64,000 nucleotides of DNA from Thermococcus siculi (GTDB lineage Archaea > Methanobacteriota_B > Thermococci > Thermococcales > Thermococcaceae): positions 186,001 to 250,000 of the forward strand of contig NZ_CP015103.1 in the NCBI RefSeq assembly GCF_002214505.1. The letters run 5' to 3'. The notes beneath the pieces are model-generated. The model was not told where the DNA came from. It was given only the letters and a program-made list of their open reading frames with translations, and ran no database searches. Below, in pieces: positions 1 through 64,000 of this stretch. The position numbers and the translations under genes were made by a program. Numbering within the stretch: the stretch's first letter is position 1; the number at the start of each line of letters is the position of its first letter.

Positions 1-752
1 GCTTCATGGCCCTCCCCTTTGGAAAGAGAACCTCCCAGCTATACATCGACCCTCTCACCGCCAAGAAGTTCAGGGACGCATTCCCGCAACTTGAGAGGAA
101 CCCCAACCCCTTCGGAATCTTCCAGCTGCTCGCCTCCACGCCGGACATGGCGACGCTCACAGCTAGAAAACGCGAGCTTGAGGACTACCTCGACTTAGCT
201 TACGAGTTCGAGGAGAGGCTCTACACCAACATCCCCTACTACGAGGACTCCCGCTTCCAGGGCTTCCTCAGTCAGGTGAAAACCGCCAAAGTCCTCCTCG
301 ACTGGATAAACGAGGTTCCGGAGACGAGAATTTACGAGACGTACAACATAGACCCCGGTGACCTCTACAGAATCCTTGAATTAGCGGACTGGTTGATGTA
401 TGCCCTCATAGAACTCTACAAGCTCTTCGAGCCGAAGGACGACGTCCTCCAGTACCTCCGCGACCTGCACCTGAGGCTGAGGCACGGGGTCAGGGAGGAA
501 CTTCTCGAGCTGGTCAGGCTGCCCAACATAGGCAGGAAGAGGGCGAGAGCGCTTTACAATGCCGGCTTCACGACGCAGGATGCCATAATGCGCGCAAAGG
601 TCAGGGATCTCCTCGAGGTGGAGGGCATAGGTATCAAGGTTGTGGAGGGTCTCTTCAGGTACTTCGGAGTCGAGATGCCTGGAAAGGTCAGAGAAGCCGG
701 AAAGAAAGCTGAGACCAGAAAGAAGGGCACGCTGGATGCCTTTCTTAAGTAG
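1..752 (+). CDS. hel308: ATP-dependent DNA helicase Hel308 (Hjm), C-terminal part
   Basis: Partial gene: the reading frame is open at the left edge (first whole codon at base 3), so the RecA-like motor domains lie outside the window. What remains matches the ratchet domain 4 and the C-terminal helix-hairpin-helix domain of Hel308, a Ski2-family 3'-5' helicase that remodels stalled replication forks. Two HhH turns are visible, LPNIGRKRARALYNAGF and VEGIGIKVVEGLF, in the last third. The extreme C-terminus, TLDAFLK, resembles a PCNA-interacting peptide (hydrophobic residue, two residues, aromatic), which fits the PCNA partnership reported for Pyrococcus Hjm. The internal ATG at base 6 is not the real start. 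Confidence 0.9.
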   Translation, partial: FMALPFGKRTSQLYIDPLTAKKFRDAFPQLERNPNPFGIFQLLASTPDMATLTARKRELEDYLDLAYEFEERLYTNIPYYEDSRFQGFLSQVKTAKVLLDWINEVPETRIYETYNIDPGDLYRILELADWLMYALIELYKLFEPKDDVLQYLRDLHLRLRHGVREELLELVRLPNIGRKRARALYNAGFTTQDAIMRAKVRDLLEVEGIGIKVVEGLFRYFGVEMPGKVREAGKKAETRKKGTLDAFLK

Positions 753-797
753 GGGCTAACTTTTTAAATCCCCCAATTTTATCCGGGCGTGGGCACT

Positions 798-1355
798 ATG
801 ATAATCATCGTGACTGGAATGCCTGGTTCGGGAAAGAGCAGGATCGTTCACGAGTTCGAGAGGAGAGGTTTTCCCAGCGTTTCTATGGGGGACGTCGTGA
901 GGGAAGAAACTGCAAAGCGCGGTCTGGCACTCACGAAGGAGAACGTGGCCAAGGTCAGCATAAGATTGAGGCAGGAGCTTGGCCAGAACGCGGTCGCAAA
1001 GCTAACCGTTGAGAAGGTCAGGGAACTGCTGAGGGAGAGCGATGTGGTCGTCATAGACGGTGTCCGCTCACTCGACGAGGTCGGAACCTTCAGGGGCGCT
1101 TTTCCGGACGAGGAGATAATCATCATCGCAGTCCACACACCGCCCCACACCCGCTTCGAGAGGCTCAGGGCGAGGGGCAGGCACGATGACCCCCAAACCT
1201 GGGAGGACTTCGAGGAGAGGGACTGGAAGGAGCTGAAGTTCGGCATAGGCAACGTCATAGCGATGGCCGACTACATGCTCGTCAACGACGGCTCAAAGGA
1301 AGAGTACGAAAAGAGGGTAAACCGGCTCGTGGACAGGATCCTAACCGAGCATTGA
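798..1355 (+). CDS. UPF0200 family P-loop nucleotide kinase-like protein
   Basis: A 185-residue archaeal P-loop protein of the UPF0200 family, related to dephospho-CoA and adenylate kinases; the physiological substrate is not established. A Walker A motif GMPGSGKS is at residues 7-14, and a DGVRSLDEV segment in the middle fits the strand of a kinase-like fold. The ATG at 798 is preferred over the upstream GTG at 789 because family members begin directly with the beta-strand leading into the P-loop. The gene follows hel308 by 45 bases in the same direction, and its end overlaps the convergent ZIP transporter gene by 15 bases. Confidence 0.85.
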   Translation: MIIIVTGMPGSGKSRIVHEFERRGFPSVSMGDVVREETAKRGLALTKENVAKVSIRLRQELGQNAVAKLTVEKVRELLRESDVVVIDGVRSLDEVGTFRGAFPDEEIIIIAVHTPPHTRFERLRARGRHDDPQTWEDFEERDWKELKFGIGNVIAMADYMLVNDGSKEEYEKRVNRLVDRILTEH

Positions 1356-2150
1356 GTCCAGGAAGAGCATGACGTAGAAGCCCACGAAAAAGCCGAGGGT
1401 TACGAGCGTCTGGTTCTTTTCTCCCCTGTATATCTCCGGTATCATCTCCTTCACCGTGACGTACAGCATCGCGCCGCCCGCCATGCCTAAGCCGTACGGT
1501 AAAAGCCAGCTGAAGAGCGTGAAGAAGTACGCTCCAACAAGAACCATCGCCATCTCCGCGAAGCCGCTCAGGACGCCCATGGCTATCGGTGTCAGGCGCT
1601 TCTTCTGTATCGCCGCCAGCGGGAGGGAAACAACAGTTCCCTCGGGAAAGTCCTGGATGCCAATCGCTATCGTCGTGACGAGACCGACCTCGAGGTCGTA
1701 GACCAGCGAGGTTCCGACGGCGAGGCCCTCTGGCAGGTTGTGGATTATCACCGCTATGACGAGGAGCCAGGCCTTCCTCAGTTTATCCTTCATGGCCTTG
1801 GGGCCTTCGTAGCCCTTGACGAGGTGCTCGTGGGGCAAAAAGCGGTCTATCGCGTAGATCAGCAATACTCCGAGGGCTATGCCAACCCCTGCGGGGGAGA
1901 ATGAACCCGTGCTCTCTATGGCCGGAAGGATGAGCGAGGTGAAGGACGCCACTATCATAACCCCTGCGGCGAAGCTGAGGGAGAAGTCTATCCCTCCCTC
2001 GGGGAGCCTCTTGGCGAATATGGCCACCATGGCTCCGAGGGACGTCATTATTGCCACGAACAGGCCCGCGTAGAAGGCGACCCACATTATCTCGCCATTG
2101 GAGACGCCGAGAATCCACTCCGCGAGCCTGGTTATGAAACTCTCTAACAC
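1341..2150 (-). CDS. ZIP family metal transporter
   Basis: A 269-residue integral membrane protein of the ZIP family (ZupT/GufA-like), which imports Zn2+ or related divalent metals. It has about eight hydrophobic segments. The two signature metal-binding helices are clear: HNLPEGLAVG near residue 138 and the paired IQDFPEGTVV near residue 165, supplying the His, Asn/Asp and Glu ligands of the binuclear site. A loop with HEH (residues about 107-109) could bind metal in the cytoplasm. It is transcribed leftward from a promoter facing the UPF0201 gene. The exact metal cannot be read from sequence. Confidence 0.9.
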   Translation of the reverse strand: MLESFITRLAEWILGVSNGEIMWVAFYAGLFVAIMTSLGAMVAIFAKRLPEGGIDFSLSFAAGVMIVASFTSLILPAIESTGSFSPAGVGIALGVLLIYAIDRFLPHEHLVKGYEGPKAMKDKLRKAWLLVIAVIIHNLPEGLAVGTSLVYDLEVGLVTTIAIGIQDFPEGTVVSLPLAAIQKKRLTPIAMGVLSGFAEMAMVLVGAYFFTLFSWLLPYGLGMAGGAMLYVTVKEMIPEIYRGEKNQTLVTLGFFVGFYVMLFLDSMLG

Positions 2151-2222
2151 TGTTAGGCCACCCTAATTATTTGGGCGGTTGGGTTTATAAGGTTTCTTCC
2201 GACCTTATCCCGGTGAGAAAAT

Positions 2223-2636
2223 ATGGAGCTGTTTGAGGAGGTTGAGGTCGAGGCCCACGTTTACCCCACCGAGGACGTGGAGAAGGTAAAGAGGGCCATG
2301 CTGAACTTAGTCCATGATCTTGAGTTCGAGGCCTTTGACAGAGGGGATTACATCATCCTCACCGGGAAGACGAGGAGCAGGAAGGCTTTGAGCAGGCTCT
2401 ACGAGCTGTTCCGCGGACAGGCGATACTCGACACGGCCCGCTCATTTTTGGAGGAGGGATACTTCGGCGAGGAGATAATCATCAGGGTGAACAAGCAGGC
2501 CGCTTATGCCGGTGTTGTGAACTTCAACGAGGAGTCTCCTCTCGGCCCGATAACGATAATAATCCGCACGAGGGACCCGCAGAAGCTGATGAAGTGGCTC
2601 GCGCCGAGGACGAAGGACGGGGTTCCGATAGAGTGA
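2223..2636 (+). CDS. UPF0201 (DUF54) RNA-binding-like protein
   Basis: A 137-residue protein of the archaeal UPF0201/DUF54 family, whose structures resemble ribosomal protein L5-like folds and are presumed RNA-binding; the function is unknown. Recognition rests on the N-terminal pattern [12 protein letters not shown] and the segment with ILDTARSF. A ribosome binding site GGTGAG lies just before the ATG at 2223. A TATA-like GGTTTATAAGG is near 2181-2191, so it has its own promoter, divergent from the ZIP gene. It is convergent with the ABC permease gene, with a T-rich tract between. Confidence 0.85.
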
Positions 2637-2659
2637 GGGAGAAAGACAAAAAGAAAAGT

Positions 2660-3943
2660 TCACTCGCTCTTCTTTCTCTTCCTGCCCCAGCTCACCTGCG
2701 CCGTCATTATCCTCTCGCTGGAGAACAGCCTGGCGGTGGCGTAGAGAGTCAGGAGCGCCACCAGAGCCAGGTAGAGCAGGCTCAGCAGGAGTGGCCCGTA
2801 GTCGCTTAGGAGTACGTAGCGATAGTCGATCACCGGGTGGGTGAAGGGTATCGCGAGCAGGACGTACTTGACCACCGTGGGGAGGTCGTTGATGTCGGTG
2901 TACATCAGCAGGAAGGCCGGAAACGCGAGGGGAAGGATAACCGCGCTGACGAGGGTGGTGGCGCTCTGAACGTCCTCCGCAAAGGTCGCCACTATCATGG
3001 CCAGGCTGAGGGCGATTATTATCGTCGTGAACACCACGAGGGCAAAGAGGAGCGCCCCAGTGGGGGTAACAACGAGGCCCAAGTCCTCCAAACTAACCCC
3101 GCTCGAACCAAGCCCGAAGGAACCCATGTAGTACTTCATGCCCACCATGTAGGCTATCGCCGCGACGAGGCCCATCATCGCCGTCCCGAATATCTTCGCC
3201 CCGACTATGTGTGTCCTCGGAACCGGCAGGGTTAGGAGCGTTTCGAGCGTCTTGTTCTCCTTCTCGCTCGCTATCGCCCCGGCGGCCATCTGGGAGGTTA
3301 TCATTACCATCATGAAGACAATGAGCGGTATTGTGAACGCCTGGGCCGCTATGACGCCCGAAACCACCGTTGGAGGAACGTCGACAACGTTGTCATTTAT
3401 GACCGACCTGCTGATCGTGGTTATCGGCTGGAGTATGGCGTCCGGGTTGGAGGCCCCGAGGTTCTTCACCTTTATCTTGGCTATCTCGTCGCTGAGAACC
3501 TGAAGGACGGCGTTTATCCTGCTCTCGCTCACGCTCTCCTTTACCCCCGCCCCCACGCTCATGAAGATGCCGTATATCTCGACGGTGGCCGTTTCGTTTG
3601 CCTTCAGCTTAGCGGTGAAGTCTGGAGGAATGACGACGAGGACGTTCTGCTTTTCCTCGACTGCCTTTTGAATGGCTTCGTCTATCGAACTCGCGTTCAC
3701 CACGGTCACGGTCACGTTCGGGGTGACCTCCAGGGCCTTTATCAGTATTCTACCGTACTCGCCGTTGTCGAAGTTAACTATTGCCACGTTGGTGGCTTCT
3801 TGCGCCTGCTCCATGCCGACGCTCACGGCCTTCCCCATGACCGGGAGGAGTATTAGCGGCACTATGACGAGGCCAAAGACGAGCTTCTTGTCCCTGAAGA
3901 GATTCTTCAGCTCCTTCATCGCCATTACCCAGAAGTCGCTCAT
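2660..3943 (-). CDS. ABC-2 type exporter permease (NatB-like)
   Basis: A 427-residue ABC-2 family permease with the NatB layout: an N-terminal cytoplasmic helix ending FRDKKLVFGL, one membrane segment (about residues 20-40), a large outside domain (about 45-190), then five or six membrane segments. The motif AGAIASEKENKTLETLLTLP (about residues 221-240), typical of this permease family, is present. The start overlaps the end of the ATPase gene by 4 bases, so the two are translationally coupled. Together they should form an exporter of unknown substrate (sodium, lipid or peptide are all possible). It is the last gene of the XRE/DUF2178 operon. Confidence 0.88.
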   Translation of the reverse strand: MSDFWVMAMKELKNLFRDKKLVFGLVIVPLILLPVMGKAVSVGMEQAQEATNVAIVNFDNGEYGRILIKALEVTPNVTVTVVNASSIDEAIQKAVEEKQNVLVVIPPDFTAKLKANETATVEIYGIFMSVGAGVKESVSESRINAVLQVLSDEIAKIKVKNLGASNPDAILQPITTISRSVINDNVVDVPPTVVSGVIAAQAFTIPLIVFMMVMITSQMAAGAIASEKENKTLETLLTLPVPRTHIVGAKIFGTAMMGLVAAIAYMVGMKYYMGSFGLGSSGVSLEDLGLVVTPTGALLFALVVFTTIIIALSLAMIVATFAEDVQSATTLVSAVILPLAFPAFLLMYTDINDLPTVVKYVLLAIPFTHPVIDYRYVLLSDYGPLLLSLLYLALVALLTLYATARLFSSERIMTAQVSWGRKRKKSE

Positions 3944-4698
3944 CCGCCCTCACCCCCGATGGGTTCGCTGATGTTCGCTCCCACCGCCGTCATGAAGACC
4001 TCCTCGAGGTTCTCCGCGCTGTACCTGTCCTTAAGCTCCCTCGGCGTCCCGATGTCGACTATCTGTCCCTTGTTTATCAGTGCAACGCGGTGGCAGAGGT
4101 ATTCAACCTCGAGCATGTTGTGGCTCGACAGCAGGAACGTGACCCCCTCCTCCCTCGCGAAGCGCCTTATCATCTGCCTTATGGCATAGGCGTTGACGAT
4201 ATCTAATCCGCTCGCCGGCTCGTCCAGTATGGCCAGCTTGGGCTTCACCATCAGCGCCCTCGCTATGAGGAGCTTTCTCGCCATTCCCTTGGAGTAAGTC
4301 GAGACCTTGTCGTGGAGCCTCTCCCCAAGACCGCTCAGCTCCACACCGAGTTCAAGCATCTCCCTCGCCCTGTCCTCTTCCTTCGCATAGAGCCTCGCCA
4401 TGAACTGCAGGTATTCGTAGCCGGTGAGGTTCTTGTAGGCTCCGGCCTCCTCGGGGAGGTAGCTTATGATCTCCCTGACCCTGTCCGCCTCTTTAACCAC
4501 ATCATGACCCGCTATCTTCGCCGTTCCACCCGTTGGCTTGAGGAGCGTCGAGAGAATCTTCAGGGTGGTGCTCTTCCCAGCCCCGTTGGGGCCGATGAGG
4601 CCGAATATCTCCCCCTCCTTGACCTGGAAGCTTATTCCCTTGAGGGCCTTGACCTTCCCGTAATCCTTCTCCAGATTCAGAACTTCAACCATCGGCAT
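3940..4698 (-). CDS. ABC exporter ATP-binding protein (NatA-like)
   Basis: ATPase partner of the adjacent ABC-2 permease, about 252 residues. It shows Walker A GPNGAGKST, signature STYSKGMARKLLIARAL (the usual LSGGQ replaced by YSKGM, common in NatA/CcmA-type ATPases), Walker B LAILDEPASGLD and the switch histidine in LLSSHNM. The frame stays open to 4749, but the ATG at 4698 is preceded by GGAGGG at good spacing and gives the family-typical start MPMVEVLNLEKDYG, so I choose it. The spacing of about 20 bases from the XRE gene places it in the same leftward operon, presumably under that repressor. Confidence 0.9.
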   Translation of the reverse strand: MPMVEVLNLEKDYGKVKALKGISFQVKEGEIFGLIGPNGAGKSTTLKILSTLLKPTGGTAKIAGHDVVKEADRVREIISYLPEEAGAYKNLTGYEYLQFMARLYAKEEDRAREMLELGVELSGLGERLHDKVSTYSKGMARKLLIARALMVKPKLAILDEPASGLDIVNAYAIRQMIRRFAREEGVTFLLSSHNMLEVEYLCHRVALINKGQIVDIGTPRELKDRYSAENLEEVFMTAVGANISEPIGGEGG

Positions 4699-4717
4699 CT
4701 TTCGCCCTCCCCAGAAA

Positions 4718-4918
4718 TTAATCTCCCTCGTAGATAAAGATTTCCTCAATCGGCATGTTGAAAAAGCGGGCTATCTTGAACGCGAGTTTAAGGGATGGAT
4801 CGTACTTCCCCTTCTCGATGGCTATTATCGTCTGCCTGGTGACGCCTAGGGCTTTTGCAAGCTCCTCCTGTGTTAGGCCCCTCTCTTCTCTCAGCTCGCG
4901 GAGACGGTTCTTCATCAC
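4718..4918 (-). CDS. XRE family transcriptional regulator
   Basis: A 65-66 residue protein that is essentially one helix-turn-helix domain. The segment LTQEELAKALGVTRQTIIAIE is the HTH (about residues 15-35), and the C-terminus is the short IARFFNMPIEEIF dimer-type helix seen in YozG-like repressors. Either the GTG at 4918 or the ATG at 4915 is the start; both overlap the stop codon of the preceding DUF2178 gene. Small XRE proteins next to DUF2178 membrane proteins and an ABC exporter are a recurrent arrangement. The likely operator is the tandem palindrome at 5691-5722 (inference). Confidence 0.88.
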   Translation of the reverse strand: MMKNRLRELREERGLTQEELAKALGVTRQTIIAIEKGKYDPSLKLAFKIARFFNMPIEEIFIYEGD

Positions 4919-5292
4919 ATCACCCTCTCAAGGTAGGCCTTTGAAAGGACGACTACGGCAATCATTGCCCCAAACGGCATCAGGAGGTATTTCGCCATCA
5001 ACACAGCCGTTTCATAATCCTCCGAGACCAGCCAGATGAACTCAAACATAAGTGTGACTATGAGTGCAAGAGAGCCGTAGTAAAAGGCTTTCATGTTTAT
5101 CAGGTCGGTTCTCTCGTCGGTGACTTTCTCAGGCCCCCTGTTGTAGAATTTCTCAAGGCCATAAACGGACAGCACCATGAGTGTAAACGCTGCCGAGGCA
5201 GCCAACGGCTCTTTAACGGTCATGGCAAGGTAGTTCGTGGCAAAAATGCCAACGAATAGGACGATGAAGAGGAGCCATCTGTATGAGATCAT
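4915..5292 (-). CDS. DUF2178 family membrane protein
   Basis: A 125-residue predicted membrane protein with four hydrophobic segments arranged as two pairs. Between the pairs is a charged loop containing KVTDERTDLINMKA, the DUF2178 hallmark (DER followed by a short helix). Function is unknown. It lies immediately after a paralogue (5293-5658), sharing the loop motif and the C-terminal residues RVM, so the two look like a tandem duplication. Translation is coupled: its stop overlaps the start of the XRE gene. The proteins may serve as a membrane sensor or anti-regulator for that repressor, but nothing in the sequence proves this. Confidence 0.8.
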   Translation of the reverse strand: MISYRWLLFIVLFVGIFATNYLAMTVKEPLAASAAFTLMVLSVYGLEKFYNRGPEKVTDERTDLINMKAFYYGSLALIVTLMFEFIWLVSEDYETAVLMAKYLLMPFGAMIAVVVLSKAYLERVM

Positions 5293-5658
5293 TCACATCA
5301 CCCGTTTGTACCAGTACTGGGAGACGAGGAGTACGAATGCACCCACAGCCAGGGGGATGAGGAGCATAGTTGCCGTTTCAGTGTTCCCGTTGCTGTACTC
5401 CCAGAGGTATTCGGCAAAGAGGAGGGCGCTTATCAGGGCGTAGGCGTTCCTCGTGCTCTTGGCGTTTATCATCTCGGTTCTCTCGTCCTCTATCCTCTCC
5501 ACCCGGGAGTTGTAGTACCAGTTAAGGGCGTAGGTCAGCAGGAGGCCCAGGAGGAATATCCCGACCGCAAGCAGGCCTCTTCCCGACTTCATGGAGTAGG
5601 CCAGGCCGATCACAACGCCGGTTATCAAAACCGCGAGCAGGCCTTCGTACTTCCGCAT
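5293..5658 (-). CDS. DUF2178 family membrane protein
   Basis: First gene of the leftward operon, about 121 residues with four membrane segments and the central DUF2178 loop ERIEDERTEMINAKSTRN. The ATG at 5658 follows a GGAGTGAT ribosome binding site; the in-frame GTG one codon upstream is less likely. Its stop codon directly abuts the ATG of the downstream paralogue. The predicted promoter (TTTATA on the minus strand at about 5727-5733) and the palindromic operator overlap its transcription start region, so all five genes down to the ABC permease probably respond to one signal. Function unknown. Confidence 0.8.
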   Translation of the reverse strand: MRKYEGLLAVLITGVVIGLAYSMKSGRGLLAVGIFLLGLLLTYALNWYYNSRVERIEDERTEMINAKSTRNAYALISALLFAEYLWEYSNGNTETATMLLIPLAVGAFVLLVSQYWYKRVM

Positions 5659-5690
5659 CACATCACTCCCCGTAGTGAGCTTTCACCGAT

Positions 5691-5722
5691 GTAAAGTTTC
5701 CTTTACGTAAAGCTTCCTTTAC
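5691..5722. promoter_or_regulatory. Tandem palindromic operator of the DUF2178-XRE-ABC operon
   Basis: Two perfect copies of GTAAAG-N4-CTTTAC sit side by side (5691-5706 and 5707-5722); together they make one larger dyad centred between 5706 and 5707. On the minus strand a TTTATA box is at about 5727-5733, so the expected start site, about 25 bases downstream, falls inside the repeats. This is the position of a repressor site. The XRE protein encoded in the operon is the obvious candidate to bind it (inference from position and symmetry). Confidence 0.75.
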
Positions 5723-5746
5723 ATCCCTATAAACTTTGCCCCAAAG

Positions 5747-5755
5747 TTTTTAAAT
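5747..5755 (+). promoter_or_regulatory. TATA box of tRNA-Leu
   Basis: The sequence TTTTTAAAT is centred about 28 bases before the mature tRNA 5' end, the normal spacing for an archaeal TATA box. The preceding AAAG is BRE-like. Confidence 0.65.
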
Positions 5756-5778
5756 CCACAGGGAAAACCCAGAAACGC

Positions 5779-5866
5779 GCGGGGGTTGCCGAGCCTGGCC
5801 AAAGGCGCGGGATTTAGGGTCCCGTCCCGTAGGGGTTCCGGGGTTCAAATCCCCGCCCCCGCACCA
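5779..5866 (+). tRNA. tRNA-Leu (anticodon TAG)
   Basis: Class II tRNA of 88 bases including an encoded CCA. The acceptor stem GCGGGGG pairs with CCCCCGC at 5856-5862, followed by discriminator A and CCA at 5864-5866. The anticodon stem CGGGA/TCCCG encloses the loop TTTAGGG, giving anticodon TAG, which reads CTA leucine codons. A long variable arm and the T loop GTTCAAAT are present. No intron is seen. Confidence 0.95.
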
Positions 5867-6006
5867 TTGCAAACTTCTGTCCTTGAGGCTTCCATCAAAG
5901 TCATGGTTTTTTTGAAAACTGCATCTTGGGGCTGATTCTCGCGAGATTGCTTCTTTGGGGAGGATGGGACTGTTTACTATGCCCGTATCCCCATCCCGGA
6001 GACTTA
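5867..6006. other. Non-coding stretch after tRNA-Leu with inverted repeats
   Basis: No convincing gene is present. A run of seven T residues near 5905-5912 could end the tRNA transcript. Two structures are visible: a 10-base palindrome TCTCGCGAGA at 5937-5946, and an inverted repeat GGATGGG (5962-5968) with CCCATCC (5990-5996) that could form a hairpin with a 21-base loop. Either could be part of the 3' end of the leftward MFS operon, whose last gene ends at 6007. Confidence 0.4.
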
Positions 6007-6333
6007 TTAACCCATTTTCAGCTCTGTCCTCACGTCTTCGTCGGCGAGCACAACGAGGACGAGCGCGGACAGAAGGGTGAGGGTGAAAGCAGGAAGCGAT
6101 AGCCCCACCATTATCCAGAGGAGGCCGAACAGCATGTCGAGAAGTGCCAGGTAGGCGGAGAGATCAACAATGGTCTCGTGCCCCCTGTGGATGCCGATCG
6201 CGAAGGCCAGATGCACCGTTCCTATGAGTCCGTAGCCGGCTATATCCGAGGGGTCTCCCCCAATTAGGCCGATGCCGTAGAAGAAAAGGGCGAGGAGTGA
6301 GAAAAAGGAAACGATGGCGACTTTAGGCCGCAT
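6007..6333 (-). CDS. Small four-helix membrane protein, unknown function
   Basis: About 108 residues, almost entirely hydrophobic, with four predicted membrane segments. The loop RGHETIVDLSAYLALL after the second segment is the only distinctive feature. I do not recognise a family. The ATG at 6333 is preferred to the TTG at 6339 because GGAG sits seven bases before it. The start lies inside the last codons of the MFS transporter gene, so the pair is co-transcribed and probably translationally coupled; a role connected with that transporter is likely but unproven. Confidence 0.65.
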   Translation of the reverse strand: MRPKVAIVSFFSLLALFFYGIGLIGGDPSDIAGYGLIGTVHLAFAIGIHRGHETIVDLSAYLALLDMLFGLLWIMVGLSLPAFTLTLLSALVLVVLADEDVRTELKMG

Positions 6334-7528
6334 CTCCAAGCTCCTCCACGGGGAGCTTCATTCTGAACGAGGTCAGCAGGAGGAGTATCCCGAGCAGGGC
6401 CATGGCCAGGTATATCACGATGCCCGTGGAGACCCCGCTGACCAGGACGAACATGACGTTCGGTGCAACCGCGTTGGCGCTGTTGGATATCAGACCCAAG
6501 GCGAAGCTGGCCTCGGGGTAGATTTTCTTCGGGTACGCTGCCGGGGCCGTTGTCCAGAAGGCCGGGCCGGTTCCCTGGACGATTCCCGCTATCACGAAGC
6601 CGAGCAGGGCCAGGGTGTAGCTGTTGGCGGAGATGGCCTTCCAGAGGATGAAGAGTCCTATGAACGTCAGCGCGTAGGAGGTGGTCATGACGCTGACTAT
6701 CGCCTTGAAGAGGCCGCGGTTGCTGGTGTTTCTGACCGAGAGCCTGAAGCCGAGGTAGCCCATGATTATCGACCAGAGGCCCATCGAGACCTCAAAGGCC
6801 ACAACGAGGTTGGCGACCTGGCTTCCGCTGAAGTTGACGTTGTGAAGCGTGAAGGAGCCGAGGGTGAAGATTATCCAGAGGGCCGGGAAGAAGGTCAGCC
6901 CAAAGATCCATGTGAATGGCATCTTCCAGACGTTGGCTCCGGATGCCCTGTGCTTCTCCTTGGGTATCTCGAAGTCCTCGACGAAGAACCACCAGAGGGC
7001 GAGCATGATGTACATGACCGAGGCTGAGATGAGGAACGCCATCTTGACGGCATCCCAGTCCGCGTAGCTGTGGGAGGCCCACTTGGCCAGGTTGATCCCG
7101 TATATTCCTCCCCAGAATATACCCGACAGGATTATACCCTTGGCGAAGGGTCTCTCCGCCAGAAAGAGTCTGCCTATCTGGTTGCTGAAGACCGCTATGA
7201 GGGCCACTATGAATCCCTGGAAGAACCTCAGGGCGACTATTCCCCACCAGTTCGGCACGAATGGGATTATGAACTGCGGTATCGCGGCGAAGCTGACTAT
7301 GAGCGCGACGCTCCTCTTGAAGGAACCCTTGAAGAGGCCCGTCCCACCGAGGAGGAACGCGACGAAGAGACCGACGACGTAGGCCGTCTGCTGGTACCCC
7401 ATTGCGGCCTCGGTTATACCGTAGTGAGCTATAACAACGTCCTTGAACTTCTCAAGCATGTGCATCGTTCCAAAGCCCGATGCGACGACGAGAGTGTTCA
7501 TTATCACGGTCAGCCATTTCCTGTCCAT
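6323..7528 (-). CDS. MFS family transporter
   Basis: A 401-residue protein with about twelve membrane segments in the two-times-six major facilitator layout. The loop GLFKGSFKRSVAL between segments 2 and 3 corresponds to the usual MFS motif A region, though the classical GxxxDRxGR is degenerate. A charged loop of about 20 residues near the middle (VEDFEIPKEKHRASG) separates the two halves. Substrate is not predictable. The ribosome binding site GGGGGGAG precedes the ATG, and the gene has its own promoter region between 7529 and 7607. The small membrane protein downstream overlaps it by 11 bases. Confidence 0.85.
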   Translation of the reverse strand: MDRKWLTVIMNTLVVASGFGTMHMLEKFKDVVIAHYGITEAAMGYQQTAYVVGLFVAFLLGGTGLFKGSFKRSVALIVSFAAIPQFIIPFVPNWWGIVALRFFQGFIVALIAVFSNQIGRLFLAERPFAKGIILSGIFWGGIYGINLAKWASHSYADWDAVKMAFLISASVMYIMLALWWFFVEDFEIPKEKHRASGANVWKMPFTWIFGLTFFPALWIIFTLGSFTLHNVNFSGSQVANLVVAFEVSMGLWSIIMGYLGFRLSVRNTSNRGLFKAIVSVMTTSYALTFIGLFILWKAISANSYTLALLGFVIAGIVQGTGPAFWTTAPAAYPKKIYPEASFALGLISNSANAVAPNVMFVLVSGVSTGIVIYLAMALLGILLLLTSFRMKLPVEELGDAA

Positions 7529-7607
7529 TTAACTCCCCCCGTGTCCTGTGACAGAGCTTGCAACAGACAGCGGGATAAAAATTGAACCCGTGAAAAAATG
7601 AGCGGGA

Positions 7608-8786
7608 TTAGAGCTTTGAGAGGGCCTCGTTCATCCTATGCATGGCTTCCATGAGCTTTTGCTTGTCCGTGGCGTAGCTTATCCTTATCCAGCCCTCTCC
7701 GGCCTTTCCGAATGCTGTTCCCGGAATGACGACCACTCCAGCGTTCTCGAGGAGCCAGTCCGCGAAGTCCTCGCTGCTCATGTCGAGTTCTGGATCGATC
7801 TTGGCCCATATGTAAAAGGCTCCCTTCGGCCTGAAAGGCTCAATGTGGGGCATCTTGTGGAGGTGTTTGAGGACGAGCCGTCTCCTCTCGGCGTAGACCT
7901 TCCTCATGGTCTCAAGGGCTTCCCAGCTGCGCTTGTCCCTGAGGGCGGTTATCCCCGCTATCTGTATGAAGGAAGTGACGTTTCCTATGACGTAGGCGTG
8001 GAGCTTTATCATGTCCCTGATGACCTGACTCGGGGCAATCGTGAAGCCGAGCCTCCAGCCGGTCATGGCGAAGGTCTTTGAGAAGCTGTTGGCGAGGATG
8101 GTGTTGTCGGGGGCGTACTTTATCATCGGGTAGTGTTTGGCCCCCTCGTAGAGGAAGTGCTCGTAAGGCTCGTCGCTGAGGATGTAGAGGTTGTAGTCCT
8201 CGGCTATGTCCGCTATGGCCTTGACGGTCTTCTTCTTGAGGACCGCCCCGGTGGGGTTGTTGGGGTAGTTTATGACGAGCATTCTGGTCCTTTTAGTTAT
8301 CGCCTCGACGAGCTCGTCCGGATCGACCTGGAACTCGTTCTCCTCGCGGAGCGGAATCCTGATTATACCCGCCTCCGCTATCTTCGCGTCCTCAACGTAG
8401 CACACGAAGGCAGGGTCGGGGATGATAACATCATCGTCCTGCTCCAGAAGGGTCTGGAAGGCTAGATAAGTTGCCTCGTAGGCACCTGCGGTAACTATGA
8501 TGTCGTCCGCCGAAACGTCTACCTTATAATGGGTCTTGTAGTACTCCGCTATCGCCTCGCGGAACTCGGGGATGCCCGCGTTGGGCGTGTAGTGGGTGTA
8601 TCCCTCATCGATGGCCCTCTTGGCGGCCTCCTTGATCACCTCGGGAGTGTCAAAATCTGGCTCCCCGATGCCGAGGGATATGACGTTCTCCATCTTTCTG
8701 GCCTTCTCGAAGAGTTCTCTAATTTTCGAGCGCTGAATGAGATTTATTCTGCCGGCGAGGAAGTACTTGCGTTTTTTATATCTCAT
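7608..8786 (-). CDS. Class I/II PLP-dependent aminotransferase
   Basis: A 392-residue fold-type I aminotransferase of the AspC/ArAT subgroup (I-gamma). Visible landmarks are GIGEPDFDTP (about 39-48), the YTPNAGIPEFREAIA segment, NYPNNPTGAV for the substrate carboxylate region, SDEPYEHF for the PLP-ring aspartate and tyrosine, and SFSKTFAMTGWRLG with the Schiff-base lysine. The C-terminal RISYA arginine binds the substrate alpha-carboxylate. Members act on aspartate, aromatic amino acids or alanine; the exact specificity cannot be fixed here. A TTTATAAAA box on the minus strand near 8826-8836 and GAGGTGGT before the ATG support the start. The basic N-terminus RYKKRKYF is slightly longer than usual. 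Confidence 0.9.
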   Translation of the reverse strand: MRYKKRKYFLAGRINLIQRSKIRELFEKARKMENVISLGIGEPDFDTPEVIKEAAKRAIDEGYTHYTPNAGIPEFREAIAEYYKTHYKVDVSADDIIVTAGAYEATYLAFQTLLEQDDDVIIPDPAFVCYVEDAKIAEAGIIRIPLREENEFQVDPDELVEAITKRTRMLVINYPNNPTGAVLKKKTVKAIADIAEDYNLYILSDEPYEHFLYEGAKHYPMIKYAPDNTILANSFSKTFAMTGWRLGFTIAPSQVIRDMIKLHAYVIGNVTSFIQIAGITALRDKRSWEALETMRKVYAERRRLVLKHLHKMPHIEPFRPKGAFYIWAKIDPELDMSSEDFADWLLENAGVVVIPGTAFGKAGEGWIRISYATDKQKLMEAMHRMNEALSKL

Positions 8787-8872
8787 GAAGGCACCACCTC
8801 AAGCAATCCGAGAATAATGGGGGGATTTTATAAACCTATCCACCCGCGAGTACATAAATATGCACTCTGTGT

Positions 8873-9280
8873 CTACAAAACTTCGACGAGGGCGGCCTTT
8901 TCAAAAGAAGTTTTCAGTTTTTCTTTTTCGCAACCGTTCACGGGCAACTCTTCGAGGCCGAGTTCCATTATCAGGTTTCTGGCCCGTTCGCGGTCTCCGA
9001 AAACCACCAGGTAGTTTTCCCCGTCTCTAATCCCCCACTCGGCTATCGCGTCCTTTATCTGGAGCTTCCCGGAGAGCCTGAGGAGGAGTTCGCCCCCGAG
9101 GGTTCTCGCGTGGTTGGTGCCCCTCTCAAATGCGCGCAGACTCAGAAGGGCCGCAAACGCCACCTCCTCCCAGCACTCGGCCCTCACTATCTGGAAGTCT
9201 CCTCTTATCTTTGGTATGATTTCCTCCGAGTTTTTGACCAGCACCTTCGCGACCTGGAGATTCGAGGTTACTTCTTTCAT
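8873..9280 (-). CDS. cgi121: KEOPS complex subunit Cgi121
   Basis: About 135 residues, matching archaeal Cgi121, the KEOPS subunit that binds Bud32 and the tRNA CCA end during synthesis of N6-threonylcarbamoyladenosine at tRNA position 37. The family-typical segment LLLRLSGKLQIKDAIAEWGI lies in the centre, preceded by ARTLGGE. The ATG at 9280 with GGTGG upstream is chosen over the TTG at 9292. It is monocistronic here, not next to kae1 or bud32, as is usual in Thermococcales. Confidence 0.85.
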   Translation of the reverse strand: MKEVTSNLQVAKVLVKNSEEIIPKIRGDFQIVRAECWEEVAFAALLSLRAFERGTNHARTLGGELLLRLSGKLQIKDAIAEWGIRDGENYLVVFGDRERARNLIMELGLEELPVNGCEKEKLKTSFEKAALVEVL

Positions 9281-9339
9281 TCCGCCACCCAAACACGGGT
9301 GGAATTTTTGGCGTTAAAACCCTTTCTGCGCTTCCCCTT

Positions 9340-9425
9340 CGACCAAATTTTTGTATTTTTTGAAAACTCCAAATTTTATAAAAAATTTTTGAAAATCATA
9401 ATATGATGATAATATTAAGCAAGCG
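9340..9425. promoter_or_regulatory. Very A+T-rich tract upstream of the RHH-ftsZ genes
   Basis: This stretch is strikingly A/T-rich against the surrounding G+C-rich sequence, with repeated runs of A and T of five to six bases. It contains a perfect odd palindrome ATCATA-A-TATGAT (9395-9407) and TAATATTA (9410-9417). A TATTTAACT element near 9430-9438 would place the start of transcription about 30 bases before the RHH gene. The tract may be intrinsically bent or an operator region for the RHH protein; both are inferences. Confidence 0.5.
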
Positions 9426-9489
9426 CAAAGTATTTAACTAATTAAAACACTAACTATTTCAGCGGCTTGCCGTACTGGGTGGTGCAGGG

Positions 9490-9681
9490 ATGAGCAAGAT
9501 GCGTATCATCAGTGTACAGCTTCCCCAGGGGCTTATCAACGCCATGGATCAGCTCGTTAAGAAGGGCGTCTATCCCAACAGGAGCGAGATAATCAGGGAG
9601 GCAATACGCGAGCTTTTGAAGAAGGAACTCTACCAGCTCGAGACTGAGGAACGCTCAACGCCTGACTACATACTGAAATAA
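9490..9681 (+). CDS. Ribbon-helix-helix (CopG-like) regulator upstream of ftsZ
   Basis: A 63-residue protein with a single RHH fold: the strand [13 protein letters not shown], then helices around [10 protein letters not shown] and the signature [18 protein letters not shown]. Such proteins dimerise and bind short palindromes. It lies 67 bases before ftsZ in the same direction, resembling the arrangement of the short RHH regulator CdrS near cell-division genes in haloarchaea. Regulation of division genes, including its own operon, is therefore a reasonable inference. The AT-rich palindromic region upstream is the candidate target. Confidence 0.88.
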
Positions 9682-9748
9682 GCCGCTCGAATCAACGTTC
9701 AAATCAAAGTTATATAATAGTCCAATTCGACTGAGGGGGTTGGGGCAG

Positions 9749-11002
9749 ATGGTATTTAAACTCTTGGAACAGGCAGGAATTAAACTCGATCTGGACGAAG
9801 AGCCCAGGAGGGCGCAGATTGAAGGATTCCCCGACGGAGACCTCGAGGATCTGATAAGGATCGTTATAGTCGGCGTTGGCGGTTCTGGAAACAACACCAT
9901 AACCAGGCTCTTCGAGCTTGGCGTTCAGGGTGCCGAGCTTATAGCCATGAACACCGATGCTCAGCACCTCGCCAGAACCAAGGCGCACAAGAAGCTCCTT
10001 CTCGGAAAGGAGATAACCCAGGGCAAGGGTTCGGGCGGAAACCCTGAGGTAGGCTACCGCGCCGCCGAGGCGAGCGCCCACGAGATCGCCGAGACCATAG
10101 GTGACGCCGATCTGGTTTTCATAACCGCTGGTATGGGCAACGGTACTGGTACCGGCGCTGCCCCGGTTGTAGCCAAAGTGATAAAGGAGCGCGCCAGGCA
10201 CAACGGCCGCTTTAGGGAGCCGCTCGTCGTAAGCGTCGTTACCTACCCGTTCAAGAACGAGGGCAAGATAAGGATTGAGAAGGCCAAGGCGGGCATAAAG
10301 GCCCTCATGTACTACTCGGACACCGTTATCATAATCGAGAACGACAAGCTCCTCAAGCTCGTTCCCAAGCTTCCGATCAACGCTGCCTTCCGCTTCGCCG
10401 ATGAAATCATCGCAAGGATGGTCAAGGGCATCACCGAGACCATAAAGCTTCCGTCGATGGTCAACATCGACTTCGCCGACGTCTACAGCGTCATGCACAA
10501 CGGAGGAGCCGCTTTGATAGGAATAGGCGAGAGCGACTCCAGCAACAGGGCGGTCGACGCCGTCAAGAACGCCCTCGAGAACAAGATGCTCGAGGTGGAG
10601 TACGGGAGCGGCGACAGGGCACTGGTTCACTTCACCGTCGGGCCTGACGTCAGCCTCGGTGAGATAAACGACGCCATGAACATCGTCTACGAGAAGCTCG
10701 GTGAGAAGAGCGAGATCAAGTGGGGCGCAAGGATCGACGAGGACATGGGTAAGGTCGTCCGCGCCATGGTCATCATGACCGGCGTTAAATCCCCGCACAT
10801 ACTCGGCGGGGAGCACGCCCTCCAGCTCGGCTCCTCGATGAAGGACAACATAATAACCACCGAGCCGGTCAAGCCATTCAAATCGAAGGACGGTGACTTC
10901 GACAGGATATTCAACACGATATCTGGCAGACCAGAGAAGAAGGGCAAGGAGCTTCCACCCTACGCGAAGAGGGTTCTGGACGAGTTCCTCGACATAGCGT
11001 GA
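9749..11002 (+). CDS. ftsZ: Cell division protein FtsZ
   Basis: A 417-residue tubulin-like GTPase that polymerises at the division site. Glycine loop GVGGSGNNT (about 42-50), tubulin signature GMGNGTGTG (128-136) and T7 loop NIDFAD (239-244) with both catalytic aspartates are intact, so the protein should be an active polymerising GTPase. The ATG at 9749 is chosen over the TTG at 9740; it gives the archaeal N-terminus [13 protein letters not shown]-terminal tail of about 30 residues ends in [16 protein letters not shown], a plausible partner-binding peptide. It sits between an RHH regulator and a parA-RHH pair. Confidence 0.96.
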
Positions 11003-11038
11003 CCCTTTCCTTTATCCTTTAAGTCAGGTGATGATTCT

Positions 11039-11809
11039 ATGGCAGTGGTGATTAGCGTAGCCAATCAGAAGGGTGGCGTCGGCAAGACCACCCTCACCAT
11101 GAACCTCGCCTACGCCCTCGCTGAAATGGGCAGGAAGGTTCTCCTGGTGGACATAGACCCGCAGTTCAACCTCACCTTTGGCCTGATAGGCATGAAGGTC
11201 CTGGAGCACGGCGACAGCAACGTTGGGACGCTCATGACGAGGGACAGTGACATCGATGAAACGGTGGTGAACGTCAGGAAAAACATCGATCTCATACCGA
11301 GCCACCTCAACCTCTCCGCCAAGGAGATAGAGATCATCAACACCTACAACCGTGAGAGAAGGCTGGAGAAGGCGCTGACGCCTGTTCTCCCGGACTACGA
11401 CTACGTTTTCATAGACAACCCGCCGAGCATGGGCATCTTCCTGGTAAACTCGCTCACCGCTTCCGACTACGTTCTAATCCCGCTGGAGCTGAGCTACTTC
11501 GGCGTCATCGGAATGCAGCTCATGTTCAACCTCATGCGCATGATCCGCGAGGAGACCAACGAGAACCTCAAGCTCTTGGGCCTGGTTCCCAATAAGTTCA
11601 CCCGGCAGACGAAGGTTCCGAAGATGCGCCTCAAGGAGCTGCGGGAGACCTATCCGGATGCCCCGATACTGACGACGATCCCGAAGGCGATAGCCCTTGA
11701 GAAGGCCCAGAGCCAGGGCGTTAGCATATTCGAGTTTGACGGTGATGGGAGGGCCGCCAAGGCCTTTTCAAAGCTCGCGAGAGAGGTGGTCGAACTTGTC
11801 GAAGGATAA
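11039..11809 (+). CDS. ParA/Soj family partition ATPase
   Basis: A 256-residue ParA-type ATPase with the deviant Walker A KGGVGKTT (11-18), Walker A' LLVDIDPQFNLT and Walker B YVFIDNPPS. Unlike many MinD proteins it lacks an obvious C-terminal amphipathic membrane helix, so DNA partition is more likely than membrane work. GGTGATG precedes the ATG. The next gene, encoding a basic RHH protein, starts inside its last codons, giving a ParA plus centromere-binding-protein pair as in SegAB or type Ib plasmid partition modules. Its place directly after ftsZ suggests coupling of segregation and division. Confidence 0.9.
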   Translation: MAVVISVANQKGGVGKTTLTMNLAYALAEMGRKVLLVDIDPQFNLTFGLIGMKVLEHGDSNVGTLMTRDSDIDETVVNVRKNIDLIPSHLNLSAKEIEIINTYNRERRLEKALTPVLPDYDYVFIDNPPSMGIFLVNSLTASDYVLIPLELSYFGVIGMQLMFNLMRMIREETNENLKLLGLVPNKFTRQTKVPKMRLKELRETYPDAPILTTIPKAIALEKAQSQGVSIFEFDGDGRAAKAFSKLAREVVELVEG

Positions 11810-12134
11810 AATCCCCAAACTGTTTGACGGTTCCGTTAATGAACTCACGAAGCCCTCGAAACCGAAGCGGGAGGACAGGCCCCTTAAGTCAAAGGATCTG
11901 AAGAAGGAGAAGATGCAGAAGACCCTCTACATCAGCAGGGATATGAACAGGAAGCTCATCGAGCTTTACGCCGATGAGGGCAGGAGGCAGAGCGTCATCG
12001 TCGAGGATGCGGTTAACCTCTACTACTACCTCAAGCTGGCCCTCGGCGATAAGAAGTTCAACGAGCTACTGAGTGCCGCCAAGAGGGAAGATCCGGACTT
12101 CCTGAGGGGCTACATGGAGAAGTTCAAGCTCTGA
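11796..12134 (+). CDS. RHH DNA-binding partner of ParA (ParB/SegB-like, putative)
   Basis: A 112-residue protein starting at TTG 11796, with GAGGTGGT five bases upstream; this start overlaps the end of parA by 14 bases. The first 45 residues are basic and unstructured (KPSKPKREDRPLKSKDLKK). They are followed by an RHH-like domain: strand KTLYISRDMNRKLI and helix RRQSVIVEDAVNLYYYL. The architecture, a flexible basic arm plus RHH, is that of ParG/SegB-type centromere-binding proteins. The longer frame upstream is only parA in another frame. The function as ParA partner is inferred from coupling and fold. Confidence 0.75.
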   Translation: MSKDKIPKLFDGSVNELTKPSKPKREDRPLKSKDLKKEKMQKTLYISRDMNRKLIELYADEGRRQSVIVEDAVNLYYYLKLALGDKKFNELLSAAKREDPDFLRGYMEKFKL

Positions 12135-12232
12135 CGTTAATTCAGATCATGAACTCAGGCCTGGAATCAGATGTTAAAATCAAGCCCCAACTCCCGATGA
12201 GAGGGCCATGCCCTTGAAATCAGCGTCTGGAA

Positions 12233-12697
12233 TCACTCGCAGTACGTTTCGACTATCCTCTGTATTATTTTGCTCGTCTTGGCCCTGTCGCTCTTGTAGA
12301 GGTAGGGTATCCTTATGACCTCCGCCTCTATCCCGTGCTTTCTCAGCTCCTCCTTCAGCCTCTCGCAGTTGAAGGTTTGATCCGGGCCAACGGCCACGAT
12401 GTCGGGGTCGATCCTCTTTACAAGCTCGTAGTCGATGGTTCCGGGGGTGCCGATGTAGACCTCGTCCACCATCTCGAGCGCCCTGAGTATCTCCGCCCTA
12501 TCCTCGGCGCTGTTGACCGGTTCCCTGCGCTTCTGCATTCGGACGGTATCGTCGTGGGCCACTATCACTATCAGCTCGTCTCCCAGCTCCTTTGCCTGCC
12601 TTAGAAAGTGGATGTGGCCAACGTGGAGGAGGTCAAAAACCCCGCCCGTAAGGACCCGAATCTTCTTTTTCTTCACCTTCCCCTCGTTACCCCTCAT
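12233..12697 (-). CDS. ribL: FAD synthase RibL (cytidylyltransferase-like)
   Basis: A 154-residue nucleotidyltransferase of the HIGH family. The motifs [15 protein letters not shown] (HxGH) and, further on, [17 protein letters not shown] (the second nucleotide-binding segment in place of ISSTxIR) are characteristic of archaeal RibL, which makes FAD from FMN and an NTP; glycerol-3-phosphate cytidylyltransferase is the main alternative. Last gene of a leftward operon after the PUA protein (1-base gap) and PyrF. The lysine-rich extension KVKKKKIR before the first strand is common in Thermococcales. Confidence 0.85.
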
Positions 12698-12698
12698 C

Positions 12699-13217
12699 TC
12701 AGCCCACCGTGAGTTCCCATATCTTGTCTTTGGCGTGGTGAATGTTCTTCACTGCCTTTCCCTTGGGCTTCTCCTTCATGGCCTTCCCACTCATGAGGGC
12801 CACCCCAATCGCGAGCGGCCTCCCGTAGTCCTCCTCAACCACGAAGACGAAGTCCCCCTCATTGATGTTCTCATCGGCGTCGGTTATTCCAGCCGCCATC
12901 ACATCGGCGCCCTTGATGATGAACGGTACCGCCCCCGCATCGACAACCACCCTTCTCGGCCATTTCCTGAGATCCTCCTCGTTGGAAAGCTCGTAGAGCG
13001 CTATGACGAGCGGGAATACCAGCTCTTTCCTCCTTATGAAGAAGGGCTTTCCGTTGACGAGGATTATCTCGGTTGTCTTGTCGAACTCGGCCAGCTCAAC
13101 GCGGTCTTTCTTGCTCAGCATCTTCTTTGCTATCTCCTCACCGAAAATCTCGCTCATCTCGCGGATTATCTCCTTAACTTCCTTCTTGCTGAGCGGGTGC
13201 TTGACCTTCAGCTCCAT
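12699..13217 (-). CDS. PUA domain RNA-binding protein (MCT-1/Tma20-like)
   Basis: A 172-residue archaeal protein with an N-terminal pre-PUA (DUF1947) region of about 80 residues and a C-terminal PUA domain (about 85-160) with [22 protein letters not shown], the typical PUA core. Eukaryotic relatives MCT-1/Tma20 act in ribosome recycling and reinitiation; an analogous role on tRNA or ribosomes is likely but not shown. Its ATG shares one base with the pyrF stop (TGATG), so translation is coupled. Confidence 0.85.
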
Positions 13218-13858
13218 CAGACCACCCCCTCTATCTCCTCGAAAATCCTCCTCGCGCTCTCCCTCGGGTTCTCGCTTCCGTATATCGAGCGCCCGACTAT
13301 GATGTAGTCTGCGCCCGCTCTTATAACCTCTTCCGCCTTCCCGCCCTGGGCCCCAACTCCAGGGGTTATGACCCTGATGCCCGGCTTGAGCTTCGAGCGG
13401 ATGTATTCAACGCGCTCCGGTCTCGTTGCGGGAGCTATAACCCCGAAGGATTCAAGCTCGTTGGCGAGTTCGATAAGCCCCTCCGTAACTGGCTGGATGA
13501 ACTCCTTCGCCCCGGGATGGCTCATCTCGACAACGATTATCGTTTCTCCAAGCTCCATAACGGCCTCAACGCTGTCCCTCCCGACGAAGCCGTGGGCTAT
13601 GATGTAATCCGCCCCAGCCTCGAAGACCTTCCTGGCTATCAGCCTGTTGGTGTTGGGTATGTCAGCCAGCTTGACGTCGGCTATTATCGGAAGTCCGGTA
13701 ACCTGCTTCAGCTCGGTGATTATCTTTAATCCGGAGCCGATTATCAGCGGCCAGTTGATCTTTATCGCCCAGAGATATTCGGCGGTGCATTCCGCTATCT
13801 CAAGGGCCCTCTCGCGCTCGTAGACATCAAGGGCTAGAATAAGCCTGCTCTCGCTCAT
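13217..13858 (-). CDS. pyrF: Orotidine 5'-phosphate decarboxylase
   Basis: A 213-residue TIM-barrel enzyme making UMP from OMP in pyrimidine synthesis. The catalytic DxKxxDI motif is present as ADVKLADIPNT, the substrate-binding LALDV opens the protein, and the phosphate-binding TPGVGAQGG and IIVGRSIY segments are at the C-terminal end. Length is typical of archaeal PyrF. It is the second gene in an operon after DUF4443 (4-base gap) and before the PUA protein. Confidence 0.95.
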   Translation of the reverse strand: MSESRLILALDVYERERALEIAECTAEYLWAIKINWPLIIGSGLKIITELKQVTGLPIIADVKLADIPNTNRLIARKVFEAGADYIIAHGFVGRDSVEAVMELGETIIVVEMSHPGAKEFIQPVTEGLIELANELESFGVIAPATRPERVEYIRSKLKPGIRVITPGVGAQGGKAEEVIRAGADYIIVGRSIYGSENPRESARRIFEEIEGVV

Positions 13859-13862
13859 CTCT

Positions 13863-14465
13863 TCACCTCACGAGGGACTTTATCTCCCCTGGGATGCATT
13901 CGCCCTTCATGAAGACCGCAACGTGGTAGGTGCTCTTCATGGAATCGGCCTCGCTCTCCGCCCAGGTGACGACCACAACGTCCCCCTCTCCGGGTGAGAG
14001 CTTCCGCTTCAACTCCTCGGCCAGCCCCGGCATCGTCTCTCCCAGCGGTCTGCCATCCTCGGGAAACACTATCTCCCCACCGCTAACCACGAGTATCATA
14101 GCGCCCCTCGCGTGGAACCTTATGGCCTCGTCGCGAAGTTCTATGCTCTTGAACTCCGGGGGATTCTTCACCACGAGGGCGTAGGCGGGGTATCCCTCAA
14201 CCTCCCCGGCGGGCAGGGCTTCGGAGAAGCAGTTTTGTATCCCTTCAAGGAGTTCGCGTCCCTTCTCGTTGAGAGAATGGCCCCTCTGGGCCGAGCTGAT
14301 GACGTCGAGGCTGGAGAGCTTCTTCAAAAGTGTTCTAACGCTCCCCTCGCCGAGTTCGAGGGTTTCCGATATGGTCTTTCTCCCCACGGGATTCTGAAGC
14401 ATGAAAAGAACGGCAACGGCATCCTCAAGAGTGAACTCAGGATAGGCTCCCCTCTTCCAGCTCAT
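13863..14465 (-). CDS. DUF4443 winged-helix protein
   Basis: A 200-residue protein with an N-terminal winged helix (about 10-75: TISETLELGEGSVRTLLKKL is the HTH) and a C-terminal alpha/beta domain seen in the archaeal DUF4443 family. The second domain may sense a small molecule; the ligand is unknown. It opens the operon DUF4443-pyrF-PUA-ribL, so regulation of nucleotide or flavin-related genes is conceivable. A TATA-like element (CTTTTAATTC on the minus strand near 14495-14505) precedes it. Confidence 0.75.
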   Translation of the reverse strand: MSWKRGAYPEFTLEDAVAVLFMLQNPVGRKTISETLELGEGSVRTLLKKLSSLDVISSAQRGHSLNEKGRELLEGIQNCFSEALPAGEVEGYPAYALVVKNPPEFKSIELRDEAIRFHARGAMILVVSGGEIVFPEDGRPLGETMPGLAEELKRKLSPGEGDVVVVTWAESEADSMKSTYHVAVFMKGECIPGEIKSLVR

Positions 14466-14523
14466 CGGCTTCCCTCCGAGAGAAATAGTTGGGGGAGAAT
14501 TAAAAGTTTGTGGAGAAAAGACC

Positions 14524-15672
14524 TCAGAGCCACCTGGGCTTGAGGCCGGCCCACATCCTCATCTTCTCGTGGGCTATGATGCGCGGTATGTTGCCCATCT
14601 CCTTCGGTCCTGGGTTCTTCATGTAGAAGGCGTTGACCTCGTAGACGGTGCCGAACTCCTTCCTCTCGACCGCCATCTTCCCGAGCCTGACGAGGTCGAC
14701 GAGGAGACCAGCGAGGGCCGGGCTGTCGTTTATCCTGCCGGTGATGACGATCTCGTCGTGGGCACCGTTGAATGAAACGTACTCGATGTGCATGGCTATG
14801 AACTTCTTGTCGCCGAGCGGCTCGAGGAAGCCGGTGGGCTTGATGTAGTGCGGGGCGTCGTAGCCGAGCAGGTCCTTGACAACGGAACTCTTGGTGAACT
14901 CCTTGCTCCTGTTCCTCTCCTTGTCGGTGAGGGCCAGGAAATCGTTGTTGCCGCCGATGTTGAACTGGGCTATGTCGAGGACGTAGCGGTTCCTCTGGGC
15001 TAGGTGGCTGAGGACGTCGGCGGTTAGCGGTGTCGCACCGGTGGCACCGTCGTCGCCGAAGATGACGAGGTTGCTCTCCTTCGCCAGCTCAACGAAGACC
15101 GGGTCGTTGGCTATCAGCGTCGGAATCGCGTTGACGAAGGCCGCTCCTCCAACCTCCTTCGCGTATTTAGCGGCCGCGTAGACGTAGACCTGGGTCGCGG
15201 TGAGCCTGTCCCTGTTGTCCTCCTCGATGGCCTTCTCAAGCTCCTCCCTGCTCTCGAAGGGGACGAAGGCCTCGGTGGTGCACACGTTGACGAAGACATC
15301 CGGCTTAAGCTCCTTCCACTCGTTGACGAGGTGCTCGACTGCTTCCTTAAGGGTCATCTCGTCGTCGAGGCCGGTCGCCTCAATCGGAAGGTTCCTGAGG
15401 CTCCTCAGGTGGATTCCCTTCCTCACGGTTACTCCCTTAAGGCTCTCCGGAGCCTCCGGGTCGTAGGCCTTAACCACCTCGTAGAGGTCCTTTCCTACCT
15501 TGGAAGCGTCGACGTCGTAGGAGCCGACTATCTCTATATCCTTGATTTTAATTGGGAGTTCGTCCGCAAGCGGAACTCCGTAAGGCTCCAGCTTTCCAGC
15601 CTTTATCTTCTCCAGCCCGCTCGCGAAGATGCTGGCAACGTATCCCTGCCCGAGTATGACAACCTTCACCAT
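14524..15672 (-). CDS. ino1: myo-Inositol-1-phosphate synthase
   Basis: About 382 residues; converts glucose 6-phosphate to L-myo-inositol 1-phosphate using NAD. The N-terminal Rossmann strand VKVVILGQGYVASIF, the NVCTTEAF and NAIPT segments, GDDGATGATPLTADVL and the family-specific QFNIGGNNDF are intact. In Thermococcales the product feeds di-myo-inositol phosphate, a heat and salt stress solute, consistent with the bifunctional gene just upstream. The ATG at 15672 has AAGGAGGTGG before it. It appears to have its own promoter (TATTTAA, minus strand, near 15713-15720) with an inverted repeat between TATA and start site. Confidence 0.95.
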   Translation of the reverse strand: MVKVVILGQGYVASIFASGLEKIKAGKLEPYGVPLADELPIKIKDIEIVGSYDVDASKVGKDLYEVVKAYDPEAPESLKGVTVRKGIHLRSLRNLPIEATGLDDEMTLKEAVEHLVNEWKELKPDVFVNVCTTEAFVPFESREELEKAIEEDNRDRLTATQVYVYAAAKYAKEVGGAAFVNAIPTLIANDPVFVELAKESNLVIFGDDGATGATPLTADVLSHLAQRNRYVLDIAQFNIGGNNDFLALTDKERNRSKEFTKSSVVKDLLGYDAPHYIKPTGFLEPLGDKKFIAMHIEYVSFNGAHDEIVITGRINDSPALAGLLVDLVRLGKMAVERKEFGTVYEVNAFYMKNPGPKEMGNIPRIIAHEKMRMWAGLKPRWL

Positions 15673-15693
15673 CTTATCCACCTCCTTGGTTGT

Positions 15694-15709
15694 TGTAAGA
15701 TATTTTACA
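15694..15709. promoter_or_regulatory. Inverted repeat in the inositol synthase promoter
   Basis: TGTAAGAT-ATTTTACA, a 16-base inverted repeat with one mismatched pair. On the minus strand the sequence CTATTTAAC at 15713-15721 looks like the TATA box for ino1, and the start site would be near 15690, so the repeat lies between TATA and start: a typical archaeal repressor position. No binding protein can be named. Confidence 0.5.
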
Positions 15710-15713
15710 GCAG

Positions 15714-17033
15714 TTAAATAGTTTTCGGCTGCGAAACTTTTTTGGAAATGAAATAGAGTGTGAGCGCCACGCGAAGGTTGGTCAGCAGGGCCAGCAGGAG
15801 GAACAGCCCTTTGATGGAGGGTTCAACCGGATAGAGCAGGAAGAGCATCGTCAGGAATATCCTCTCGTCTCTCTTCCCGGGAAGCTTTCTCAGGACGGGC
15901 ACTTCGACGTAGGCGTCCCTTCCGAAGGCAGCCTTGAACCTCTCGGTTGAATAGCTGACCATCACCGAGCCGAGGAGGGCTAGGAGCGCCATGAAGTACC
16001 AGAGGGACCCGCTGAGGGTAGCGTAAGCGAGGAGTGCCAGGAAGGTCCCGTCAACGTATCTATCGAGGATGGAATCGGTGTAGCCGCCGAGTTTGCTCGT
16101 CCTGAGCTGGGCCCTGGCCAGTTCCCCGTCGACCCCGTCGAGAATTGAGCTGAGCTGGTAGAGTATTCCGGCCAGGGGGAGGCTCACGAGTGTCAGCAGA
16201 GCCGAGAGTATTCCGAGGGCGAAGGTAAACACGGTCATCTGATTGGGCGTTACCCTCTCGACGAGGAGATAACTTATTCTGGTTGATATCTTCCTGTTCA
16301 GGTGCCTGCTGATGAAGCCGTCCCCCGTTCCCTTAACGGATGTGAAAACAAGCATTTTCCTGGCTCTCTTGAGGTCGTTGGGAGTGTCAACGTCCGTCCA
16401 GCCGAGGCCGTCTACGAAGGTCACCGGGACTCTCGCCCTCTCGATAACCTCGCTGAGGGAATAATCCCCGTTTTTCTCCCTTTCCAGAACCGCCGTAATC
16501 TCGAAGATTCCCTCATCGAGCACGAAGAAGCCCGTATCGACCGCGTCCCACCCTTTAAGGTTTTTGCCAATCGAGTCGATCCGTCCGTCCCTCACCCTCA
16601 CCTTGGTGGCCTCGCCGATTTCCACCCATTTCGGCTTCCTGTCCGCTATCAGGCCGTCCCCCCCGATGGCCTTCTCCACAAAGGCCTCGCTGTAGACGTG
16701 GTCGCTCATCACCAGGACGAATCTCCCTGAAACCCTTCCCCTCGCCAGGTGTAGCGAATGGCCGTTTCCCTTCTCCGGCTCGGGGTTGATGACCAGCTCG
16801 GCGTTGAATCCGTGTCTTCCGATGAAATCCCTGTAGAGCGGTCCATAGCGCTCGTTCGTCACCACAACGAACCTCTCGACGCCGTTTCTCTTGAGCAAAG
16901 TCATTGTGCGGTAGAGTATCTCCCTTCCGGCTACCTTCACGAGTCCCTTGGGCTTCCCTCCCATCCTGGTTCCGAGGCCGGCCGCGAGAACCACCGCAGT
17001 TCTTGGCACCACTGGCATCACCTTTTTAAGCAC
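15714..17033 (-). CDS. Bifunctional inositol-1-phosphate cytidylyltransferase / DIP-phosphate synthase
   Basis: A 439-residue fusion of two enzymes of di-myo-inositol phosphate synthesis. Residues about 10-230 are a sugar-nucleotidyltransferase (AAGLGTRMGGKPKGLVKV pyrophosphorylase loop, MSDHVY metal site, GWTDVDTPNDL) that makes CDP-inositol. Residues about 240-439 form a membrane CDP-alcohol phosphatidyltransferase with the motif DGVDGELARAQLRTSKLGGYTDSILDRYVD. This fusion is established for hyperthermophiles such as Archaeoglobus and Thermococcales. Start is GTG 17033 (GAGGT seven bases before) or ATG 17018. A TTTAAATT box near 17080-17088 serves as promoter, divergent from dph6. Confidence 0.92.
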   Translation of the reverse strand: MLKKVMPVVPRTAVVLAAGLGTRMGGKPKGLVKVAGREILYRTMTLLKRNGVERFVVVTNERYGPLYRDFIGRHGFNAELVINPEPEKGNGHSLHLARGRVSGRFVLVMSDHVYSEAFVEKAIGGDGLIADRKPKWVEIGEATKVRVRDGRIDSIGKNLKGWDAVDTGFFVLDEGIFEITAVLEREKNGDYSLSEVIERARVPVTFVDGLGWTDVDTPNDLKRARKMLVFTSVKGTGDGFISRHLNRKISTRISYLLVERVTPNQMTVFTFALGILSALLTLVSLPLAGILYQLSSILDGVDGELARAQLRTSKLGGYTDSILDRYVDGTFLALLAYATLSGSLWYFMALLALLGSVMVSYSTERFKAAFGRDAYVEVPVLRKLPGKRDERIFLTMLFLLYPVEPSIKGLFLLLALLTNLRVALTLYFISKKVSQPKTI

Positions 17034-17104
17034 TCCCTCGACCTCTGGTTAGAAGGCCGACATTAAATTAACTCAAGGTAATTTAAACTTTTCGGGTGAG
17101 CGAG

Positions 17105-17779
17105 ATGCGCGTTGCCGTCCTCTATTCAGGTGGGAAGGACTCGAACTACGCCCTCTACTGGGCTTTGAAGAACGGCTTCGAGGTGAAGTACCTCATTAGT
17201 ATGGTGAGCGAGAGCGACGAGAGCTACATGTATCACGTCCCCAACATACACCTGACCGAGCTTCAGGCGAGAGCTGTTGGAATTCCCCTCATCAAGGGCT
17301 TCACGAGCGGCGAGAAGGAGAAAGAGGTAGAGGACATGAAGGCCGTCCTTGAAGGCCTCAGGATCGACGGAGTCGTGGCCGGCGCTTTGGCGAGCGAGTA
17401 TCAGAAGCAGAGGGTCGACAGGGTGGCGAAAGAGCTTGGGATAGAGAGCTTTGCCCCGGCCTGGCACAGGAACCCTGTGGACTACATGCGGGAAATAATC
17501 GGCATCTTCGACGTCGTGATAGTCGGAACCGCCGCCTACGGCCTCGACCAGAGCTGGCTCGGCAGGAGGATAGACGAGAAGGCCCTGGGGGAACTCATGA
17601 GGCTCAACGAGAAGTACAGAGTTCACGTTGCCGGCGAGGGCGGTGAGTTCGAGACCTTCGTTCGTGATGCGCCGTTCTTCAGGGCCAGGATCGTCTTCGA
17701 CGAGGTCGAGAAGAAGTGGAACGAGTGCAGCTATTCGGGCGTTCTGGAGGTTAAGAAGGCCCATTTAGATCCAAAGTAA
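17105..17779 (+). CDS. dph6: Diphthine--ammonia ligase (Dph6 family)
   Basis: A 224-residue PP-loop ATPase that performs the last amidation step in forming diphthamide on elongation factor 2. The P-loop-like [10 protein letters not shown] is at residues about 8-17, and the family signature EGGEFETFV is near the C-terminus. GSxxS-like and AEYQ-type segments ([13 protein letters not shown]) bind the substrate tail. The ATG at 17105 follows GGTGAG by four bases; the GTG at 17096 belongs to the ribosome binding site. It marks the left conserved border of the foreign-looking cassette. Confidence 0.92.
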
Positions 17780-17781
17780 AC

Positions 17782-17806
17782 GACTTTTTTTTCTTTATTA
17801 TCCCAC
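17782..17806 (+). terminator. T-rich terminator of dph6
   Basis: A run of eight T residues followed by CTTTATTAT directly after the dph6 stop codon is a typical archaeal oligo-T terminator. It separates dph6 from the promoter of the following cassette. Confidence 0.6.
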
Positions 17807-17825
17807 AAAGAGCAATGCGAAACAT

Positions 17826-17836
17826 TCTTATATTTT
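17826..17836 (+). promoter_or_regulatory. TATA box of the helicase-nuclease cassette
   Basis: TCTTATATTTT is an A/T-rich TATA element centred about 33 bases before the chosen start codon at 17864. Transcription would start near 17855, leaving a short leader that holds the GGGTG ribosome binding site. The cassette thus seems to have its own promoter. Confidence 0.6.
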
Positions 17837-17863
17837 ACCACGTTACATAGATGGGTGTTCCTT

Positions 17864-20269
17864 ATGGGCGATAAGGAAGTCCAAATTCATCAAAGTTCAG
17901 GCCTCCAAAAAGCCTTGGTTGATGCTTTCACAAGTTATGTTGAGTTCGGAATTTACTTTGGCCCCCCTGATAAAGAATTCCGTAGGATTCTCCTTAATGC
18001 AGGAGTGCCCCTGAAAAACATCCGTAACTGGGGACATGCACTAATCCACGACGAGTATCATCTTGGGGATGTGCTGTTGGGGCTTATCAAATCCCTTGAG
18101 GAGGTTGGATACAAGCATCCCCTCAAGAGGATATCAAAAGCAGAGAGGAAGGGAAAGATACCCGCACCGTATTCTGAGTTCCTTGTCTTATGGGGAAGAC
18201 TTTCCACTCAAGGAGAGGGGGTACCAATTGGGCTGCTTATAAGTGCGGGAAGCGCCGAGGAGGCAATGGCTACATATTACAACGAGGTTCTCAAGGATGC
18301 ATTCGACTCAGGAGTGTTTGAGAGGCTGTGGGACTCTTACATGGATAATAGAGAGCTGAATTACATCTCCCTTGAAGGGCACGAAAAATATGAAGATGCC
18401 CTGAAGAGCATCCCAAGAAATGATCGTAAAAAGCTGATGAAACTAAACTACGAGGGCAAGAGCTTTCCCTCGTTCCCCGGAGTAATAAAGGGACCTCGCT
18501 TAGCTGTCTTCCCGAACTCGAGGAAGTTCTACTCCCTGCCCCTATTCGGAGAGGGGTGGAACAGGGACAAGAGCATTCTAAGGATTCTGCTAAGACATAA
18601 GGACAAACCGCAGGTTCTTGAGTTTCTACGGCATTTCGAGCTCGAGTGGCTGGAGTTGGAGGATCTAGAGGCTCTTTTTGACCTTCGGGAGGAGGTCTTT
18701 AACAGGATTAGAAAACGGCTTATTCAGATCTCGAAGGAGCGCAAGTTGGGTAAACTCCGAGCAATTCCCCTTTATGTAAAGCACTTTGGAACTAAAAGGA
18801 TAGGCTCAATTCGCCCCACCAGAGTTGACAGAGTAAGCAGGACAACGTACCTTGTTACCACTTTTAACTGGGGAGGTGGATGGCCAGAAATCAGAAACCT
18901 TCAGGAATTGCTCACGGTTATGATGGCAAACTCCTACTACCTCCCAAAGACAATTGAAGTCCTTAAACAGGATATTGTGCTTTCCCCACGCTCCAGATCA
19001 AGGAAAATCGAGGAATGGGGGAGCGTCATCAAGGCAACGTTCGACTCAGTTATCCTGTATGGGCTCATGAGAGGCATCGTTAGAGTGGACGGACTCGACA
19101 TTTCGAAAGGGCATATAGTATTCTTAAATTTCCTGAACACCGACAATAGGAACACAGTCGTTCACGACTATTACTATCACCTCTTGGACGGGATAGAAGG
19201 AATGGATTTGGTTTACGGCACCGAGGAAAGAACCCGAGTAAACGTTCAGAACTTTAACCGGGACGTATATCCATACACGCCGGTTCAAAACGAGGAGGCA
19301 CTGTTCCTCCATGAAAAGATGCCAGAGAAAAAACGCCAGAAGCTCACTCCCCATCTTCTATACGAATTCGAAGACGGTACAGGGGGAGTGGTCTACAGAC
19401 TCGACACATCAAAGGGGAGAAAAGATCCCTCCACGGTTTGGTACGTTGGTGGTTCAAAACTGAAGGCCTACGAAAGGCATCTAGACAAACACTGGATCCT
19501 GGGGTATCTCTCACAGAATAGGGAGGAATACTATGCCTCCATGTCACTGAGAAACACTTCCACAGCGGGCTATCTTCTCTCAATCGAGGGCAGGGACGTT
19601 GGGACACACCTCAAGGTTTACGCCCATGGGCTCTTTGCAAGATCCGTCTATTCTGGTGAGGAGTCGAGCTACTACCTCAGGCTCCTGAAAACTTCAGTGT
19701 ATGGCCAAGTGGGTGGTAAGAGAGTTAGGCTCATCCCGGGAAAGATATTGTACAGGAGAGACAACCCAAAGGGCGCCCTTAACAGCCATCCCATGATATT
19801 TAATGACCTCATGAATGCAGTAGGGACGGAGGGCATTCATCTAGTTCACATCCAGAACCTTAAGAACTCAGATATCGCGGGTTTCCTCAATGACCTTCCT
19901 CCGTCCGTTATTATGGTAGACTGGGACGGGCTGGTCTTTTCAAGGGAAGAATTCGATAGATCCATGGGGATCAAAAGGAACTACCGCTCTTGGCTGGCAG
20001 TGCTTGAGTTCGAGGGACACGGCGCCAGGGTCTTTGTGACGAAGGATCCACAGGAGAGTCGCGAATCCCGCATCTACAGGCATCCCCTCATGATGATATT
20101 CTCGGAGAACGTCCTTTCCGATGAGGAGATGCTTTTCATTCTCGGACTGGCGGATGAAAAAGGAGGGGTAAGCTTTGCTGGGACGAAACGCCTGTTCCAC
20201 ACCCCATACCCCGACACTTCACGGAAGGTCATCCGGCCGTCCCTGCTCCTAGGAGGTGCCGCCGAATGA
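17864..20269 (+). CDS. Orphan 801-residue protein, first gene of a two-gene cassette
   Basis: I do not recognise this protein. It is soluble (no signal peptide or membrane segment), about 801 residues, rich in aromatic and basic residues, especially arginine and lysine, as in nucleic-acid-binding proteins. The middle contains repeated short hydrophobic strands (HIVFLNFLNTDNRNTVVHD; LLYEFEDGTGGVVYRLDTSK), and near the C-terminus a buried-looking strand IMVDWDGLVF with two acids. No Walker motif, zinc ribbon or clear nuclease triad is visible. Start ATG 17864 has GGGTG six bases upstream. Codon use is more A/T-rich than the neighbours. It overlaps the helicase gene by ATGA, so the two products are made together and probably act together. 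Confidence 0.85.
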   Translation: MGDKEVQIHQSSGLQKALVDAFTSYVEFGIYFGPPDKEFRRILLNAGVPLKNIRNWGHALIHDEYHLGDVLLGLIKSLEEVGYKHPLKRISKAERKGKIPAPYSEFLVLWGRLSTQGEGVPIGLLISAGSAEEAMATYYNEVLKDAFDSGVFERLWDSYMDNRELNYISLEGHEKYEDALKSIPRNDRKKLMKLNYEGKSFPSFPGVIKGPRLAVFPNSRKFYSLPLFGEGWNRDKSILRILLRHKDKPQVLEFLRHFELEWLELEDLEALFDLREEVFNRIRKRLIQISKERKLGKLRAIPLYVKHFGTKRIGSIRPTRVDRVSRTTYLVTTFNWGGGWPEIRNLQELLTVMMANSYYLPKTIEVLKQDIVLSPRSRSRKIEEWGSVIKATFDSVILYGLMRGIVRVDGLDISKGHIVFLNFLNTDNRNTVVHDYYYHLLDGIEGMDLVYGTEERTRVNVQNFNRDVYPYTPVQNEEALFLHEKMPEKKRQKLTPHLLYEFEDGTGGVVYRLDTSKGRKDPSTVWYVGGSKLKAYERHLDKHWILGYLSQNREEYYASMSLRNTSTAGYLLSIEGRDVGTHLKVYAHGLFARSVYSGEESSYYLRLLKTSVYGQVGGKRVRLIPGKILYRRDNPKGALNSHPMIFNDLMNAVGTEGIHLVHIQNLKNSDIAGFLNDLPPSVIMVDWDGLVFSREEFDRSMGIKRNYRSWLAVLEFEGHGARVFVTKDPQESRESRIYRHPLMMIFSENVLSDEEMLFILGLADEKGGVSFAGTKRLFHTPYPDTSRKVIRPSLLLGGAAE

Positions 20270-23200
20270 AAGAGAGTTCCCCGGCGGTTCTCTATGGGGA
20301 GGCCTTTGAGCTAGGGATGAAGGCGGGACTTGCATCCTGCGCCTACCAGCTGCCCGAGGGATACGATGTCGAGGATTTCGAGGACGCCTTAGTAGAAGGG
20401 GATACAGACCTCTTGGAGAGGGCCAGAGAAATCGCCATGGGTGCTCTGGACAGGTACAATTATATCCTTGAAGAAAACTTAAGCCACGAAGAGAGGATTT
20501 CGAGAATCGTAGAAGTCTTCAGGGAAAAACAGAAAGAGAGGGCCGTTAAGTTCTCCATCGAGGAATCCAGTCTGAGGGATACTGACGTGGTCAACATAAT
20601 CTCTCTCCTCCAGATGGGGCACAGAACGGGAAGTATCTTGAGTAAGAAATACGAAAAGTTCCTCATAGAGGCTCCGGTGGGTTACTCCAACGGTTATTTG
20701 TACCCGGATTTCATAGCGTTCGGCGGGAAGACTCCAGTGGCCATAGGAGACTTCAAAGTGCTTTTTGGGTACTTTGATGCAGACCTTTCAAACGTCGCCT
20801 GGAGCGTTAGTTTTGAGACCTATTCAATGGAGGAGCTACTAACAAGGGCGAAGAGAATAAGTGAATACAGCTTTAAAACTCTATACAACGCCGCCGGAAA
20901 GTACGCAAAAGTCCTCAACTACGCAAGAAAATTCGACAGGTTCCCTGTTGAAGCCGTTGTCGTCTTCCCGCTGGGAATTTCAGTTTTGGAACTGAAGTCG
21001 CCCGCGGACATCGGGGAATACTATTCAAAGCTGAGGGAGTTGCTGGAAAAAATGTTGCCCGAATCTTTCCTCGAACGGGCCAGGGATATTCTCAACGGTT
21101 TTTACACCGGGAACGCCTTCATTAAGCACGACGATGATACTGGAACATTCTACTTCCACAGGAGAAGTGGTGATGAAGGAATACCACTAAGATTCGGGAG
21201 GAAAGCTCCTCGGGGGAACAGGGGGCGCATCAAGGCTCCTAAACCCGTGTACACTGGAATCGATACGAGAAGAGCCAAACACGGAAGCGACCTCTTGGAA
21301 TACCTAACCAGGTTTGATCTCATCATCGATGCCTCGGACCAGGGGGTCGGTAAGAACTACGTTTTTCTCGAGTACGCCAGAAAGGTTGTTGGGGAGGGTG
21401 GGAAGGTTCTCTTCATCTCCCCGAGACTCCACATCCTCAGGGAAACAGAGAGAAAACTCAAGGAAAAAGGTGTAACAGCAGTTTTCATATCCTCGAGTGC
21501 CAAGAGGACACTGAGAAGGAGGAAAACCTACATCGAGACCCTCGAAGCCCTCGGTGCAGGAGACCACCGGGCGTCTCGGAAGCTTATGAGAGAACTGCGT
21601 GGGGATGGGCCGGAGGCTATACTCGCCACGTCTCAGGCTTTCCAATACCTAAACGAAGGAAGTTGGGAGCAGATACTCCGGTACGCTGACCTCGTGGTGT
21701 TTGACGAGTTTACGAACTCGGGCGCGGGAGCCGTTGAGGGCATACTTGGTTTTCTCAGAAAATTCTCCAAGAATCCCGGTGGAACGAAGGTGATGATACT
21801 TGACGCTTCCATGACGCACCCGGATCTCTACATCCCCGCCCTCAAGAGGCACATCTTCGGCCGCGGGATGGTTTACACTCCCCTAGAAGTTCTTATCTCA
21901 AGGGTCGAGGATGATCCAGTTGTCAGAACGTTTAGGGTAAACTCAATAGAAGCCCTCTACTACCGCATACACCTCGACTTCCCTCTCGAGTATTACGCCA
22001 TGGGTCTTACAGTCCACTCCCACATCCCAGACTGGAACGCCCTGATCGCTGGTGTGGGAGAGATTTTAAAGGAGGGTGGAGCGGATTTTGAAAAACTCCT
22101 GGACGAAGGAAAGGTCGTTTTCTATGTGGACAACCGCCTCTACGTTGATGACCTGACAGAGTTTCTGGTGGAGAAAGGGTACACCGCAATTCCTGTCCAT
22201 TCGGGCATCGGGATATCCTCCGAGGAATTAAAGGGCAACGTCGTTGGAACGTCGAGCCTCGCCTTCGGCGTAAACCTCGAGAATCATGATGCCCTCGTCT
22301 TCATGTCTCCCTATCCTGGCTACAGATACGACAACAACGCCTACGGGATAGAGCTCTATCGTCAGGTGATAAAAAGGCTCAGAGGGGACGAGGCCAACAG
22401 GAAGCACATTGCTTTCGTCGCCCTGACTGGGGGTGAAGGAGAGTACTCGGAAGGGATTGCCTACCTCTCCATGGTCGGTTTTATCCGGAACCTGCTGCTC
22501 AACAGAGACTTCCACGTGAGGCCCCCCATGCTCTCGGGAAAGGGACGCTTTTTCAGATCGTACGGCAGGGGTCTAAAACTAGGAGAGAACAGGGAAGTAC
22601 CGTTCGAGGTCTTTATGCGGGATTACTACCCCCAGCTCAAGCGCCTGTTTATAGCCTCTGGATTCTCCCTCAAGCCCGTCTTCAGGTTTGAGTTCGGACT
22701 AAGCGGTGACTGGGAGCTGCCGGTTCCTTTCAGGGTACATAGAATACTCGGCGAGCACATCACAAGGGACTTCACTCTCGAAGTCACGCCCCTGAAGGTC
22801 CAATTCGACCACGCTGAGCGTTTTAGAGAGGTTTTAATGGACAAGAAGTACCGAAAGAACGTGGAGCTCTTAAGAAGCCTGATTCCGGGGGTTGAAGAGT
22901 ACCTCCCCTCAAAGAACGAGTACGAGCTCGCAAAGAAACTTGAAAAGGCCCTCCGCCCCAGTTACATCTTGGCCGGGTACTCCTCGATCTTGATGGTGCC
23001 CTTCCTTTATCCCCGTCATATTAAAGAAATCCCCTACGGTATAGAATCTCCACTCAAAAGGTTGTTCTCAGGAGACCCTAAGTACACTGAGATTCCGGTC
23101 AAGGTCATAGATAAGGACAGGGGTGTTGAGAACTTTGGCATACTTGCCATACATCCCGCCTTTGGGATGACCACCCACAGGGGAGATATCCCAGTTCAGG

Positions 23201-23295
23201 AAAAGCTGAAGATTATGCTGGAGGAAGAACGCCTTCGGAAGAACCGCCTCTACCTTCCGAACGTGTGGAAAGGATACGACTGGATAAAGGTGTGA
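20266..23295 (+). CDS. SF2 helicase with N-terminal PD-(D/E)XK nuclease-like domain
   Basis: A 1009-residue protein. Residues about 130-240 contain YPDFIAF (P147, D148) followed by AIGDFKV (D162, K164), the spacing of a PD-(D/E)XK nuclease. Residues about 350-710 carry SF2 helicase motifs: I, DQGVGKN (358-364); Ia, LFISPR; II, VVFDEFT (D480, E481); III, ILDASMTH; IV, VVFYVDN; V, GTSSLAFGVNLEN; VI, RQVIKRLRGDE. Motif I has Asn where Thr/Ser is usual, an oddity. The C-terminal 300 residues are unassigned. Its start overlaps the orphan gene upstream (ATGA). Helicase plus nuclease plus large partner is the style of DNA defence or replication-interference systems; the DEFT/LDAS motif pair also recalls herpes-type origin-binding helicases. 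Function is inferred. Confidence 0.85.
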   Translation: MKESSPAVLYGEAFELGMKAGLASCAYQLPEGYDVEDFEDALVEGDTDLLERAREIAMGALDRYNYILEENLSHEERISRIVEVFREKQKERAVKFSIEESSLRDTDVVNIISLLQMGHRTGSILSKKYEKFLIEAPVGYSNGYLYPDFIAFGGKTPVAIGDFKVLFGYFDADLSNVAWSVSFETYSMEELLTRAKRISEYSFKTLYNAAGKYAKVLNYARKFDRFPVEAVVVFPLGISVLELKSPADIGEYYSKLRELLEKMLPESFLERARDILNGFYTGNAFIKHDDDTGTFYFHRRSGDEGIPLRFGRKAPRGNRGRIKAPKPVYTGIDTRRAKHGSDLLEYLTRFDLIIDASDQGVGKNYVFLEYARKVVGEGGKVLFISPRLHILRETERKLKEKGVTAVFISSSAKRTLRRRKTYIETLEALGAGDHRASRKLMRELRGDGPEAILATSQAFQYLNEGSWEQILRYADLVVFDEFTNSGAGAVEGILGFLRKFSKNPGGTKVMILDASMTHPDLYIPALKRHIFGRGMVYTPLEVLISRVEDDPVVRTFRVNSIEALYYRIHLDFPLEYYAMGLTVHSHIPDWNALIAGVGEILKEGGADFEKLLDEGKVVFYVDNRLYVDDLTEFLVEKGYTAIPVHSGIGISSEELKGNVVGTSSLAFGVNLENHDALVFMSPYPGYRYDNNAYGIELYRQVIKRLRGDEANRKHIAFVALTGGEGEYSEGIAYLSMVGFIRNLLLNRDFHVRPPMLSGKGRFFRSYGRGLKLGENREVPFEVFMRDYYPQLKRLFIASGFSLKPVFRFEFGLSGDWELPVPFRVHRILGEHITRDFTLEVTPLKVQFDHAERFREVLMDKKYRKNVELLRSLIPGVEEYLPSKNEYELAKKLEKALRPSYILAGYSSILMVPFLYPRHIKEIPYGIESPLKRLFSGDPKYTEIPVKVIDKDRGVENFGILAIHPAFGMTTHRGDIPVQEKLKIMLEEERLRKNRLYLPNVWKGYDWIKV

Positions 23296-23307
23296 AGAAG
23301 AGAAATC

Positions 23308-25905
23308 TCAATCGCTCCTCACGTCCAGCCCGAACCACACCTTCGAGCAACCGCCTGATACCCCACAGACGTCAAAATCCAGCGACCAGTACTTGCTCGG
23401 AATCCCCGAGGTGACGTCCCAGTCGAAGTAGTCGTCGTCGAAGACTATCGTTATCCCAACGCTACCCATCGGGTCATCGTCGTTGCCCCACTTTCCAGCA
23501 TCCTCTTCCCAGCCGGAGTACTCCATGTAGAGGAAGGGAATCCTAGCGTCGTCGCGTTCGAGCATGGCTAAGTCAGGCTTCAGGGAGAGCTTGTCCCCGC
23601 CGATGTGCTTGTGGAAAATCTTCTGAGCGGAGCAGGGCTGGCGGTTGAAGGTCGGCCCCTCGCTTGAGCTGACCGGATAGGAGTAGGCGTAGCCGGATGG
23701 AACCAAAACCTCAACCTCGACGTTGTGCAGACCCTCCGTCTCCCCGAGGCTCTCGAAGCCCGCACAGGCCCTCGCGTAGTAGTAATACTCGTCGTCCCCA
23801 ATTTCCGTGTCCTTCGTGAACTCGACGGAGAGCAGTTCGGCCTTCAGGTTGTTGTAGCGGAGCAGCCTCGGTACTTCAACCTCGTAGATGACGTAGGTAA
23901 CGCGCATGTTGCCGTCCTTCGATTCTGCAGTAACGCGGTAGCCCCTCGTGAAGTCGGCTTCGTTGGGATGGAGCACGTAGACGGCATCCCCTATCCCGTC
24001 CGGCTCCGCTCCGGCCAGCCAGTTGAAGACGCTACCCCAAAGCTCGTCCCCGCTCTGGCCCGTCGCTAGCCAGTTCATCCATACCGCACCCCTGTATGCG
24101 TAGTCTGCCACCGTTCCAATCTCCCCGGTCGCCATTCCGACGGCGAAGTCCGTTAGGAACCCGGCGGTTTTTGTAACGTAGCTTCCCGGCTCGTCCCTGT
24201 CCCAGCCTGCCGTTTCGAGGACTATAATCTTGTACTTCTCCGCATCGTCCATCGGCATCGCGAGGAGTGGGTAGCCGTTTATGAACGCATAGCCCAGACT
24301 TCCCGTTGCCATCTCGTCGTGGTAGAGGAGCCTGCTGTTGTCCTCCGCTTCGACCCAGTGGCCAACCGGGTAGCCGAAGGTGTAGAGAGAGCTGTGGTTT
24401 ATTGGGTAGACCTTCCCATCGGGCCAGGTCATCCCGTAGGCCCACGAGGAGAGCTGTATCTCGCCCTCCGCGTAATCTCCGTTCTCCTTTACGAAGACGT
24501 CTTCAACAACGACCACGAGGTAGCGGTCAACGTCCTTCTCGATGTTCATTCCCTCGCTTGCGTCAACCCAGAGGTTGCTCTTTGCCGGGAAGCGGTCGAT
24601 CCAGTTCGTCATCCAGAAACGGAACTTCCTCCACGGGACGAGGCTGTAGAAGTTTTCTATCCTAAGGCTGACCTTCTTTCCGAGCTGGGTATCCTCAACG
24701 GTTACGTTCCCTTCCCTGAAGACACTTCCCGAGGAATCCTTAAGCTCATAGTTGCCCTCTCTAACCTCGAGTATCCAGTCGGCCGTACCATCGTCGCTGC
24801 TGTCGATGAAGCCGGTAAACGGGAGCCAGTCATCTTCCGTCAGATAAAACTCCAGGGTCAGGTCGTAGTCGCTGCTCATTGCCCTGATGCTTACCGGTTC
24901 GCCATCGATACCGAAGAAGTCGCTGGTATAGTAGTCTATCCTTCCCTCCATTGCCTTTATCACGAAGCTCTCCTTCGAGGGGTAGTTGAATGTCTGGAGC
25001 TTGGAACTCATCGGAACGGCTTCCACACTCATGTAGGTCTTCTCCGGGAATATCGAGGAGAAGTTCTCGATGCTGAAGCTCGCCGAGGAGCCTCTGAGGG
25101 TAACCTTTCCCTCCTGGAGCTTCACCAGTCCGTTTCCGGTAACTTCGTAGAGCGTGAAGCTCCCCTGACTTATCCCGCCGTAGATGTGGACCTCCCAGCG
25201 CTTCCCGAATTCCTTCCCCTCGCTCAGCCTCATCACGGTTGGCTCGTAGGTTACCTTCTTCCCGGTTACGGGATCCATGATGAAGGGCATGTGTATGTAC
25301 TCCCCGAGGAGGCTCTCGTTCCTGAAGTGGAGCGTTAAGGCTACGCTTTTGCCCGGCTCGGTCGAGGAAGTTATGAGGCTGACCCATTCGATGATGTTCC
25401 TCTCTCCTGGAACGTCCGCCATCGAACTCAACGGGCCTACGTAGTTGAGGTTCGGCGCGCTTATCGGGACAAGCTTGAGAACCGGCTGAAGCGTTATGTT
25501 CAGAACTACATCCTCTGGCAGTGAAAAGCCCGGACCACTCCCTTCGATTGTCTCGTTGTCCTCACAGCCGGAATCCTCATCCATATCGTCGGTGCATACA
25601 GGCAAACCGTCCTCGTCGAGCTGGACGCTCCCGTTCGGCGTTGGAGTAGCGGTTACGGTCTCCGTGCTAGTCTCGGTGCTGGTTTGGGTAACCGTTTCGG
25701 TGATGGTTCCGGTCGTGGTCGTCGTCTCGGTGTTTGTATCCGTCACTCCTCCGGTGGAAGTGCTCTCGGTCGTTCCAGTCTCTGAGGGAGTTTCACTTGT
25801 CGTTTGGCCCGCTCCAGTAGATGTTGGACCACTCCCGATGCACCCGCTGATGAGGACTAATGAAGCCAGGAGAATAAAAATCACAACGCGATAGGTTCTT
25901 CTCAT
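23308..25905 (-). CDS. Large secreted lipoprotein with Thr/Ser-rich stalk
   Basis: About 865 residues. Signal peptide RRTYRVVIFILLASLVLISGC with lipobox ISGC places it on the outer face of the membrane as a lipoprotein. Residues about 25-95 are a Thr/Ser/Glu/Gly stalk, probably glycosylated. The rest is a beta-rich exterior domain with an internal duplication: segments ending FSIENFSSIFPEKTYM and LRIENFYSLVPWRKFRF are related. Several cysteines (C..C near residues 108-119, and four near the end) may form disulfides. No family or ligand is recognised. ATG 25905 has GGAGG seven bases upstream. It is divergent from the ABC exporter genes. Confidence 0.8.
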   Translation of the reverse strand: MRRTYRVVIFILLASLVLISGCIGSGPTSTGAGQTTSETPSETGTTESTSTGGVTDTNTETTTTTGTITETVTQTSTETSTETVTATPTPNGSVQLDEDGLPVCTDDMDEDSGCEDNETIEGSGPGFSLPEDVVLNITLQPVLKLVPISAPNLNYVGPLSSMADVPGERNIIEWVSLITSSTEPGKSVALTLHFRNESLLGEYIHMPFIMDPVTGKKVTYEPTVMRLSEGKEFGKRWEVHIYGGISQGSFTLYEVTGNGLVKLQEGKVTLRGSSASFSIENFSSIFPEKTYMSVEAVPMSSKLQTFNYPSKESFVIKAMEGRIDYYTSDFFGIDGEPVSIRAMSSDYDLTLEFYLTEDDWLPFTGFIDSSDDGTADWILEVREGNYELKDSSGSVFREGNVTVEDTQLGKKVSLRIENFYSLVPWRKFRFWMTNWIDRFPAKSNLWVDASEGMNIEKDVDRYLVVVVEDVFVKENGDYAEGEIQLSSWAYGMTWPDGKVYPINHSSLYTFGYPVGHWVEAEDNSRLLYHDEMATGSLGYAFINGYPLLAMPMDDAEKYKIIVLETAGWDRDEPGSYVTKTAGFLTDFAVGMATGEIGTVADYAYRGAVWMNWLATGQSGDELWGSVFNWLAGAEPDGIGDAVYVLHPNEADFTRGYRVTAESKDGNMRVTYVIYEVEVPRLLRYNNLKAELLSVEFTKDTEIGDDEYYYYARACAGFESLGETEGLHNVEVEVLVPSGYAYSYPVSSSEGPTFNRQPCSAQKIFHKHIGGDKLSLKPDLAMLERDDARIPFLYMEYSGWEEDAGKWGNDDDPMGSVGITIVFDDDYFDWDVTSGIPSKYWSLDFDVCGVSGGCSKVWFGLDVRSD

Positions 25906-26076
25906 CACGATGCCTCCGGCCCAAACCCGCGCCAGAAAAGGAAATCGGAGGGCGTATGGGGGCTTGGATTTTATACAGTTTTGTCCCCCATTTTATTTAA
26001 GGGTTTCTTCGGGGACTCGTCACTCGGGAATGGGCAAAGTTTATTAATCGCCTGAATTATTATTGTCGGTGGTATA

Positions 26077-26838
26077 ATGATCGAGGTCGAGAACCTCGTC
26101 AAGAGGTTTGGCTCAACCGTTGCGGTCAACGGGATAACCTTCACGGTTGGAGACGGCGAGATCTACGGTCTCCTCGGGCCGAACGGGAGCGGGAAGAGTA
26201 CCACGATGAAGATACTCGCCGGCATCTTAACTCCAACCTCCGGACGGGTCGTGGTTGGGGGAGTGGACGTTTCTTCGAACCCCCTCCGCGTTAAAGAGCT
26301 TACCGGCTACGTCCCGGAGACGCCGGTTCTCTACGAGAGCTTAACTCCCCTCGAGTTCTTCAACTTCGTCGGGAGCGTCAGGAGGATTCCCTCCGAGAAA
26401 CTTCAGGAGCGCGTCGATGCCCTCGTTAGGGCCTTCGGAATAGAGAAGTACCTCGGGGAGATGATAGGCTCGCTCAGCTTCGGAACAAAGCAGAAGGTCT
26501 CGCTCATAGCGGCGATGCTCCACGATCCCGACGTTCTGATCCTCGATGAGGCGATGAACGGCCTCGATCCCAAGAGCGCGAGGATTCTGCGGGAGCTTCT
26601 CCTCCAGTTCAGGGCGGAAGGAAAGAGCGTCGTCTTTTCCACCCACGTTCTGGCGCTGGCTGAGATGATATGCGATCGCGTTGGCGTTATATACAACGGC
26701 GAGATAATCGCCGAGGGGACGGTGGAACAGCTCAAGGAGTTCGCCCACGAGGAGAGCCTTGAAGACGTCTTCCTCAAGCTGACCGAGAGCCAGGAGGAGG
26801 TTGCAGGCATAGTCCGGGCACTCAAAGAGGCCCTTTAG
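26077..26838 (+). CDS. ABC exporter ATP-binding protein
   Basis: A 253-residue ABC ATPase of the ABC-2 exporter class: Walker A GPNGSGKST, signature region GSLSFGTKQKVSLIAAML (LSFGT in place of LSGGQ), Walker B VLILDEAMNGLDPKS, switch STHVLA. GGTGG precedes the ATG, and a TTTATTAATC TATA-like element is near 26040-26049. The next gene, an ABC-2-like permease, begins 9 bases later. Substrate unknown. Confidence 0.9.
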   Translation: MIEVENLVKRFGSTVAVNGITFTVGDGEIYGLLGPNGSGKSTTMKILAGILTPTSGRVVVGGVDVSSNPLRVKELTGYVPETPVLYESLTPLEFFNFVGSVRRIPSEKLQERVDALVRAFGIEKYLGEMIGSLSFGTKQKVSLIAAMLHDPDVLILDEAMNGLDPKSARILRELLLQFRAEGKSVVFSTHVLALAEMICDRVGVIYNGEIIAEGTVEQLKEFAHEESLEDVFLKLTESQEEVAGIVRALKEAL

Positions 26839-26847
26839 GTGGGGGCA

Positions 26848-28308
26848 ATGGAGATCGTCAAAATCCTCTACAGGGAGCTTCACTACAGGCGCCTGAAGAA
26901 CAACCCCCAGATAGCGGCGGATCCCAAAAAGTTTGAGGAGCAGCTGAGGAAAACCGGCGACATAAAACGGGGGATCGCCTTCCAGTCGGTGGCTTTTCTG
27001 TTCTTCGGTTTTATGATGGCGGGGGCAATTCTAAGCGCTGAGAGCGATACGAGGGCGGTGGTTCTACTCGCGACCTACGCGCTCCTTCCCTTCGTCATGG
27101 CCCTCTACACCACGACGGTAAACGCCTCCTACGCGACTTCCATGGGAATATTCGAGCCACTCAAGCCCCTCCCGATAAGGACCGGCGCCAAGTACCTCAG
27201 CCTTCTCCTCGCGATAGACAACGTTCCGGCTGTGATAGCCCTCCTGCCCGCTTCGCTGGCGATGACATACAGGGCGCCCCTGCCCGGTTTGGTGAGCTTC
27301 CTCTGGGTTCTCGTGGGGGCTTTCATAGGGCACGTCCTCGGCCTCGTTATCTTCACCTTTTTCGGTTCCACCAGCGTCGGCGGGAGGCTCTCGAAGCTCA
27401 GGACAATGGCGAGGATTATCGGGGTTCTCCTTTTCATAAGCATGTTCTACGCCCTCAACTACGTGCAGAGATACGTGAACGAGCACTACGAGGAGATCCT
27501 ACCCTTCTTCTCCAGGTACTCGCTGGCATATCCCTTCTCCATCGCCTCGATACTCGAACCCCTGAAATCATTCCTCCTGATACTTGGCTATCTGGCCGTC
27601 TTCGTGCCCCTATACATCTTTGTCCTCAGGGGACTCTGGGGGAGGATGGAGGAAGGGACGAGGGTTTCCCACGTTAGGAGAGTAGACTTTACGGCCAGAA
27701 CCCACCACCCCGTTGTGGCCATTGCATTGAAGGATCTCAGGATAGTCCTCAGAAAGAGCAGCCTCCTAGTCGGCCTCATCTTTCCCCTCTTCATAATACT
27801 TCCGAGCGCTATCAACATCCTGGTGTCCGGCTCCGTTAGGGAATGGGCGGTCGTCTCGGTGCTCCTCATGATCTCCTGGATGGCCTCTGTGGGGATAGAC
27901 ACCGTGCTCAAGATAGATGGACGTGAGTTCGAGTTTCTGAGGAGCCTGCCGATAACCCTCGGCCAGTTCCTCAGGGCAAAGCTCCTCGTGATGAACGTGG
28001 TCCCCGTGACTGCAGGTGCCGTCTTGGTCCTGCTCACCGCTTACTCGAACGCGTGGCTTATAAAGCTCCTACCTGCGGCGTTAATCCTCCCCTTCCTCAC
28101 GTCTTCGATAGCGCTGGCCTTCTTCTACGCCGGCGAAAAGGAACTCTCCGTTCCCGAGACCAACTTTGGTCACGTCCTTGTTCTGATAATCATCAACGGC
28201 ATCGCCCTGGGTGCCGTCGCTTTCATCTGGTACTTCCTCGGCTACCCCTACGCGCTGGCGCTGACCGGGGCCGGTGTTGCCGTTATCCTCAGGATTCTCA
28301 GCAGGTGA
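26848..28308 (+). CDS. ABC exporter permease
   Basis: A 486-residue membrane protein with about twelve hydrophobic segments, starting with a cytoplasmic helical region (residues 1-45, RRLKNNPQIAADPKKFEEQL). The layout resembles fused ABC-2-type permeases with two six-helix halves. ATG 26848 follows GGTGGGGG. It must pair with the ATPase just upstream. Its last 11 bases overlap the convergent MTH938-like gene. The transported substrate cannot be deduced. Confidence 0.8.
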   Translation: MEIVKILYRELHYRRLKNNPQIAADPKKFEEQLRKTGDIKRGIAFQSVAFLFFGFMMAGAILSAESDTRAVVLLATYALLPFVMALYTTTVNASYATSMGIFEPLKPLPIRTGAKYLSLLLAIDNVPAVIALLPASLAMTYRAPLPGLVSFLWVLVGAFIGHVLGLVIFTFFGSTSVGGRLSKLRTMARIIGVLLFISMFYALNYVQRYVNEHYEEILPFFSRYSLAYPFSIASILEPLKSFLLILGYLAVFVPLYIFVLRGLWGRMEEGTRVSHVRRVDFTARTHHPVVAIALKDLRIVLRKSSLLVGLIFPLFIILPSAINILVSGSVREWAVVSVLLMISWMASVGIDTVLKIDGREFEFLRSLPITLGQFLRAKLLVMNVVPVTAGAVLVLLTAYSNAWLIKLLPAALILPFLTSSIALAFFYAGEKELSVPETNFGHVLVLIIINGIALGAVAFIWYFLGYPYALALTGAGVAVILRILSR

Positions 28309-28654
28309 CGTGGAATATCGCCAGAATCCTCTTCTTTCCCCAAAGCTCGTTGAAGGTCCTGGCGGCCTCTCCCGTGGGGAGTTCGATGACTTCTTTCTCC
28401 CTTACAAGCTCCCTGCTCTCCGGCAGGAGCGAGAGATAACCGTAGAAGCCGGTGCCAACGATTAAGACGTCGAACTCCTCCTGGAGATACTCCCTCAGCT
28501 CCTCGGGATCGAGTTTGTGGCTCGTTCCATGCTTGTCCTTGCTGAGCCACTTCTTTCTCTTCTCAATCCTCCCGCTGGGGTAGATGACGACGTCGTGATC
28601 ATAGGTTTTTCCGTCCACCACAATCCTGCCGAAGGCCGGATATTCGAGCTTCAT
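28298..28654 (-). CDS. MTH938-like (DUF498) domain protein
   Basis: A 118-residue protein of the MTH938/NDUFAF3-like fold (DUF498). The typical core FDVLIVGTGFYGYLSLLPES and the C-terminal GKKRILAIFHVTC are present; the first half carries the conserved GRIVVDGKTYDHDVVIYP. Archaeal function is unknown; the eukaryotic relative helps assemble respiratory complex I. It directly follows the Nudix hydrolase gene (4-base gap) in one leftward unit and overlaps the end of the convergent permease gene. Confidence 0.85.
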   Translation of the reverse strand: MKLEYPAFGRIVVDGKTYDHDVVIYPSGRIEKRKKWLSKDKHGTSHKLDPEELREYLQEEFDVLIVGTGFYGYLSLLPESRELVREKEVIELPTGEAARTFNELWGKKRILAIFHVTC

Positions 28655-28658
28655 AACA

Positions 28659-29168
28659 TCACCTCAGGCTCAGGGCGTCCCCCAGGATTCTTCGGTGGTC
28701 GAAGGCCAGCGGCAGCTCAAGGGCCTCGTCTATGGGGACTACGTGGACTTCCTTCGCGTCGTCCCCTGCCTTCAGATCTCCGAAGCCAACTGCGAGAAAG
28801 GCCGTCGTTACGGTGTGCCCGCGGGGATCCCTGTTCGGATCCGAATAAACTCCAACGAGTCTCAGCAGTCTCACGTCGAGACCGGTCTCCTCCTTTGCCT
28901 CCCTCACAGCGGCCTCTTCGACGGTCTCACCGTACTCGACGAAGCCTCCGGGGAGGGCGTAGTGGTCCTTGAAAGGCTCGTGCTTCCGCTTTATTAGTAC
29001 GACGCCACCGTTGTAGAGGATAACGACGTCCGCCGTCAGGCCGATGCACCTGTGCACCTCCGCCTTGATCTCCGGGTGTCTCTCCTTAAGGAAATTCCTC
29101 AACTCCTCCCGAATGGGGGATACATCGTACCCCCTCGGAGTCTTGAGGAGCAGAACGTACCGGTCCAT
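28659..29168 (-). CDS. Nudix hydrolase
   Basis: A 169-residue Nudix protein. The Nudix box GGFVEYGETVEEAAVREAKE and the following ETGL match GX5EX7REUXEEXGU completely, so the metal-binding site should be functional. ADP-ribose or a related nucleotide sugar is the usual substrate of this archaeal subgroup, but the N-terminal 40 residues are not informative. The start is preceded by GGTGGTGAT, which lies immediately after the D box of a C/D sRNA in its leader. It is followed by the MTH938-like gene. Confidence 0.88.
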   Translation of the reverse strand: MDRYVLLLKTPRGYDVSPIREELRNFLKERHPEIKAEVHRCIGLTADVVILYNGGVVLIKRKHEPFKDHYALPGGFVEYGETVEEAAVREAKEETGLDVRLLRLVGVYSDPNRDPRGHTVTTAFLAVGFGDLKAGDDAKEVHVVPIDEALELPLAFDHRRILGDALSLR

Positions 29169-29172
29169 ATCA

Positions 29173-29230
29173 CCACCTCAGCTCCCGCTTATCATCACGC
29201 GTCAGCATGCTGACGTCTCATCATCGGTGG
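29173..29230 (-). ncRNA. C/D box guide sRNA
   Basis: On the minus strand, a complete archaeal C/D RNA layout is readable: terminal stem CCACC (29230-29226) with GGTGG (29177-29173); C box ATGATGA (29224-29218); 12-base guide GACGTCAGCATG; D' box CTGA (29205-29202); 3-base spacer; C' box GTGATGA (29198-29192); 10-base guide TAAGCGGGAG; D box CTGA (29181-29178). Such RNAs direct 2'-O-methylation by L7Ae, Nop5 and fibrillarin. By the D+5 rule both guides would place the methyl on a C in targets CAUGCUGACGUC and CUCCCGCUUA; the target RNAs are not identified. It lies in the 5' leader of the Nudix gene; a GGAATATAAGG promoter is near 29243-29253. Confidence 0.82.
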
Positions 29231-29266
29231 AGGAAGTTGGAGTTTTCCCCTTATATTCCTTGGGAA

Positions 29267-30094
29267 TTACAGGGGTCTTACCCCGACCTTTAACGCCAGT
29301 TCATCGACGTCCTCCATCGAGAAATGGAAGTCCCTGTGTTTCAGAAAGAGCGCTGTATAGGCCCCGGCACGTTTGAGGGCCTGAATGAAGGGGCACTGGG
29401 TGTAGAAGTAGGAGAACGTCGCCAGGAAGACGTCCCCGGCTCCCGTGGATTCATCAACGGGAACCCTTGCCGGCCTGAAGAGGTACGCCCTGCCCCTGAG
29501 GTACGCCCTGCCCTCCTCGCTTCCGTTCGAGATGAGGAGAACTTCAACGCTCTCGGGCCTCAGCCCGCTAACAAAACCAATCTCAACGACGTCCGCGTGG
29601 AGAACCTTCAATCCCTCAAAGGTGGAGCCTCTGATGTCCTTCAACCTCAGCTTTCCAACCTCTGGGTCCCTTATGAATCCCTGTACGTCAGCGGCCACGA
29701 AGGGCGCCTTTTCCTTTGCCTCCTCAACGGTTCGGGGAGGTACCTCCCCCGCCACGGGATTGAGGAGTATGATATCGTACCGTTCATCGGGGAGTCCCTC
29801 GATTTTTTCGGCTGTGGATAGAAGGCTCAGCTCGCGGGTGTTGGAGTCGAGATAGTGCAGTCTGTAGGAGGTGCTCCTCTCGGAGGGTATAATTTTGAGC
29901 CTGATCCCCATCCTCCTGAGTTCCTCCAGCCACTCCTCCGGGAAATCCTCTCCAACGCTCGTCAGAACCTCAACATCGCAGAAGTTTGAAAGGGCTACCG
30001 CAGAATAGTACGCCCCACCGCCGATTCTGGATTCGATTTGCGAACCCCTTATGATTATGTCCCTGACGAGGTGGCCGACGACGAGGCATCTCAT
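29267..30094 (-). CDS. PfkB family kinase, probably myo-inositol 3-kinase
   Basis: A 275-residue ribokinase-fold enzyme. The N-terminus VVGHLVRDII and GGGAYYSAVALS form the substrate site, and DESTGAGDVFLATF holds the catalytic aspartate and anion hole. The protein is shorter than typical sugar kinases, and the sequence resembles the Thermococcus myo-inositol 3-kinase described from T. kodakarensis (from memory; no search was possible). This fits the inositol-phosphate genes at 14.5-17 kb. A GGTTTTTATG box on the minus strand near 30135-30145 is the probable promoter. Confidence 0.8.
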   Translation of the reverse strand: MRCLVVGHLVRDIIIRGSQIESRIGGGAYYSAVALSNFCDVEVLTSVGEDFPEEWLEELRRMGIRLKIIPSERSTSYRLHYLDSNTRELSLLSTAEKIEGLPDERYDIILLNPVAGEVPPRTVEEAKEKAPFVAADVQGFIRDPEVGKLRLKDIRGSTFEGLKVLHADVVEIGFVSGLRPESVEVLLISNGSEEGRAYLRGRAYLFRPARVPVDESTGAGDVFLATFSYFYTQCPFIQALKRAGAYTALFLKHRDFHFSMEDVDELALKVGVRPL

Positions 30095-30218
30095 TTTTGA
30101 CCTTCCTTATCCTTAATACTTGCCGGTCATCACATAAAAACCTTTTGGAAATTTCCCGAAAGGTTTATAAAGGTGAAAACGAAAAGCTTAAAAGGATATC
30201 CCGTTTTGGGGTGGGGCT

Positions 30219-30551
30219 ATGAGACGCCTGGGTAAAGTTTCTCACTATGCGAAGCAGGGGTTCTTAATTCTCAGAACTGAGTGGGTTCCTTCACTCAACG
30301 ACCCCGTCGTGGACAAGGGTCTTACGATGGTTGGGGTAGTGAAGGATGTCTTCGGGCCGGTTAAGAGGCCCTACGTGGCTGTGAAGCCTCGCGTCAGAAA
30401 TCCTGAGGACTACGTCGGTGCGCTGCTCTACGTGGATTCCTCCCGGAAGAAGTCCGGTAGGAAGTCCGGGCAGGCCAGAAAAGGCAGGTCCGGAAAGAAG
30501 CGTCCCAAGGGCGGAAAGGCAAGACGCCCTACCCCCAGAAAGAGGGGGTGA
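30219..30551 (+). CDS. gar1: H/ACA RNP protein Gar1
   Basis: A 110-residue protein with the Gar1 six-stranded barrel (residues about 1-72: RRLGKVSHYAKQGFLIL, then VGVVKDVFGPVKRPYVAVKP) and a basic tail rich in Lys, Arg and Gly. Gar1 joins Cbf5, Nop10 and L7Ae in box H/ACA RNPs that make pseudouridine. Promoter GCTTAAAAGG is near 30184-30193. The TFB gene follows after 6 bases, a conserved arrangement in Thermococcales. Confidence 0.92.
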   Translation: MRRLGKVSHYAKQGFLILRTEWVPSLNDPVVDKGLTMVGVVKDVFGPVKRPYVAVKPRVRNPEDYVGALLYVDSSRKKSGRKSGQARKGRSGKKRPKGGKARRPTPRKRG

Positions 30552-30557
30552 GAGCTT

Positions 30558-31469
30558 TTGGCTGATAAGAATGTATGTCCGGTTTGCGGCTCCGACAAGC
30601 TGTTTTACGACCCGAGGAGGGGCGAAATCGTCTGTTCTGTCTGCGGTTACGTCGTTCAGCAGAATGTCATCGATGAGGGTCCCGAGTGGCGCGCCTTCGA
30701 CCCGGATCAGAGGGCCAAGCGTGCCAGAACCGGTGCGCCCATGACGCTGATGATCCATGATAAGGGCCTCTCCACCGATATCGACTGGCGCGATAAGGAC
30801 ATCCACGGCAACCAGATAACCGGGATGTACCGCACCAAGATGCGCAGACTTAGGATGTGGCAGCGCAGGATGCGCATAAACGACGCCGCGGAGCGTAACC
30901 TCGCCTTCGCTTTGAGCGAGCTCGACAGAATGGCTGCCCAGATGCGCCTGCCCAGACGCGTAAAGGAAGTTGCCGCTTCCCTCTACCGTAAGGCGGTCAT
31001 GAAGAAGCTCATCCGCGGAAGGTCGATTGAGGGAATGGTCTCCGCTGCGCTCTACGCAGCGTGCAGAATGGAGGGCATTCCGAGGACCCTCGATGAGATT
31101 GCTGCCGTTTCGAAGGTCACCAAGAAGGAGATAGGCAGGAGCTACCGCTTCCTCGCCAGGGGTCTGAACCTCAACCTCCGGCCGACCAGCCCGATTGAGT
31201 ACGTCGACCGCTTCGGCGATGCCCTCAACGTGAGCGCCAGGACGAAGAAGAGGGCCAAGGAAATCCTTAAGGAGGCAATAAAACGGGGCATAACGAGCGG
31301 TAAGGGTCCGACCGGGCTGGCCGCTGCTGCGCTCTACGTCGCTTCCCTTCTCGAGGGCGAGAAGAAGACCCAGAGGGAAGTTGCTGAGGTAGCCCACGTC
31401 ACCGAGGTCACCGTCAGGAACCGCTACAAGGAGCTAGTCGAGAAGCTTGGCATAAACGTCCCGATATGA
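30558..31469 (+). CDS. tfb: Transcription initiation factor IIB (TFB)
   Basis: A 303-residue TFB. The N-terminal zinc ribbon [20 protein letters not shown] is followed by a second CxxC (SVCG arm), then the B-reader/B-linker region ([16 protein letters not shown]), and two cyclin folds (about 115-205 and 210-303) whose second repeat carries the HTH for BRE recognition ([21 protein letters not shown]). The start is TTG 30558 with GGTGA seven bases upstream. Full length and intact motifs indicate a functional general factor. The archaeal phosphoesterase gene follows after 9 bases. Confidence 0.96.
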
Positions 31470-31478
31470 GGGATTCCC

Positions 31479-31973
31479 TTGTTGATAGCAGTAACGAGCG
31501 ACACCCATCACGGCGATAAGACGAACAACCTTCCCTCCCTTCTTTTGAAAGAGCTTGAGAAAAGAGTTCCCGACCTGATACTCCACGCGGGCGACGTCAC
31601 CTCCGCGGAACTCCTCGAAAAGCTTGAGGAGTTCGCCCCGACTATGGCGGTTAGGGGAAACGCCGACCATCTGACTCTCCCGGAGGAGGAAGTGGTTGAC
31701 GTTGGAGACGTTAGAATAGGCCTCCTGCACGGCCACCAGTTCTTCTCGCTCAATGCTCAGTTTTTGACACTGAAGGCCCTCGACATGGGTGTGGACGTTC
31801 TGATCTTTGGCCACACCCACCGGTTTTACCACGATACCTACTCCCTCCACGGAAACCGGGTGGTTCTCCTGAATCCTGGTTCCCCGACGTTTCCCAGAAT
31901 GGACTCGGCGGGGGTTGCCTTTCTTGAGGTGGACGGAGAACGCGTTAGGGTCGAGAGGGTCACGTTCTGGTGA
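31479..31973 (+). CDS. YfcE/MJ0936-type metallophosphoesterase
   Basis: A 164-residue calcineurin-like phosphodiesterase. Metal-binding motifs are complete: SDTHHGD near the N-terminus, HAGDVT, VRGNAD, LLHGHQ and GHTHRF. MJ0936-like enzymes hydrolyse phosphodiester model substrates; the natural substrate is unknown. The start is TTG 31479 after TGAGGGAT. It is the third gene in the gar1-tfb unit. Confidence 0.9.
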   Translation: MLIAVTSDTHHGDKTNNLPSLLLKELEKRVPDLILHAGDVTSAELLEKLEEFAPTMAVRGNADHLTLPEEEVVDVGDVRIGLLHGHQFFSLNAQFLTLKALDMGVDVLIFGHTHRFYHDTYSLHGNRVVLLNPGSPTFPRMDSAGVAFLEVDGERVRVERVTFW

Positions 31974-32020
31974 ATGCCATCAAAAATGGTTCAGAAAAGC
32001 TAGAAGGAAAAGAAAGGCCA

Positions 32021-32224
32021 TCAGCTCTTGATAGCGAGCTTGATGTCCTCGGCCTTGACGGTCTTCCTGCCGGCGTGGTGGGCGAGGTCGACCGCCTTCT
32101 TGGCGATCTCCATGGCCTTCTCCTCGAGGTGCTCGGCCAGGAGCTTGGCGGCGTCCTCGCTGACGCGGGCGGCGCCGGCCTTCCTAATCAGCCTGTCAAC
32201 TGGGGCAATCGGCAACTCAGCCAT
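32021..32224 (-). CDS. Archaeal histone
   Basis: A 67-residue minimal histone fold protein of the HMf/HTk type with no tails: helix 1 [12 protein letters not shown], loop [11 protein letters not shown], long helix 2 and terminal [14 protein letters not shown]. It wraps DNA as dimers stacked into hypernucleosomes. Strong promoter elements on the minus strand (AGTTTATATAG near 32284-32294) and GGAGGTTGGGAAA before the ATG suggest high expression; the leader is about 40 bases. Confidence 0.97.
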
Positions 32225-32615
32225 TTTCCCAACCTCCTAAACGTTGTTTTGCAGGTATCTGCGTTCTATTTTAAGAAGGAAGGTCTATATAAACTTTTCG
32301 GAAACAGGGGCCTCTGAGGGCGATAATTCGCCGTTTTTGGGCAGGTCATCGAGAAATTTAACATCCTTCGGTTTTTGACTTGCAACACCTCCAATGCTAG
32401 CCCGAGGGCGAAGTTCTGAAAAGGGTTTTTGACCCTTCAAACGGGCTTCGGGGGCCGTTTAGCCCCCTAATTTCCCAAAGAAGCACGGGAGTTTAGGGCG
32501 CTGGGGGATAGAAAACGTCTTCAATGTTTGCTGGTGGCCCTCAATGTCCCAATAATGCACCACAGGCTTTTTATAGGGATTGGTGCTATCTTCCAGTTAC
32601 TCAGGAGGTGAAAGC
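32225..32615. other. Histone-rbcL intergenic region with inverted repeats
   Basis: About 390 bases without a credible gene. The left end is the histone promoter and the right end the rbcL promoter. Between them are two hairpin-forming repeats: AAGGG-N7-CCCTT (32421-32437) and a perfect GGGGGC-CGTTTA-GCCCCC (32450-32467). Several shorter G-rich and C-rich complementary runs follow (to about 32510). No C/D box set or tRNA fold is found. It may encode a small structured RNA or hold regulatory sites; no function can be assigned. Confidence 0.5.
32567..32576 (+). promoter_or_regulatory. TATA box of the RuBisCO gene
   Basis: CTTTTTATAG is a good archaeal TATA box; the start of transcription would be near 32596, twenty bases before the rbcL ATG, leaving room for the AGGAGGTGA ribosome binding site. 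Confidence 0.6.
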
Positions 32616-33950
32616 ATGGTAGAGAAATTTGACAAGATATACGACTACTATGTTGACAAGGGCTATGAGCCCAACTGGAAGAGGGATGTTGTAGCCGTCT
32701 TCCGCATAACGCCCGCAAAGGGCTACACCATAGAGCAGGCGGCTGGAGCGGTCGCCGCCGAGAGCTCAACGGGGACCTGGACGACGCTCTATCCCTGGTA
32801 TGAGCACGAGAGATGGGCCGACATGTCGGCCAAAGCTTACCACTTCACGGACATGGGCGACGGCAGCTGGATCGTGAGGATAGCCTATCCGGAGCACATC
32901 TTTGAGGAGGGCAACATGCCCGGCTTCCTCGCGAGCGTGGCCGGAAACGTCTTTGGAATGAAGCGCGTCGAGTGGCTCCGCCTTGAGGACATCTACCTCC
33001 CGGAGCGCTTCCTTAGAAACTACCCCGGTCCGAACTTCGGTATCGAGGGCGTCAGAAAGAAGCTCGAAATCTATGACAGGCCGCTCTACGGTGTCGTCCC
33101 GAAGCCCAAGGTTGGCTACTCTCCGGAGGAGCTATACAACCTTGCACTTGACCTCTTCATGGGTGGGGCGGACTATCTCAAGGACGATGAGAACCTCACG
33201 AGCCCCTGGTATAACCGCTTCGAGAAGAGGGTTGAGGTGGTTACAAAGGCCATGGAGAAGGCCGAGAACGAGACCGGTGAGAAGAAGACCTGGTTCGCCA
33301 ACATAACCTCACCGATCCTAGAGATGGAGAGGAGGCTGGAGATACTAGCCGATTATGGAGTTCCACACGCAATGGTCGATGTCGTCGTCCTCGGCTGGGG
33401 CGTCCTCGACTACATCAGGGACCTTGCCGAAGACTACGGCATAGCGCTTCATGCCCACAGGGCCATGCACACTGCATTCGCCAGGAACCCGTACCATGGC
33501 ATCTCGATGTTTGTTTTGGCGAAGCTCTACCGCGTCATCGGTGTTGACCAGCTCCACATCGGGACCGCCGGTGCGGGCAAGATGGAGGGCGAGAAGTGGG
33601 AGGTCATCCAGTACAAGCGCATCATTACCGAGGACCACTACGTTCCCGATGAAAACGACGTCTTCCACCTCGAGCAGAAGTTCTACCACATAAAGCCCGT
33701 CTTCCCGACCAGTTCCGGCGGCCTCCACCCAGGCAACATCCAGCCCGTTATAGAGGCCCTCGGAAAGGACATCGTTCTGCAGCTTGGTGGTGGAACTCTC
33801 GGCCACCCGGACGGGCCGGGAGCCGGAGCCAGGGCAGTCAGGCAGGCAATAGACGCGATAATGCAGGGAATACCGCTCGACGAGTACGCCAGGAGCCACA
33901 AAGAGCTCGCGAGAGCTTTGGAGAAGTGGGGCCACGTTACGCCGGTCTGA
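32616..33950 (+). CDS. rbcL: Type III ribulose-bisphosphate carboxylase
   Basis: A 444-residue archaeal form III RuBisCO. Carbamylated lysine and metal ligands are intact in GGADYLKDDENL (K189, D191, E192), K163 is in VPKPKVG, loop 6 is GTAGAGKMEGEKW, and the phosphate site has LQLGGGTLGHPDG. In Thermococcus it acts in AMP salvage after AMP phosphorylase and ribose-1,5-bisphosphate isomerase, turning RuBP and CO2 into 3-phosphoglycerate; those partners are not in the window. The ATG at 32616 follows AGGAGGTGA; the longer frame from 32580 is not used. Confidence 0.97.
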   Translation: MVEKFDKIYDYYVDKGYEPNWKRDVVAVFRITPAKGYTIEQAAGAVAAESSTGTWTTLYPWYEHERWADMSAKAYHFTDMGDGSWIVRIAYPEHIFEEGNMPGFLASVAGNVFGMKRVEWLRLEDIYLPERFLRNYPGPNFGIEGVRKKLEIYDRPLYGVVPKPKVGYSPEELYNLALDLFMGGADYLKDDENLTSPWYNRFEKRVEVVTKAMEKAENETGEKKTWFANITSPILEMERRLEILADYGVPHAMVDVVVLGWGVLDYIRDLAEDYGIALHAHRAMHTAFARNPYHGISMFVLAKLYRVIGVDQLHIGTAGAGKMEGEKWEVIQYKRIITEDHYVPDENDVFHLEQKFYHIKPVFPTSSGGLHPGNIQPVIEALGKDIVLQLGGGTLGHPDGPGAGARAVRQAIDAIMQGIPLDEYARSHKELARALEKWGHVTPV

Positions 33951-34047
33951 CCGCTTTGACGGTTTTTCTCTTCCCTTTTCGTCTCCCGTCCAACTTTTTC
34001 TCCGCAGGAGATTTAACCCCCGACCCCGTTTTTTCTCCGGTGATATC

Positions 34048-34629
34048 ATGGTCCATCCCGGGGGCTTTCTCGAGGTCATAACCGGCCCGATGTTCGCCGG
34101 CAAAACCACCGAGCTGATAAAACGCATCGAGAGGCAGATGTTTGCAAAGAGAAGGGCGGCGCTTTTCAAGCCAGCCATAGACAGGCGATATTCCGAGGAT
34201 GAGGTCGTGGCACACAACGGTCTGCGCTACGAGGCCTTCGTTATCCCAACGGACGAGACCGGCGTTAGCAGGATGGTTGAAATAACGAGGAGGGAGAAAT
34301 ACGAGGTCATTGGCATAGATGAGGTCCAGTTCTTCCCCATGAGCATCGTTGAGGCTTTGGATGCACTGGCTGACGAGGGGGTTTACGTCATAGCCTCCGG
34401 TTTGAACCTCGACTTCAAGGGCGATCCCTTCCCCGTGACGAGGGACCTCCTCGTGAGGGCAGACAACATAGTTTACCTCACCGCCGTCTGCACGGTCTGC
34501 GGCAGGCCCGCAACGAGGAGCCAGAGGCTCATAGACGGAAAGCCCGCCCCACGCGATTCCCCGATAATCTTGGTCGGAGGGAGGGAGAGCTACGAGGCGA
34601 GGTGCAGGGAGCACCACGAGGTGCCCTAA
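34048..34629 (+). CDS. tdk: Thymidine kinase
   Basis: A 193-residue TK1-type kinase. P-loop GPMFAGKTTEL is at about 13-23, Walker B is IGIDEVQFF, the lasso region has the catalytic ASGLNLDFKGDPF, and a structural zinc site uses CTVCGRPA and CREHH near the C-terminus. It phosphorylates deoxythymidine in salvage. GGTGAT precedes the ATG. The stop overlaps the convergent threonine synthase stop by 4 bases. Confidence 0.95.
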   Translation: MVHPGGFLEVITGPMFAGKTTELIKRIERQMFAKRRAALFKPAIDRRYSEDEVVAHNGLRYEAFVIPTDETGVSRMVEITRREKYEVIGIDEVQFFPMSIVEALDALADEGVYVIASGLNLDFKGDPFPVTRDLLVRADNIVYLTAVCTVCGRPATRSQRLIDGKPAPRDSPIILVGGRESYEARCREHHEVP

Positions 34630-35795
34630 TGAGAGAGCACGTTCCTCCAGGTGTTTATGTCTTTGAGGCCGTGGCCGGTGGCGACGACCACCACGCTTTC
34701 GCCCCGGTCTATTATGCCCTCCTCCCTCATCTTCCTCGCGAGCGCGAGCGACGTGGCTGAGGATGGCTCGACGAACAGGCCCTCCTTTCCGAGGAGCCTG
34801 CCGGCTTCTATGGTCTCCCCGTTGGTCACCGTGTCCAGGTGCCCGCCACTCTCCTTCACGGCCCTTATGACGTTTTCACCGTCCACTGGAGCCTTGACGG
34901 CTATGGCGCTTGCGAGGGTGGGAGTTTTCTTGGTGATCTTCTCGATGGGTTTCCCGGTCTTCCACGCCCTGACCACCGCATCGTAGCCCTCTATCTGAAC
35001 TCCCGCTATCCTGGGAAGCTCTTCTATGAGACCGATCCTCCGGAACTCCTTTAGGCCCTTCCAGATGGCCCTCAGGTGGGTTCCCGCCCCGATGGGAACG
35101 ACTATCCAGTCGGGGACGTTGAAGTGGAGCTGGTCGATTATCTCGAAGCCCGTCGTCTTCTGGCCCTCGACGCGGTAGTGGTAGTTCCCGGTGAGGTGAT
35201 AGTTCTCTTCCCTCGCCTTCCTCTCCGCCTCGGCTAGGGCCTCGTCGTAGGTCTTCCCGAACACCTCGACCCTTGCACCATACATCCTCGCCTGAACGAG
35301 CTTGCCCTCCGGGGTTCCCTCCGGCACCACTATGGTAACCTCAAGTCCCGCCTTGGCCCCGTAGGCGCTTATCGACGCCGCCATGTTGCCCGTTGATGCC
35401 ACGATGACCCTCTGGGCGTGGAACTCCAGGGCCTTGGTTATCTCGACGCTCGAACCCCTGTCCTTGAAGGCTCCCGTCGGGTTCTCGCCCTCGTTTTTGA
35501 CGTAGAGCCTGCCGATGCCGAGCTTCTCCTCGAGTCTCCTGACCCTATACAGCCTTGTTCCTCCCTCGTTGAGCGTGACCACCTTCCTCAGGTTGGAGAC
35601 GGGGAGGAACATCCAGTACTTCCATGTGTGGGGGTGCTCCCTGAACCACGGGTCGTTCTCCCCTATGAACTCCGCTATGTCGTCGTAGTGATACGTGACA
35701 TCCAGTGGGGAGCCGCATCTGGGGCATCTGTAGATGCCGAGGGGGAGCGGATACTCCTCACCGCATTTCGTGCACACCAGTTTAGCCGCGAACAT
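34626..35795 (-). CDS. thrC: Threonine synthase
   Basis: About 389 residues. An N-terminal zinc-ribbon-like element (CTKCGEEYPLPLG ... CPRCGSPL), common in archaeal ThrC, precedes a fold-type II PLP enzyme with ENPTGAFKDRGS (PLP lysine), the STGNMAASISAYGA phosphate loop and PIGAGTHLRAIWKG. It converts O-phosphohomoserine to threonine. The ATG at 35795 has GGTGG five bases upstream; the GTG at 35810 is less likely. It faces phr across a short promoter region. Confidence 0.92.
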   Translation of the reverse strand: MFAAKLVCTKCGEEYPLPLGIYRCPRCGSPLDVTYHYDDIAEFIGENDPWFREHPHTWKYWMFLPVSNLRKVVTLNEGGTRLYRVRRLEEKLGIGRLYVKNEGENPTGAFKDRGSSVEITKALEFHAQRVIVASTGNMAASISAYGAKAGLEVTIVVPEGTPEGKLVQARMYGARVEVFGKTYDEALAEAERKAREENYHLTGNYHYRVEGQKTTGFEIIDQLHFNVPDWIVVPIGAGTHLRAIWKGLKEFRRIGLIEELPRIAGVQIEGYDAVVRAWKTGKPIEKITKKTPTLASAIAVKAPVDGENVIRAVKESGGHLDTVTNGETIEAGRLLGKEGLFVEPSSATSLALARKMREEGIIDRGESVVVVATGHGLKDINTWRNVLSH

Positions 35796-35864
35796 CTCTA
35801 CCACCGACACTACTCCCGAAGGGTCCTTTTAAACCTGAACCCGACCGAAAAGCTTAAAGTAATC

Positions 35865-35887
35865 TTTTCTTACATCAGGTTAGGGAA
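35865..35887. promoter_or_regulatory. Candidate Phr autoregulatory site
   Basis: The 23-base stretch fits the Phr consensus as I recall it (TTTnnTnnCnnnnnGnnAnnAAA), with the fixed T, C, G and A at positions 6, 9, 15 and 18 all correct and a single G for A mismatch at position 21. A TTAAAG-type TATA element is at about 35853-35858, so transcription would start inside this site, as in the P. furiosus phr promoter where Phr represses itself. Confidence 0.6.
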
Positions 35888-35902
35888 AGAGGGGGTGAGG
35901 CC

Positions 35903-36499
35903 ATGGAGTCAAATAAGAACATGGGGAGATTACTCGACATCCTGGGCAACGAGACGCGGAGGCGGATACTCATCCTGCTCACGAAAAGGCCGTACTTCGT
36001 GAGCGAGCTGAGCCAGGAGCTTGGCGTGGGTCAGAAGGCGGTTCTTGAGCATCTCAGGATACTCGAGAGCGCGGGACTCATAGAGGGAAGGACCGAGAAG
36101 ATACCCCGCGGCAGGCCCAGGAAGTATTACACTATAAAGCGCGGCTTCCGCCTGGAGGTTCTCCTGACGCCATACACGTTCGGCACCGAGATGTACGAGC
36201 CTAAAGCTCCCCGGAAGACGGCAGAATACAACCAGGCCAGAACGCTCATAAAGTCCACCGAACCGGCCGAGGCCAAGATAGACGAGCTTCTAACCTTTCT
36301 GGCGGAGATACAGGACAGGATTGAGGAGATACTCCAGACTAAGAGGGAACTCGAGGAGGTTCGCCTCCTGACCGAGACGTACATAGAGAACCTGTTCAGG
36401 AGAATAGCCCAGGAGAACGAGCGCGAGTTCGAGCGCCTGCTCAAGGAGTTTGCCCCGAGACTTCCCAAGAAAATACTTGAGGATTTAGAGGGCTTTTAG
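35903..36499 (+). CDS. phr: Heat-shock transcriptional regulator Phr
   Basis: A 198-residue homologue of Pyrococcus Phr, the repressor of hsp20, an AAA+ ATPase gene and its own gene at normal temperature. The N-terminal winged helix shows LLDILGNETRRRILILLTKR, FVSELSQELGVGQKAVLEHL and the beta-wing GRTEKIPRGRPRKYY. The C-terminal 80 residues are coiled-coil helices for dimerisation. It is closely similar to the remembered P. furiosus sequence over the first 80 residues. The ATG follows GGGGGTGAGG. Confidence 0.92.
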   Translation: MESNKNMGRLLDILGNETRRRILILLTKRPYFVSELSQELGVGQKAVLEHLRILESAGLIEGRTEKIPRGRPRKYYTIKRGFRLEVLLTPYTFGTEMYEPKAPRKTAEYNQARTLIKSTEPAEAKIDELLTFLAEIQDRIEEILQTKRELEEVRLLTETYIENLFRRIAQENEREFERLLKEFAPRLPKKILEDLEGF

Positions 36500-36537
36500 G
36501 AAGGCGCTGAAGGAGAAGAAAGCCTGAGAAAAGGGCT

Positions 36538-36741
36538 TCAGAGCATCTTGCCCTCTTCCTTCATCCTCACGAGCCTGGTTATGTAGCCGGCTATCCTGTT
36601 CCTTATGGTCTTGCTCTGGACCGTGGTCAGCTCCTCGACCTTCTTCTTGTTGTGCTCGAAGTCCCTGGTGAACTCGTTCGGATAGCGGTCAAACAGCTCG
36701 CGGGCAACTCTCTTGATGAACGTCTGCTTGATGTTTCCCAT
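36538..36741 (-). CDS. rps17e: 30S ribosomal protein S17e
   Basis: A 67-residue protein matching archaeal S17e: [20 protein letters not shown], then [12 protein letters not shown] and [14 protein letters not shown]. The frame runs open further upstream to 36903, but the ATG at 36741 gives the family length and is preceded by GGGGGT. TATA element CTTTAAAAC (minus strand) lies near 36794-36802. It is divergent from the DUF371 gene. Confidence 0.95.
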
Positions 36742-36849
36742 CATCAACCCCCCGTTAGCTTGATTCTGACAACCATACCCCAGTCTCGAAAGCAGTTTTA
36801 AAGCTTTTCCCTCGCTCAGACTTATAAACCCTCGCTCGAAGTGGGAACC

Positions 36850-37269
36850 ATGCTCAGGGAGATAATCCGCTGCAGGGGCCACGAAAACGTCAGGGCGACC
36901 CACAAATCGACGCTGGAGTTCACGAAGGAGGACTATTTGACGCCCAGAGGAGACTGCATACTCTGCATCGAAGCCGACAAGGGAATAAACGATCTGAGCG
37001 GGGAGTTCAAGGCAGCGCTTAAGGCCGGAAAAAAGCTCTTAATCCGCATCAGGGTTGGAGACCTCATCGACGAGGTTCTCGCGGAGGGTAGCCCGCAGCT
37101 CATCCTCGACCATGACCACTCGATGGTGATAAGGAAGAGCACCTACGTGGACGGAAGAACGCTCGCAGTGAGGGCGAACAAGGCTGCCAGAGACATCGAT
37201 AGGAGGATAGTCGAGCTGTTGAGGGATCCTGAAACTAGGGCCGAGATTGAACTTATAATTCTTGACTGA
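36850..37269 (+). CDS. DUF371 family protein
   Basis: A 139-residue archaeal DUF371 protein, recognisable from [21 protein letters not shown], the [11 protein letters not shown] strand and [21 protein letters not shown]. The fold is a beta-barrel-like domain of unknown function. A TATA box CTTATAAA at 36821-36828 puts the start of transcription at the ATG itself (36850), so the mRNA is probably leaderless; this argues against the GTG at 36841. The last 17 bases overlap the convergent GH130 gene. Confidence 0.82.
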
Positions 37270-38194
37270 GCTTACCCCTGCCCTCTTTTAGGATCCTCCC
37301 GTGCGCTAGCCCCACGTACCTGTCAGCCCCGCCGTAGTAGAGGTAGAGTTTCCCTCCGTGCTCCACCATCGCCTCGGCGAAGACGACGTTGTTCACCCAT
37401 CCCCTTAGTTCCCACTCGAACTCAGGCTCAAACAGCGGTCTTTCCGTCCTCCAGAGGAGCTTCCTTGGGTCGTTGCTATCAAACAATGTCGCCTGAACAG
37501 TGTAAACGAGGTCCTTGCCCCTCCAAAATTCCTCATTGTGTATGAGGAGTATCCCATCATCCAGCATCAGGGGCGGCGGCCCCGGCTCGACGAGATAGCC
37601 CCTCGGCGTTAGAACCGGCTCTGCCTCGTATTCCCAGTGGAGCAGGTCCTTTGAATAGGCCAGCCATATGTTGGAATCGCCGAAGTACATGATGTAGCGC
37701 CCTTTGAATGGGCCTGACTTCATTCTCTCGGCAAGGATTGCCCCACTTTTCGTCCAATTGAGCTTTCCGTTCTTCTCGAAGGGGAACTCCTCGAAAACGG
37801 GTCCGTACTTCTTCCAGCTCAAGAGGTTCTTTGATGTGGCCATGCAGAGCCTCGCAGTTTTTCCGTCGTAGCCCGTGTAGGTCATGTAATAGGTCTTCCC
37901 CACCTTCACTATCCTCGGGTCCTCCACCCCGACCTTCTCCCAGCTGTACTCCGGCTCCACAACCGGCTCCGGGTGTCTGATGAAGTTCACACCATCCGTG
38001 CTGAGTGCGAGGCCCATTCTCCCTGTTGTTCTTTCCCCTTTCGCCTCGGCCCGGTAGAGCATGACGAATGTTCCCCTGTGCATGACCACCGCCGGGTTGT
38101 AGGTGTTCTTCGAGTCGAAGCCCCCATCGGAGGGCGAAAGAACCGGGTTGGGGAACTTTTTGAAGTGGAACTCAAAGGGGTTCAACGTCCACAC
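37253..38194 (-). CDS. Glycoside hydrolase family 130 protein (mannoside phosphorylase-like)
   Basis: A 313-residue five-bladed beta-propeller of the GH130 type. YNPAVVMHRGTFVMLYRAE, VGVEDPRIVKVGKTYYMTYTG and a SDIW-like DSNIWLAYSKDLLHW are typical blade motifs; the Asp in the VEDPRI segment is the usual proton donor. Known members phosphorolyse beta-1,4- or beta-1,2-mannosides or hydrolyse them. The start is GTG 38194 or, with a better placed GGGGGTG, TTG 38185. It is the last gene of the leftward isomerase-hydrolase operon, overlapping the preceding gene by about 14-23 bases. Confidence 0.85.
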   Translation of the reverse strand: MWTLNPFEFHFKKFPNPVLSPSDGGFDSKNTYNPAVVMHRGTFVMLYRAEAKGERTTGRMGLALSTDGVNFIRHPEPVVEPEYSWEKVGVEDPRIVKVGKTYYMTYTGYDGKTARLCMATSKNLLSWKKYGPVFEEFPFEKNGKLNWTKSGAILAERMKSGPFKGRYIMYFGDSNIWLAYSKDLLHWEYEAEPVLTPRGYLVEPGPPPLMLDDGILLIHNEEFWRGKDLVYTVQATLFDSNDPRKLLWRTERPLFEPEFEWELRGWVNNVVFAEAMVEHGGKLYLYYGGADRYVGLAHGRILKEGRGKLSQEL

Positions 38195-40025
38195 CCCCGT
38201 TGCTCCGTATCAGGTATCTCCTGTCCCTGAAGAGAACTCCCCTGATGATGAACCTCGCGTCCTCTGCCGGCTTAACGGTCAGCTCGTCCCCTGCCTCCAT
38301 GCCGAGCGACGCGGTCACGAGCGCAAAGACGCTCGCGGCGCTCCAAGCTTGCGGTGAGTTGGCCCTCGGGACCGGGACCAGCTCATTCAGCCCACTGTAT
38401 AGCTCAGGCAGCTCCTTTTCCGGCATGAGCTTCGCTGCTTTGAAAACCCTGTCGGCCAGCTCCTTCGCGAGGTCAGTCCTTCCAATCCTCGCAAGGCCGA
38501 GCGCTATCAGCGCGTTGTCGTGGGGCCACACACTCCCCCTGTGGTAGCTGAAGGGGTTGTATGCTCTCTCCTTCGAGCCAAGGGTCCTTATCCCATAGCT
38601 GGAGAGCATGTCCGGCTGGAAAAGCCTCTCCGCGATGTCCTCTTCATGCTCCGCTATCCCGGTGAGGAGAAGGTGCCCCATGTTGGAGGAGACGACGCGG
38701 AGAGGCTCGCCATCCCCGTCCAGGGCCAGAGCGTAGTATCCATCGATCCAGAAGTCGCGGTTGAATCGTTTTTTCAGCCTCTCGGCCTCCCTGAGCAGTA
38801 TCTCGGAGTCGAGTTCGGTCATTTCAAGCTCCCCGGCAAGTCTTAGCGCCCAGTATGCGTAGCCCTGCACCTCCACGAGCGCTATCGGGGGTTTTGCGGG
38901 GTTCCCGTCCTCGTCCACTATGGCGTCGCGCGAGTCCTTCCACCCCTTGTTTCCCAGTATCCCGGGAACGTAGGTTATGTATCCATTTCCCCGGAGCTTT
39001 TCCAGTATCCACTCGACGGCCCTGGTCAGGTTGGACCTTATCCCCTCCAGCAGGCCCATGTCTCCTGTCCAGTGGAGGTACTCGCCGGCCAGGGCCACGT
39101 AGAGGGGCGTCGCATCGACGGTTCCGTAGTACGGTCCGAATGGAATCTTCCCAGACTGCGCCAGCTCCCCGAGGCGAAACTCGTGGGGAATCTTCCCCGG
39201 TTCCTCCTCGCTTCTCGGGTCGTTCTTTCTGCCCTGTATCGCCCCGAAGAGCCTGAGTGTGCCGGCCGCGTATTCCGGGTAGTAGGGCAGGAGGAACAGG
39301 GATGTTATTATCGCGTCCCTCCCGAAGGGACAGGCAAAGTAGGGAATCCCCGCAAGGGGAACGGGACCGTAGACGGTGTGGAGCGTTAGGGCATGGAGGT
39401 TCTCCACGGCTCTTTCGAAAACGTCGTCGAGAGCAATGGAACCGGTGAATACGGGGTTCTTAAGGGGGAGTTTCCTATCACCGAGCAGATCGAGGGCTTC
39501 GTCCTTAACTTCCGGGATGAAGCGGACGTAGAGTGTTATTTTGGAGAACGGGGCAAGTTTCAGCCGGGCCTTCAGTGAGGCGTCCTCTCTGCTCATGTTG
39601 GTCTCCACTCTAAGTCTCCTGTCACCCCTTGAGTGTGCGCCTTCCCTCAGCGGTGTCCCCTTCTCGCCCTTCAGCCCCATGAACCCCCTGACCTGGAAGA
39701 TATCCTCCAGCGGGGCCTCGTAGGTGTACTCGAGTTTGATTTCCACCTCGTCGTTCAAAGCGTTGTATGCCGAAATCCTGTCCTCGTAAAAGCCATCGAG
39801 CTTTCTCCTCCTGACCAGAACCGCCTTTTCGGGTATTGAGAAGTGTGAGACGGCCTCTCTGAACGTTGCAGAGGTCCCCAGGAATTCCGGTTCGGGTTCA
39901 ACTCTGAGCCTGACGTTTCTGACGAAGCGCGTGTCAAGGAAGTAAAAGCCGTCGTAGTGGCTTCCCATGTTCCCCATCTCGTCCGTGAGTACGACGGCGC
40001 CGTTGCCGGCCAAAATGCTCCTCAT
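38172..40025 (-). CDS. Glycogen-debranching-like (alpha/alpha)6 glycosidase
   Basis: About 617 residues. The N-terminal domain (about 1-190) is the beta-sandwich of the glycogen debranching N-terminal family (GNMGSHYDGFYFLDTRFVRNV). The rest is an (alpha/alpha)6 barrel with PYFACPFGRDAIITSLFLLPYY, GTVDATPLYVALAGEYLHWTG and SYHRGSVWPHDNALIALGL, the last being the usual general-base region. Relatives include amylo-alpha-1,6-glucosidases and hydrolases of small glucosides such as glucosylglycerate. Given its operon, a soluble oligosaccharide or glycoside is a more likely substrate than glycogen (inference). ATG 40025 follows GGGGTG; it overlaps the isomerase stop region. Confidence 0.82.
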   Translation of the reverse strand: MRSILAGNGAVVLTDEMGNMGSHYDGFYFLDTRFVRNVRLRVEPEPEFLGTSATFREAVSHFSIPEKAVLVRRRKLDGFYEDRISAYNALNDEVEIKLEYTYEAPLEDIFQVRGFMGLKGEKGTPLREGAHSRGDRRLRVETNMSREDASLKARLKLAPFSKITLYVRFIPEVKDEALDLLGDRKLPLKNPVFTGSIALDDVFERAVENLHALTLHTVYGPVPLAGIPYFACPFGRDAIITSLFLLPYYPEYAAGTLRLFGAIQGRKNDPRSEEEPGKIPHEFRLGELAQSGKIPFGPYYGTVDATPLYVALAGEYLHWTGDMGLLEGIRSNLTRAVEWILEKLRGNGYITYVPGILGNKGWKDSRDAIVDEDGNPAKPPIALVEVQGYAYWALRLAGELEMTELDSEILLREAERLKKRFNRDFWIDGYYALALDGDGEPLRVVSSNMGHLLLTGIAEHEEDIAERLFQPDMLSSYGIRTLGSKERAYNPFSYHRGSVWPHDNALIALGLARIGRTDLAKELADRVFKAAKLMPEKELPELYSGLNELVPVPRANSPQAWSAASVFALVTASLGMEAGDELTVKPAEDARFIIRGVLFRDRRYLIRSNGGVDVEPL

Positions 40026-40027
40026 GC

Positions 40028-41506
40028 TCACACCCCGAGGAACGATTTCACCTCGTTCCCGTCCGCCAAATTGACGGCCCGGACTCCCCAGAGCCTCGCG
40101 GTGAAGCGAAGCTCCTCGATATAGTCCCCGGGGACCAGTGAGAGGTGGTTCGCCCCCATGGCGGAGATGAAGGTTTCTTTGTCGAGCGGGTTCTTAATAG
40201 CCGTGTGCGGCCACTGTTTCCCCCATTTAAGCTTTGACTCCATCTCCTCCGTTATCTCGACGCCCTCCGCTTGGAAGTAGAGGAGGTAGTACTCTCCCGC
40301 GCGGCGTATGAGCCTCGCCACTGTGAACTTCGCCGGCGGGGTTCTGTACGTCAGTGCCCCTCCACTCGCCCCCTGGCACTGTCCCTGGATCATGGTTGCC
40401 CTGAGGTTCTCCTCGGGGTTCTCGCTCAGCCTCGCGTAGTAGAGCGATGAAGCCCCGCAGTTCGCTATCATGACGATTTCGTCGTCCACGTACTTTATGT
40501 CCCCGAAGAGCGGCGGCTTCCCGCTCAGGTAGAAGAGGAGCGCCGAGCTTATCGTCCCCTTGACGTCGCCCTCGCACGTTGCTGGGATGACGTCCTTCTC
40601 CCCCTCGGCATCGAGGTTGAAGGGAAAGAGCGCTGGAATGAGGCAGGCGGTTGTCCCATAAATCTCGCTCAGCTCGGGCTGGCACTTTATGGAAACTGCC
40701 GAAACGCCCCTATGCTCATTAAAACTTTCCTTGGCCGCCAGATAGAGTGCAATCTGTCTCCTCAAAGCCTCCGGCGTGAGCATCTTGTCGTCGAACTTAA
40801 CGCTGGTCTTCTCTAGAAGCCAGTCGTAGAACTCTTCCACACGGACGCGGAGCCTCTCGTCCGAGAGTAGCTTCTTCGCCTCCCTCACCAGAACGTACTG
40901 GTCGAGCATTACGAAGTCGCCGACGATTCTCTTAAGCCTCGGAAGGTCGTCCATGAGGTGCTCCATTCCCAGGGTGTAGGGTGCGCCCCAGAGGAGGAGG
41001 GACTTCTTGGAGAGCCTGTCCACCGCCTCAACAGCCCTAGCCCAGGCCTTGACCTTCTCCACATCGCCCTTGAGCCTCACGTGGTTGAGCGCGTATTCGT
41101 TCACCGAGCTCTCCCAGAGCGAGGCCCCGACCGAGGTGATGCATGTCGCCCCTGCCCAGGCCGGATCGTCGTCGGCGTAGAGGAGGAGGGGCTTTTTCGC
41201 CTCCCGGATCATTGCGGTAACTAGGTTGCTCTCCGTCCAGTGCCAGAGGCCGGTTATAACCCCGCTCACGCCCCCTCCAGCAGCAAGCCTGCCGGCCTTT
41301 ACGGCCTCTTCCATGGAGGCTATCCCAAAGTTCTTCCCCTCTTTCACAGCCCCGTACTTCCTCAGCTCGTCGTTGATATCAAGGACTTCAAATCCCGCTT
41401 TTCTAAGCTCTTCCACGAGTTCTGAATGCTTTTCGAGAAGGGCCATTTCGCGTTCTCCCGAGAGGGCAGTTGGTCGGGGGTCTGTGAAAGTCACGACGGC
41501 TATCAT
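40028..41506 (-). CDS. L-fucose/L-arabinose isomerase-like protein
   Basis: A 492-residue protein of the FucI/AraA superfamily. The C-terminal catalytic half contains SIKCQPELSEIYGTTACLIPALF, ATCEGDVKGTISSALLFYLSGKP (metal-binding Glu/Asp) and the carboxyl end HTAIKNPLDKETF with SAMGANHLSLVPGD. It should isomerise an aldose or ketose; the exact sugar is unknown. First gene of the leftward operon: TATA TTATATA (minus strand, 41540-41546) and the palindrome at 41560-41576 control it. ATG 41506 with GGTG upstream is favoured over TTG 41515. Confidence 0.85.
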   Translation of the reverse strand: MIAVVTFTDPRPTALSGEREMALLEKHSELVEELRKAGFEVLDINDELRKYGAVKEGKNFGIASMEEAVKAGRLAAGGGVSGVITGLWHWTESNLVTAMIREAKKPLLLYADDDPAWAGATCITSVGASLWESSVNEYALNHVRLKGDVEKVKAWARAVEAVDRLSKKSLLLWGAPYTLGMEHLMDDLPRLKRIVGDFVMLDQYVLVREAKKLLSDERLRVRVEEFYDWLLEKTSVKFDDKMLTPEALRRQIALYLAAKESFNEHRGVSAVSIKCQPELSEIYGTTACLIPALFPFNLDAEGEKDVIPATCEGDVKGTISSALLFYLSGKPPLFGDIKYVDDEIVMIANCGASSLYYARLSENPEENLRATMIQGQCQGASGGALTYRTPPAKFTVARLIRRAGEYYLLYFQAEGVEITEEMESKLKWGKQWPHTAIKNPLDKETFISAMGANHLSLVPGDYIEELRFTARLWGVRAVNLADGNEVKSFLGV

Positions 41507-41559
41507 CGGCAACACCTGGGAGAAATCGGCAAAAAGGCATATATAACCGTTGTGTTATA

Positions 41560-41576
41560 AACCACTCTCAATGGTT
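41560..41576. promoter_or_regulatory. Palindromic operator 1 (AACCAYT-N3-ARTGGTT)
   Basis: AACCACT-CTC-AATGGTT, between the isomerase operon (minus) and the PfkB kinase gene (plus). It lies 13 bases upstream of the minus-strand TATA box (41540-41546) but directly touches the plus-strand TATA (TTATAAA, 41555-41561). The same motif recurs at 43688 and 45801. The TrmB-family protein at 49988 is the probable binder. Confidence 0.75.
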
Positions 41577-41596
41577 GCATTTTGGTGATGGCGATG

Positions 41597-42544
41597 ATGG
41601 TCTCAATCGGCGAAGTCCTCATAGACTTCATAGCCGTCGAAGAGGGGAATTTGAAGAACGTTAAGGCCTTTGAGAAGCACCCCGGGGGTGCCCCCGCCAA
41701 CGTTGCGGTTGGCCTGTCGAGGCTCGGGGTTGATAGCGCGCTGGTAAGCAAGGTCGGAGATGACCCTTTTGGTGACTTCCTTCTCGAAAGGCTCCACGAT
41801 GAGGGCGTGAAGACCTTCGTCGCCCGCGACCCCGAGAGGCACACGGGGATAGTCTTCGTCCAGCTTATAGGGGCCAGACCCGAGTTCATCCTCTACGACG
41901 GGGTTGCGTATTTCAACATGGGCGGAGAGGATTTCCCCGACGATGTCCTTGAAAGTGCAGAACTTGTCCACTTTGGGAGCGTTCTCTTCGCCAGGGAGCC
42001 TTCGCGTTCGGCCCTCTTTGAAGCCCTCAGAGATCTCAAGGGAAAGGTGCCGCTCAGCTACGACGTCAACATAAGGCCCGACCTCTGGCGCGGGAGGGAG
42101 GACGAAATGCTGGGGGATATAGAGAGGGCGCTGAAACTGGCGGACATCGTCAAGCTCGGGGACGGTGAGCTGGCCTATCTGGAGGAGAACGGGATAAATC
42201 TTGAGGATTTCGATTTCAGACTGGTGGCTATCACGAAAGGAGCCGGGGGAAGCGAGCTTCTGAGCTGTGGATCCAGGGTTCACGTGCCCGCCTATGACGT
42301 TGAGCCTCTCGACACGACCGGTGCTGGGGATGCATTCATGGCCGCTTTGCTGGCGGGGCTGCACTATTCAAACCTTCTCGGAAATGGGGTTCTCAGGGAG
42401 GATGACCTGGAAAGGCTCGGCCGCTTCGCAAACCTCATCGCGGCGCTCTCGACGACTCAGAGAGGGGCCTGGAGCGTCCCAAAAATAGAAAACGTGGCTT
42501 TAATGAGGGAGTTTCGGGAGCTTCACCAGCGCTCAAGGAGATAG
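41597..42544 (+). CDS. PfkB family carbohydrate kinase (fructokinase-like)
   Basis: About 315 residues of ribokinase fold. GEVLIDF and HPGGAPANVAVGLSRLG form the sugar site; YDVNIRPDLWRG and the ATP/anion-hole motif DTTGAGDAFMAALLAGL are complete. The closest character is fructokinase or 2-keto-3-deoxygluconate kinase-like. Several in-frame ATGs cluster at 41588-41597; the GGTGAT at 41584 best suits 41594 or 41597. It is divergent from the sugar isomerase-like gene, sharing operator 1, so it may phosphorylate the isomerase product (inference). It overlaps the convergent glycosyltransferase gene by 22 bases. Confidence 0.88.
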   Translation: MVSIGEVLIDFIAVEEGNLKNVKAFEKHPGGAPANVAVGLSRLGVDSALVSKVGDDPFGDFLLERLHDEGVKTFVARDPERHTGIVFVQLIGARPEFILYDGVAYFNMGGEDFPDDVLESAELVHFGSVLFAREPSRSALFEALRDLKGKVPLSYDVNIRPDLWRGREDEMLGDIERALKLADIVKLGDGELAYLEENGINLEDFDFRLVAITKGAGGSELLSCGSRVHVPAYDVEPLDTTGAGDAFMAALLAGLHYSNLLGNGVLREDDLERLGRFANLIAALSTTQRGAWSVPKIENVALMREFRELHQRSRR

Positions 42545-43665
42545 TCCTTCTCCTCAAGGAAGACCTTTGCCCTTTCCTTTATCAGCTTTTCCGCCTCCAG
42601 GGTGCTCATGTCCATCGTCCTCTTTACGAAGTCAGCCGTCTTCGCGAAGTAGAGCGGGACGAGGGGTTCAGCCTCCTCGAGGATACCGTCCCTGTAGGCA
42701 ACCGCCCCATCGTAGAGGACGTGGCTCCAGAGCCTGTCATCGAACTCGAAGGTCTTGAGAACCTCTTTCACACCCTCGAAGGTCGCCGGCGCTAAAGCTC
42801 TTCTTAACACGGGTTCGTAGTTGGAGAACAGCTCCTTGGCCTTTATCTCGAGGAGTTCAAGGGTTACCTTCACTGGCTCTGGCTCCCCTTTCCTGAACTC
42901 GCCGAAGACGGGAACGGGTTCTATCGCCCTAACATCCTTCCAGGCGTCCTCGTACTGCTTCATGAGCATGAAGAGAGTGCCCACGACCTGGTTGAACATC
43001 GGGCCGAGGGAAGCCGCCGGATCCTTGGGGTCGTGTATCTTCATCCCAAGTGCGGTCTGGATGATCCTGAATCCCCTCGCTATCGCGGTCGTGGTGAGGA
43101 AGATATCGACGCCAAAGCGGGCCACGTGGGTCTTCCAGACCTCCTCATCTTCGAGGTAGACCTCCATGAGCTTCCTGCTTACCCCGAAGTCTCCCCCGAT
43201 GGGCTGTCTGACGTTCTTTCCATAGAGCGAGGCGGTCATCGGGTAGGCTATGTTGTTGGTTATCGTCCCGTCCCACTTGTGCCTTATGTAGAGCGGTGCC
43301 ACGAAGTGGTAACCTTCCTCGATTGGCCCCGCGAGAAGGCGTATCCAGTCGGGCCTTATGCTCCTCAGGTCGCTGTCCACGAACACTATGGCATCGGCTT
43401 CCCTCTCAACGGCGAACTCCATAAGTTCCTTCATGGCACTGCCCTTTCCGGGTATCGGCCATTTGTAGACGAAGCTGTGAACCTCGACCCCATCTGGAAC
43501 GGGAGTATTGAGAACCGCCTCCCGGGTCCCATCGGTGCTGCCCCCGTCGGCGTTTACCACAATTCCCCCGCCGAAATGCCTTTTGAGTCCCTCGGCAGCC
43601 TGCCGAACCACGAAAGAGATTGTCTCGGCGTTGTTGTAGCTCGGAATTCCGACGATGACCCTCAT
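42523..43665 (-). CDS. GT-A glycosyltransferase, glucosylglycerate synthase-like (GT81-like)
   Basis: About 380 residues. The N-terminal GT-A domain has VGIPSYNNAETISFVVRQAA, VVNADGGSTDGT, the charged GKGSAMKELMEFA loop, metal motif FVDSDLRSI, and RQPIGGDFGVSR, a signature of glucosyl-3-phosphoglycerate and glucosylglycerate synthases. The C-terminal 130 residues are helical. The likely activity is transfer of a hexosyl group from NDP-sugar to glycerate or phosphoglycerate, making a compatible solute; mannosylglycerate-type products are possible. ATG 43665 has GGTGA five bases upstream. Its TATA (TTTAAAT, minus strand) lies inside operator 2. Confidence 0.82.
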   Translation of the reverse strand: MRVIVGIPSYNNAETISFVVRQAAEGLKRHFGGGIVVNADGGSTDGTREAVLNTPVPDGVEVHSFVYKWPIPGKGSAMKELMEFAVEREADAIVFVDSDLRSIRPDWIRLLAGPIEEGYHFVAPLYIRHKWDGTITNNIAYPMTASLYGKNVRQPIGGDFGVSRKLMEVYLEDEEVWKTHVARFGVDIFLTTTAIARGFRIIQTALGMKIHDPKDPAASLGPMFNQVVGTLFMLMKQYEDAWKDVRAIEPVPVFGEFRKGEPEPVKVTLELLEIKAKELFSNYEPVLRRALAPATFEGVKEVLKTFEFDDRLWSHVLYDGAVAYRDGILEEAEPLVPLYFAKTADFVKRTMDMSTLEAEKLIKERAKVFLEEKDYLLERW

Positions 43666-43687
43666 CTCCTTCACCCTCTTAAGTTAC

Positions 43688-43704
43688 AACCATTTAAAGT
43701 GGTT
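43688..43704. promoter_or_regulatory. Palindromic operator 2 (AACCAYT-N3-ARTGGTT)
   Basis: AACCATT-TAA-AGTGGTT. It stands 14 bases upstream of the plus-strand TATA box TTATATA (43719-43725) of the dehydrogenase pair, the position of an activator site, and at the same time covers the minus-strand TATA-like TTTAAAT of the glycosyltransferase gene, the position of a repressor site. Confidence 0.78.
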
Positions 43705-43757
43705 TATTTTGAAAAGGGTTATATACCTTTCGACGCTACAATCAGTGAGGGATTCCC

Positions 43758-44765
43758 ATGGAACTGCGGGTCGGTGTGGTAGGATGTGGGAACATATTCA
43801 ACCTCGCCCACAAAAACGCCCTGAGGGCTGTGGAAGGCATCAGAGTCGCCGCGTGCATGGACATCGATGGGGAGAGGGCGAAGGCCGGGGCGAGAGAGTT
43901 TGGCGCTGAACCCTTCACAGACCTTGACGAGTTTCTGAGCCTTGACCTTGACGTTGTGGAGATTCTGACCCCAACGTACACCCACGCGGAGCTGGCCATC
44001 AAGGCCCTCAAGGCAGGAAAGCACGTTATAGTCGAGAAGCCCATTGCCCTCACCGTCGAGGAAGGGGAGAAGATGATAAAGACCGCCGAGAGGCAAGGCC
44101 TCCATCTCCTCGTCGGCCACGTGAGGCGCTTCGATAGGAGATGGATCCAGATGAAAGAGATCATAAAGAAGCGCAACATTCTCCCCATGCACATCAGGAA
44201 GAGCGAGGTTCAGAACCTACCGTTTCCAAAGGATTACTGGTACTGGGATGAAGGAAAGAGCGGCGGCGTCGCCCTCGACCTCGGCGTCCACGTGACGGAC
44301 TTCCTCCGCTGGTTCTTTGAGAGCGAACCGGTGAGCGTTTACGCTGTCGGAAAGGCCATAAAGGAAGAGGCCCGGGCCAACGGAACCTTCGACCACTTCG
44401 TCATGATGATACGGTTCGAGGGCGGAAGGACGGGGATAGCCGAGGTCAGCTGGGCGTACCCCTATCCGTCACGCTACGGCGTCTTCTACCACCACGTTGA
44501 CATAATAGGAAAGAACGGCCGCATACGATACACTCCGCTCGACACCCCTGTCGTCGGTGTCGCAAAGGCCAACTTCGAGATGCCCCGCTTTTCCCCGCTG
44601 CTTTCGACGTTTCCGGATGCCTTCGAGAGGGAGCTGAGGCATTTCTTTGCCGTCATAAAGGGTAAGGAAGAGCCGGCTGTGACCGCAGAGGATGCCCTCG
44701 TAGCTCTCAGGATTGCAGAGAGGGCCAAGGAGAGCGCCCGGACGGGGGAGGTGGTGGAGGTATGA
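43758..44765 (+). CDS. Gfo/Idh/MocA family oxidoreductase (first of two)
   Basis: A 335-residue NAD(P)-dependent dehydrogenase. The Rossmann motif VGVVGCGNIFNLAHKNAL is at the N-terminus, the conserved EKPIAL lysine motif is near residue 95, and the C-terminal domain has SGGVALDLGVHVTDFLRWFF with the catalytic-region histidine. Family members oxidise sugars, inositols or sugar derivatives. GAGGG lies before the ATG. It overlaps the next, paralogous dehydrogenase gene by ATGA, so both are made together; they could act on two steps or form hetero-oligomers. Confidence 0.88.
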   Translation: MELRVGVVGCGNIFNLAHKNALRAVEGIRVAACMDIDGERAKAGAREFGAEPFTDLDEFLSLDLDVVEILTPTYTHAELAIKALKAGKHVIVEKPIALTVEEGEKMIKTAERQGLHLLVGHVRRFDRRWIQMKEIIKKRNILPMHIRKSEVQNLPFPKDYWYWDEGKSGGVALDLGVHVTDFLRWFFESEPVSVYAVGKAIKEEARANGTFDHFVMMIRFEGGRTGIAEVSWAYPYPSRYGVFYHHVDIIGKNGRIRYTPLDTPVVGVAKANFEMPRFSPLLSTFPDAFERELRHFFAVIKGKEEPAVTAEDALVALRIAERAKESARTGEVVEV

Positions 44766-45775
44766 GGAAGCTCAACTTCGGGATAATCAGCTACGCTCAC
44801 CCGCATGCACTCCGCTACGCCTCCGTCATAGCTGGAGGGAAGCATACAAGACTTGTTGCTGTATCCGGCGACGGCTCTAACTTCGACGTGGCTATGGCAG
44901 AGGCGAAGAAGTACGGAGCACGGTTCTACAGGAACTACGAGGAGCTTCTGAAGGACGGGAACGTGGAGGCAGTCTACATTGCGATTGAGACATACAGGCA
45001 CAAAGAGGTCGCCATAAGAGCTGCAGAGGAGGGTAAGCACATTCTCCTCGAGAAACCCATCGCACTGAGCCTCAGGGACGCGGACGAGGTGATAAAGGCC
45101 GCGAAGAGGGCAGGAGTGAAGCTGATGCTCCCCTTTAACCCCCGCTTTACTGAACCCCTCGGGAAGGCCAAGGAGATGCTTGACAACGGTGAGATTGGCC
45201 TTCTGGAATACGTCCACGCAATCTCGGAGAACGTTAAGCCACCGATATTCCTCCAGGGGCTGGACATGAGCTGGTTTCTGGACGAGAGAAAGTCCGGCGG
45301 CGGTGGCTTCATGGACACGGCACCTCACGGAATAGACTCTCTCCTGTGGCTGACTGGGGACGTGCCGAAGAGGGTCTACGCGGACATAGGTGCCAAGATA
45401 TACGGCTTCCCTGTTGACGACATCGGCACGGCTGTTCTGGAGTTCAAGAACGGTGTAGTAGCGGTTCTCACTGCCGGCTGGGGCAATCCAAAGGGCTACT
45501 CCTACGGGCTGGAGATAAAGTACCACCTCATCGGGAGCGAGGGCTTCCTCGATGTGAGGACTGCCTATCCTGACTTCACGGTGTACCAGGACAAGGCCGA
45601 GAAGGTCTACTGGGACAGACCAGACGTGAGGGGAATCGTGGAGTCCTTTGCGCGGGCGGTGCTCGATGATGGAGAAGTCCCCATAAGCGGAGAGGATGCG
45701 AAGAAAAACTTGGCCATAGTCCTGGCGGCATACAAGGCGTCGGAGGAGAGGAGGGCTGTGAAACTGGATCTTTGA
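44762..45775 (+). CDS. Gfo/Idh/MocA family oxidoreductase (second of two)
   Basis: A 337-residue paralogue of the preceding protein. Its N-terminus NFGIISYAHPHALRYASVI lacks the usual GxGxxG glycine fingerprint, replaced by SYAHPHA, so cofactor binding may be altered. The EKPIALSLRDADEVI motif and KSGGGGFMDTAPHGIDSLLWLTG catalytic region are intact. The closest relatives by eye are the myo-inositol dehydrogenase-like group. It ends the two-gene operon; a T-rich stretch (45779-45795) after the stop may terminate it. Confidence 0.87.
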   Translation: MRKLNFGIISYAHPHALRYASVIAGGKHTRLVAVSGDGSNFDVAMAEAKKYGARFYRNYEELLKDGNVEAVYIAIETYRHKEVAIRAAEEGKHILLEKPIALSLRDADEVIKAAKRAGVKLMLPFNPRFTEPLGKAKEMLDNGEIGLLEYVHAISENVKPPIFLQGLDMSWFLDERKSGGGGFMDTAPHGIDSLLWLTGDVPKRVYADIGAKIYGFPVDDIGTAVLEFKNGVVAVLTAGWGNPKGYSYGLEIKYHLIGSEGFLDVRTAYPDFTVYQDKAEKVYWDRPDVRGIVESFARAVLDDGEVPISGEDAKKNLAIVLAAYKASEERRAVKLDL

Positions 45776-45800
45776 CCAAACTTTTACTTTTTTGTAATAC

Positions 45801-45817
45801 AACCACTTTTAGTGGTT
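45801..45817. promoter_or_regulatory. Palindromic operator 3 (AACCAYT-N3-ARTGGTT)
   Basis: AACCACT-TTT-AGTGGTT, with perfect 7-base arms. The TATA box TTATATA of the transporter operon is at 45832-45838, again exactly 14 bases downstream, identical in spacing to operator 2. The fixed upstream spacing suggests activation by a bound regulator. Confidence 0.8.
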
Positions 45818-45886
45818 CTAAAACACAAGTCTTATATACAACATTCGCTTAAACTTAATGAACAACTGCCTACCCGGTGATGCACG

Positions 45887-47170
45887 ATGAGACAGCTGTT
45901 TGGAGTTTTACTTGCGGCTCTTGTAGTGGCTTCAGTGATAGCCAGCGGTTGCATAAGCGGTGGTGGCGAGAAGACTACCGTTACCTTCCTTTCTACCCAG
46001 CTGAACCCGCCGGAGGAGAGGGCTTTCGTTAAGGACGAACTCTTGAAGCCATTCTCCGAGGAGTACAACTTGGAGGTAAACTTCGTTCCCATACCATACA
46101 CGGACCTCATCACGAGGCTTGAAGGCGAGGAGCAGACCGGAAAGGTGACGATCGACGTCATCGGCGACCTCCACGGCGGCATGGATTACATGGCCGCCAA
46201 GGGATGGCTCATGGATCTCAACGACATGCCCCAGCTGAAGGACAGGACGTTCATCACAACCTTTGACAGGTATTCCCACATGCACGGAATCAAGGCCTAC
46301 GTGCCCTGGATGAGCGCCACCTACGTCATGGTTGTCAACAAGGATGCCTTCAAGTACCTCCCGGAGGGCCTCACCGAGGAGGACGTTATGACAGGAAGCG
46401 GAAAGTGGACCTACGATGCCCTCCTCCAGTGGGCCAAGAACCTCAAGGAGGCTACCGGTCAGCCGCAGCTCGGCTTCCCGGCCGGTCCGAAGGGACTCTG
46501 GCACAGGTTCCTCCACGGTTACATCTACCCGAGCTACACTGGCTACCAGGCCAAGAAGTTCAACAGCCCAGAGGCCATCGAGATGTGGAACTACATGAAG
46601 GAACTCTGGCCCTATGTTAACCCGTCCAGCACTGTGTGGGACTCGATGTCCGATCCGCTCCTCAAGGGGGAGGTCATGATTGCCTGGGACCACACGGCGA
46701 GGATTAAGAACGCTATAGAAACCAAGCCGGATCAGTTCGTTGTGGTTCCCGTTCCGAGGGGGCCGAAGGGCAGGGGATTCATAGTCGTCCTTGCCGGTCT
46801 TGCTATTCCGAAGGGTGCTCCCCACAAGGACGAGGCGTGGAAGCTCATAGACTACCTCACCAGGCCCGAGACCCAGGTCAAGGTTCTCGAGAAGACCGGT
46901 TTCTTCCCGACTGTCGAAGAGGCCAGCGGAAAGCTTCCGGAGGGACCCCTCAAGATACTCGCCGAGGGAGTCCGGGCACAGGCAAGCACCCAGGATGCGC
47001 TCGTGGTGATGATACCCAACCTCGGAGAGAAGGGCGGAGAATTCACCAGCCTTTACAGGGAGGCCTTTGAGAGGATAGTCCTCAAGGGTGAGGACCCGCA
47101 GAAGGTTCTCGACGAACTCGGAGAGCAGATGGACGCCATCTTCCAGGAGCTTGGTGTCGAGGAACCGTGA
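45887..47170 (+). CDS. Sugar ABC transporter substrate-binding lipoprotein
   Basis: A 427-residue MalE-like binding protein. Signal peptide with lipobox IASGC anchors it outside the membrane. The two-lobed fold is indicated by TIDVIGDLHGGMDYMAAKGWL, YVPWMSATYVMVVNKDAF (hinge strand) and YLTRPETQVKVLEKTGFFP near the end. Family 1-type proteins bind oligosaccharides or glycosides. First gene of the operon binding protein, two permeases, ATPase, regulator, glycerate kinase. A promoter (TTATATA, 45832-45838) with operator 3 precedes it, and the next gene follows in 10 bases. Confidence 0.9.
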   Translation: MRQLFGVLLAALVVASVIASGCISGGGEKTTVTFLSTQLNPPEERAFVKDELLKPFSEEYNLEVNFVPIPYTDLITRLEGEEQTGKVTIDVIGDLHGGMDYMAAKGWLMDLNDMPQLKDRTFITTFDRYSHMHGIKAYVPWMSATYVMVVNKDAFKYLPEGLTEEDVMTGSGKWTYDALLQWAKNLKEATGQPQLGFPAGPKGLWHRFLHGYIYPSYTGYQAKKFNSPEAIEMWNYMKELWPYVNPSSTVWDSMSDPLLKGEVMIAWDHTARIKNAIETKPDQFVVVPVPRGPKGRGFIVVLAGLAIPKGAPHKDEAWKLIDYLTRPETQVKVLEKTGFFPTVEEASGKLPEGPLKILAEGVRAQASTQDALVVMIPNLGEKGGEFTSLYREAFERIVLKGEDPQKVLDELGEQMDAIFQELGVEEP

Positions 47171-47180
47171 GGGGTAAGCC

Positions 47181-48035
47181 ATGGAGAGGCGCTCCCTCAT
47201 CCCCTACCTTTTACTTTTGCCGGCCATTATATACCTGCTTGGTTTTATAGGCTACCCCTTAATTCAGGCGTTTTATCTCGCGTTTACCAAGGACGGCGCC
47301 CTTTCTCTGGACACCGTTAGGAGGGCACTCAGCGATTACTACTTCTGGGATGCCCTGAGGAACACCCTACTGTTTGCGGCGGTTATCGTACCCATACAGC
47401 TAGGTTTGGCCGTTGTATTGGCGTTGTTTATGAATCGCACGTTTAAGGGGCGTGATCTCGGTATCTATGCCCTTATAATCCCCCTGACCATAAGCGATGT
47501 GGCGGCGGGGTTGATATGGTTCTCCCTGCTCTCCCCCTATGGTTTTGTTAACAAGCTCTTGATGAACCTGGGGATAACCAACACCCCGATATACTTCTTC
47601 GGTTACCAGTTCAGGACGAGGGAGTTCTTCGTCATCGTGCTGGCCGAGATATGGAGGGCAACCTCCATAGTATTTGTGATAATCCTCGCTGGCCTTCAGA
47701 TGATAAGCAGGGAATACCTCGAGGCGGCGGAGGTGTTTGGAGCCGGTTACTGGACGAGGCTCAGGCACATAGTCCTCCCGATGCTGAAGCCCAGCATTCA
47801 GAGCGCCCTCATAATCAGAACACTCTTCGCCATGCAGATATTCGGTATAGTCCTGATACTCGCAGGCAGGGACATACCTGTTCTCGCTGCTGAGGGATAC
47901 CGTCAGATGGTGGACCTGAAGGATCCAGGAGTGGCCTCCATATACGCCCTCATAATAGCCGGTATCTCGCTTATACTGGCTGCCCTCTACGTGAAGTTCC
48001 TCCGGGCTGAGTACCTGGAGGTGAGCAGGCAATGA
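47181..48035 (+). CDS. Sugar ABC transporter permease (MalF-like)
   Basis: A 284-residue permease with six membrane segments. The cytoplasmic EAA loop, EYLEAAEVFGAGYWTRLRHIVLPML, matches the MalF/UgpA consensus that docks to the ATPase. It is the inner-membrane partner of the MalG-like protein encoded next, whose start overlaps its stop by 4 bases. Uptake of the ligand captured by the upstream lipoprotein is the expected role. Confidence 0.9.
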   Translation: MERRSLIPYLLLLPAIIYLLGFIGYPLIQAFYLAFTKDGALSLDTVRRALSDYYFWDALRNTLLFAAVIVPIQLGLAVVLALFMNRTFKGRDLGIYALIIPLTISDVAAGLIWFSLLSPYGFVNKLLMNLGITNTPIYFFGYQFRTREFFVIVLAEIWRATSIVFVIILAGLQMISREYLEAAEVFGAGYWTRLRHIVLPMLKPSIQSALIIRTLFAMQIFGIVLILAGRDIPVLAAEGYRQMVDLKDPGVASIYALIIAGISLILAALYVKFLRAEYLEVSRQ

Positions 48036-48865
48036 ACGACGAGACAAAGTACCTCCTGAAGAAGATAGCCAGCTACGCCGTGGTTTTCACTCTGGTACTG
48101 TGGATAATCCTCCCCCTCTTCGTCACCTTCCTCTATGGATTCACTACTGCCGAAGACTACTACAACCCGGATAAGATAATTCCCACTACGTTCACCACTC
48201 AGTACATCGAGACGATACTCTTCACACTCGGCGCATGGGATGGGATACGAAACAGTATAATCGTTGCAACTATGACGATAATAATAAGCTTCATCCTCGG
48301 CATTCCAGCCGGATACGCCATGGCCCGTTACATCTTCCCTGGAAAGGACACAATAAAGCTCTCGATAGTTGGCCTCAGAATGTTCCCTGTAATAGTCATG
48401 GCAATTCCTCTCGTCGTCCTCTACATCAACCTTCACCTCATAGACACTCTCCTGGGAGTTGCCCTCGCTCACACCGCCATGGCACTGCCCTTCGTTATAC
48501 TGATAACGTCCAGCATATTCGCCGGGGTTTCAAAGGAGCTAGAGGAGGCGGCCCTGGTCTTCGGCCTCACCCGCCTGGGGGCCTTCAGGAAGATAACCCT
48601 ACCGCTCACACTGCCGGGACTCGCGGCCGCGGCAATGTTCACCTTCGTCATGAGCTGGAACGAGGTCTTCATGGCCTCAATTTTAACGCTCAACAACAGG
48701 ACTCTGCCGGCTCTGATACTCTCGATAGTTGCCGGCGCCGGCGGTGGGGCCGCCCCGGACTACTACAAGTTCGCGGCGGCCTTCATAATGACGCTCCCAG
48801 CCATGGTGTTCGTGTTCTTCACCAGGAAGTATCTGGTGACCATGTGGGGTATAACGCTCAAGTGA
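48032..48865 (+). CDS. Sugar ABC transporter permease (MalG-like)
   Basis: A 277-residue permease with six membrane segments and EAA loop KELEEAALVFGLTRLGAFRKI. The segment TTAEDYYNPDKIIPTTFTTQY between the first two helices is the usual MalG extracytoplasmic loop. Translation is coupled to the MalF-like gene (ATGA overlap), and the ATPase gene follows 9 bases later. Confidence 0.9.
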   Translation: MNDETKYLLKKIASYAVVFTLVLWIILPLFVTFLYGFTTAEDYYNPDKIIPTTFTTQYIETILFTLGAWDGIRNSIIVATMTIIISFILGIPAGYAMARYIFPGKDTIKLSIVGLRMFPVIVMAIPLVVLYINLHLIDTLLGVALAHTAMALPFVILITSSIFAGVSKELEEAALVFGLTRLGAFRKITLPLTLPGLAAAAMFTFVMSWNEVFMASILTLNNRTLPALILSIVAGAGGGAAPDYYKFAAAFIMTLPAMVFVFFTRKYLVTMWGITLK

Positions 48866-48874
48866 GGTGTTGGT

Positions 48875-49978
48875 ATGGTTGAGGTCAAGCTTGAGAACAT
48901 CACCAAGAGGTTTGGAAACTTTGAGGCGGTTAAGGGACTGAACCTGACGATCAAGGACGGTGAATTCCTCGTTCTCCTCGGGCCGAGCGGCTGCGGAAAG
49001 ACGACCACTCTGAGGATGATTTCGGGCCTTGAGACTCCAACGGAGGGCAGGATATACTTTGGGGACAGGGACGTTACGTATCTCCCCCCCAAGGACAGAA
49101 ACATCTCCATGGTCTTCCAGAGCTACGCGGTGTGGCCCCATATGAAGGTCTACGACAACATAGCCTTCCCCCTCAAGGTGAAGAAGTACCCCGAGAACGA
49201 GATAAGGCAGCGCGTTAAGTGGGCGGCGGAGCTCCTTCAAATAGAGGAACTCCTCGACCGCTATCCGGGTCAGCTCTCAGGCGGGCAGAGACAGCGTGTT
49301 GCCGTTGCCAGAGCCATAGTGGTTGAACCCGACGTTCTTTTGATGGACGAGCCGCTGAGCAATCTGGATGCCAAACTCAGGGTTGCGATGCGCGCGGAGA
49401 TAAAGAAGCTCCAGACGAAACTCGGCGTCACGACGATCTACGTCACCCACGACCAGGTGGAGGCAATGACGATGGGCGACAGGATAGCTGTCATGAACAG
49501 GGGACGGCTCCTCCAAGTTGGCCCTCCGACTGAGGTCTACCTCAAGCCCAACTCCCTCTTCGTTGCAACTTTCATAGGCGCCCCCGAGATGAACGTAGTT
49601 GCAGCGAGCGTCGTCGAGGGTGAGGGCCTATGGCTCGAGGGAAGCGGCTTCAAATTGAAGCTCCCGGACGACTTCAGGGAGCTTCTTGAGGGTTACATAG
49701 GAAAGGACGTCCTCCTAGGCATAAGGCCCGAGCACATGACGGTCAAGGGCGTCTCAACTCTGGAACACGTGACGAGGACGGCCGAACTGGAGGGAGTGGT
49801 TGACTTCATCGAGGCCCTTGGAACCGACACCATAGTCCACGCAAAGGTGGGCGACCACATAATCAAGATAAAGCTTCCCGGCCACATACCGCTCCCCGTC
49901 GGAGAAAAGATTAAAATAGGGATAGACCTTGACAATATCCACATCTTCGACAAGCAGACGGAAAAAGCGATAATCTGA
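48875..49978 (+). CDS. Sugar ABC transporter ATP-binding protein (MalK-like)
   Basis: A 367-residue MalK-type ATPase. Walker A GPSGCGKTTT, Q-loop FQSYAVWPHM, signature LSGGQRQRVAVARAIV, Walker B LLMDEPLSNLD and switch YVTHD are all intact. The C-terminal 120 residues form the MOP-like regulatory domain (LLGIRPEHMTV). A full set of binding protein, two permeases and ATPase is therefore present and should be a working importer. Confidence 0.93.
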   Translation: MVEVKLENITKRFGNFEAVKGLNLTIKDGEFLVLLGPSGCGKTTTLRMISGLETPTEGRIYFGDRDVTYLPPKDRNISMVFQSYAVWPHMKVYDNIAFPLKVKKYPENEIRQRVKWAAELLQIEELLDRYPGQLSGGQRQRVAVARAIVVEPDVLLMDEPLSNLDAKLRVAMRAEIKKLQTKLGVTTIYVTHDQVEAMTMGDRIAVMNRGRLLQVGPPTEVYLKPNSLFVATFIGAPEMNVVAASVVEGEGLWLEGSGFKLKLPDDFRELLEGYIGKDVLLGIRPEHMTVKGVSTLEHVTRTAELEGVVDFIEALGTDTIVHAKVGDHIIKIKLPGHIPLPVGEKIKIGIDLDNIHIFDKQTEKAII

Positions 49979-49987
49979 GGTCTGCCT

Positions 49988-51004
49988 ATGGAGGAGAAAG
50001 AGATAAAATCTCTCCTGAGGGAATTCGGCCTCAATGAGTACGAGGTTAGGGCTTACCTTACCCTAATAAAGAACGGGCCGTTGACTGCAGGGGAGCTGGC
50101 GGCCCTCTCGGAGGTTCCCCAGCCCAGGATATACGACGTTATCCGAACCCTCATGGCCAAGGGTTTCGTTACCACCAGTCAGGGACGTCCCAAGCAGGTG
50201 ATACCACTAAACCCTGAGAGTGTAATGGAGGCCATGAAAAGGCGATACAATGAAAAGATAGAGAGTCTCAAAACTGCCTTGGAGAGGCTTTATACTCCCC
50301 ACGGCGAAGTTGGCAGTGTTACCGTCGTGAAGAGCCGCATAACGCTTGAGGAGTACGTGAAAAGGGCCGTGAACAACGCAAACTTCCACCTGAGCATGGC
50401 GTTGCCTCTGGAGTTCCTCAAAAACCTCGAGGATGCCCTTAAGAGAAAGAAAGAAGCCGGCGTTCACATAAACCTCTTCACCTATGGTTCTGGGGAAGTT
50501 CCACCCGTGGCCAGTGAGATTCGGATGAGGGAGGTCCCCGACCCAATAATAGTGATCCAGGACAGGGAAATGGGCGTGTACCTACCCTATGAGGCCTTGA
50601 CTGGGGGAAGTTCTCTCCACGGTTACGGTCTGATAATTCGGGACAACAACCTCCTCTTCATGCTCGACCGCTACTTCTACCATGCCCTTTGGCCCACGGG
50701 TAAGGTCGTCCATCGCGAGAAGAGGGAGCTGAAGCTTCCGAAGGAGTACATCCACATAAGGGAGTTGGTGGCGGACGTCAGGGAGTTCGACCTCCTGGGT
50801 TCACGGGTGGAGGTAACCGGTAGGTTCGTCCGTTCTGGAGAGCCTGTCCACATAACGGGAAAAATCGTTGACTTCTACGAGGACGAGCACAAGGTCGTCT
50901 CGAACATCACGGTCGAGGCTGAAAACGGGGAGCGCTACGTCGTGGGTGGCTGGAACGCCTCCCTTGAGGACGTGGAAGCAGAGAAAGTTGTCATCTACCC
51001 GTAA
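49988..51004 (+). CDS. TrmB-family sugar-sensing transcriptional regulator
   Basis: A 338-residue full-length TrmB-like protein. The N-terminal winged helix has LREFGLNEYEVRAYLTLIKNG and ELAALSEVPQPRIYDVIRTL; a coiled coil follows (about 75-100), then a sugar-binding domain with PYEALTGGSSLHGYGLIIRD and a C-terminal beta domain (VTGRFVRSGEPVHITGKIVD). TrmB/TrmBL proteins repress or activate sugar genes depending on site position and release DNA on sugar binding. Being in the transporter operon, it is the natural candidate to bind the AACCAYT-N3-ARTGGTT palindromes. The gene starts 9 bases after the MalK-like gene. Confidence 0.9.
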   Translation: MEEKEIKSLLREFGLNEYEVRAYLTLIKNGPLTAGELAALSEVPQPRIYDVIRTLMAKGFVTTSQGRPKQVIPLNPESVMEAMKRRYNEKIESLKTALERLYTPHGEVGSVTVVKSRITLEEYVKRAVNNANFHLSMALPLEFLKNLEDALKRKKEAGVHINLFTYGSGEVPPVASEIRMREVPDPIIVIQDREMGVYLPYEALTGGSSLHGYGLIIRDNNLLFMLDRYFYHALWPTGKVVHREKRELKLPKEYIHIRELVADVREFDLLGSRVEVTGRFVRSGEPVHITGKIVDFYEDEHKVVSNITVEAENGERYVVGGWNASLEDVEAEKVVIYP

Positions 51005-51024
51005 ATCCCTCTGGAGATGTGGTT

Positions 51025-52353
51025 ATGGACACCAAGAGGATCGCGCTGGCCATTATGGATGCTGCTCTGAATGCCGCCGACCCCTACATGGCCGTTAGGA
51101 GAAATCTTGGATTTGTGAATGGAAAGCTAGCGGTATCGGGAGAGGAGTTCGAGGTTTCTGGAAGGATATACCTCCTCGCCTTCGGAAAGGCCGCCTGTGC
51201 AATGGCAGGGGCCGCCGTTGATGTTCTCGGTGAGAAGCTTGAAGAAGGGATCATTGTCACCAAGTACGGCTACGCCGGAAACTGCCCTCAAAAGCCGAAC
51301 CTGAGGGTTATAGAGGCTGGACATCCAACTCCCGATGAGAACTCCCTCCTGGGGGCCAAACTCGGCGTCGAACTGGCCGAAAAGGTCGGCCCCGACGACA
51401 TCCTCCTCGTTCTCATCTCCGGCGGCGGCTCAGCCCTCTTTCTCCTCCCGGAGGAGGGGATAAGCCTTGAGGACAAAATCAAAACGAACGAACTCCTTTT
51501 GAAGAGCGGGGCGAAGATCTACGAGATAAACACCGTCAGGAAGCACATCTCGGCAGTCAAGGGCGGAAAGCTGGCCAAGAGGGTTAGAGGAACGGTAATA
51601 AGCCTCATCCTCTCCGATGTAGTTGGAGATCACCTCGAGACCATAGCCTCTGGTCCGACCGTTAAAGACCCCACTACTTTCCAGGATGCCTACCGGATTT
51701 TGAAGCTCTACAACGTCTGGGAGAAGCTCCCTGAGAGCGTTAGGAGACACATAGATCGTGGATTAAATGGAGAAGCAGAGGAGACGCTGAAGGAGGATCT
51801 ACCGAACGTCCACAACTTCGTTGTGGGAAGTGGGACGATGGCGTGTGATGCCGCCAAAAAGAAGGCCGAAGAGTTTGGATTCAACGCGGCAGTATTGACC
51901 ACCACTCTTGAAGGTGAGGCAAGGGAGATTGCCCTAGCCATAGGCTCTATAGTTCAGGAGATAGCCAGATACGACCGCCCGGTTCCAAAGCCGGCCGTCC
52001 TCATAGCCGGTGGCGAGTGGACTGTGACGATTGAAGGAAAAGCCGGGCTCGGTGGCCCGAACCAGGAGTTCGCTTTAAGCATAGCACGGAAGATAGCCGG
52101 GCTGAACGCGGTTGTTCTGGCGGTTGATACTGACGGGACCGACGGTCCAACGGACGCCGCCGGTGGAATCGTGGACGGGAGAACACTTGAAAAGCTGGAG
52201 AAAGCCGGCATAGACGTTGAAGAAGCCCTCAAAAGGCACGATGCCTACCATGCCCTCGAAAGGGCCGGCGCGCTCCTCAAGACAGGCCCGACCGGGACGA
52301 ACGTCAACTCGCTTGTGGTGGCGGTAGTTCCCAGAAATTCGGGGGAAGGTTAG
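51025..52353 (+). CDS. Glycerate 2-kinase (MOFRL family)
   Basis: A 442-residue archaeal glycerate kinase of the MOFRL/GckA type, which makes 2-phosphoglycerate from glycerate and ATP. Landmarks: AFGKAACAMAGA, the glycine loop ISGGGSALFLLPEEG, NTVRKHISAVKGGKLA with the catalytic lysine, LSDVVGDHLETIASGPT, AGGEWTVTIEGKAGLGGPNQ and TDGTDGPTDAAGG. The ATG at 51025 with GGAG upstream is preferred to the GTG at 51019. Its place as last gene of a sugar import operon implies that glycerate is released from the imported compound (inference). It overlaps the convergent radical SAM gene by 4 bases. Confidence 0.93.
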   Translation: MDTKRIALAIMDAALNAADPYMAVRRNLGFVNGKLAVSGEEFEVSGRIYLLAFGKAACAMAGAAVDVLGEKLEEGIIVTKYGYAGNCPQKPNLRVIEAGHPTPDENSLLGAKLGVELAEKVGPDDILLVLISGGGSALFLLPEEGISLEDKIKTNELLLKSGAKIYEINTVRKHISAVKGGKLAKRVRGTVISLILSDVVGDHLETIASGPTVKDPTTFQDAYRILKLYNVWEKLPESVRRHIDRGLNGEAEETLKEDLPNVHNFVVGSGTMACDAAKKKAEEFGFNAAVLTTTLEGEAREIALAIGSIVQEIARYDRPVPKPAVLIAGGEWTVTIEGKAGLGGPNQEFALSIARKIAGLNAVVLAVDTDGTDGPTDAAGGIVDGRTLEKLEKAGIDVEEALKRHDAYHALERAGALLKTGPTGTNVNSLVVAVVPRNSGEG

Positions 52354-53150
52354 AGTTCCACGAACTCCCAGCCCCTCCGGTGGGTCTCTATCCCCTCGGC
52401 CTTCACTCCGAGGCTCTTTATCTCCTTCTTCAGCTCCCATAGAAACTCCCCAAACTTTTCATCGTCCGTCAGAACTGTGTAGCTCTCAGGGTACTCCTCA
52501 CGGAGTAGCCCCTGAAACTCCTTTCCCGCTGCCTTGAGGTTGAGGACCTCGAAGAAGTAGTAGTCCGCGAAGTCCCGGGTATCCTCCACCACGGCAGAAA
52601 CGTCAGTTATTTCCGGGATTATCGGGCTAACGAAGACGTAGGTTCTCAATCCGGCTTCTTTAAGCGTCTTGAGAGCGTTCACCCTCGCCTCGTGTACCGG
52701 TGTGAGGGGTTCGAAGAGCCTCTTCTCCCTTCCAGTGAAGCCGTTTATGGTCAGACCCACCTCTATGCGGTCGAAGAGCTTGAAGAGGTCTATGTCCCTG
52801 GTGACGAGCGGCGATTTGGTCAGAATCGAGAGTTCGTTCCTCTTGTCCATGTATCGAAGAACGCGCCTCGTCAGCTTCAGCTCCGCCTCCATCGGCTGAT
52901 ATGGATCGCTCACAGTGGACATCACCACACTCCCCTTAACGCGCTTCCTGGCCAGTTCGGGCGCGTTTGTCTTCACCTCGACCCAGCTTCCCCATCTCCC
53001 GTAGTCCTTCCACCTCGTCAGAAACTTGGCGTAGCAGTATTCACAGGCGAAGGCGCATCCAACGTACTGGTTCACCGTCCAGTCGACGCCCGGAATCCTC
53101 GAGCGGGTGTACAGGCTCTTCGTCCTCCTCTTGACAACCCGAACCTTCAT
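52350..53150 (-). CDS. Radical SAM protein (SPL-like)
   Basis: A 266-residue radical SAM enzyme. The 4Fe-4S motif is CAFACEYCY (C32, C36, C39), preceded by NQYVG as in spore-photoproduct-lyase-like proteins of archaea. VVMSTVSDPYQPMEAELKLTR and ISP.IPEITD segments are typical of this group, annotated as DNA repair photolyase-like without proof. Substrate unknown. It is divergent from the YgjP-type metallopeptidase gene, sharing a 38-base promoter gap. Confidence 0.85.
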   Translation of the reverse strand: MKVRVVKRRTKSLYTRSRIPGVDWTVNQYVGCAFACEYCYAKFLTRWKDYGRWGSWVEVKTNAPELARKRVKGSVVMSTVSDPYQPMEAELKLTRRVLRYMDKRNELSILTKSPLVTRDIDLFKLFDRIEVGLTINGFTGREKRLFEPLTPVHEARVNALKTLKEAGLRTYVFVSPIIPEITDVSAVVEDTRDFADYYFFEVLNLKAAGKEFQGLLREEYPESYTVLTDDEKFGEFLWELKKEIKSLGVKAEGIETHRRGWEFVEL

Positions 53151-53188
53151 AAGGACCTTTTCACCATATCTCCTTAAAAGGTGATGGC

Positions 53189-53833
53189 ATGAGGGTGAGG
53201 GTTCGGAGGAGGCCGGTAAAGTACGCCCGCATCGAGGTCAGGCCCAACGGTGAGGTAGTCGTCACGGCCCCGGAGGGCTTCGACGTTGAGACCCTGGTGG
53301 AGAAGCATAGGGGGTGGCTTGAGGCCAGGCTGGAGGAGATAGATGGCCTTCGCGAGCTGGCCGAGTCCGGTTTTCCCATAAACGGTGAGTTCTATCAGGT
53401 CATCCAGGGCAGGAGGGCCAAGGTTCACGAGAGGTTCAAGACGGTTATCCTCTCGCCCAGCAGGGAAGATGTTCTCTCGTGCCTCAAGCGCTTTCTCAGG
53501 AAGGAGCTTCTCCCGCTCGTGGACGAGTACGGAGATAAGATGGGGGTTAAGCCGGGGAAGGTCTATATCCGCCACCAGAAGAGCCGCTGGGGAAGCTGTT
53601 CGCCGAAGGGCAATCTGAACTTCAACGTTCGCTTGGTGTCGGTTCCCCCCAGGTTGAGGGAGTACGTCGTCGTTCACGAGCTGGCCCACATCAAATACAT
53701 GAACCACTCGAGGGAGTTCTGGGAACTCGTTGGCCGTTTCTACCCTGACTACAGAACCGCGAGAAAGGATCTCAAGAGGTGGTGGAGCATTATAGAACTC
53801 AATCCCTACTGGCGTTCCCTGAGTGGCGTTTAG
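53189..53833 (+). CDS. YgjP-type (M48/SprT-like) zinc metallopeptidase
   Basis: A 214-residue protein of the DUF45/YgjP family. The zinc motif VVHELAHIKYMNHSREFW (HExxH, then a third histidine) and the family signature QKSRWGSCSPKGNLNFN are intact. The N-terminal half is a beta-rich region (VKYARIEVRPNGEVVVTAP). GGTGAT precedes the ATG. The substrate is unknown. The last 35 bases overlap the convergent membrane protein gene. Confidence 0.9.
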   Translation: MRVRVRRRPVKYARIEVRPNGEVVVTAPEGFDVETLVEKHRGWLEARLEEIDGLRELAESGFPINGEFYQVIQGRRAKVHERFKTVILSPSREDVLSCLKRFLRKELLPLVDEYGDKMGVKPGKVYIRHQKSRWGSCSPKGNLNFNVRLVSVPPRLREYVVVHELAHIKYMNHSREFWELVGRFYPDYRTARKDLKRWWSIIELNPYWRSLSGV

Positions 53834-55007
53834 TCCCGAGGATAATCCTCTCCGTCAGTTCTTTGAGCTTGAGGGCGATGGGGATGTAGAGCAGGAACGC
53901 CGCCAGCCTGCTGAGGCCGTCGAGCTTTGTCCCGTCGAGTTTGAGTGCCTCTGGCGCCCAGTAGAACACCGGGGACTGGTCGAGGGGTGGGATTGACTTC
54001 AAAAGGTCGAATCCCTTCACCATGCCGGAGATGGTCAGCAGAACCCACTGGAGAAGGCTCACGTCGAGAACAGCTAGGAGGGCGAAGTACTGGATGTTGA
54101 CGACCTTGCTCAGTCCCAGCATTGCCACTACGCCGCCGGTAAGGGCATTTTCCTCGTCCAGCTCACCCCTCCAAGCGCGTTCGTAGAGCCGAAGGGCTCC
54201 GATAAAGAGGGGAAGGGATAGGATTATCCCCGTTAGAAGACTTATTTCCGATGGAACCGATGAGGGCGGTTCTATGGGGACGAAGAGCCTCCTTATCGCC
54301 CCCGCTATGAGGGGCAGTCCAAAGAAGCCGTAGTTCATCGCAAACCTCCCCATGTGAAAACCGAGGACTGCCTCGAGGTACCCCCTCGGGTTCTCGAGCA
54401 GAAACGGGGCTGAGATCGCGGTTCCAACGGCTATTGCCGCCGCCATGAACTTTGGAAAACTCTTCCTCGTCCTCGGCGTCAGCAGAACCGCGAGCAGTAT
54501 CAGCGGAGCGTACTGTTTCGTGAGCGTTGAGAGGGCCGCGTAGGCCCCAGCCAACAGCCCGTTGCCCCTCCTCAGCTCCACGTAGGATTCGAGCATCAGG
54601 CCCACCGCGAGGGCATCGAAGTGGCCCCTGAACGGCCCGATGTATAGGAGCAGGGGGTTGAGAGTGAGCAGAACGGCCCTCCGTGAATCCCCAGTCATCC
54701 TGTAGACGGCATGGGAGAGGACGACGCTCCCGATGAGGGCGGGAATTTTTACCGCGAACCTCGCCGCTAGGGGGGAGAGGTTGAACTTGTAAAACGGAGC
54801 AACGAGGAGAAATGGAATCGGTGGGTAGGCGTACCACATGGAGCACATGGCCTGTTCGCACCAGCCGTACGGACTAACCCCAAACCTGGCGAAGGTGAAG
54901 GCTGAGACCGCCACGACGTGGGCGTCCATGTAGTGGTACCCGAGGAACGAGAGGATTATCTGGGTTACTGCCCCCAGGACTGCCACGAGCTTTGTTCTTC
55001 CGTCCAT
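53799..55007 (-). CDS. GT-C-like polytopic membrane protein (putative glycosyltransferase)
   Basis: A 402-residue protein with about ten membrane segments. The first outside loop contains HYMDAHVVAVSAF, and a second, WYAYPPIPFLLVAPFYKF; the acidic residue in the first loop and the GPFRGHFDALAVGLML segment resemble GT-C mannosyltransferases (DPM-dependent). It may glycosylate lipids or proteins in the archaeal membrane, but the family is not certain. A TTTATATCG promoter (minus strand) lies near 55040-55048. Confidence 0.65.
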   Translation of the reverse strand: MDGRTKLVAVLGAVTQIILSFLGYHYMDAHVVAVSAFTFARFGVSPYGWCEQAMCSMWYAYPPIPFLLVAPFYKFNLSPLAARFAVKIPALIGSVVLSHAVYRMTGDSRRAVLLTLNPLLLYIGPFRGHFDALAVGLMLESYVELRRGNGLLAGAYAALSTLTKQYAPLILLAVLLTPRTRKSFPKFMAAAIAVGTAISAPFLLENPRGYLEAVLGFHMGRFAMNYGFFGLPLIAGAIRRLFVPIEPPSSVPSEISLLTGIILSLPLFIGALRLYERAWRGELDEENALTGGVVAMLGLSKVVNIQYFALLAVLDVSLLQWVLLTISGMVKGFDLLKSIPPLDQSPVFYWAPEALKLDGTKLDGLSRLAAFLLYIPIALKLKELTERIILGTKRHSGNASRD

Positions 55008-55091
55008 CTGCGGTCGGATAATCTGGGTTTTGAGCCGATATAAATTTTTGGATGGTAACGTTCTAATAGCCCCGGGTGTATATCCTTTGAG

Positions 55092-55514
55092 GTGGTTGTC
55101 CTGAGGGAGTTCCTCAAGCTACTCGCCCTCGCTTCCGACGAGATTGTGATCGGGCTGCTCCTGCTTGTGGTGCTGCCGGAGTTTGGGGTAGACCTCCCCC
55201 TCTGGGCGGTGGCGGTGATCATCGGGCTTCTGGTGCTTAAAGATCTCCTCGTGGCACCCTTCGTTCTTCGCGGCGGCCTCAGCGCCAGGCCAAAGACTGG
55301 CCCCGAGAGCCTGATTGGTAGAATCTCCCTCGTGGCTGAGGATCTGAACCCGGAGGGGCTGGTGAAGGTTGACGGCGAGCTGTGGAGCGCCGAGTGCGTA
55401 AACGGAACCGCAAGAAAGGGAGAGAAAGTCAGGATCGTGGCGGTGAACGGGGCTAAGGTTCTCGTGGAACGCCCCGCATCGCGAGGGTCTGCGCTATCTC
55501 CTCGGGATGGTTAG
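55092..55514 (+). CDS. NfeD-like membrane protein
   Basis: A 140-residue protein with two membrane segments (about 10-27 and 35-55) and a C-terminal OB-fold NfeD domain (GRISLVAEDLNPEGLVKVDGELWSA, then GEKVRIVAVNGAKVLVE). NfeD proteins partner stomatin-like proteins and associated serine proteases; neither is adjacent. The start is GTG 55092. Its 3' end overlaps the convergent PH-like gene by 62 bases, which is unusually long here. Confidence 0.8.
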   Translation: MVVLREFLKLLALASDEIVIGLLLLVVLPEFGVDLPLWAVAVIIGLLVLKDLLVAPFVLRGGLSARPKTGPESLIGRISLVAEDLNPEGLVKVDGELWSAECVNGTARKGEKVRIVAVNGAKVLVERPASRGSALSPRDG

Positions 55515-55890
55515 TGGAGAAGGAAACCGTCCAGCCCTTCTTCTGGCGTATGAGGATGCAACCCTTTGCAGGGAGCGTGAAGTGGGTTGTCCCCGAACAG
55601 CTCATCCAGCCTTCTCTTATGGAAAATCTCTCTATGTTCTCTATCTCCACGGTTTTCCGCACGATAAGCCCGAGCAGTCCCCTTATCCTGACTTCCCGCT
55701 CGTCTATTTCGATTTTCATCACCGCCGCGTCCAGGAGTATAATCAGGAGCAGGAACGTTGAAGCGAGCATTATCGGAAATCCTTGACCCGCTTGATAAGT
55801 TGCCATGAGACCCCAGACCATCGGTATGGCTATGAGGGCCAGAAAAACTGTGAATCCCCTGCTCGAAATCCTCTCCTCGTAGAGCGCCAT
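55453..55890 (-). CDS. Membrane protein with PH-like cytoplasmic domain
   Basis: A 145-residue protein: two membrane segments (about 14-32 and 38-56), then a beta-rich domain IDEREVRIRGLLGLIVRKTVEI followed by RQKKGWTVSFSTNHPEEIAQTL, resembling bacterial PH-like domains. Function unknown. GGTGAG precedes the ATG at 55890. The end overlaps the NfeD-like gene. Confidence 0.7.
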   Translation of the reverse strand: MALYEERISSRGFTVFLALIAIPMVWGLMATYQAGQGFPIMLASTFLLLIILLDAAVMKIEIDEREVRIRGLLGLIVRKTVEIENIERFSIREGWMSCSGTTHFTLPAKGCILIRQKKGWTVSFSTNHPEEIAQTLAMRGVPREP

Positions 55891-55957
55891 TTTCTCACCG
55901 TTTTAACATCCTCACAATCCCTTTAAACCTTGGCGTCGATGTTATTCCGGTGGTAAG

Positions 55958-56386
55958 ATGGTTCGGACGATGCCCGTTGACAGGCTGAGCGATGATGACG
56001 TCAGGGAAATTCTGACAAAGTACAGGAAGATAACCCTCGTTGGGGCCTCTCCAAAGCCGGAGCGCGACGCCAACGACGTCATGCGATACCTTCTTGAGCA
56101 CGGCTACGAGGTCTATCCCGTGAATCCTCGCTACGAAGAGATTCTGGGGAGAAAGTGCTACCCGAGCGTCCTCGACATTCCGGATGAGGTGGAGATAGTC
56201 GACCTCTTCGTTAGACCGGAGTTCACGATGGACTACGTCGAACAGGCGATAAAGAAGGGCGCAAAGGTGGCGTGGTTCCAGTTCAACACGTACAACAGGG
56301 AGGCCTTCAAAAGGGCGAAGGAAGCTGGCTTAACGGCCGTTGCCCACAGATGCATAAAGCAGGAGCACGCGAGGCTTATTGGATGA
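55958..56386 (+). CDS. CoA-binding domain protein (YccU-like)
   Basis: A 142-residue Rossmann-like CoA-binding protein. KITLVGASPKPERDANDVMRYL, the YPVNPRYEEILGRKCYPSVLDIP segment and AHRCIKQEH at the end are the family marks (the C-terminal CIKxEH motif is invariant). Role unclear, perhaps CoA-linked redox or regulation. GGTGGT precedes the ATG; it overlaps the convergent PIN gene by 11 bases. Confidence 0.9.
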   Translation: MVRTMPVDRLSDDDVREILTKYRKITLVGASPKPERDANDVMRYLLEHGYEVYPVNPRYEEILGRKCYPSVLDIPDEVEIVDLFVRPEFTMDYVEQAIKKGAKVAWFQFNTYNREAFKRAKEAGLTAVAHRCIKQEHARLIG

Positions 56387-56801
56387 TTCCGAGAAGCTCA
56401 AGGAGTTCTTTGGTGTTCAGCACCTCTATCTCTTCTATCTCCTTCAATCTCTTGTCGTTGCTCCACAGGGGAGCTTTTACCTTGAGAGCCAGTGCCACAA
56501 AGTCAGCATCGTCTTTGTCGGGAGTTATTTTGAGTGCGAGGGGTATGAACTCGGCGTAGAACCCTTCTTTTACGAATATAATATGCTCCCTGAGAACGGA
56601 TAGTATCTCCTCAAACTCTTTCTCCCCTATCTTAGCTTTTTTCAGGATTTCATCTCTATGCTCGCGAAGCTCTTCCAGTGCGAACTCGGGACTTATCAGC
56701 CTTCCGGATAGCAGGAACACCAGCTCTCTGGTTACTGTTGATTTTCCAAAGAACGAGAAGAGCACGTTCGTGTTAGTCACCAGAAGAATATCTTCGCTCA
56801 A
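56376..56801 (-). CDS. PIN domain protein (VapC-like) with altered active site
   Basis: A 141-residue PIN_2-type protein, likely the toxin partner of the small gene upstream. The usual first motif (V-D-x-N-V-L) reads VTNTNVLFSFF, so the first catalytic aspartate is Asn (residue about 10). Other acids remain: FALEELREH, DKDDADFVALAL and WSNDKRL. The start is TTG 56801, with GGGGCGAG upstream, inside the antitoxin gene. RNase activity may be weakened or lost. Confidence 0.78.
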   Translation of the reverse strand: MSEDILLVTNTNVLFSFFGKSTVTRELVFLLSGRLISPEFALEELREHRDEILKKAKIGEKEFEEILSVLREHIIFVKEGFYAEFIPLALKITPDKDDADFVALALKVKAPLWSNDKRLKEIEEIEVLNTKELLELLGIIQ

Positions 56802-56988
56802 GGTACTCGCCCCGTCCCATTTTTGCTTTCCGCCCGAGTTCTACTGCCTTCTCCTCTGAGAGTTCTGAGTTATTGAGCATTTCGTTGAGCCGCGCGAGGG
56901 TCTTCAGCCTCTCCGAGATTGTTTTTGCTATCAGGCTAGCCAGCTTCTCGTCCACATTAGGGGGCACCTTGACCACTATGTCTCCCAC
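56773..56988 (-). CDS. VapB-like antitoxin (putative)
   Basis: A 71-residue protein, start GTG 56988 with GGTGAT upstream. It begins with a strand DIVVKVPPNVDEKLASLIAK, then helices with LARLNEMLNNSELSEEKAVELG, the layout of archaeal antitoxins paired with PIN_2 proteins. It overlaps the PIN gene by 29 bases. The identity as antitoxin rests mainly on this pairing. Confidence 0.75.
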   Translation of the reverse strand: MGDIVVKVPPNVDEKLASLIAKTISERLKTLARLNEMLNNSELSEEKAVELGRKAKMGRGEYLERRYSSGD

Positions 56989-57028
56989 GTTATCACCGTT
57001 CTCACTACGGCGTTCCGCTTATAACGGT

Positions 57029-58129
57029 TTATCCCCGATACCTCAGCACGTGGATGTCCCTGACGACCCTGTGCCTCTCTTCGTAGTCGAGATATCTGCC
57101 GAGAACCTCGAAGCCGAGCTTTCCGAGCCATTTCCTCTCTTTTCTATAAATGCCCCCACCGCTCAGTCTGTACGCTGGAAAAACGAAGACCACCCTTCCG
57201 TTCCTCTTCAGGACATCGGCAAAGCTCTCGAACACCGAATAGTAGAACCTGTCCAGCTCGTTGGCGAGCTTTATCGCCTCTCCCCTGCTCGGGTGCCTCT
57301 TGAGGGGCTTTCCTAGGTATGGCTCGGTAACTATGGCATCAAAGCGTTGCCTGAAGCAGCGCTTCAGCTTCCTCGCGTCGCAGACTTCGAGGTGGGCCGA
57401 GTTCTTCAGGTGAAACTCCTTTCTCAGCCAGGCGAGGTTCTTCTTGGCGTCTCTTATCTGCCTCTCATCGCGGTCGCTTCCGTAAGCCGAAAGCCCTTGA
57501 AGGACGAACTCCTGGACAACCGTCCCTATGCCGCAGAAGGGGTCGAGAAAGGCCCCTTTTCTGACCTCCGTCAGGTTCACCATTATCCTCGCGAGCCTCG
57601 GCGGTATCGAGAGGATGGGCTTCTGAACGGGCCTCTCAACGTCGAGCTTCTTCAGCTCGAAGGGATCGGTGATCTTAACGGTCTCGCCGACGAGGAAGCT
57701 CCCGTCTTCCCTAAACAGAAAAACAAAGTCCTTGACCTCTGGAAAGCCCTTCAGGATAAGCTCCGCCGGCATCGAATAGGTCTTCGCGGGCTTGAAGAAC
57801 TTGGCGGAGCCTTCCTCCTTGAACTCCCTCTTTATCTCGCTCCCGAGCTTCCTCCACAGCTTCCAGTCGCTCCTCCCGTAGAGGCTGACGGTGAAGAGCC
57901 GGGAGTATTCGAGTTCCTTTAGCGCTTCCTCTCCCTCGCCGGTGATTTTGACGAGCTTTAAGGAGCCGCCGAGCCAGTGGAAGTACCTTTCAACTTGAGG
58001 TGAGGAATCGAATAACAACCAGTAACGACTGGACTCAATTGGGCTAACCTTTAGGCCGAATCTCCGGGCGAATGAATAAAATTCTGCCTCGCTGAGGGCG
58101 GGATTTTTACCAAATATGACCGCGTACAT
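57029..58129 (-). CDS. Trm11/Trm-G10-like RNA methyltransferase
   Basis: About 366 residues. The N-terminal region (about 1-160) resembles a THUMP-bearing domain (MYAVIFGKNPALSEAEFYSF, as in archaeal Trm-G10), and the C-terminal Rossmann-fold methyltransferase has GAFLDPFCGIGTVVQEFVL (motif I) and TEPYLGKPLKR where (D/N)PPY is typical. The N2-guanine-10 tRNA methyltransferase subgroup is the best guess. A TTTTTAAG box (minus strand, 58149-58156) lies about 25 bases before the ATG at 58129, indicating a leaderless message and rejecting the longer frame. Confidence 0.8.
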   Translation of the reverse strand: MYAVIFGKNPALSEAEFYSFARRFGLKVSPIESSRYWLLFDSSPQVERYFHWLGGSLKLVKITGEGEEALKELEYSRLFTVSLYGRSDWKLWRKLGSEIKREFKEEGSAKFFKPAKTYSMPAELILKGFPEVKDFVFLFREDGSFLVGETVKITDPFELKKLDVERPVQKPILSIPPRLARIMVNLTEVRKGAFLDPFCGIGTVVQEFVLQGLSAYGSDRDERQIRDAKKNLAWLRKEFHLKNSAHLEVCDARKLKRCFRQRFDAIVTEPYLGKPLKRHPSRGEAIKLANELDRFYYSVFESFADVLKRNGRVVFVFPAYRLSGGGIYRKERKWLGKLGFEVLGRYLDYEERHRVVRDIHVLRYRG

Positions 58130-58248
58130 GGTTGTTGACTCGGAGAAGGCTCTTAAAAACGTTCCGAGGGTTAGGTTAATAAGCCATGAACCCCAATAAA
58201 TAACATGAGTGTAGTGTAAAATCCACAACTGTGCGGGGGATATGTGGT

Positions 58249-59532
58249 ATGATTGTCAAGGAAGTCCTCGCTTCCGTTGATGTGATTCCCGATCCGTATG
58301 TAAAATCCGTAACGTACGCTAAAATAGGTGAGAGGCTTGCCAGGGCAAGGGACGGAAACTACAAGACTGCTTTTCTGAGGGCGCTCGAGACCGCCAAGGA
58401 GATTGAAGACCCCGTGAGGATGTTCAGGGCGCTTCTCTCGATCGGCTATTCCTTCGGGAGGGCCGGGCTGAAGTCCTCCAAGAAGATATACCAGGGCGTC
58501 CTCGAGGATTCCCGGATTCTATCCCCTCCCCAGAGGGACGAGATAATGAGGACCGCAGCCACCTACATGCTCGCCCTGGGAGAGATCGGGGAGGCCATAA
58601 CCTACGCCCTCGAGATAGCCAATCCCAAGCTCCGGAACGGGGTGCTCCTCGACATCGTGAGGGCCAACACCCGGATGATAGGGAGGGAACAGCTCAAAGC
58701 CGCATACCGTCTCAGGAAGAGCAAGCTCGCCCTCGAGTATATAGATGAGGAACCCCACCGCTCCAAGGCCCTCCTGGAACTCATAAAGGCTTACATCATC
58801 CTCGGCAGCTACGAAAATGGTATATCCCTCCTCAGGGAGATAAAAACCCGGGAGTGGGCCAGGCAGGCCTTCAAAGAAGTCTCGTTCTACCTCAAGGAGA
58901 GGGAGGTTCTGGGCCACTACATAGATTCCCTCGAGGCTGTTGCCCAGGAGCTTATAGAGAAATTTGGCAGGGAGTTCACCGAGGAGCTGGCCCTTGCATT
59001 CGCCCTCAGCGGGGAAGGTGTTCCCGCGGCGGGACTGATAAGGCGCCTTGAGAACAGCGACGAGGTCTTCGTAAGAATCGCTCTTGAACTCCTCGAAAGG
59101 GATCACGACGTCCTTCCGGCTTTTATCTCGGCTCTGGATGAGCACGAGGCCGAGCTTGTGGGGAGGGTCGTTATGAACCGTATCCTTGAGAGGCCCGAGC
59201 TGGGGAACTGGGAGGTTGTAAAGGCCATCGGAAAGAGCACCCCGAGCGAGGAGATATGGGCCAAGATAGCCCGCTACTACGTCCTGGCCGGGGAGTTCGA
59301 GGGGGCTATGAAGATAGGTTCCCTCCTCCGCGACTCCAGACTCCGCTCCATAGTGATGGCCGATGTGGCGCACCACCTCGTTAAGGAGGGGGACGTTGAG
59401 AGGGCCATAGATGCAGCCCTCGAGGTACGCGATCCCAAGTTCTCCTCGATCCTCGTCTCCGAGATTCTCATCAAGGCCCTCGAGCAAGAGCTTCCAGGGA
59501 GGGTTAAGCAGTGGAACGGCTCAAAGCGCTGA
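58249..59532 (+). CDS. Helical-repeat (TPR/ARM-like) protein, unknown function
   Basis: A 427-residue protein made almost wholly of paired amphipathic helices: units such as VTYAKIGERLARARDGNYKT, IMRTAATYMLALGEIGEAIT and KIARYYVLAGEFEGAMKIG repeat every 35-40 residues with the A-x-A-L-G-E type pattern of TPR-like solenoids. No enzyme motif is visible, so a scaffold role is likely. ATG 58249 with GGGGGAT upstream is chosen over GTG 58231. It is co-transcribed with the next small gene, overlapping by 22 bases. Confidence 0.8.
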   Translation: MIVKEVLASVDVIPDPYVKSVTYAKIGERLARARDGNYKTAFLRALETAKEIEDPVRMFRALLSIGYSFGRAGLKSSKKIYQGVLEDSRILSPPQRDEIMRTAATYMLALGEIGEAITYALEIANPKLRNGVLLDIVRANTRMIGREQLKAAYRLRKSKLALEYIDEEPHRSKALLELIKAYIILGSYENGISLLREIKTREWARQAFKEVSFYLKEREVLGHYIDSLEAVAQELIEKFGREFTEELALAFALSGEGVPAAGLIRRLENSDEVFVRIALELLERDHDVLPAFISALDEHEAELVGRVVMNRILERPELGNWEVVKAIGKSTPSEEIWAKIARYYVLAGEFEGAMKIGSLLRDSRLRSIVMADVAHHLVKEGDVERAIDAALEVRDPKFSSILVSEILIKALEQELPGRVKQWNGSKR

Positions 59533-59801
59533 TGGGAAAGAAGGGCAACCGGGTTGAGTTCGTGGCGGACATGATAAACCTGCTCCTGACCGACAGGGAA
59601 GTCTATTCGGATGAGGTTCTCTTCAGGGACGCGGTTGAGGAGATATACTCCACCCTCCGCTCCGAGGTTCTGGAGAACGGCAGGAAAGACCTCATTGAGG
59701 CATACGAGAACGCTGTGCTATTGAGGGCGGTGGTCTCTGGCAGGGTTAAGGGAGTCGAGGAGCTGCTCCTCGAGATAAGGAAAAACCTGCCCGGTGGTTG
59801 A
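59511..59801 (+). CDS. Small helical protein, unknown function
   Basis: A 96-residue, mostly helical protein (MINLLLTDREVYSDEVLFRD, then RAVVSGRVKGVEELLLEI). No known family is recognised. Start GTG 59511 has GGAGGG seven bases upstream and overlaps the helical-repeat gene. The protein is probably a partner of that solenoid protein, since the two are coupled and the next gene also overlaps. Confidence 0.7.
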   Translation: MERLKALMGKKGNRVEFVADMINLLLTDREVYSDEVLFRDAVEEIYSTLRSEVLENGRKDLIEAYENAVLLRAVVSGRVKGVEELLLEIRKNLPGG

Positions 59802-60225
59802 GTTGCTCTTCGAGATTGAGGTTTCCACCTCCGAGAGGTTCCAGATCGTTGACATAACCGGGGAAGTTCAGAGGCTCGTCTACCGCTCCAAGGTGAAGCA
59901 CGGCATAGCCGTCGTCTTCACGAGGCACACCACGACAGGCCTGTTCATAAACGAGGCCGAGAAGGGCCTCCTGGAGGATATAAAGGGCAAGATGAAGGAG
60001 CTGGTGCCAAAGGGTGCCGGCTACTCCCACGACCGGATAGACAGCAACGCCCACTCCCACATAAGGGCGAGTCTCTTCCTAAACCCTGAGGTCGTTGTTC
60101 CCATAGATCAGGCCGAACTCCAGCTCGGGACGTGGCAGAGGATTCTCTTCGTCGAACTCGACGGTCCGAGGCACAGGAAGGTTCAGGTAATGATATGCCC
60201 CTGCCCGGAGTTTCCGGATGAGTAG
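59794..60225 (+). CDS. YjbQ/UPF0047 family protein
   Basis: A 140-143 residue YjbQ-family protein. Family marks: FTRHTTTGLFINEAEKGLLEDI, the histidine-rich YSHDRIDSNAHSHIRASL and GTWQRILFVELDGPR. E. coli YjbQ has weak thiamine-phosphate synthase activity, but the true role is unsure. The start is GTG 59794 or, with GGTGGT well placed, TTG 59803. It is convergent with the GTPase gene, with adjacent stops. Confidence 0.9.
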   Translation: MVELLFEIEVSTSERFQIVDITGEVQRLVYRSKVKHGIAVVFTRHTTTGLFINEAEKGLLEDIKGKMKELVPKGAGYSHDRIDSNAHSHIRASLFLNPEVVVPIDQAELQLGTWQRILFVELDGPRHRKVQVMICPCPEFPDE

Positions 60226-60783
60226 TTAGACGTACTGGGCGTAGTACGCCAGCCTCTCGAGCAGCTCGTTGAAGCCCTCGTAGGTGACCAAGGAGAGCGG
60301 TATCGCCTCCTGCTCGAGGCGCTTCTTTATGATCTCCCTCAGCTCCTCGACGCGCTCCCGGGGAACGAGGTCCACCTTGTTGATGACGACGACTATCGGC
60401 TTCTCGTACCGGAACTTCAGCATGTGGTGGAGCTTCTCCATCCCCCTGTGAAGGCCAACTGTCGCGTCCACCATGTGTATGACTATGTCTGCCGAGACGA
60501 TCTCGTTGATTATCTCCCTGAACTTCTCCTCGCTGAGAACCTTCCCGCGGAGTTCCCTCTGGGGGTCGAAGAGGCCGGCAGTATCGATGAGGACGAACTC
60601 GTCCGCCCCGCCGAGGGGGTTCTTCATGCTCTTGGGTATCTTAAGCTTGCCGAAGCGCCTCCTTATCACTCCCTTGGTCGTCCCCGGAAGGTTTTCCACC
60701 TCGGAAATCCTCCCCCCGATGAGCGCGTTCATGAGCGTTGACTTGCCGACGTTCTCGGCACCGATAATCGCAACCTTTATCAT
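60226..60783 (-). CDS. Small GTP-binding protein (Era/EngB-like)
   Basis: A 185-residue GTPase. G1 GAENVGKS is at about 8-15, G2 is a threonine in LPGTTKG, G3 is DTAGL, G4 is NKVD and G5 resembles SLVTYEG. Member of an archaeal single-domain GTPase group of unknown cellular role, possibly ribosome-associated. The ATG at 60783 has GGTGA upstream; the ATG at 60804 is not used. Confidence 0.88.
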   Translation of the reverse strand: MIKVAIIGAENVGKSTLMNALIGGRISEVENLPGTTKGVIRRRFGKLKIPKSMKNPLGGADEFVLIDTAGLFDPQRELRGKVLSEEKFREIINEIVSADIVIHMVDATVGLHRGMEKLHHMLKFRYEKPIVVVINKVDLVPRERVEELREIIKKRLEQEAIPLSLVTYEGFNELLERLAYYAQYV

Positions 60784-60833
60784 ACCCTCACCCCCTAATA
60801 CCATAATAGCAGCCCTCTATAAAGGTGATGAAC

Positions 60834-61148
60834 ATGCCCAAGCGGGTTAAACTCGGCCATCATTACTATTACATCGTTACAGTCGACGAGTTGCATTCCG
60901 GCGGTTTCAGGGGTAAGAACGTCGTCATCGAGGGCAGCATCGAGGACAGGCCCCTCATCGAGTTCCTCCCCATGGAACTCCCTGGCTACAGAACAACGTT
61001 TAAAGTTTCCGGCATAAGGATTGAATTCGCCGGGAGTCCATGCATCGGAATGGGCGACAGGGTAAAGGTCTACGGTCGTTTTCTCGGCGACTGCATAATG
61101 GCGAGTGCCATCGAAACCGAGAGGGCACTCTACACGACGGAGGAGTAG
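60834..61148 (+). CDS. Small beta-rich protein, OB-fold-like
   Basis: A 104-residue protein, apparently five or six beta-strands (HHYYYIVTVDELHSGGF, VVIEGSIEDRPLIEF, DRVKVYGRFLGDCIMASAI), in the pattern of an OB-fold nucleic-acid-binding domain. Function unknown. GGTGAT precedes the ATG at 60834, and a CTATAAAGG TATA-like sequence is near 60818. The HD-domain gene follows 2 bases after its stop. Confidence 0.7.
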   Translation: MPKRVKLGHHYYYIVTVDELHSGGFRGKNVVIEGSIEDRPLIEFLPMELPGYRTTFKVSGIRIEFAGSPCIGMGDRVKVYGRFLGDCIMASAIETERALYTTEE

Positions 61149-61150
61149 CC

Positions 61151-62816
<1,666 letters not shown>

Positions 62817-62855
62817 GGTTTTTATCCTTTCATTTCCAGTGTTTGGGGGAGAACG

Positions 62856-63599
62856 ATGCGCCGGGACTACACCCTCTACCTCTTCGCCGCACTCGGGAGC
62901 TTCCTCATTATCTACATAGCCCTCCCCCTGGTCGTTATCTTCCTCAAGCAGGCCGCTGACCCGGGGATGCTGGTAAAAACGCTCCATGACCCTCTGGTCC
63001 TTGAATCCCTCCGCAACTCCCTCCTAACCGCGACTGCCACTGCTCTTATAGCGCTCCTCTTTGGCGTCCCCCTCGGCTACGTCCTGGCCAGGAGGGAATT
63101 TCCCGGAAAGAGCCTCGTCCAGGCCCTCGTGGATGTGCCCATAGTCATCCCCCACTCCGTCGTCGGTATAATGCTCCTCGTGACCTTTTCAAGTTCAATC
63201 CTCGACAGCTACACGGGCATAATAGCGGCCATGCTCTTCGTTTCGGCGCCCTTCACGATAAACGCCGCACGCGATGGGTTTCTCGCGGTTGACGAGAAAC
63301 TGGAGCACGTTGCGAGAACCCTTGGAGCTTCCAGGCTGAGGGCCTTCTTCTCCGTTTCCCTTCCGATGGCGTTTCCCGCGATAGCGAGCGGGGCGATAAT
63401 GACTTGGGCGAGGGCAATAAGCGAGGTCGGTGCCATACTGATTGTTGCCTACTACCCTAAGACGGCCCAGATTCTCGTCATGGAGTACTTCAACAACTAT
63501 GGCCTGAGAGCCTCGCGTCCGATATCAGTGATACTCATAGCCATGAGCCTTACCATCTTCGTGCTCCTTCGCTGGCTGGTGGGGAGGAAAAATGCTTGA
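62856..63599 (+). CDS. wtpB: Tungstate/molybdate ABC transporter permease
   Basis: A 247-residue permease with six membrane segments. The EAA-type loop [25 protein letters not shown] contacts the ATPase. GGGGGAG precedes the ATG at 62856. A GGTTTTTATCC element just upstream (62817-62827) could be a second promoter inside the operon. It overlaps wtpC by 8 bases. Confidence 0.92.
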
Positions 63600-64000
63600 G
63601 GTAAAATCCGTTTCCAAGGATTACAGGGAGTTCCGCCTGAGGGATATCACTTTCAGTGTGGAGGGGGGCGAGCACTTCATAATCCTCGGCCCGAGCGGGG
63701 CGGGGAAGACCGTTCTGCTCGAAATCATAGCCGGTATCATAGAGCCGGACTCCGGGAGGGTGTACTTAAACGGGGAGGACGTGACGGACCTGCCCCCGGA
63801 GAAGCGCGGCCTCGCTTATATCCCCCAGAACTACGCCCTCTTCCCGCACATGAGCGTCTTCGACAACATAGCCTTCGGGCTGAAGCTGCGGAAGCTCCCG
63901 AAGGCTGAGATCGATAGGAAAGTTAAGGAAACCGCTGAAGTCCTTGGCATAGATCACCTTCTGGCCAGAAAGCCGAAGACCCTTAGCGGCGGGGAGAGCC
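63592..64000 (+). CDS. wtpC: Tungstate/molybdate ABC transporter ATPase, 5' part
   Basis: Partial: the gene runs off the right edge. The 136 residues visible begin [16 protein letters not shown] and include Walker [13 protein letters not shown]-loop [11 protein letters not shown] and the beginning of the signature motif (TLSGGES) at the very end. The ATG at 63592 lies in the last codons of wtpB, so translation is coupled. It powers the WtpAB uptake system. Confidence 0.92.

Follow-up and report, generated by a model that had tools for sequence, protein, structure and literature searches.

The window analysed, a 64,000-nucleotide stretch of the Thermococcus siculi genome, contains two large open reading frames, here termed genes A and B, positioned between dph6 and a lipoprotein-like gene. 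The tetranucleotide ATGA at 20266-20269 is common to the end of gene A and the start of gene B. The locus, as read from the sequence, is laid out as follows:

17096-17779, plus strand: dph6, the left flank (Pfam Diphthami_syn_2, E 6.7e-86)
17818-17823, plus strand: BRE-like CGAAAC, 5′ of the TATA-like element
17827-17836, plus strand: TATA-like CTTATATTTT, about 28 bp 5′ of the gene A ATG; putative promoter
17864-20269, plus strand: gene A, an open reading frame of 801 amino acids; predicted divergent Argonaute/PIWI-fold protein
20266-23295, plus strand: gene B, an open reading frame of 1009 amino acids; predicted nuclease-helicase
23308-25908, minus strand: lipoprotein-like gene, the right flank, convergent with gene B and with a lipoprotein-like start

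The initial annotation of this DNA had described two large genes of these sizes, in this order and with this overlap, flanked by dph6 and a lipoprotein gene, and this description agrees with the open reading frames, the Pfam match and the start of the downstream gene. It had also given the pair a TATA box of its own; the TATA-like element is indeed present, and CTTATATT is kept at the matching position 5′ of gene A in the two relatives that carry the pair at the same site (G001 and G011). The G+C content of gene A is 0.49 and that of gene B 0.51, versus 0.556 for the window, and the corresponding GC3 values are 0.57 and 0.63, versus 0.74-0.83 for the neighbouring genes. Close to the cassette, at 14524-17033, Pfam matches reveal an inositol-1-phosphate synthase-like gene and, after it, a gene for a bifunctional NTP transferase/CDP-alcohol phosphatidyltransferase, consistent with synthesis of the thermoprotectant di-myo-inositol phosphate.

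Gene B is the more readily interpreted of the two proteins. Three regions are distinguished:

20578-20994, plus strand: PD-(D/E)XK-like nuclease core, residues 105-243, with P147-D148...D162-F-K164
21259-22431, plus strand: SF2 helicase, residues 332-722, with GVGKN, FDEFTNSG, LDASMT, GTSSLAFGVNL and RQVIKRLRG
22501-23292, plus strand: C-terminal region, residues 746-1009, conserved; model confidence mostly below 50

The sequence YPD148FI...GD162FK164 (PD148-X13-D162-F-K164; motif residues 146-164) is invariant in all eight gene B homologues, and the N-terminal core shows an alpha-beta-beta-beta-alpha-beta order in the predicted model. Since the PD...DFK motif lies within such a fold, the region is assigned as a putative PD-(D/E)XK nuclease core; sequence family and PDB sequence searches gave no match to it. 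The helicase is recognised by Pfam ResIII in seven of the eight members (best E 8.4e-8), and a PDB fold search with the predicted model returns SF2 helicases, among them Mfd, HrpA and MrfA, with E values down to 2.8e-10. Walker A, a DEAD-like motif II and motifs III, V and VI are present; in motif I, GxGK precedes N or T, and most copies have DE as motif II, G065 and G067 having EE. The protein contains a single cysteine and thus no DinG-type Fe-S cluster. Both the PD-(D/E)XK-like region and the full set of SF2 motifs had been noted in the initial annotation, and both readings stand.

Gene A and its homologues gave no credible match in Pfam, NCBIfam, PADLOC or PDB sequence searches, and none of the eight members matched Pfam Piwi. 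The AlphaFold model, built on an alignment of 8 sequences (pLDDT 78, pTM 0.78), was compared with 350,542 PDB chains. Argonautes, whether long, short, eukaryotic or archaeal, made up all of the best 50 matches listed, with E values of 1.2e-4 to 1.2e-2 and probabilities up to 0.99. The best were the short Argonautes of SPARTA systems (E 1.2e-4, probability 0.99), and the range extends to the Argonautes of A. aeolicus and P. furiosus. Chance would hardly be expected to return one superfamily 50 times. Superposition on these structures is poor (TM 0.15-0.26 by query length and 0.17-0.35 by target, rmsd mostly 10-20 Å), so that the case for an Argonaute depends on local resemblance in fold, seen with a single predicted model. 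Profile-profile comparison (hhalign) with sets of 7 and later 19 classical archaeal pAgos, full-length or domain by domain, returned chance scores, and a fold search against viral models produced weak matches only, some of them RNase H-like. We consider it very probable that gene A has an Argonaute-like fold. In the profile searches and structure prediction suggested by the initial annotation, gene B was placed with ResIII and SF2 helicases, and the term "orphan" for gene A holds at the level of sequence, PADLOC included, and does not hold at the level of predicted fold. A replication or primase role for gene A was dropped when the fold search returned Argonautes.

Two regions were delimited in the gene A model:

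18950-19369, plus strand: MID-like region, residues 363-502, tentatively assigned from the strand and helix order of the model
19388-20266, plus strand: PIWI/RNase H-like region, residues 509-801, based on model secondary structure, fold matches and conservation

The order of strands and helices follows that of a pAgo MID domain and then a PIWI-like RNase H fold. Within the MID-like region, HDYYYHLL (434-441) and NVQN (460-463) are invariant, and a secondary-structure-guided alignment puts them in the predicted pocket, where pAgos carry YxxxK...Q. The canonical YxxxK guide-end motif was not found in gene A. Near the C-terminus, PYPDxSRKxIRPSLLL tentatively resembles in placement the PAPVHYAHK segment of pAgos. 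No complete DEDX set of conserved acids fits gene A in either register considered, the register being uncertain without coordinates. The DEDX catalytic tetrad has been lost in many Argonaute/PIWI members. Since a complete set cannot be placed, gene A is probably a binder and not a cutter.

The pair is rare. Gene A occurs in 8 of the 115 genomes of the phylum, and its profile recovered the same eight from 396 genomes in 216 genera, in whole-genome searches that left out bacteria; two other archaeal phyla (23 and 152 genomes) yielded no matches, and weak matches of the gene A profile in G318, G509 and G090 are short and at chance level. The gene B profile found the same eight genomes plus one fragment (G112). 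Pattern-based scans of public genome and viral contigs with both proteins gave no matches and say nothing on absence, because known relatives were also missed. In all eight genomes gene A adjoins and overlaps gene B, by 4 bp in most copies, 17 bp in G080 and G081, and 8 bp in G103. The copies occupy three chromosomal sites: between dph6 and the lipoprotein gene (three genomes: the window, G001 and G011), 3′ of infB (four genomes: G080 and G081, and, in another genus, G065 and G067), and beside a proC-like gene (G103). The prospect, raised in the initial annotation, of one locus conserved in all Thermococcales is therefore not what the genomes present. Unoccupied sites are also seen: the lipoprotein gene ends about 12 bp from dph6 in G005 and G012 and about 40 bp from it in G004 and G017, and a trm-like gene lies 25 bp after infB in G012. 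Neighbours of the eight copies are mostly ordinary chromosomal genes, and the survey for defence islands that had been proposed recognised no cluster of other defence genes around them.

Several features of these sites were recorded in passing. The spot 3′ of infB (L077-L097) varies in Thermococcus, holding a trm-like gene, an AAA-type ATPase (MSRQKFIDRERELEFLERAY...), a lipoprotein-like gene or the cassette. That 3′ of dph6 (L032-L052) varies as well: G009 and G014 have a transporter-like gene there, G015 an antitoxin/PIN-like pair, and others ABC transporter genes. Cassette-adjacent infB genes (L016:11530-14967, L018:12295-15720) have about 1140 codons versus 600, the long frame running through an apparent intein at the P-loop (DHGKCLLPSET...). 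Close to the cassette of G065, L017:2843-4972 encodes a protein of 709 residues that includes an Mrr restriction-endonuclease domain (PF04471, 3.5e-15); this protein is missing at the equivalent place in the close relative G067.

Comparison of the G001 and G011 copies over a 20-kb stretch reveals about 65-90% identity in its outer parts and mostly 90-100% over the roughly 9 kb around the cassette. Gene B itself is 99% identical between the two, with a dS of 0.03 versus 0.21 for gene A. Such an identity peak, centred on the cassette, points to its recent exchange between the two species by homologous recombination. The G011 gene B (L014:7419-10364) has a clean in-frame 84-bp deletion that removes Walker A and shares 99% identity with the G001 copy elsewhere; judged by this deletion, it is a natural helicase-null allele. 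In G112 gene B is reduced to its final ~45 residues (L115:769-909). This remnant adjoins a proC-like gene, which is also the neighbour of the intact G103 copy, and has a tRNA-like sequence on its opposite side. Values of dN/dS for A and B are mostly 0.06-0.24 between relatives, indicative of purifying selection; given these low values and the retention of the pair in eight genomes, both genes are real. The two proteins are 67-74% identical between relatives, versus 88% for the neighbouring dph6. Quick divergence, patchiness, transfer and decay would together be typical of defence genes.

Two bacterial systems resemble the cassette most closely. In DdmDE, found in Vibrio cholerae and other bacteria, the inactive Argonaute DdmE finds plasmids by means of a DNA guide and recruits the helicase-nuclease DdmD (PMC12409362); like the cassette, it is a two-gene operon for an inactive Argonaute-like protein and an SF2 helicase/PD-(D/E)XK fusion. 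ApsAB, from Escherichia coli and other bacteria, combines a nuclease/helicase with a divergent Argonaute-like protein, removes plasmids, and has an Argonaute-like partner that is likewise detectable by structure prediction only (PMC11096173). The Argonaute-like fold predicted for gene A therefore brings the cassette close to DdmDE and ApsAB: in each, an Argonaute-like protein, in our case by predicted fold, stands next to one protein combining helicase and PD-(D/E)XK domains. There are also differences. DdmD has its helicase at the N-terminus and its nuclease at the C-terminus, and the ApsA nuclease is also C-terminal, whereas the gene B nuclease is N-terminal and precedes the helicase. Gene order is apparently reversed with respect to DdmDE, where the helicase gene comes first. 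ApsB keeps Y-x3-K...Q...K, to which only Q462 of gene A offers a conserved counterpart in a secondary-structure-guided alignment. ApsAB is reported from bacteria, whereas the cassette is archaeal. PADLOC and PDB profile searches gave no DdmD, DdmE, ApsA or ApsB match for either protein, although the presence of these families in the libraries is unconfirmed and the comparison was not head-to-head. Because of the nuclease end, the gene order, the ApsB MID motif and the lack of detected sequence similarity, the cassette is kept apart from both systems, even though it looks as if it would work like them.

Other Argonaute systems are more distant. SPARTA, SPARDA and SPARSA share with the cassette an inactive Argonaute and a co-encoded effector, and short Argonautes are the best structural matches of gene A, but their effectors are TIR, SIR2 or DREN-type with APAZ and not a nuclease-helicase, and gene A, at ~800 residues, has an N-terminal region of its own, unlike the short systems. 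Classical archaeal Argonautes such as PfAgo share the predicted MID-PIWI fold; they match Pfam Piwi and carry GxD and RDG motifs, whereas gene A has neither. They too are sporadic, with Pfam Piwi matches (L056-L062) in 7 of the 115 phylum genomes; G011 has a classical pAgo in addition to the cassette.

We propose that genes A and B form a two-gene guided DNA-interference system, and assign this reading a probability of 0.68. Gene A would be an Argonaute/PIWI-fold protein with degenerate catalysis; a short guide of nucleic acid would sit in its MID-like pocket and pair with invading plasmid or virus DNA. Gene A would then recruit gene B, the helicase of which would load on the opened DNA and unwind it, while the N-terminal PD-(D/E)XK domain would cut the invader. 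What the data show is the strict pairing and coupling of the genes, the helicase motifs and fold, the nuclease motif, the best predicted fold of gene A and the patchy, mobile distribution; guide binding, target, recruitment, cleavage and the defence role itself we infer. Counting against the proposal are the empty sequence and profile searches for an Argonaute relationship, the poor superposition, the missing YxxxK motif and the lack of recognised defence genes clustered around the copies. The initial annotation had suggested a defence or plasmid-interference module not described before, and distribution, mobility, decay and predicted fold, the last of these a model, lend support to this idea; what it had missed was the Argonaute-like partner.

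Among other explanations, we regard as unlikely a guide-independent, restriction-like system, akin to type I or type IV restriction lacking a methylase. In it, gene B would supply both motor and nuclease activity, and gene A would serve as a subunit for structure or DNA recognition, its RNase H/PIWI-like fold having lost the ability to bind guides. The nuclease-helicase architecture would suit it, as would the absence of a methyltransferase gene from the cassette and of a canonical guide 5′-end motif and a complete catalytic tetrad from gene A; yet the best structural matches of gene A cover MID plus PIWI and not the RNase H fold alone, and its invariant HDYYYHLL/NVQN cluster sits at the predicted guide pocket. 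That the cassette is a divergent archaeal branch of PIWI-RE with nuclease and helicase fused in one gene is very improbable. PIWI-RE systems do unite the same three activities in one operon, a PIWI-fold protein accompanying a helicase and an endonuclease-fold enzyme, but they are described as bacterial and have three genes in the order REase, DinG, PIWI, with a DinG-type helicase (PMC3702460), whereas the cassette has two genes with A first. The single cysteine of gene B does not accord with such a helicase, and the pPIWI-RE domains of Pfam found no match in the cassette proteins. Since gene order, helicase type and Pfam domains all differ, the cassette is not PIWI-RE as defined.

Equally to be weighed is a host pair for DNA repair or replication restart with no link to defence. 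Helicases and nucleases commonly act together in repair, and both the purifying selection and the mostly ordinary neighbours would be expected of such genes; most Thermococcales, however, do without the cassette, A and B diverge faster than dph6, and copies decay and move, which makes this explanation highly doubtful. Patchy presence, differing composition and insertion between convergent genes could also indicate a module for replication or maintenance that a mobile element left behind in the chromosome, an origin which the initial annotation had offered as an option. It finds little favour with the data, and we hold it to be extremely improbable: next to the eight copies we recognised neither an integrase nor a Rep or other element gene, and searches of plasmid, phage and viral collections, among them gene B protein searches of plasmids and phages, gave no match, these being run without a positive control.

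If the guided-interference reading is right, the system may have evolved in archaea independently of DdmDE and ApsAB. A separate PIWI-fold family, the opposite order of nuclease and helicase, confinement to Thermococcales as sampled, a hyperthermophilic setting and possibly a guide-end chemistry in which HDYYYH replaces YxxxK would be its marks; we treat this as a serious possibility while stopping short of favouring it. Plasmid defence by an Argonaute with a helicase-nuclease is known from bacteria, and in the open-access literature we found no archaeal report of it; searches there on archaeal DdmDE and on an Argonaute with a helicase in Thermococcus gave no description of this cassette.

Genetic tools exist for Thermococcus kodakarensis and Pyrococcus furiosus. 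The system is directly testable with shuttle plasmids as the challenge, the proteins should be heat-stable, and the natural Walker A deletion and the empty sites are ready comparisons. A thermostable nuclease-helicase, if guided, would have practical uses. The proposed system, if true, would add a new branch to the PIWI superfamily, and its permuted domains and the absence of a detectable sequence relation would suggest that the same solution arose more than once.

Follow-up and report, generated by a model that had tools for sequence, protein, structure and literature searches.

A C/D box sRNA within a Nudix hydrolase gene leader of Thermococcus siculi and its predicted 23S rRNA target

A complete archaeal C/D box sRNA lies on the minus strand of the Thermococcus siculi genome at positions 29173-29230 of the window, the 64,000-nucleotide stretch of DNA analysed here. 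The same element probably serves as the 5′ leader of the mRNA for a Nudix hydrolase. With a probability of about 0.92, it is an archaeal C/D box guide RNA, the ortholog of Thermococcus kodakarensis sR61 (also named Tko-sR67), and carries a D′ guide that targets C861 of 23S rRNA. Such an arrangement makes a clean and conserved case in which one molecule is both guide RNA and mRNA leader of a protein-coding gene. Prior work already covers the class of sRNA, its type of location in a leader and the T. kodakarensis ortholog. What is added here is the 23S target with its covariation, the finding that this lineage has lost the D-guide target and the overlap with both neighbouring genes seen in relatives; no claim is made that these are absent from the literature.

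Structure of the sRNA

Read 5′ to 3′ on the minus strand, the sRNA opens with the CCACC arm of a closing stem (29226-29230; supported by the sequence and by alignment A1), followed by the C box ATGATGA (29218-29224), which is also seen in relatives, the 12-nt D′ guide GACGTCAGCATG (29206-29217) and the D′ box CTGA (29202-29205). A 3-nt spacer, CGC (29199-29201), separates the D′ box from the C′ box GTGATGA (29192-29198), after which come the 10-nt D guide TAAGCGGGAG (29182-29191), the D box CTGA (29178-29181) and the GGTGG arm of the stem (29173-29177); the C′ box, the D box and this second arm are likewise supported by alignment. The sequence-only reading had described the same assembly of four boxes, 3-base D′-C′ spacer, 12- and 10-base guides and CCACC/GGTGG stem on the minus strand, and every part was recovered in its place. 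Its larger claim, that the leader of a Nudix gene contains a C/D box sRNA, is now backed by conservation in the family, a covarying rRNA target and a match to a sequenced T. kodakarensis sRNA.

The sequence hallmarks of archaeal C/D box sRNAs are present in the element. RUGAUGA (C) and CUGA (D) boxes stand near the two ends, a short spacer parts the internal D′ box from the C′ box, and the closing stem, which is reduced to three pairs in some relatives, is found in the minimum-energy fold. A guide that is complementary to rRNA, with the fifth base from the box opposite the methylation target, is provided by the D′ guide and not by the D guide alone. By analogy with the class, the C/D and C′/D′ motifs would be bound by L7Ae, Nop5 and fibrillarin. 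Chance assembly of the boxes is ruled out: a strict four-box search gives a single match in the window and no match in 200 first-order Markov windows, and the three-box pattern occurs at six places genome-wide against none in the reversed control.

The best Rfam match is snoPyro_CD (RF00095), at 31.5 bits (E 3.9e-5, searching 201 bases) against a gathering score of 45, which leaves the sRNA outside that family by this measure. No Rfam family scores above gathering in the window or in the searches made with 16 of the related loci. Box order, spacing and size are shared with snoPyro_CD and the sR families, whereas the guides differ in the alignments shown. A 16-base palindrome, CGTCAGCATGCTGACG (29199-29214), runs through the D′ guide, D′ box and spacer; its hairpin could hide the guide, and most relatives have no such palindrome.

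Target of the D′ guide

The D′ guide is complementary to 23S 858-867 over 10 Watson-Crick pairs, in which C861 faces the fifth base from the D′ box. Methylation of the 2′-O of C861 directed by this guide is predicted from the pairing and from the covariation described here. Of random 10-mers drawn from the window, about 0.85% occur exactly in 16S, 23S and 30 tRNA genes.

Covariation with 23S 858 is seen at the second guide base from the D′ box in all 47 genomes that could be compared: guide T stands against rRNA A in 20 of them and guide C against rRNA G in 27. These are the genomes in which both guide and 23S are readable, out of 65 with a guide (the other 18 have no readable 23S), and they include G027, which has lost its C box. 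A tree of the Nudix and PfkB proteins requires at least four changes in the guide and three in the rRNA, giving at least three switches. Independent pairs number two on starred branches and three on all branches, which is too few for a sign test, and every scored pair is concordant. Joint changes of guide and rRNA point, with unusual directness for sequence evidence, to a methylation site around E. coli 740-749 of 23S rRNA, C861 aligning with about E. coli 743. From the E. coli numbering, we take the C861 site to lie at helix 35. Methylation hotspots of archaea are described in domain II, at helices 35 and 35a (PMC4644070).

Loss of the D-guide target

In most relatives, the D guide has a GGGACTT core and pairs with 23S 822-830, predicting G825 (about E. 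coli 707 by alignment) as its target. At least six Watson-Crick pairs across the target base are kept in 34 of the 45 loci scored, 13 of the 45 having been scored against the 23S site of the window, which was assumed for those genomes. A further 19 loci, scored against the same site, all keep at least six pairs. The 11 loci that fall below this number are those of the window, G049, G015, G005, G052, G046, G047, G003, the decayed loci of G004 and G027, and G043, where the D guide is shifted by one base. On these comparisons, 23S G825 is the putative ancestral target of the D guide, and the match has been lost in the lineage of the window.

A replacement target for the D guide of the window was sought in 16S, 23S and 44 tRNA genes; none was convincing, and no match exceeded seven Watson-Crick pairs in a row. 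The candidates set aside are 23S 126 (seven Watson-Crick pairs), 23S 2943, which would address C2947 (six Watson-Crick and two G.U pairs), and, on the minus strand of one tRNA stretch, a match of seven pairs. Matching of the guides to rRNA and tRNA, which had been proposed from the sequence, thus succeeded for the D′ guide at 23S C861, but not for the D guide in this species. The D guide of the window resembles those of G049, G015, G005 and G052 (core CGGG), and by virtue of this resemblance it may have another target, such as an mRNA. Orphan guides are described as common, with a figure of 28% given for a Pyrobaculum set (PMC7994747).

Conservation across the family

Model R1, built from 18 orthologs, was used to search 94 family genomes, and matches above 60 bits were counted as strong. 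Strong matches were obtained in 63 of the 94 genomes: 51 of 61 in Thermococcus, the genus of the window, 6 of 13 in genus g4, 6 of 7 in g5 and 0 of 13 across g2, g3 and g6. None was found in the nine genomes of g3, a genus code that we take to stand for Pyrococcus. The expectation that a covariance search would find the element at orthologous loci was borne out, the sRNA standing directly upstream of the Nudix gene in 62 of the 94 genomes. The strong match in G038 is located away from the Nudix gene, and G043 has two copies, one at the Nudix gene and one elsewhere. Both displaced copies (L230 in G043 and L233 in G038) sit just past the apparent end of another reading frame.

Within the genus, decayed copies are present at the Nudix gene in G004, G027 and G051, the first two of which have lost the C box and retained the Shine-Dalgarno sequence, and no copy was found at the Nudix gene in G022. 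These three decayed copies and the absence in G022 argue that the sRNA is dispensable. Other members of the genus without a strong match are G023, G033, G034, G036, G044 and G054. Most genomes have weaker R1 matches of about 35-45 bits, which have the appearance of other C/D sRNAs; in G022, the one match inspected is similar to the consensus of Rfam sR34.

Absence of the sRNA shows a weak association with U at 23S 865, inside the target. This position is U instead of C in six of the nine readable genomes without a strong R1 match (G065, G066, G068, G072, G075 and G078; loci L252, L260 and L262-L265), which come from two groups, and is not U in the remaining three (G062, G022 and G027). A covaried guide was also sought in genomes that lack the sRNA and whose 23S reads TGATGTG: the pattern occurs in 3 of 24 genomes, in none of them within a C/D context.

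The T. kodakarensis ortholog

The ortholog in T. kodakarensis occupies 2070055-2070116 on the minus strand, from CACCGATGATGA to CTGAGGTGGTTT. The same stretch is listed as sR61, alias Tko-sR67, an RNA of 62 nt (Liu et al., 2022, PMC9014305). Table 1 of that paper credits sR61 with 100,212 aligned small-RNA reads; circular reads number 92 in the wild type and 0 in an RNA ligase knockout, and the transcription start, taken from Jager et al. (2014), is listed at 2070114 (PMC9014305). In the T. kodakarensis genome used here, 23S lies at 2024590-2027618, inside the published 23S circle of 2024584-2027631, and a second R1 match at 1226839-1226900 coincides with the published sR41 (PMC9014305).

The two RNAs are alike in genomic place, boxes, Shine-Dalgarno overlap and D′ guide, except for the covarying base of the latter. 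They differ in the segment that separates the D′ box from the D guide, and the D guide of sR61 still pairs with 23S 822-830, whereas that of the window does not. Stable accumulation of an RNA of about 60 nt is published for the ortholog and, by analogy, would be expected in T. siculi. A transcriptome study of T. kodakarensis reported 11 potential snoRNAs in 5′ leaders, presumably released by processing (Jager et al., 2014, PMC4247193).

The gene junction

The Nudix gene (28659-29168, minus strand; 169 aa; Pfam PF00293, E 1.9e-25) begins with an ATG at 29168-29166, leaving four bases between the sRNA 3′ end and the start codon. Upstream lies pfkB, a gene for a PfkB-family kinase of 275 aa (29267-30094, minus strand; Pfam PF00294, E 4e-8), which by synteny is the usual upstream neighbour in relatives as well. 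A small gene of the DUF498/DUF598 family (28298-28654, minus strand; Pfam PF04430, E 1.7e-16) follows directly downstream of the Nudix gene. The sequence contains a TATA-like box, TATAAG (29250-29255, minus strand), 31 nt upstream of the C box, and 41 of 65 loci have a TATAA motif at a distance of 15-45 nt upstream of their C box. In T. kodakarensis, transcription is reported to start about 23 bp downstream of the TATA box (PMC4247193).

The Shine-Dalgarno sequence of the Nudix gene, GAGGTG (29174-29179, minus strand), is complementary to the 16S 3′ end CACCTCCT and takes in the final two D-box bases plus the 3′ arm of the closing stem. Among the 65 loci scanned, the D box lies 9-10 nt from the Nudix start codon in 59, and no D box was found in that of G051. 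In five g5 genomes, the start codon stands 22-24 nt past the D box, and a separate second Shine-Dalgarno sequence follows the sRNA. The closing-stem 3′ arm had been read from the sequence as being also the ribosome binding site of the Nudix gene. The overlap is real and extends into the D box, but the five relatives with separate sites show that the sharing is not obligatory.

On the other side of the sRNA, the overlap with pfkB varies among relatives. In 13 genomes (two g1, six g4 and five g5; loci L005, L006, L225, L227, L237, L238, L239 and L241-L246), the pfkB frame crosses the C box and the D′ guide and has the D′-box TGA as its stop codon; in these genomes, the PfkB C-terminus reads DEETSAR or a near variant and the sRNA spans both neighbouring gene ends. 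With the pfkB stop in the D′ box and the Nudix Shine-Dalgarno over the D box, one short RNA can fill a whole gene junction. The guide sequence is identical where it is non-coding, and it therefore appears that guide constraint, rather than constraint on the PfkB protein, maintains the D′ guide.

Relation between the sRNA and Nudix translation

Transcription from the TATA box would begin at the sRNA 5′ end or within a few bases of it, as published for T. kodakarensis, and the Nudix leader would then be the sRNA itself. Transcripts bound by C/D proteins would be cut back close to the start codon to yield the sRNA, giving up the Shine-Dalgarno sequence, and the D′ guide would direct 2′-O-methylation of C861 through L7Ae, Nop5 and fibrillarin bound at the C/D and C′/D′ motifs. 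Unbound transcripts would be translated as Nudix mRNA. Because one molecule cannot keep the Shine-Dalgarno sequence as an mRNA and lose it as the 3′ end of an sRNA, maturation and translation may compete for each transcript, a proposal that we regard as an even prospect. Presumably, no transcript can give both the sRNA and an mRNA that initiates normally. The earlier view that the two RNAs are processed from one transcript or are mutually exclusive fits both the start at the sRNA 5′ end in T. kodakarensis and the shared Shine-Dalgarno sequence. Competition of this kind is testable in T. kodakarensis, a tractable relative.

It is also conceivable, and in our judgement unlikely, that excision of the sRNA removes the Shine-Dalgarno sequence and leaves a leaderless Nudix mRNA, such that maturation acts as a switch for the host gene. 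In T. kodakarensis, the listed end of sR61 is 2070055 and the Nudix start codon begins at 2070052; the remaining mRNA would start about 2 nt before the AUG. Were this to hold, the same transcript would be translated by two initiation routes depending on free C/D protein, and Nudix output would be tied to ribosome-modification capacity.

Set against competition is the reading that the sRNA is real but without regulatory consequence for the Nudix gene. This reading is an alternative to the competition step alone and a credible one, a little short of an even prospect. The gene junction would supply transcription, and the box sequences resemble stop codons and Shine-Dalgarno sites; according to a review, archaeal C/D genes commonly overlap ORF ends (PMC7994747). 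The displaced copies in G043 and G038 and the retention of the Shine-Dalgarno sequence after loss of the C box in G004 and G027 are in keeping with such a passenger. A fixed regulatory role is opposed by the separate Shine-Dalgarno sequence in five genomes of one genus and by the three genomes that keep the gene with a decayed RNA. The distance of 9-10 nt between D box and start codon, fixed in 59 of 65 loci, is less easily accommodated. Moreover, 5′ overlap with a C/D gene, seen for 7% of the archaeal C/D genes studied, is reported in the same review to lower reporter expression, from which some effect on the gene would be expected (PMC7994747).

A leader switch that makes no guide RNA, in which an L7Ae-bound kink-turn hides the Shine-Dalgarno sequence, is very improbable. 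L7Ae is reported to repress its own mRNA in this manner (PMC5539422, PMC6298567), the Shine-Dalgarno sequence of the Nudix gene lies within the closing stem, and the T. kodakarensis transcriptome paper voices the same doubt about some predicted snoRNAs (PMC4247193). A switch, however, has no need of a guide, yet the D′ guide covaries with 23S in all 47 genomes scored, and the ortholog in T. kodakarensis is found as a stable RNA of 62 nt, partly in circular form (PMC9014305). In the l7ae mRNA, as in the window, a kink-turn lies beside or over the Shine-Dalgarno sequence in the 5′ leader; there it serves regulation, whereas the kink-turn of the window belongs to a guide RNA with an rRNA target. 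The sequence of the window allows L7Ae-regulated behaviour of the leader, with the Shine-Dalgarno sequence occluded, and such action may exist in addition to the guide function.

A DNA operator at the palindrome, with the boxes coincidental, is effectively ruled out by poor conservation and rRNA-linked guide changes: the palindrome is perfect in the window and gives a 6-bp hairpin in the predicted RNA fold, but its outer pairs are kept in few near relatives only, most having CTGAA or similar after the D′ guide, and its centre is broken where the guide has C, which is exactly in the genomes with G in the 23S.

Follow-up and report, generated by a model that had tools for sequence, protein, structure and literature searches.

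Which protein reads a 17-bp palindrome standing at the promoters of a sugar gene cluster in Thermococcus siculi, and what does it do there? An earlier note on the window analysed here (a stretch of 64,000 nucleotides) had described three copies of this palindrome. All three are present with 0 mismatches: copy 1 (41560–41576, AACCACTCTCAATGGTT) between the FucI-like isomerase operon on the minus strand and a pfkB kinase gene on the plus strand; copy 2 (43688–43704, AACCATTTAAAGTGGTT) between a glycosyltransferase gene (minus) and the Gfo/Idh/MocA dehydrogenase operon (plus); and copy 3 (45801–45817, AACCACTTTTAGTGGTT) 5′ of the ABC transporter–trmBL5–glycerate kinase operon. A scan of the 2,029,167-bp genome with AACCAYTNNNARTGGTT yields exactly these three exact matches, all in the one cluster and none scattered in unrelated places, which is far above chance expectation; the reversed-pattern control has no exact match in the same genome. 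With up to two mismatches allowed, 10 places remain in the T. siculi genome; the reversed control has more, namely 26. A literature search with the sequence of the palindrome found nothing relevant.

The isomerase operon, encoded on the minus strand, is composed of a FucI-C-domain isomerase-like protein (40028–41515) as the first gene, a GDE_N_bis/GDE_C debranching-type glycosidase (GH; 38172–40031) that is a close homolog of the solved 7vma, and a GH130 phosphorylase-like protein (37253–38194). Divergent from the isomerase is a PfkB sugar kinase of fructokinase-like type (41582–42544, plus; its start may be 41588 or later), and divergent from the dehydrogenases is a glycosyltransferase of the GpgS/mannosylglycerate-synthase type (42523–43674, minus). 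On the plus strand lie dehydrogenases 1 (43758–44765) and 2 (44762–45775), both of the Gfo/Idh/MocA family, and an ABC sugar transporter comprising a binding protein, two permeases and an ATPase (45887–49978), assigned in part by synteny. The last gene of the ABC–trmBL5 operon encodes a glycerate 2-kinase-like protein (DUF4147/MOFRL; 51019–52353, plus). Neither the isomerase nor the binding protein found a match in searches of solved structures. The dehydrogenase stop codon is followed after about 25 nt by copy 3, with a T tract just before it.

Located between the transporter and the glycerate kinase gene is the sole DNA-binding protein of the cluster, a TrmB-family regulator (49988–51004, plus) with an N-terminal TrmB winged HTH (Pfam PF01978 at 7.6e-22, above cut-off) and a C-terminal sugar-binding domain (PF11495, Regulator_TrmB, at 3.8e-46). 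It is the ortholog of T. barophilus TrmBL5 (TERMP_01835), with 62% identity and the same gene order as TERMP_01835–01840, and both published TERMP_01835 qPCR primers match within the ortholog ORF of L100. Scoring 150 bits against the TrmBL1 equivalog, for which the curated cut-off is 650, it is not TrmBL1, and a separate TrmBL1-like gene is found in the T. siculi genome at G000:C1:633098. Residues Gly321 and Glu327, which align to Gly320 and Glu326 of the TrmB sugar site, are invariant in 14 aligned orthologs, as is the recognition region QPR-YDV except for I48 (I/V). Also invariant in the ortholog alignment is the pair Y49 D50; a Tyr-Asp pair is listed among the DNA-binding residues of the TrmB family (PMC4158304). 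A contig search for relatives beyond the Thermococcaceae returned Thermococcus and Thermococcaceae members and one 29% haloarchaeal TrmB only. Counting against the explanation favoured below, no clear sugar effect was reported for T. barophilus TERMP_01835, the effect of maltose being only slight (PMC10667668).

Among 94 Thermococcaceae genomes there are 50 exact matches to the motif, every one in promoters of the orthologous cluster. All 30 motif-bearing genomes carry a trmBL5 ortholog (at least 54% identity) and 0 of the 48 genomes without the gene has an exact match; as the motif sits in the cluster, cluster loss removes it trivially, and this co-occurrence alone cannot single out TrmBL5. 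The equivalent of copy 2 has 0–1 mismatches in 39/39 distinct orthologous promoters, and that of copy 3 has 0–1 mismatches in 30/36 and 2–3 in the other six. At the equivalent of copy 1, 7 of the 11 distinct FucI promoters show 0–1 mismatches and four carry the symmetric variant AACAACTTTTGGTTGTT. Across the orthologous promoters the palindrome arms hold 1.69–1.92 bits per column, against 0.47–0.86 in the flanks. Conservation of the palindrome over about 45 genomes, its retention with the gene and a 17-bp geometry like that of TrmB and TrmBL1 sites support the proposal of the earlier note that it is a new operator of the cluster's TrmB-like protein. Taken as a whole, the best explanation is that the palindrome is, in all probability, the operator of the cluster-encoded TrmBL5, the binder being deduced from sequence.

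The operator–TATA gaps of 13, 14 and 14 bp given earlier for the isomerase, dehydrogenase and ABC promoters are borne out on reading the sequence. The isomerase TATA, which in one reading also serves pfkB, lies at 41539–41546 (ATATATAA / TTATATAT), 13 bp from operator 1; that predicted to be shared by the dehydrogenase and glycosyltransferase promoters at 43719–43725 (GGTTATATACC), 14 bp from operator 2; and that of the ABC operon at 45832–45838 (plus), 14 bp from operator 3. Over 86 promoters the gap has an s.d. of 0.5–0.6 bp, and the distance from TATA to start varies more (s.d. of 6.5 at SBP). Both divergent pairs have a single symmetric TATA, predicted to serve both genes, 25–26 bp from the palindrome. 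This operator/symmetric-TATA geometry, occurring at two divergent pairs, is conserved across the family. At the glycosyltransferase/dehydrogenase pair the TATA is flanked by AAA and TTT (BRE-TATA-BRE), with both sides present in 39/39 orthologous promoters; the isomerase/pfkB pair has just the far-side TTT (reverse BRE), in 11/11 FucI promoters, and at SBP promoters the TTT side is found in 16/36. P. furiosus offers a precedent in bidirectional BRE-TATA-BRE promoters whose two starts are separated by about 49 bp (PMC6640164). The predicted glycosyltransferase start site falls within operator 2. The exact pfkB start is uncertain owing to a second TATA-like sequence at 41555–41560.

Under the mechanism we propose, TrmBL5 would bind as a dimer to both AACCAYT half-sites of a 17-bp two-fold element whose centre is 24–28 bp away from that of the TATA. 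The ABC operon includes trmBL5; there the dimer would be positioned immediately upstream of BRE/TATA and serve as an autoregulating activator or a recruiter of basal factors. At the divergent pairs it would be placed upstream with respect to the isomerase and dehydrogenase promoters, yet would cover the region where pfkB and glycosyltransferase transcription initiates, so that one occupied site would favour transcription one way and block the other direction. Occupancy would be set by a sugar or glycoside in the C-terminal domain of TrmBL5. We give this dual mode, in which one direction is activated and the opposite one repressed, about an even chance; a double role as repressor and activator has likewise been inferred for TrmBL1 at the divergent region PF1538/PF1539 (PMC4706686). 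Somewhat more tentatively, the operator may serve as a direction switch, turning a bidirectional BRE-TATA-BRE promoter away from synthesis (the glycosyltransferase) or the kinase and towards catabolism (the dehydrogenase or isomerase). We also infer in which sense each promoter is regulated, that an effector exists, and what kind of compound it would be.

The earlier note had read the sites as activating, fixed spacing upstream of BRE/TATA being known for TrmBL1. Only the rule that upstream sites activate and downstream sites repress is documented; the fixed spacing is overstated, as the upstream sites of TrmBL1 reach as far as 156 bp from the promoter (PMC4706686). That reading also missed that the sites cover the expected starts of the glycosyltransferase and the PfkB kinase, which makes repression as likely a function as activation.

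TrmBL5 could instead be purely a repressor, bound 13–14 bp from the TATA and blocking TFB/TBP or RNA polymerase whichever way transcription runs, until a sugar releases it. This resembles classical TrmB at the trehalose/maltose operon, and induction by release is the usual logic of euryarchaeal TrmB and suits sugar uptake (PMC4158304); the operator is also in a repressing position on the glycosyltransferase and pfkB sides. By the same token, release by sugar would suit an activator of an uptake operon poorly, unless the effector promotes binding. However, BRE and TATA stay free towards the ABC operon, the dehydrogenases and the isomerase, which is the documented position for activation by TrmBL1, and the forward BREs are weak (AAA in 14/36 ABC promoters and 0/11 isomerase promoters), as would suit dependence on an activator. 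We consider repression alone rather unlikely.

More doubtful is that the palindrome is bound by an unlinked DNA-binding protein, with TrmBL5 acting at other sites. The co-occurrence is compatible with an unlinked factor, and the T. siculi genome has 14 TrmB-like HTH matches; however, TrmBL5 is the regulator that travels with the cluster, even in a genome that has lost the ABC genes (G078), and the cluster contains no TGM element of TrmBL1. One genome (G056) keeps trmBL5 without any site, and its glycosyltransferase, dehydrogenase and ABC promoters are also gone. The adjacent ArsR-type HTH protein (35903–36499) is rejected as the regulator, being present in 89/94 genomes irrespective of the motif. 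Off-cluster places with one mismatch, summed by hand over genomes, are at background, with about 53 against 59 for the reversed-pattern control in the 46 genomes with trmBL5 and, in the 48 that lack it, 23 against 41. A wider off-cluster regulon is thereby rejected, the single one-mismatch place in T. siculi sitting within a 360-aa reading frame. As off-cluster sites do not exceed background in any of the 94 genomes, whatever binds the palindrome would have to be devoted to this one cluster, as TrmBL5 probably is. A role of the palindrome as RNA (terminator or attenuator hairpin) or as a small repeated mobile element fits the place of copy 3 behind a stop codon and T tract but is rejected as extremely improbable, since location and uniqueness both contradict it: copies 1 and 2 are flanked by diverging gene starts, so that no transcript ends upstream of them, the TATA spacing is constant, and the 94 genomes hold no copies at other ends or loci.

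TrmBL5 was previously named only and uncharacterised, and a local TrmB-family regulon is of an already known kind. What is added here is a specific operator and a one-cluster regulon, both predicted, replacing the in-silico site proposed in the literature. The locus offers a compact natural system for control of archaeal promoter direction, with one palindrome, one symmetric TATA and two divergent genes, twice over, and the roughly 45 natural variants are ready mutants for work on specificity versus TGM.

In T. barophilus, the site proposed in the literature (TACTN6AGATA, 1,624,822–836) overlaps the TATA, whereas the conserved operator lies 18 bp farther upstream, at 1,624,854–870. The motif is not TGM (TATCAC-N5-GTGATA), as the earlier note had held. 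Neither TGM, absent from the window at fewer than 3 mismatches, nor the classical TrmB site TACTNNNAGTA, with 0 matches in the window, explains the cluster, and both are rejected. TGM, read by TrmBL1/Tgr in Pyrococcus and Thermococcus, is like the new motif in its 17-bp two-fold form and centre spacing, in half-site positions A2, C4, A5 and Y6 (the CAY core), in its placement upstream or downstream relative to BRE/TATA and in having a TrmB-family reader with Tyr49/Asp50. It differs in the outer bases (TATCACY against AACCAYT) and in reach, occurring at 19 places (0–1 mismatch) across the T. siculi genome, whereas the new motif is restricted to a single cluster. The TrmB site of P. furiosus and T. 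litoralis (TACT-N3-AGTA) has the inner core ACT-N3-AGT in common with the new motif, and that TrmB is, as TrmBL5, a local regulator whose gene accompanies an ABC sugar transporter operon of its own; its site overlaps BRE/TATA and represses, whereas the new 17-bp site leaves the TATA free on the ABC side. Two-fold geometry is common to TrmB and TrmBL1 sites (PMC4158304). The motifs of VNG1451C, the H. salinarum TrmB (TACT-N7-8-GAGTA), and of SurR (GTTn3AAC) are unlike the new motif, and both regulons are genome-wide, but both proteins are dual activators and repressors according to operator position relative to BRE/TATA, as proposed here for TrmBL5.

Three exact matches to the palindrome AACCAYTNNNARTGGTT, at 41560–41576 (operator 1), 43688–43704 (operator 2) and 45801–45817 (operator 3), are the only ones found by scanning the whole 2.03-Mb genome of this member of the Thermococcaceae; the reversed-pattern control has none. 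All three lie, without mismatch, where an earlier note had placed them, and the gaps to the TATA boxes (13, 14 and 14 bp) are as it had claimed. The next best place, with one mismatch, is within a 360-residue reading frame, and allowing up to two mismatches gives 10 other places versus 26 in the control. The scan for scattered copies that the note had called for thus confines exact matches to promoters of the sugar cluster, with off-cluster places not above control; the observation is real and conserved, and the note's main point is well supported.

Annotated through Pfam and NCBIfam, the cluster comprises genes for GH130, a debranching-type glycosidase and a FucI-domain isomerase (minus strand), a PfkB kinase (plus), a GpgS/mannosylglycerate-synthase-like glycosyltransferase (GT; 42523–43674, minus), two Gfo/Idh/MocA dehydrogenases, and a sugar ABC transporter, a TrmB-family regulator (49988–51004) and a glycerate 2-kinase (plus). 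The regulator is the only DNA-binding protein encoded in the cluster, and since operator 3 drives the operon holding its gene, autoregulation is expected. Its sequence combines the two TrmB domains with the Tyr-Asp pair in the recognition region and the Gly/Glu pair at the sugar site, and it is the probable reader of the palindrome. It is the protein that PMC10667668 names TrmBL5 and describes as unclear in role, since the RT-qPCR primers published for T. barophilus TERMP_01835 have perfect matches within the ortholog of genome G086. That study predicted in silico a TrmB-type site, TACTN6AGATA, at T. barophilus 1,624,822–836, a sequence overlapping the TATA box; the conserved operator AACCACTTTTAGTTGTT lies 18 bp further upstream, at 1,624,854–870 (both within 8723–8771 of the T. 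barophilus locus, L100). The product of the ArsR-type gene 0.75 kb past the GH130 gene is an unlikely alternative reader, because this gene occurs throughout the family and so does not track the motif.

Across 94 Thermococcaceae genomes, place-by-place comparison puts all 50 exact matches, from 30 genomes, in promoters of the same cluster. Each of these 30 genomes encodes a TrmBL5 ortholog (at least 54% identity, versus at most 38% for other TrmB-like proteins), and exact matches are absent from all 48 genomes lacking one (Fisher p about 3e-13, although the genomes are not independent and, with the motif lying within the cluster, co-occurrence is to some extent trivial). Weight beyond co-occurrence is added by the absence of off-cluster excess in any of the 94 genomes and, likewise, by site retention in partly lost clusters: G078 has lost the ABC genes and retains GT, the dehydrogenases, the regulator and the GT–dehydrogenase site. 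Natural decay of the cluster is seen in G080 (L117, 14278–16116), where internal deletions have removed most of it, leaving a truncated trmBL5 and no site. In G076 (L112), transposase-like insertions at about 5300–6250 and 7820–10270 split the GT–dehydrogenase promoter, leaving the site on the GT side, and dehydrogenase 2.

Aligned over 39 dehydrogenase, 36 ABC and 11 isomerase distinct promoters, the arms have an information content of 1.92, 1.83 and 1.69 bits per column, respectively, against 0.47–0.86 in the flanks, values that include a selection effect from choosing the best-matching 17-mer per promoter. All 39 dehydrogenase promoters have at most one mismatch. The operator–TATA gap has a standard deviation of 0.5–0.6 bp, unlike the TATA-to-start-codon distance of the ABC promoter, which varies by 6.5 bp. 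The TATA-proximal arm, AGTGGTT, is almost invariant and the distal arm looser. Directly beyond the TATA-distal edge, a short block (aaTAC or aaTGC; 41577–41581, 43683–43687 and 45796–45800, at the same place in loci L073–L118) is conserved in all three promoter classes, and the operator is oriented because this block has no symmetric counterpart. At the FucI–PfkB intergenic site of L074, L075, L076 and L082, both arms are changed symmetrically to AACAACTTTTGGTTGTT with TATA spacing kept, a natural specificity variant. A T-rich tract, CTTTTACTTTTTTGT, conserved in the interval from the dehydrogenase stop to operator 3 (45775–45800), resembles an archaeal terminator.

The main gain over the note is a repeated geometry of one site and a shared TATA box. 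The divergent GT–dehydrogenase pair has a single near-symmetric element, GAAAAGGGTTATATACCTTTCG, its TATA box bearing AAA upstream and TTT downstream in 39 of 39 orthologs; the TTT side is present in 11 of 11 isomerase–PfkB pairs and in only 16 of 36 ABC promoters, which have no divergent partner. BRE-TATA-BRE elements in P. furiosus give bidirectional transcription from starts about 49 bp apart (PMC6640164). With the TATA centre near −26.5 (TATA at −30 to −23; PMC6640164), the GT start is predicted at about 43695, mid-operator 2 (centre 43696), and the PfkB start at about 41569, mid-operator 1 (centre 41568), the latter less certain because a second TATA-like sequence adjoins the operator. 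A single bound site would therefore cover the start of one gene while sitting upstream of the other. TrmBL1 activates from sites upstream of BRE/TATA and represses from downstream ones, and for one divergent region, PF1538/PF1539, both activation and repression by it were inferred (PMC4706686). Filling of the site, presumably set by a ligand, would, by such a dual mode, raise the dehydrogenase, isomerase and ABC operons and lower GT and PfkB; in the rival mode, a pure repressor would lower them all.

The FucI-type isomerase, fructokinase-like PfkB, glycosidase, glycerate kinase and GpgS/MGS-like GT could serve mannoside or glyceryl-glycoside handling, with GT synthesis possibly wired opposite to breakdown. 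Two features count against a firm choice of substrate: by synteny, the minimal set conserved in other genera is GT, the two dehydrogenases, ABC and TrmBL5 only, and the glycosidase (38172–40031) is a close homolog of solved structure 7vma, labelled an archaeal debranching enzyme. The glycosidase, which sits in the isomerase/GH130 operon that many relatives lack, may have a natural substrate other than glycogen.

As the earlier note had held, the motif is distinct from the TGM: that element has 19 places elsewhere in the genome (0–1 mismatch) and none in the cluster. When centred, the TGM (TATCACY-N3-RGTGATA) and the motif (AACCAYT-N3-ARTGGTT) both span 17 bp and share A2, C4, A5 and Y6, and the core ACT-N3-AGT is common to the motif and the TrmB site TACT-N3-AGTA. 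The recognition regions differ (IPHTRVYDV in TrmBL1, VPQPRIYDV in TrmBL5, with Q45-P46 invariant). The motif most plausibly represents a sister specificity within the TrmB operator class.
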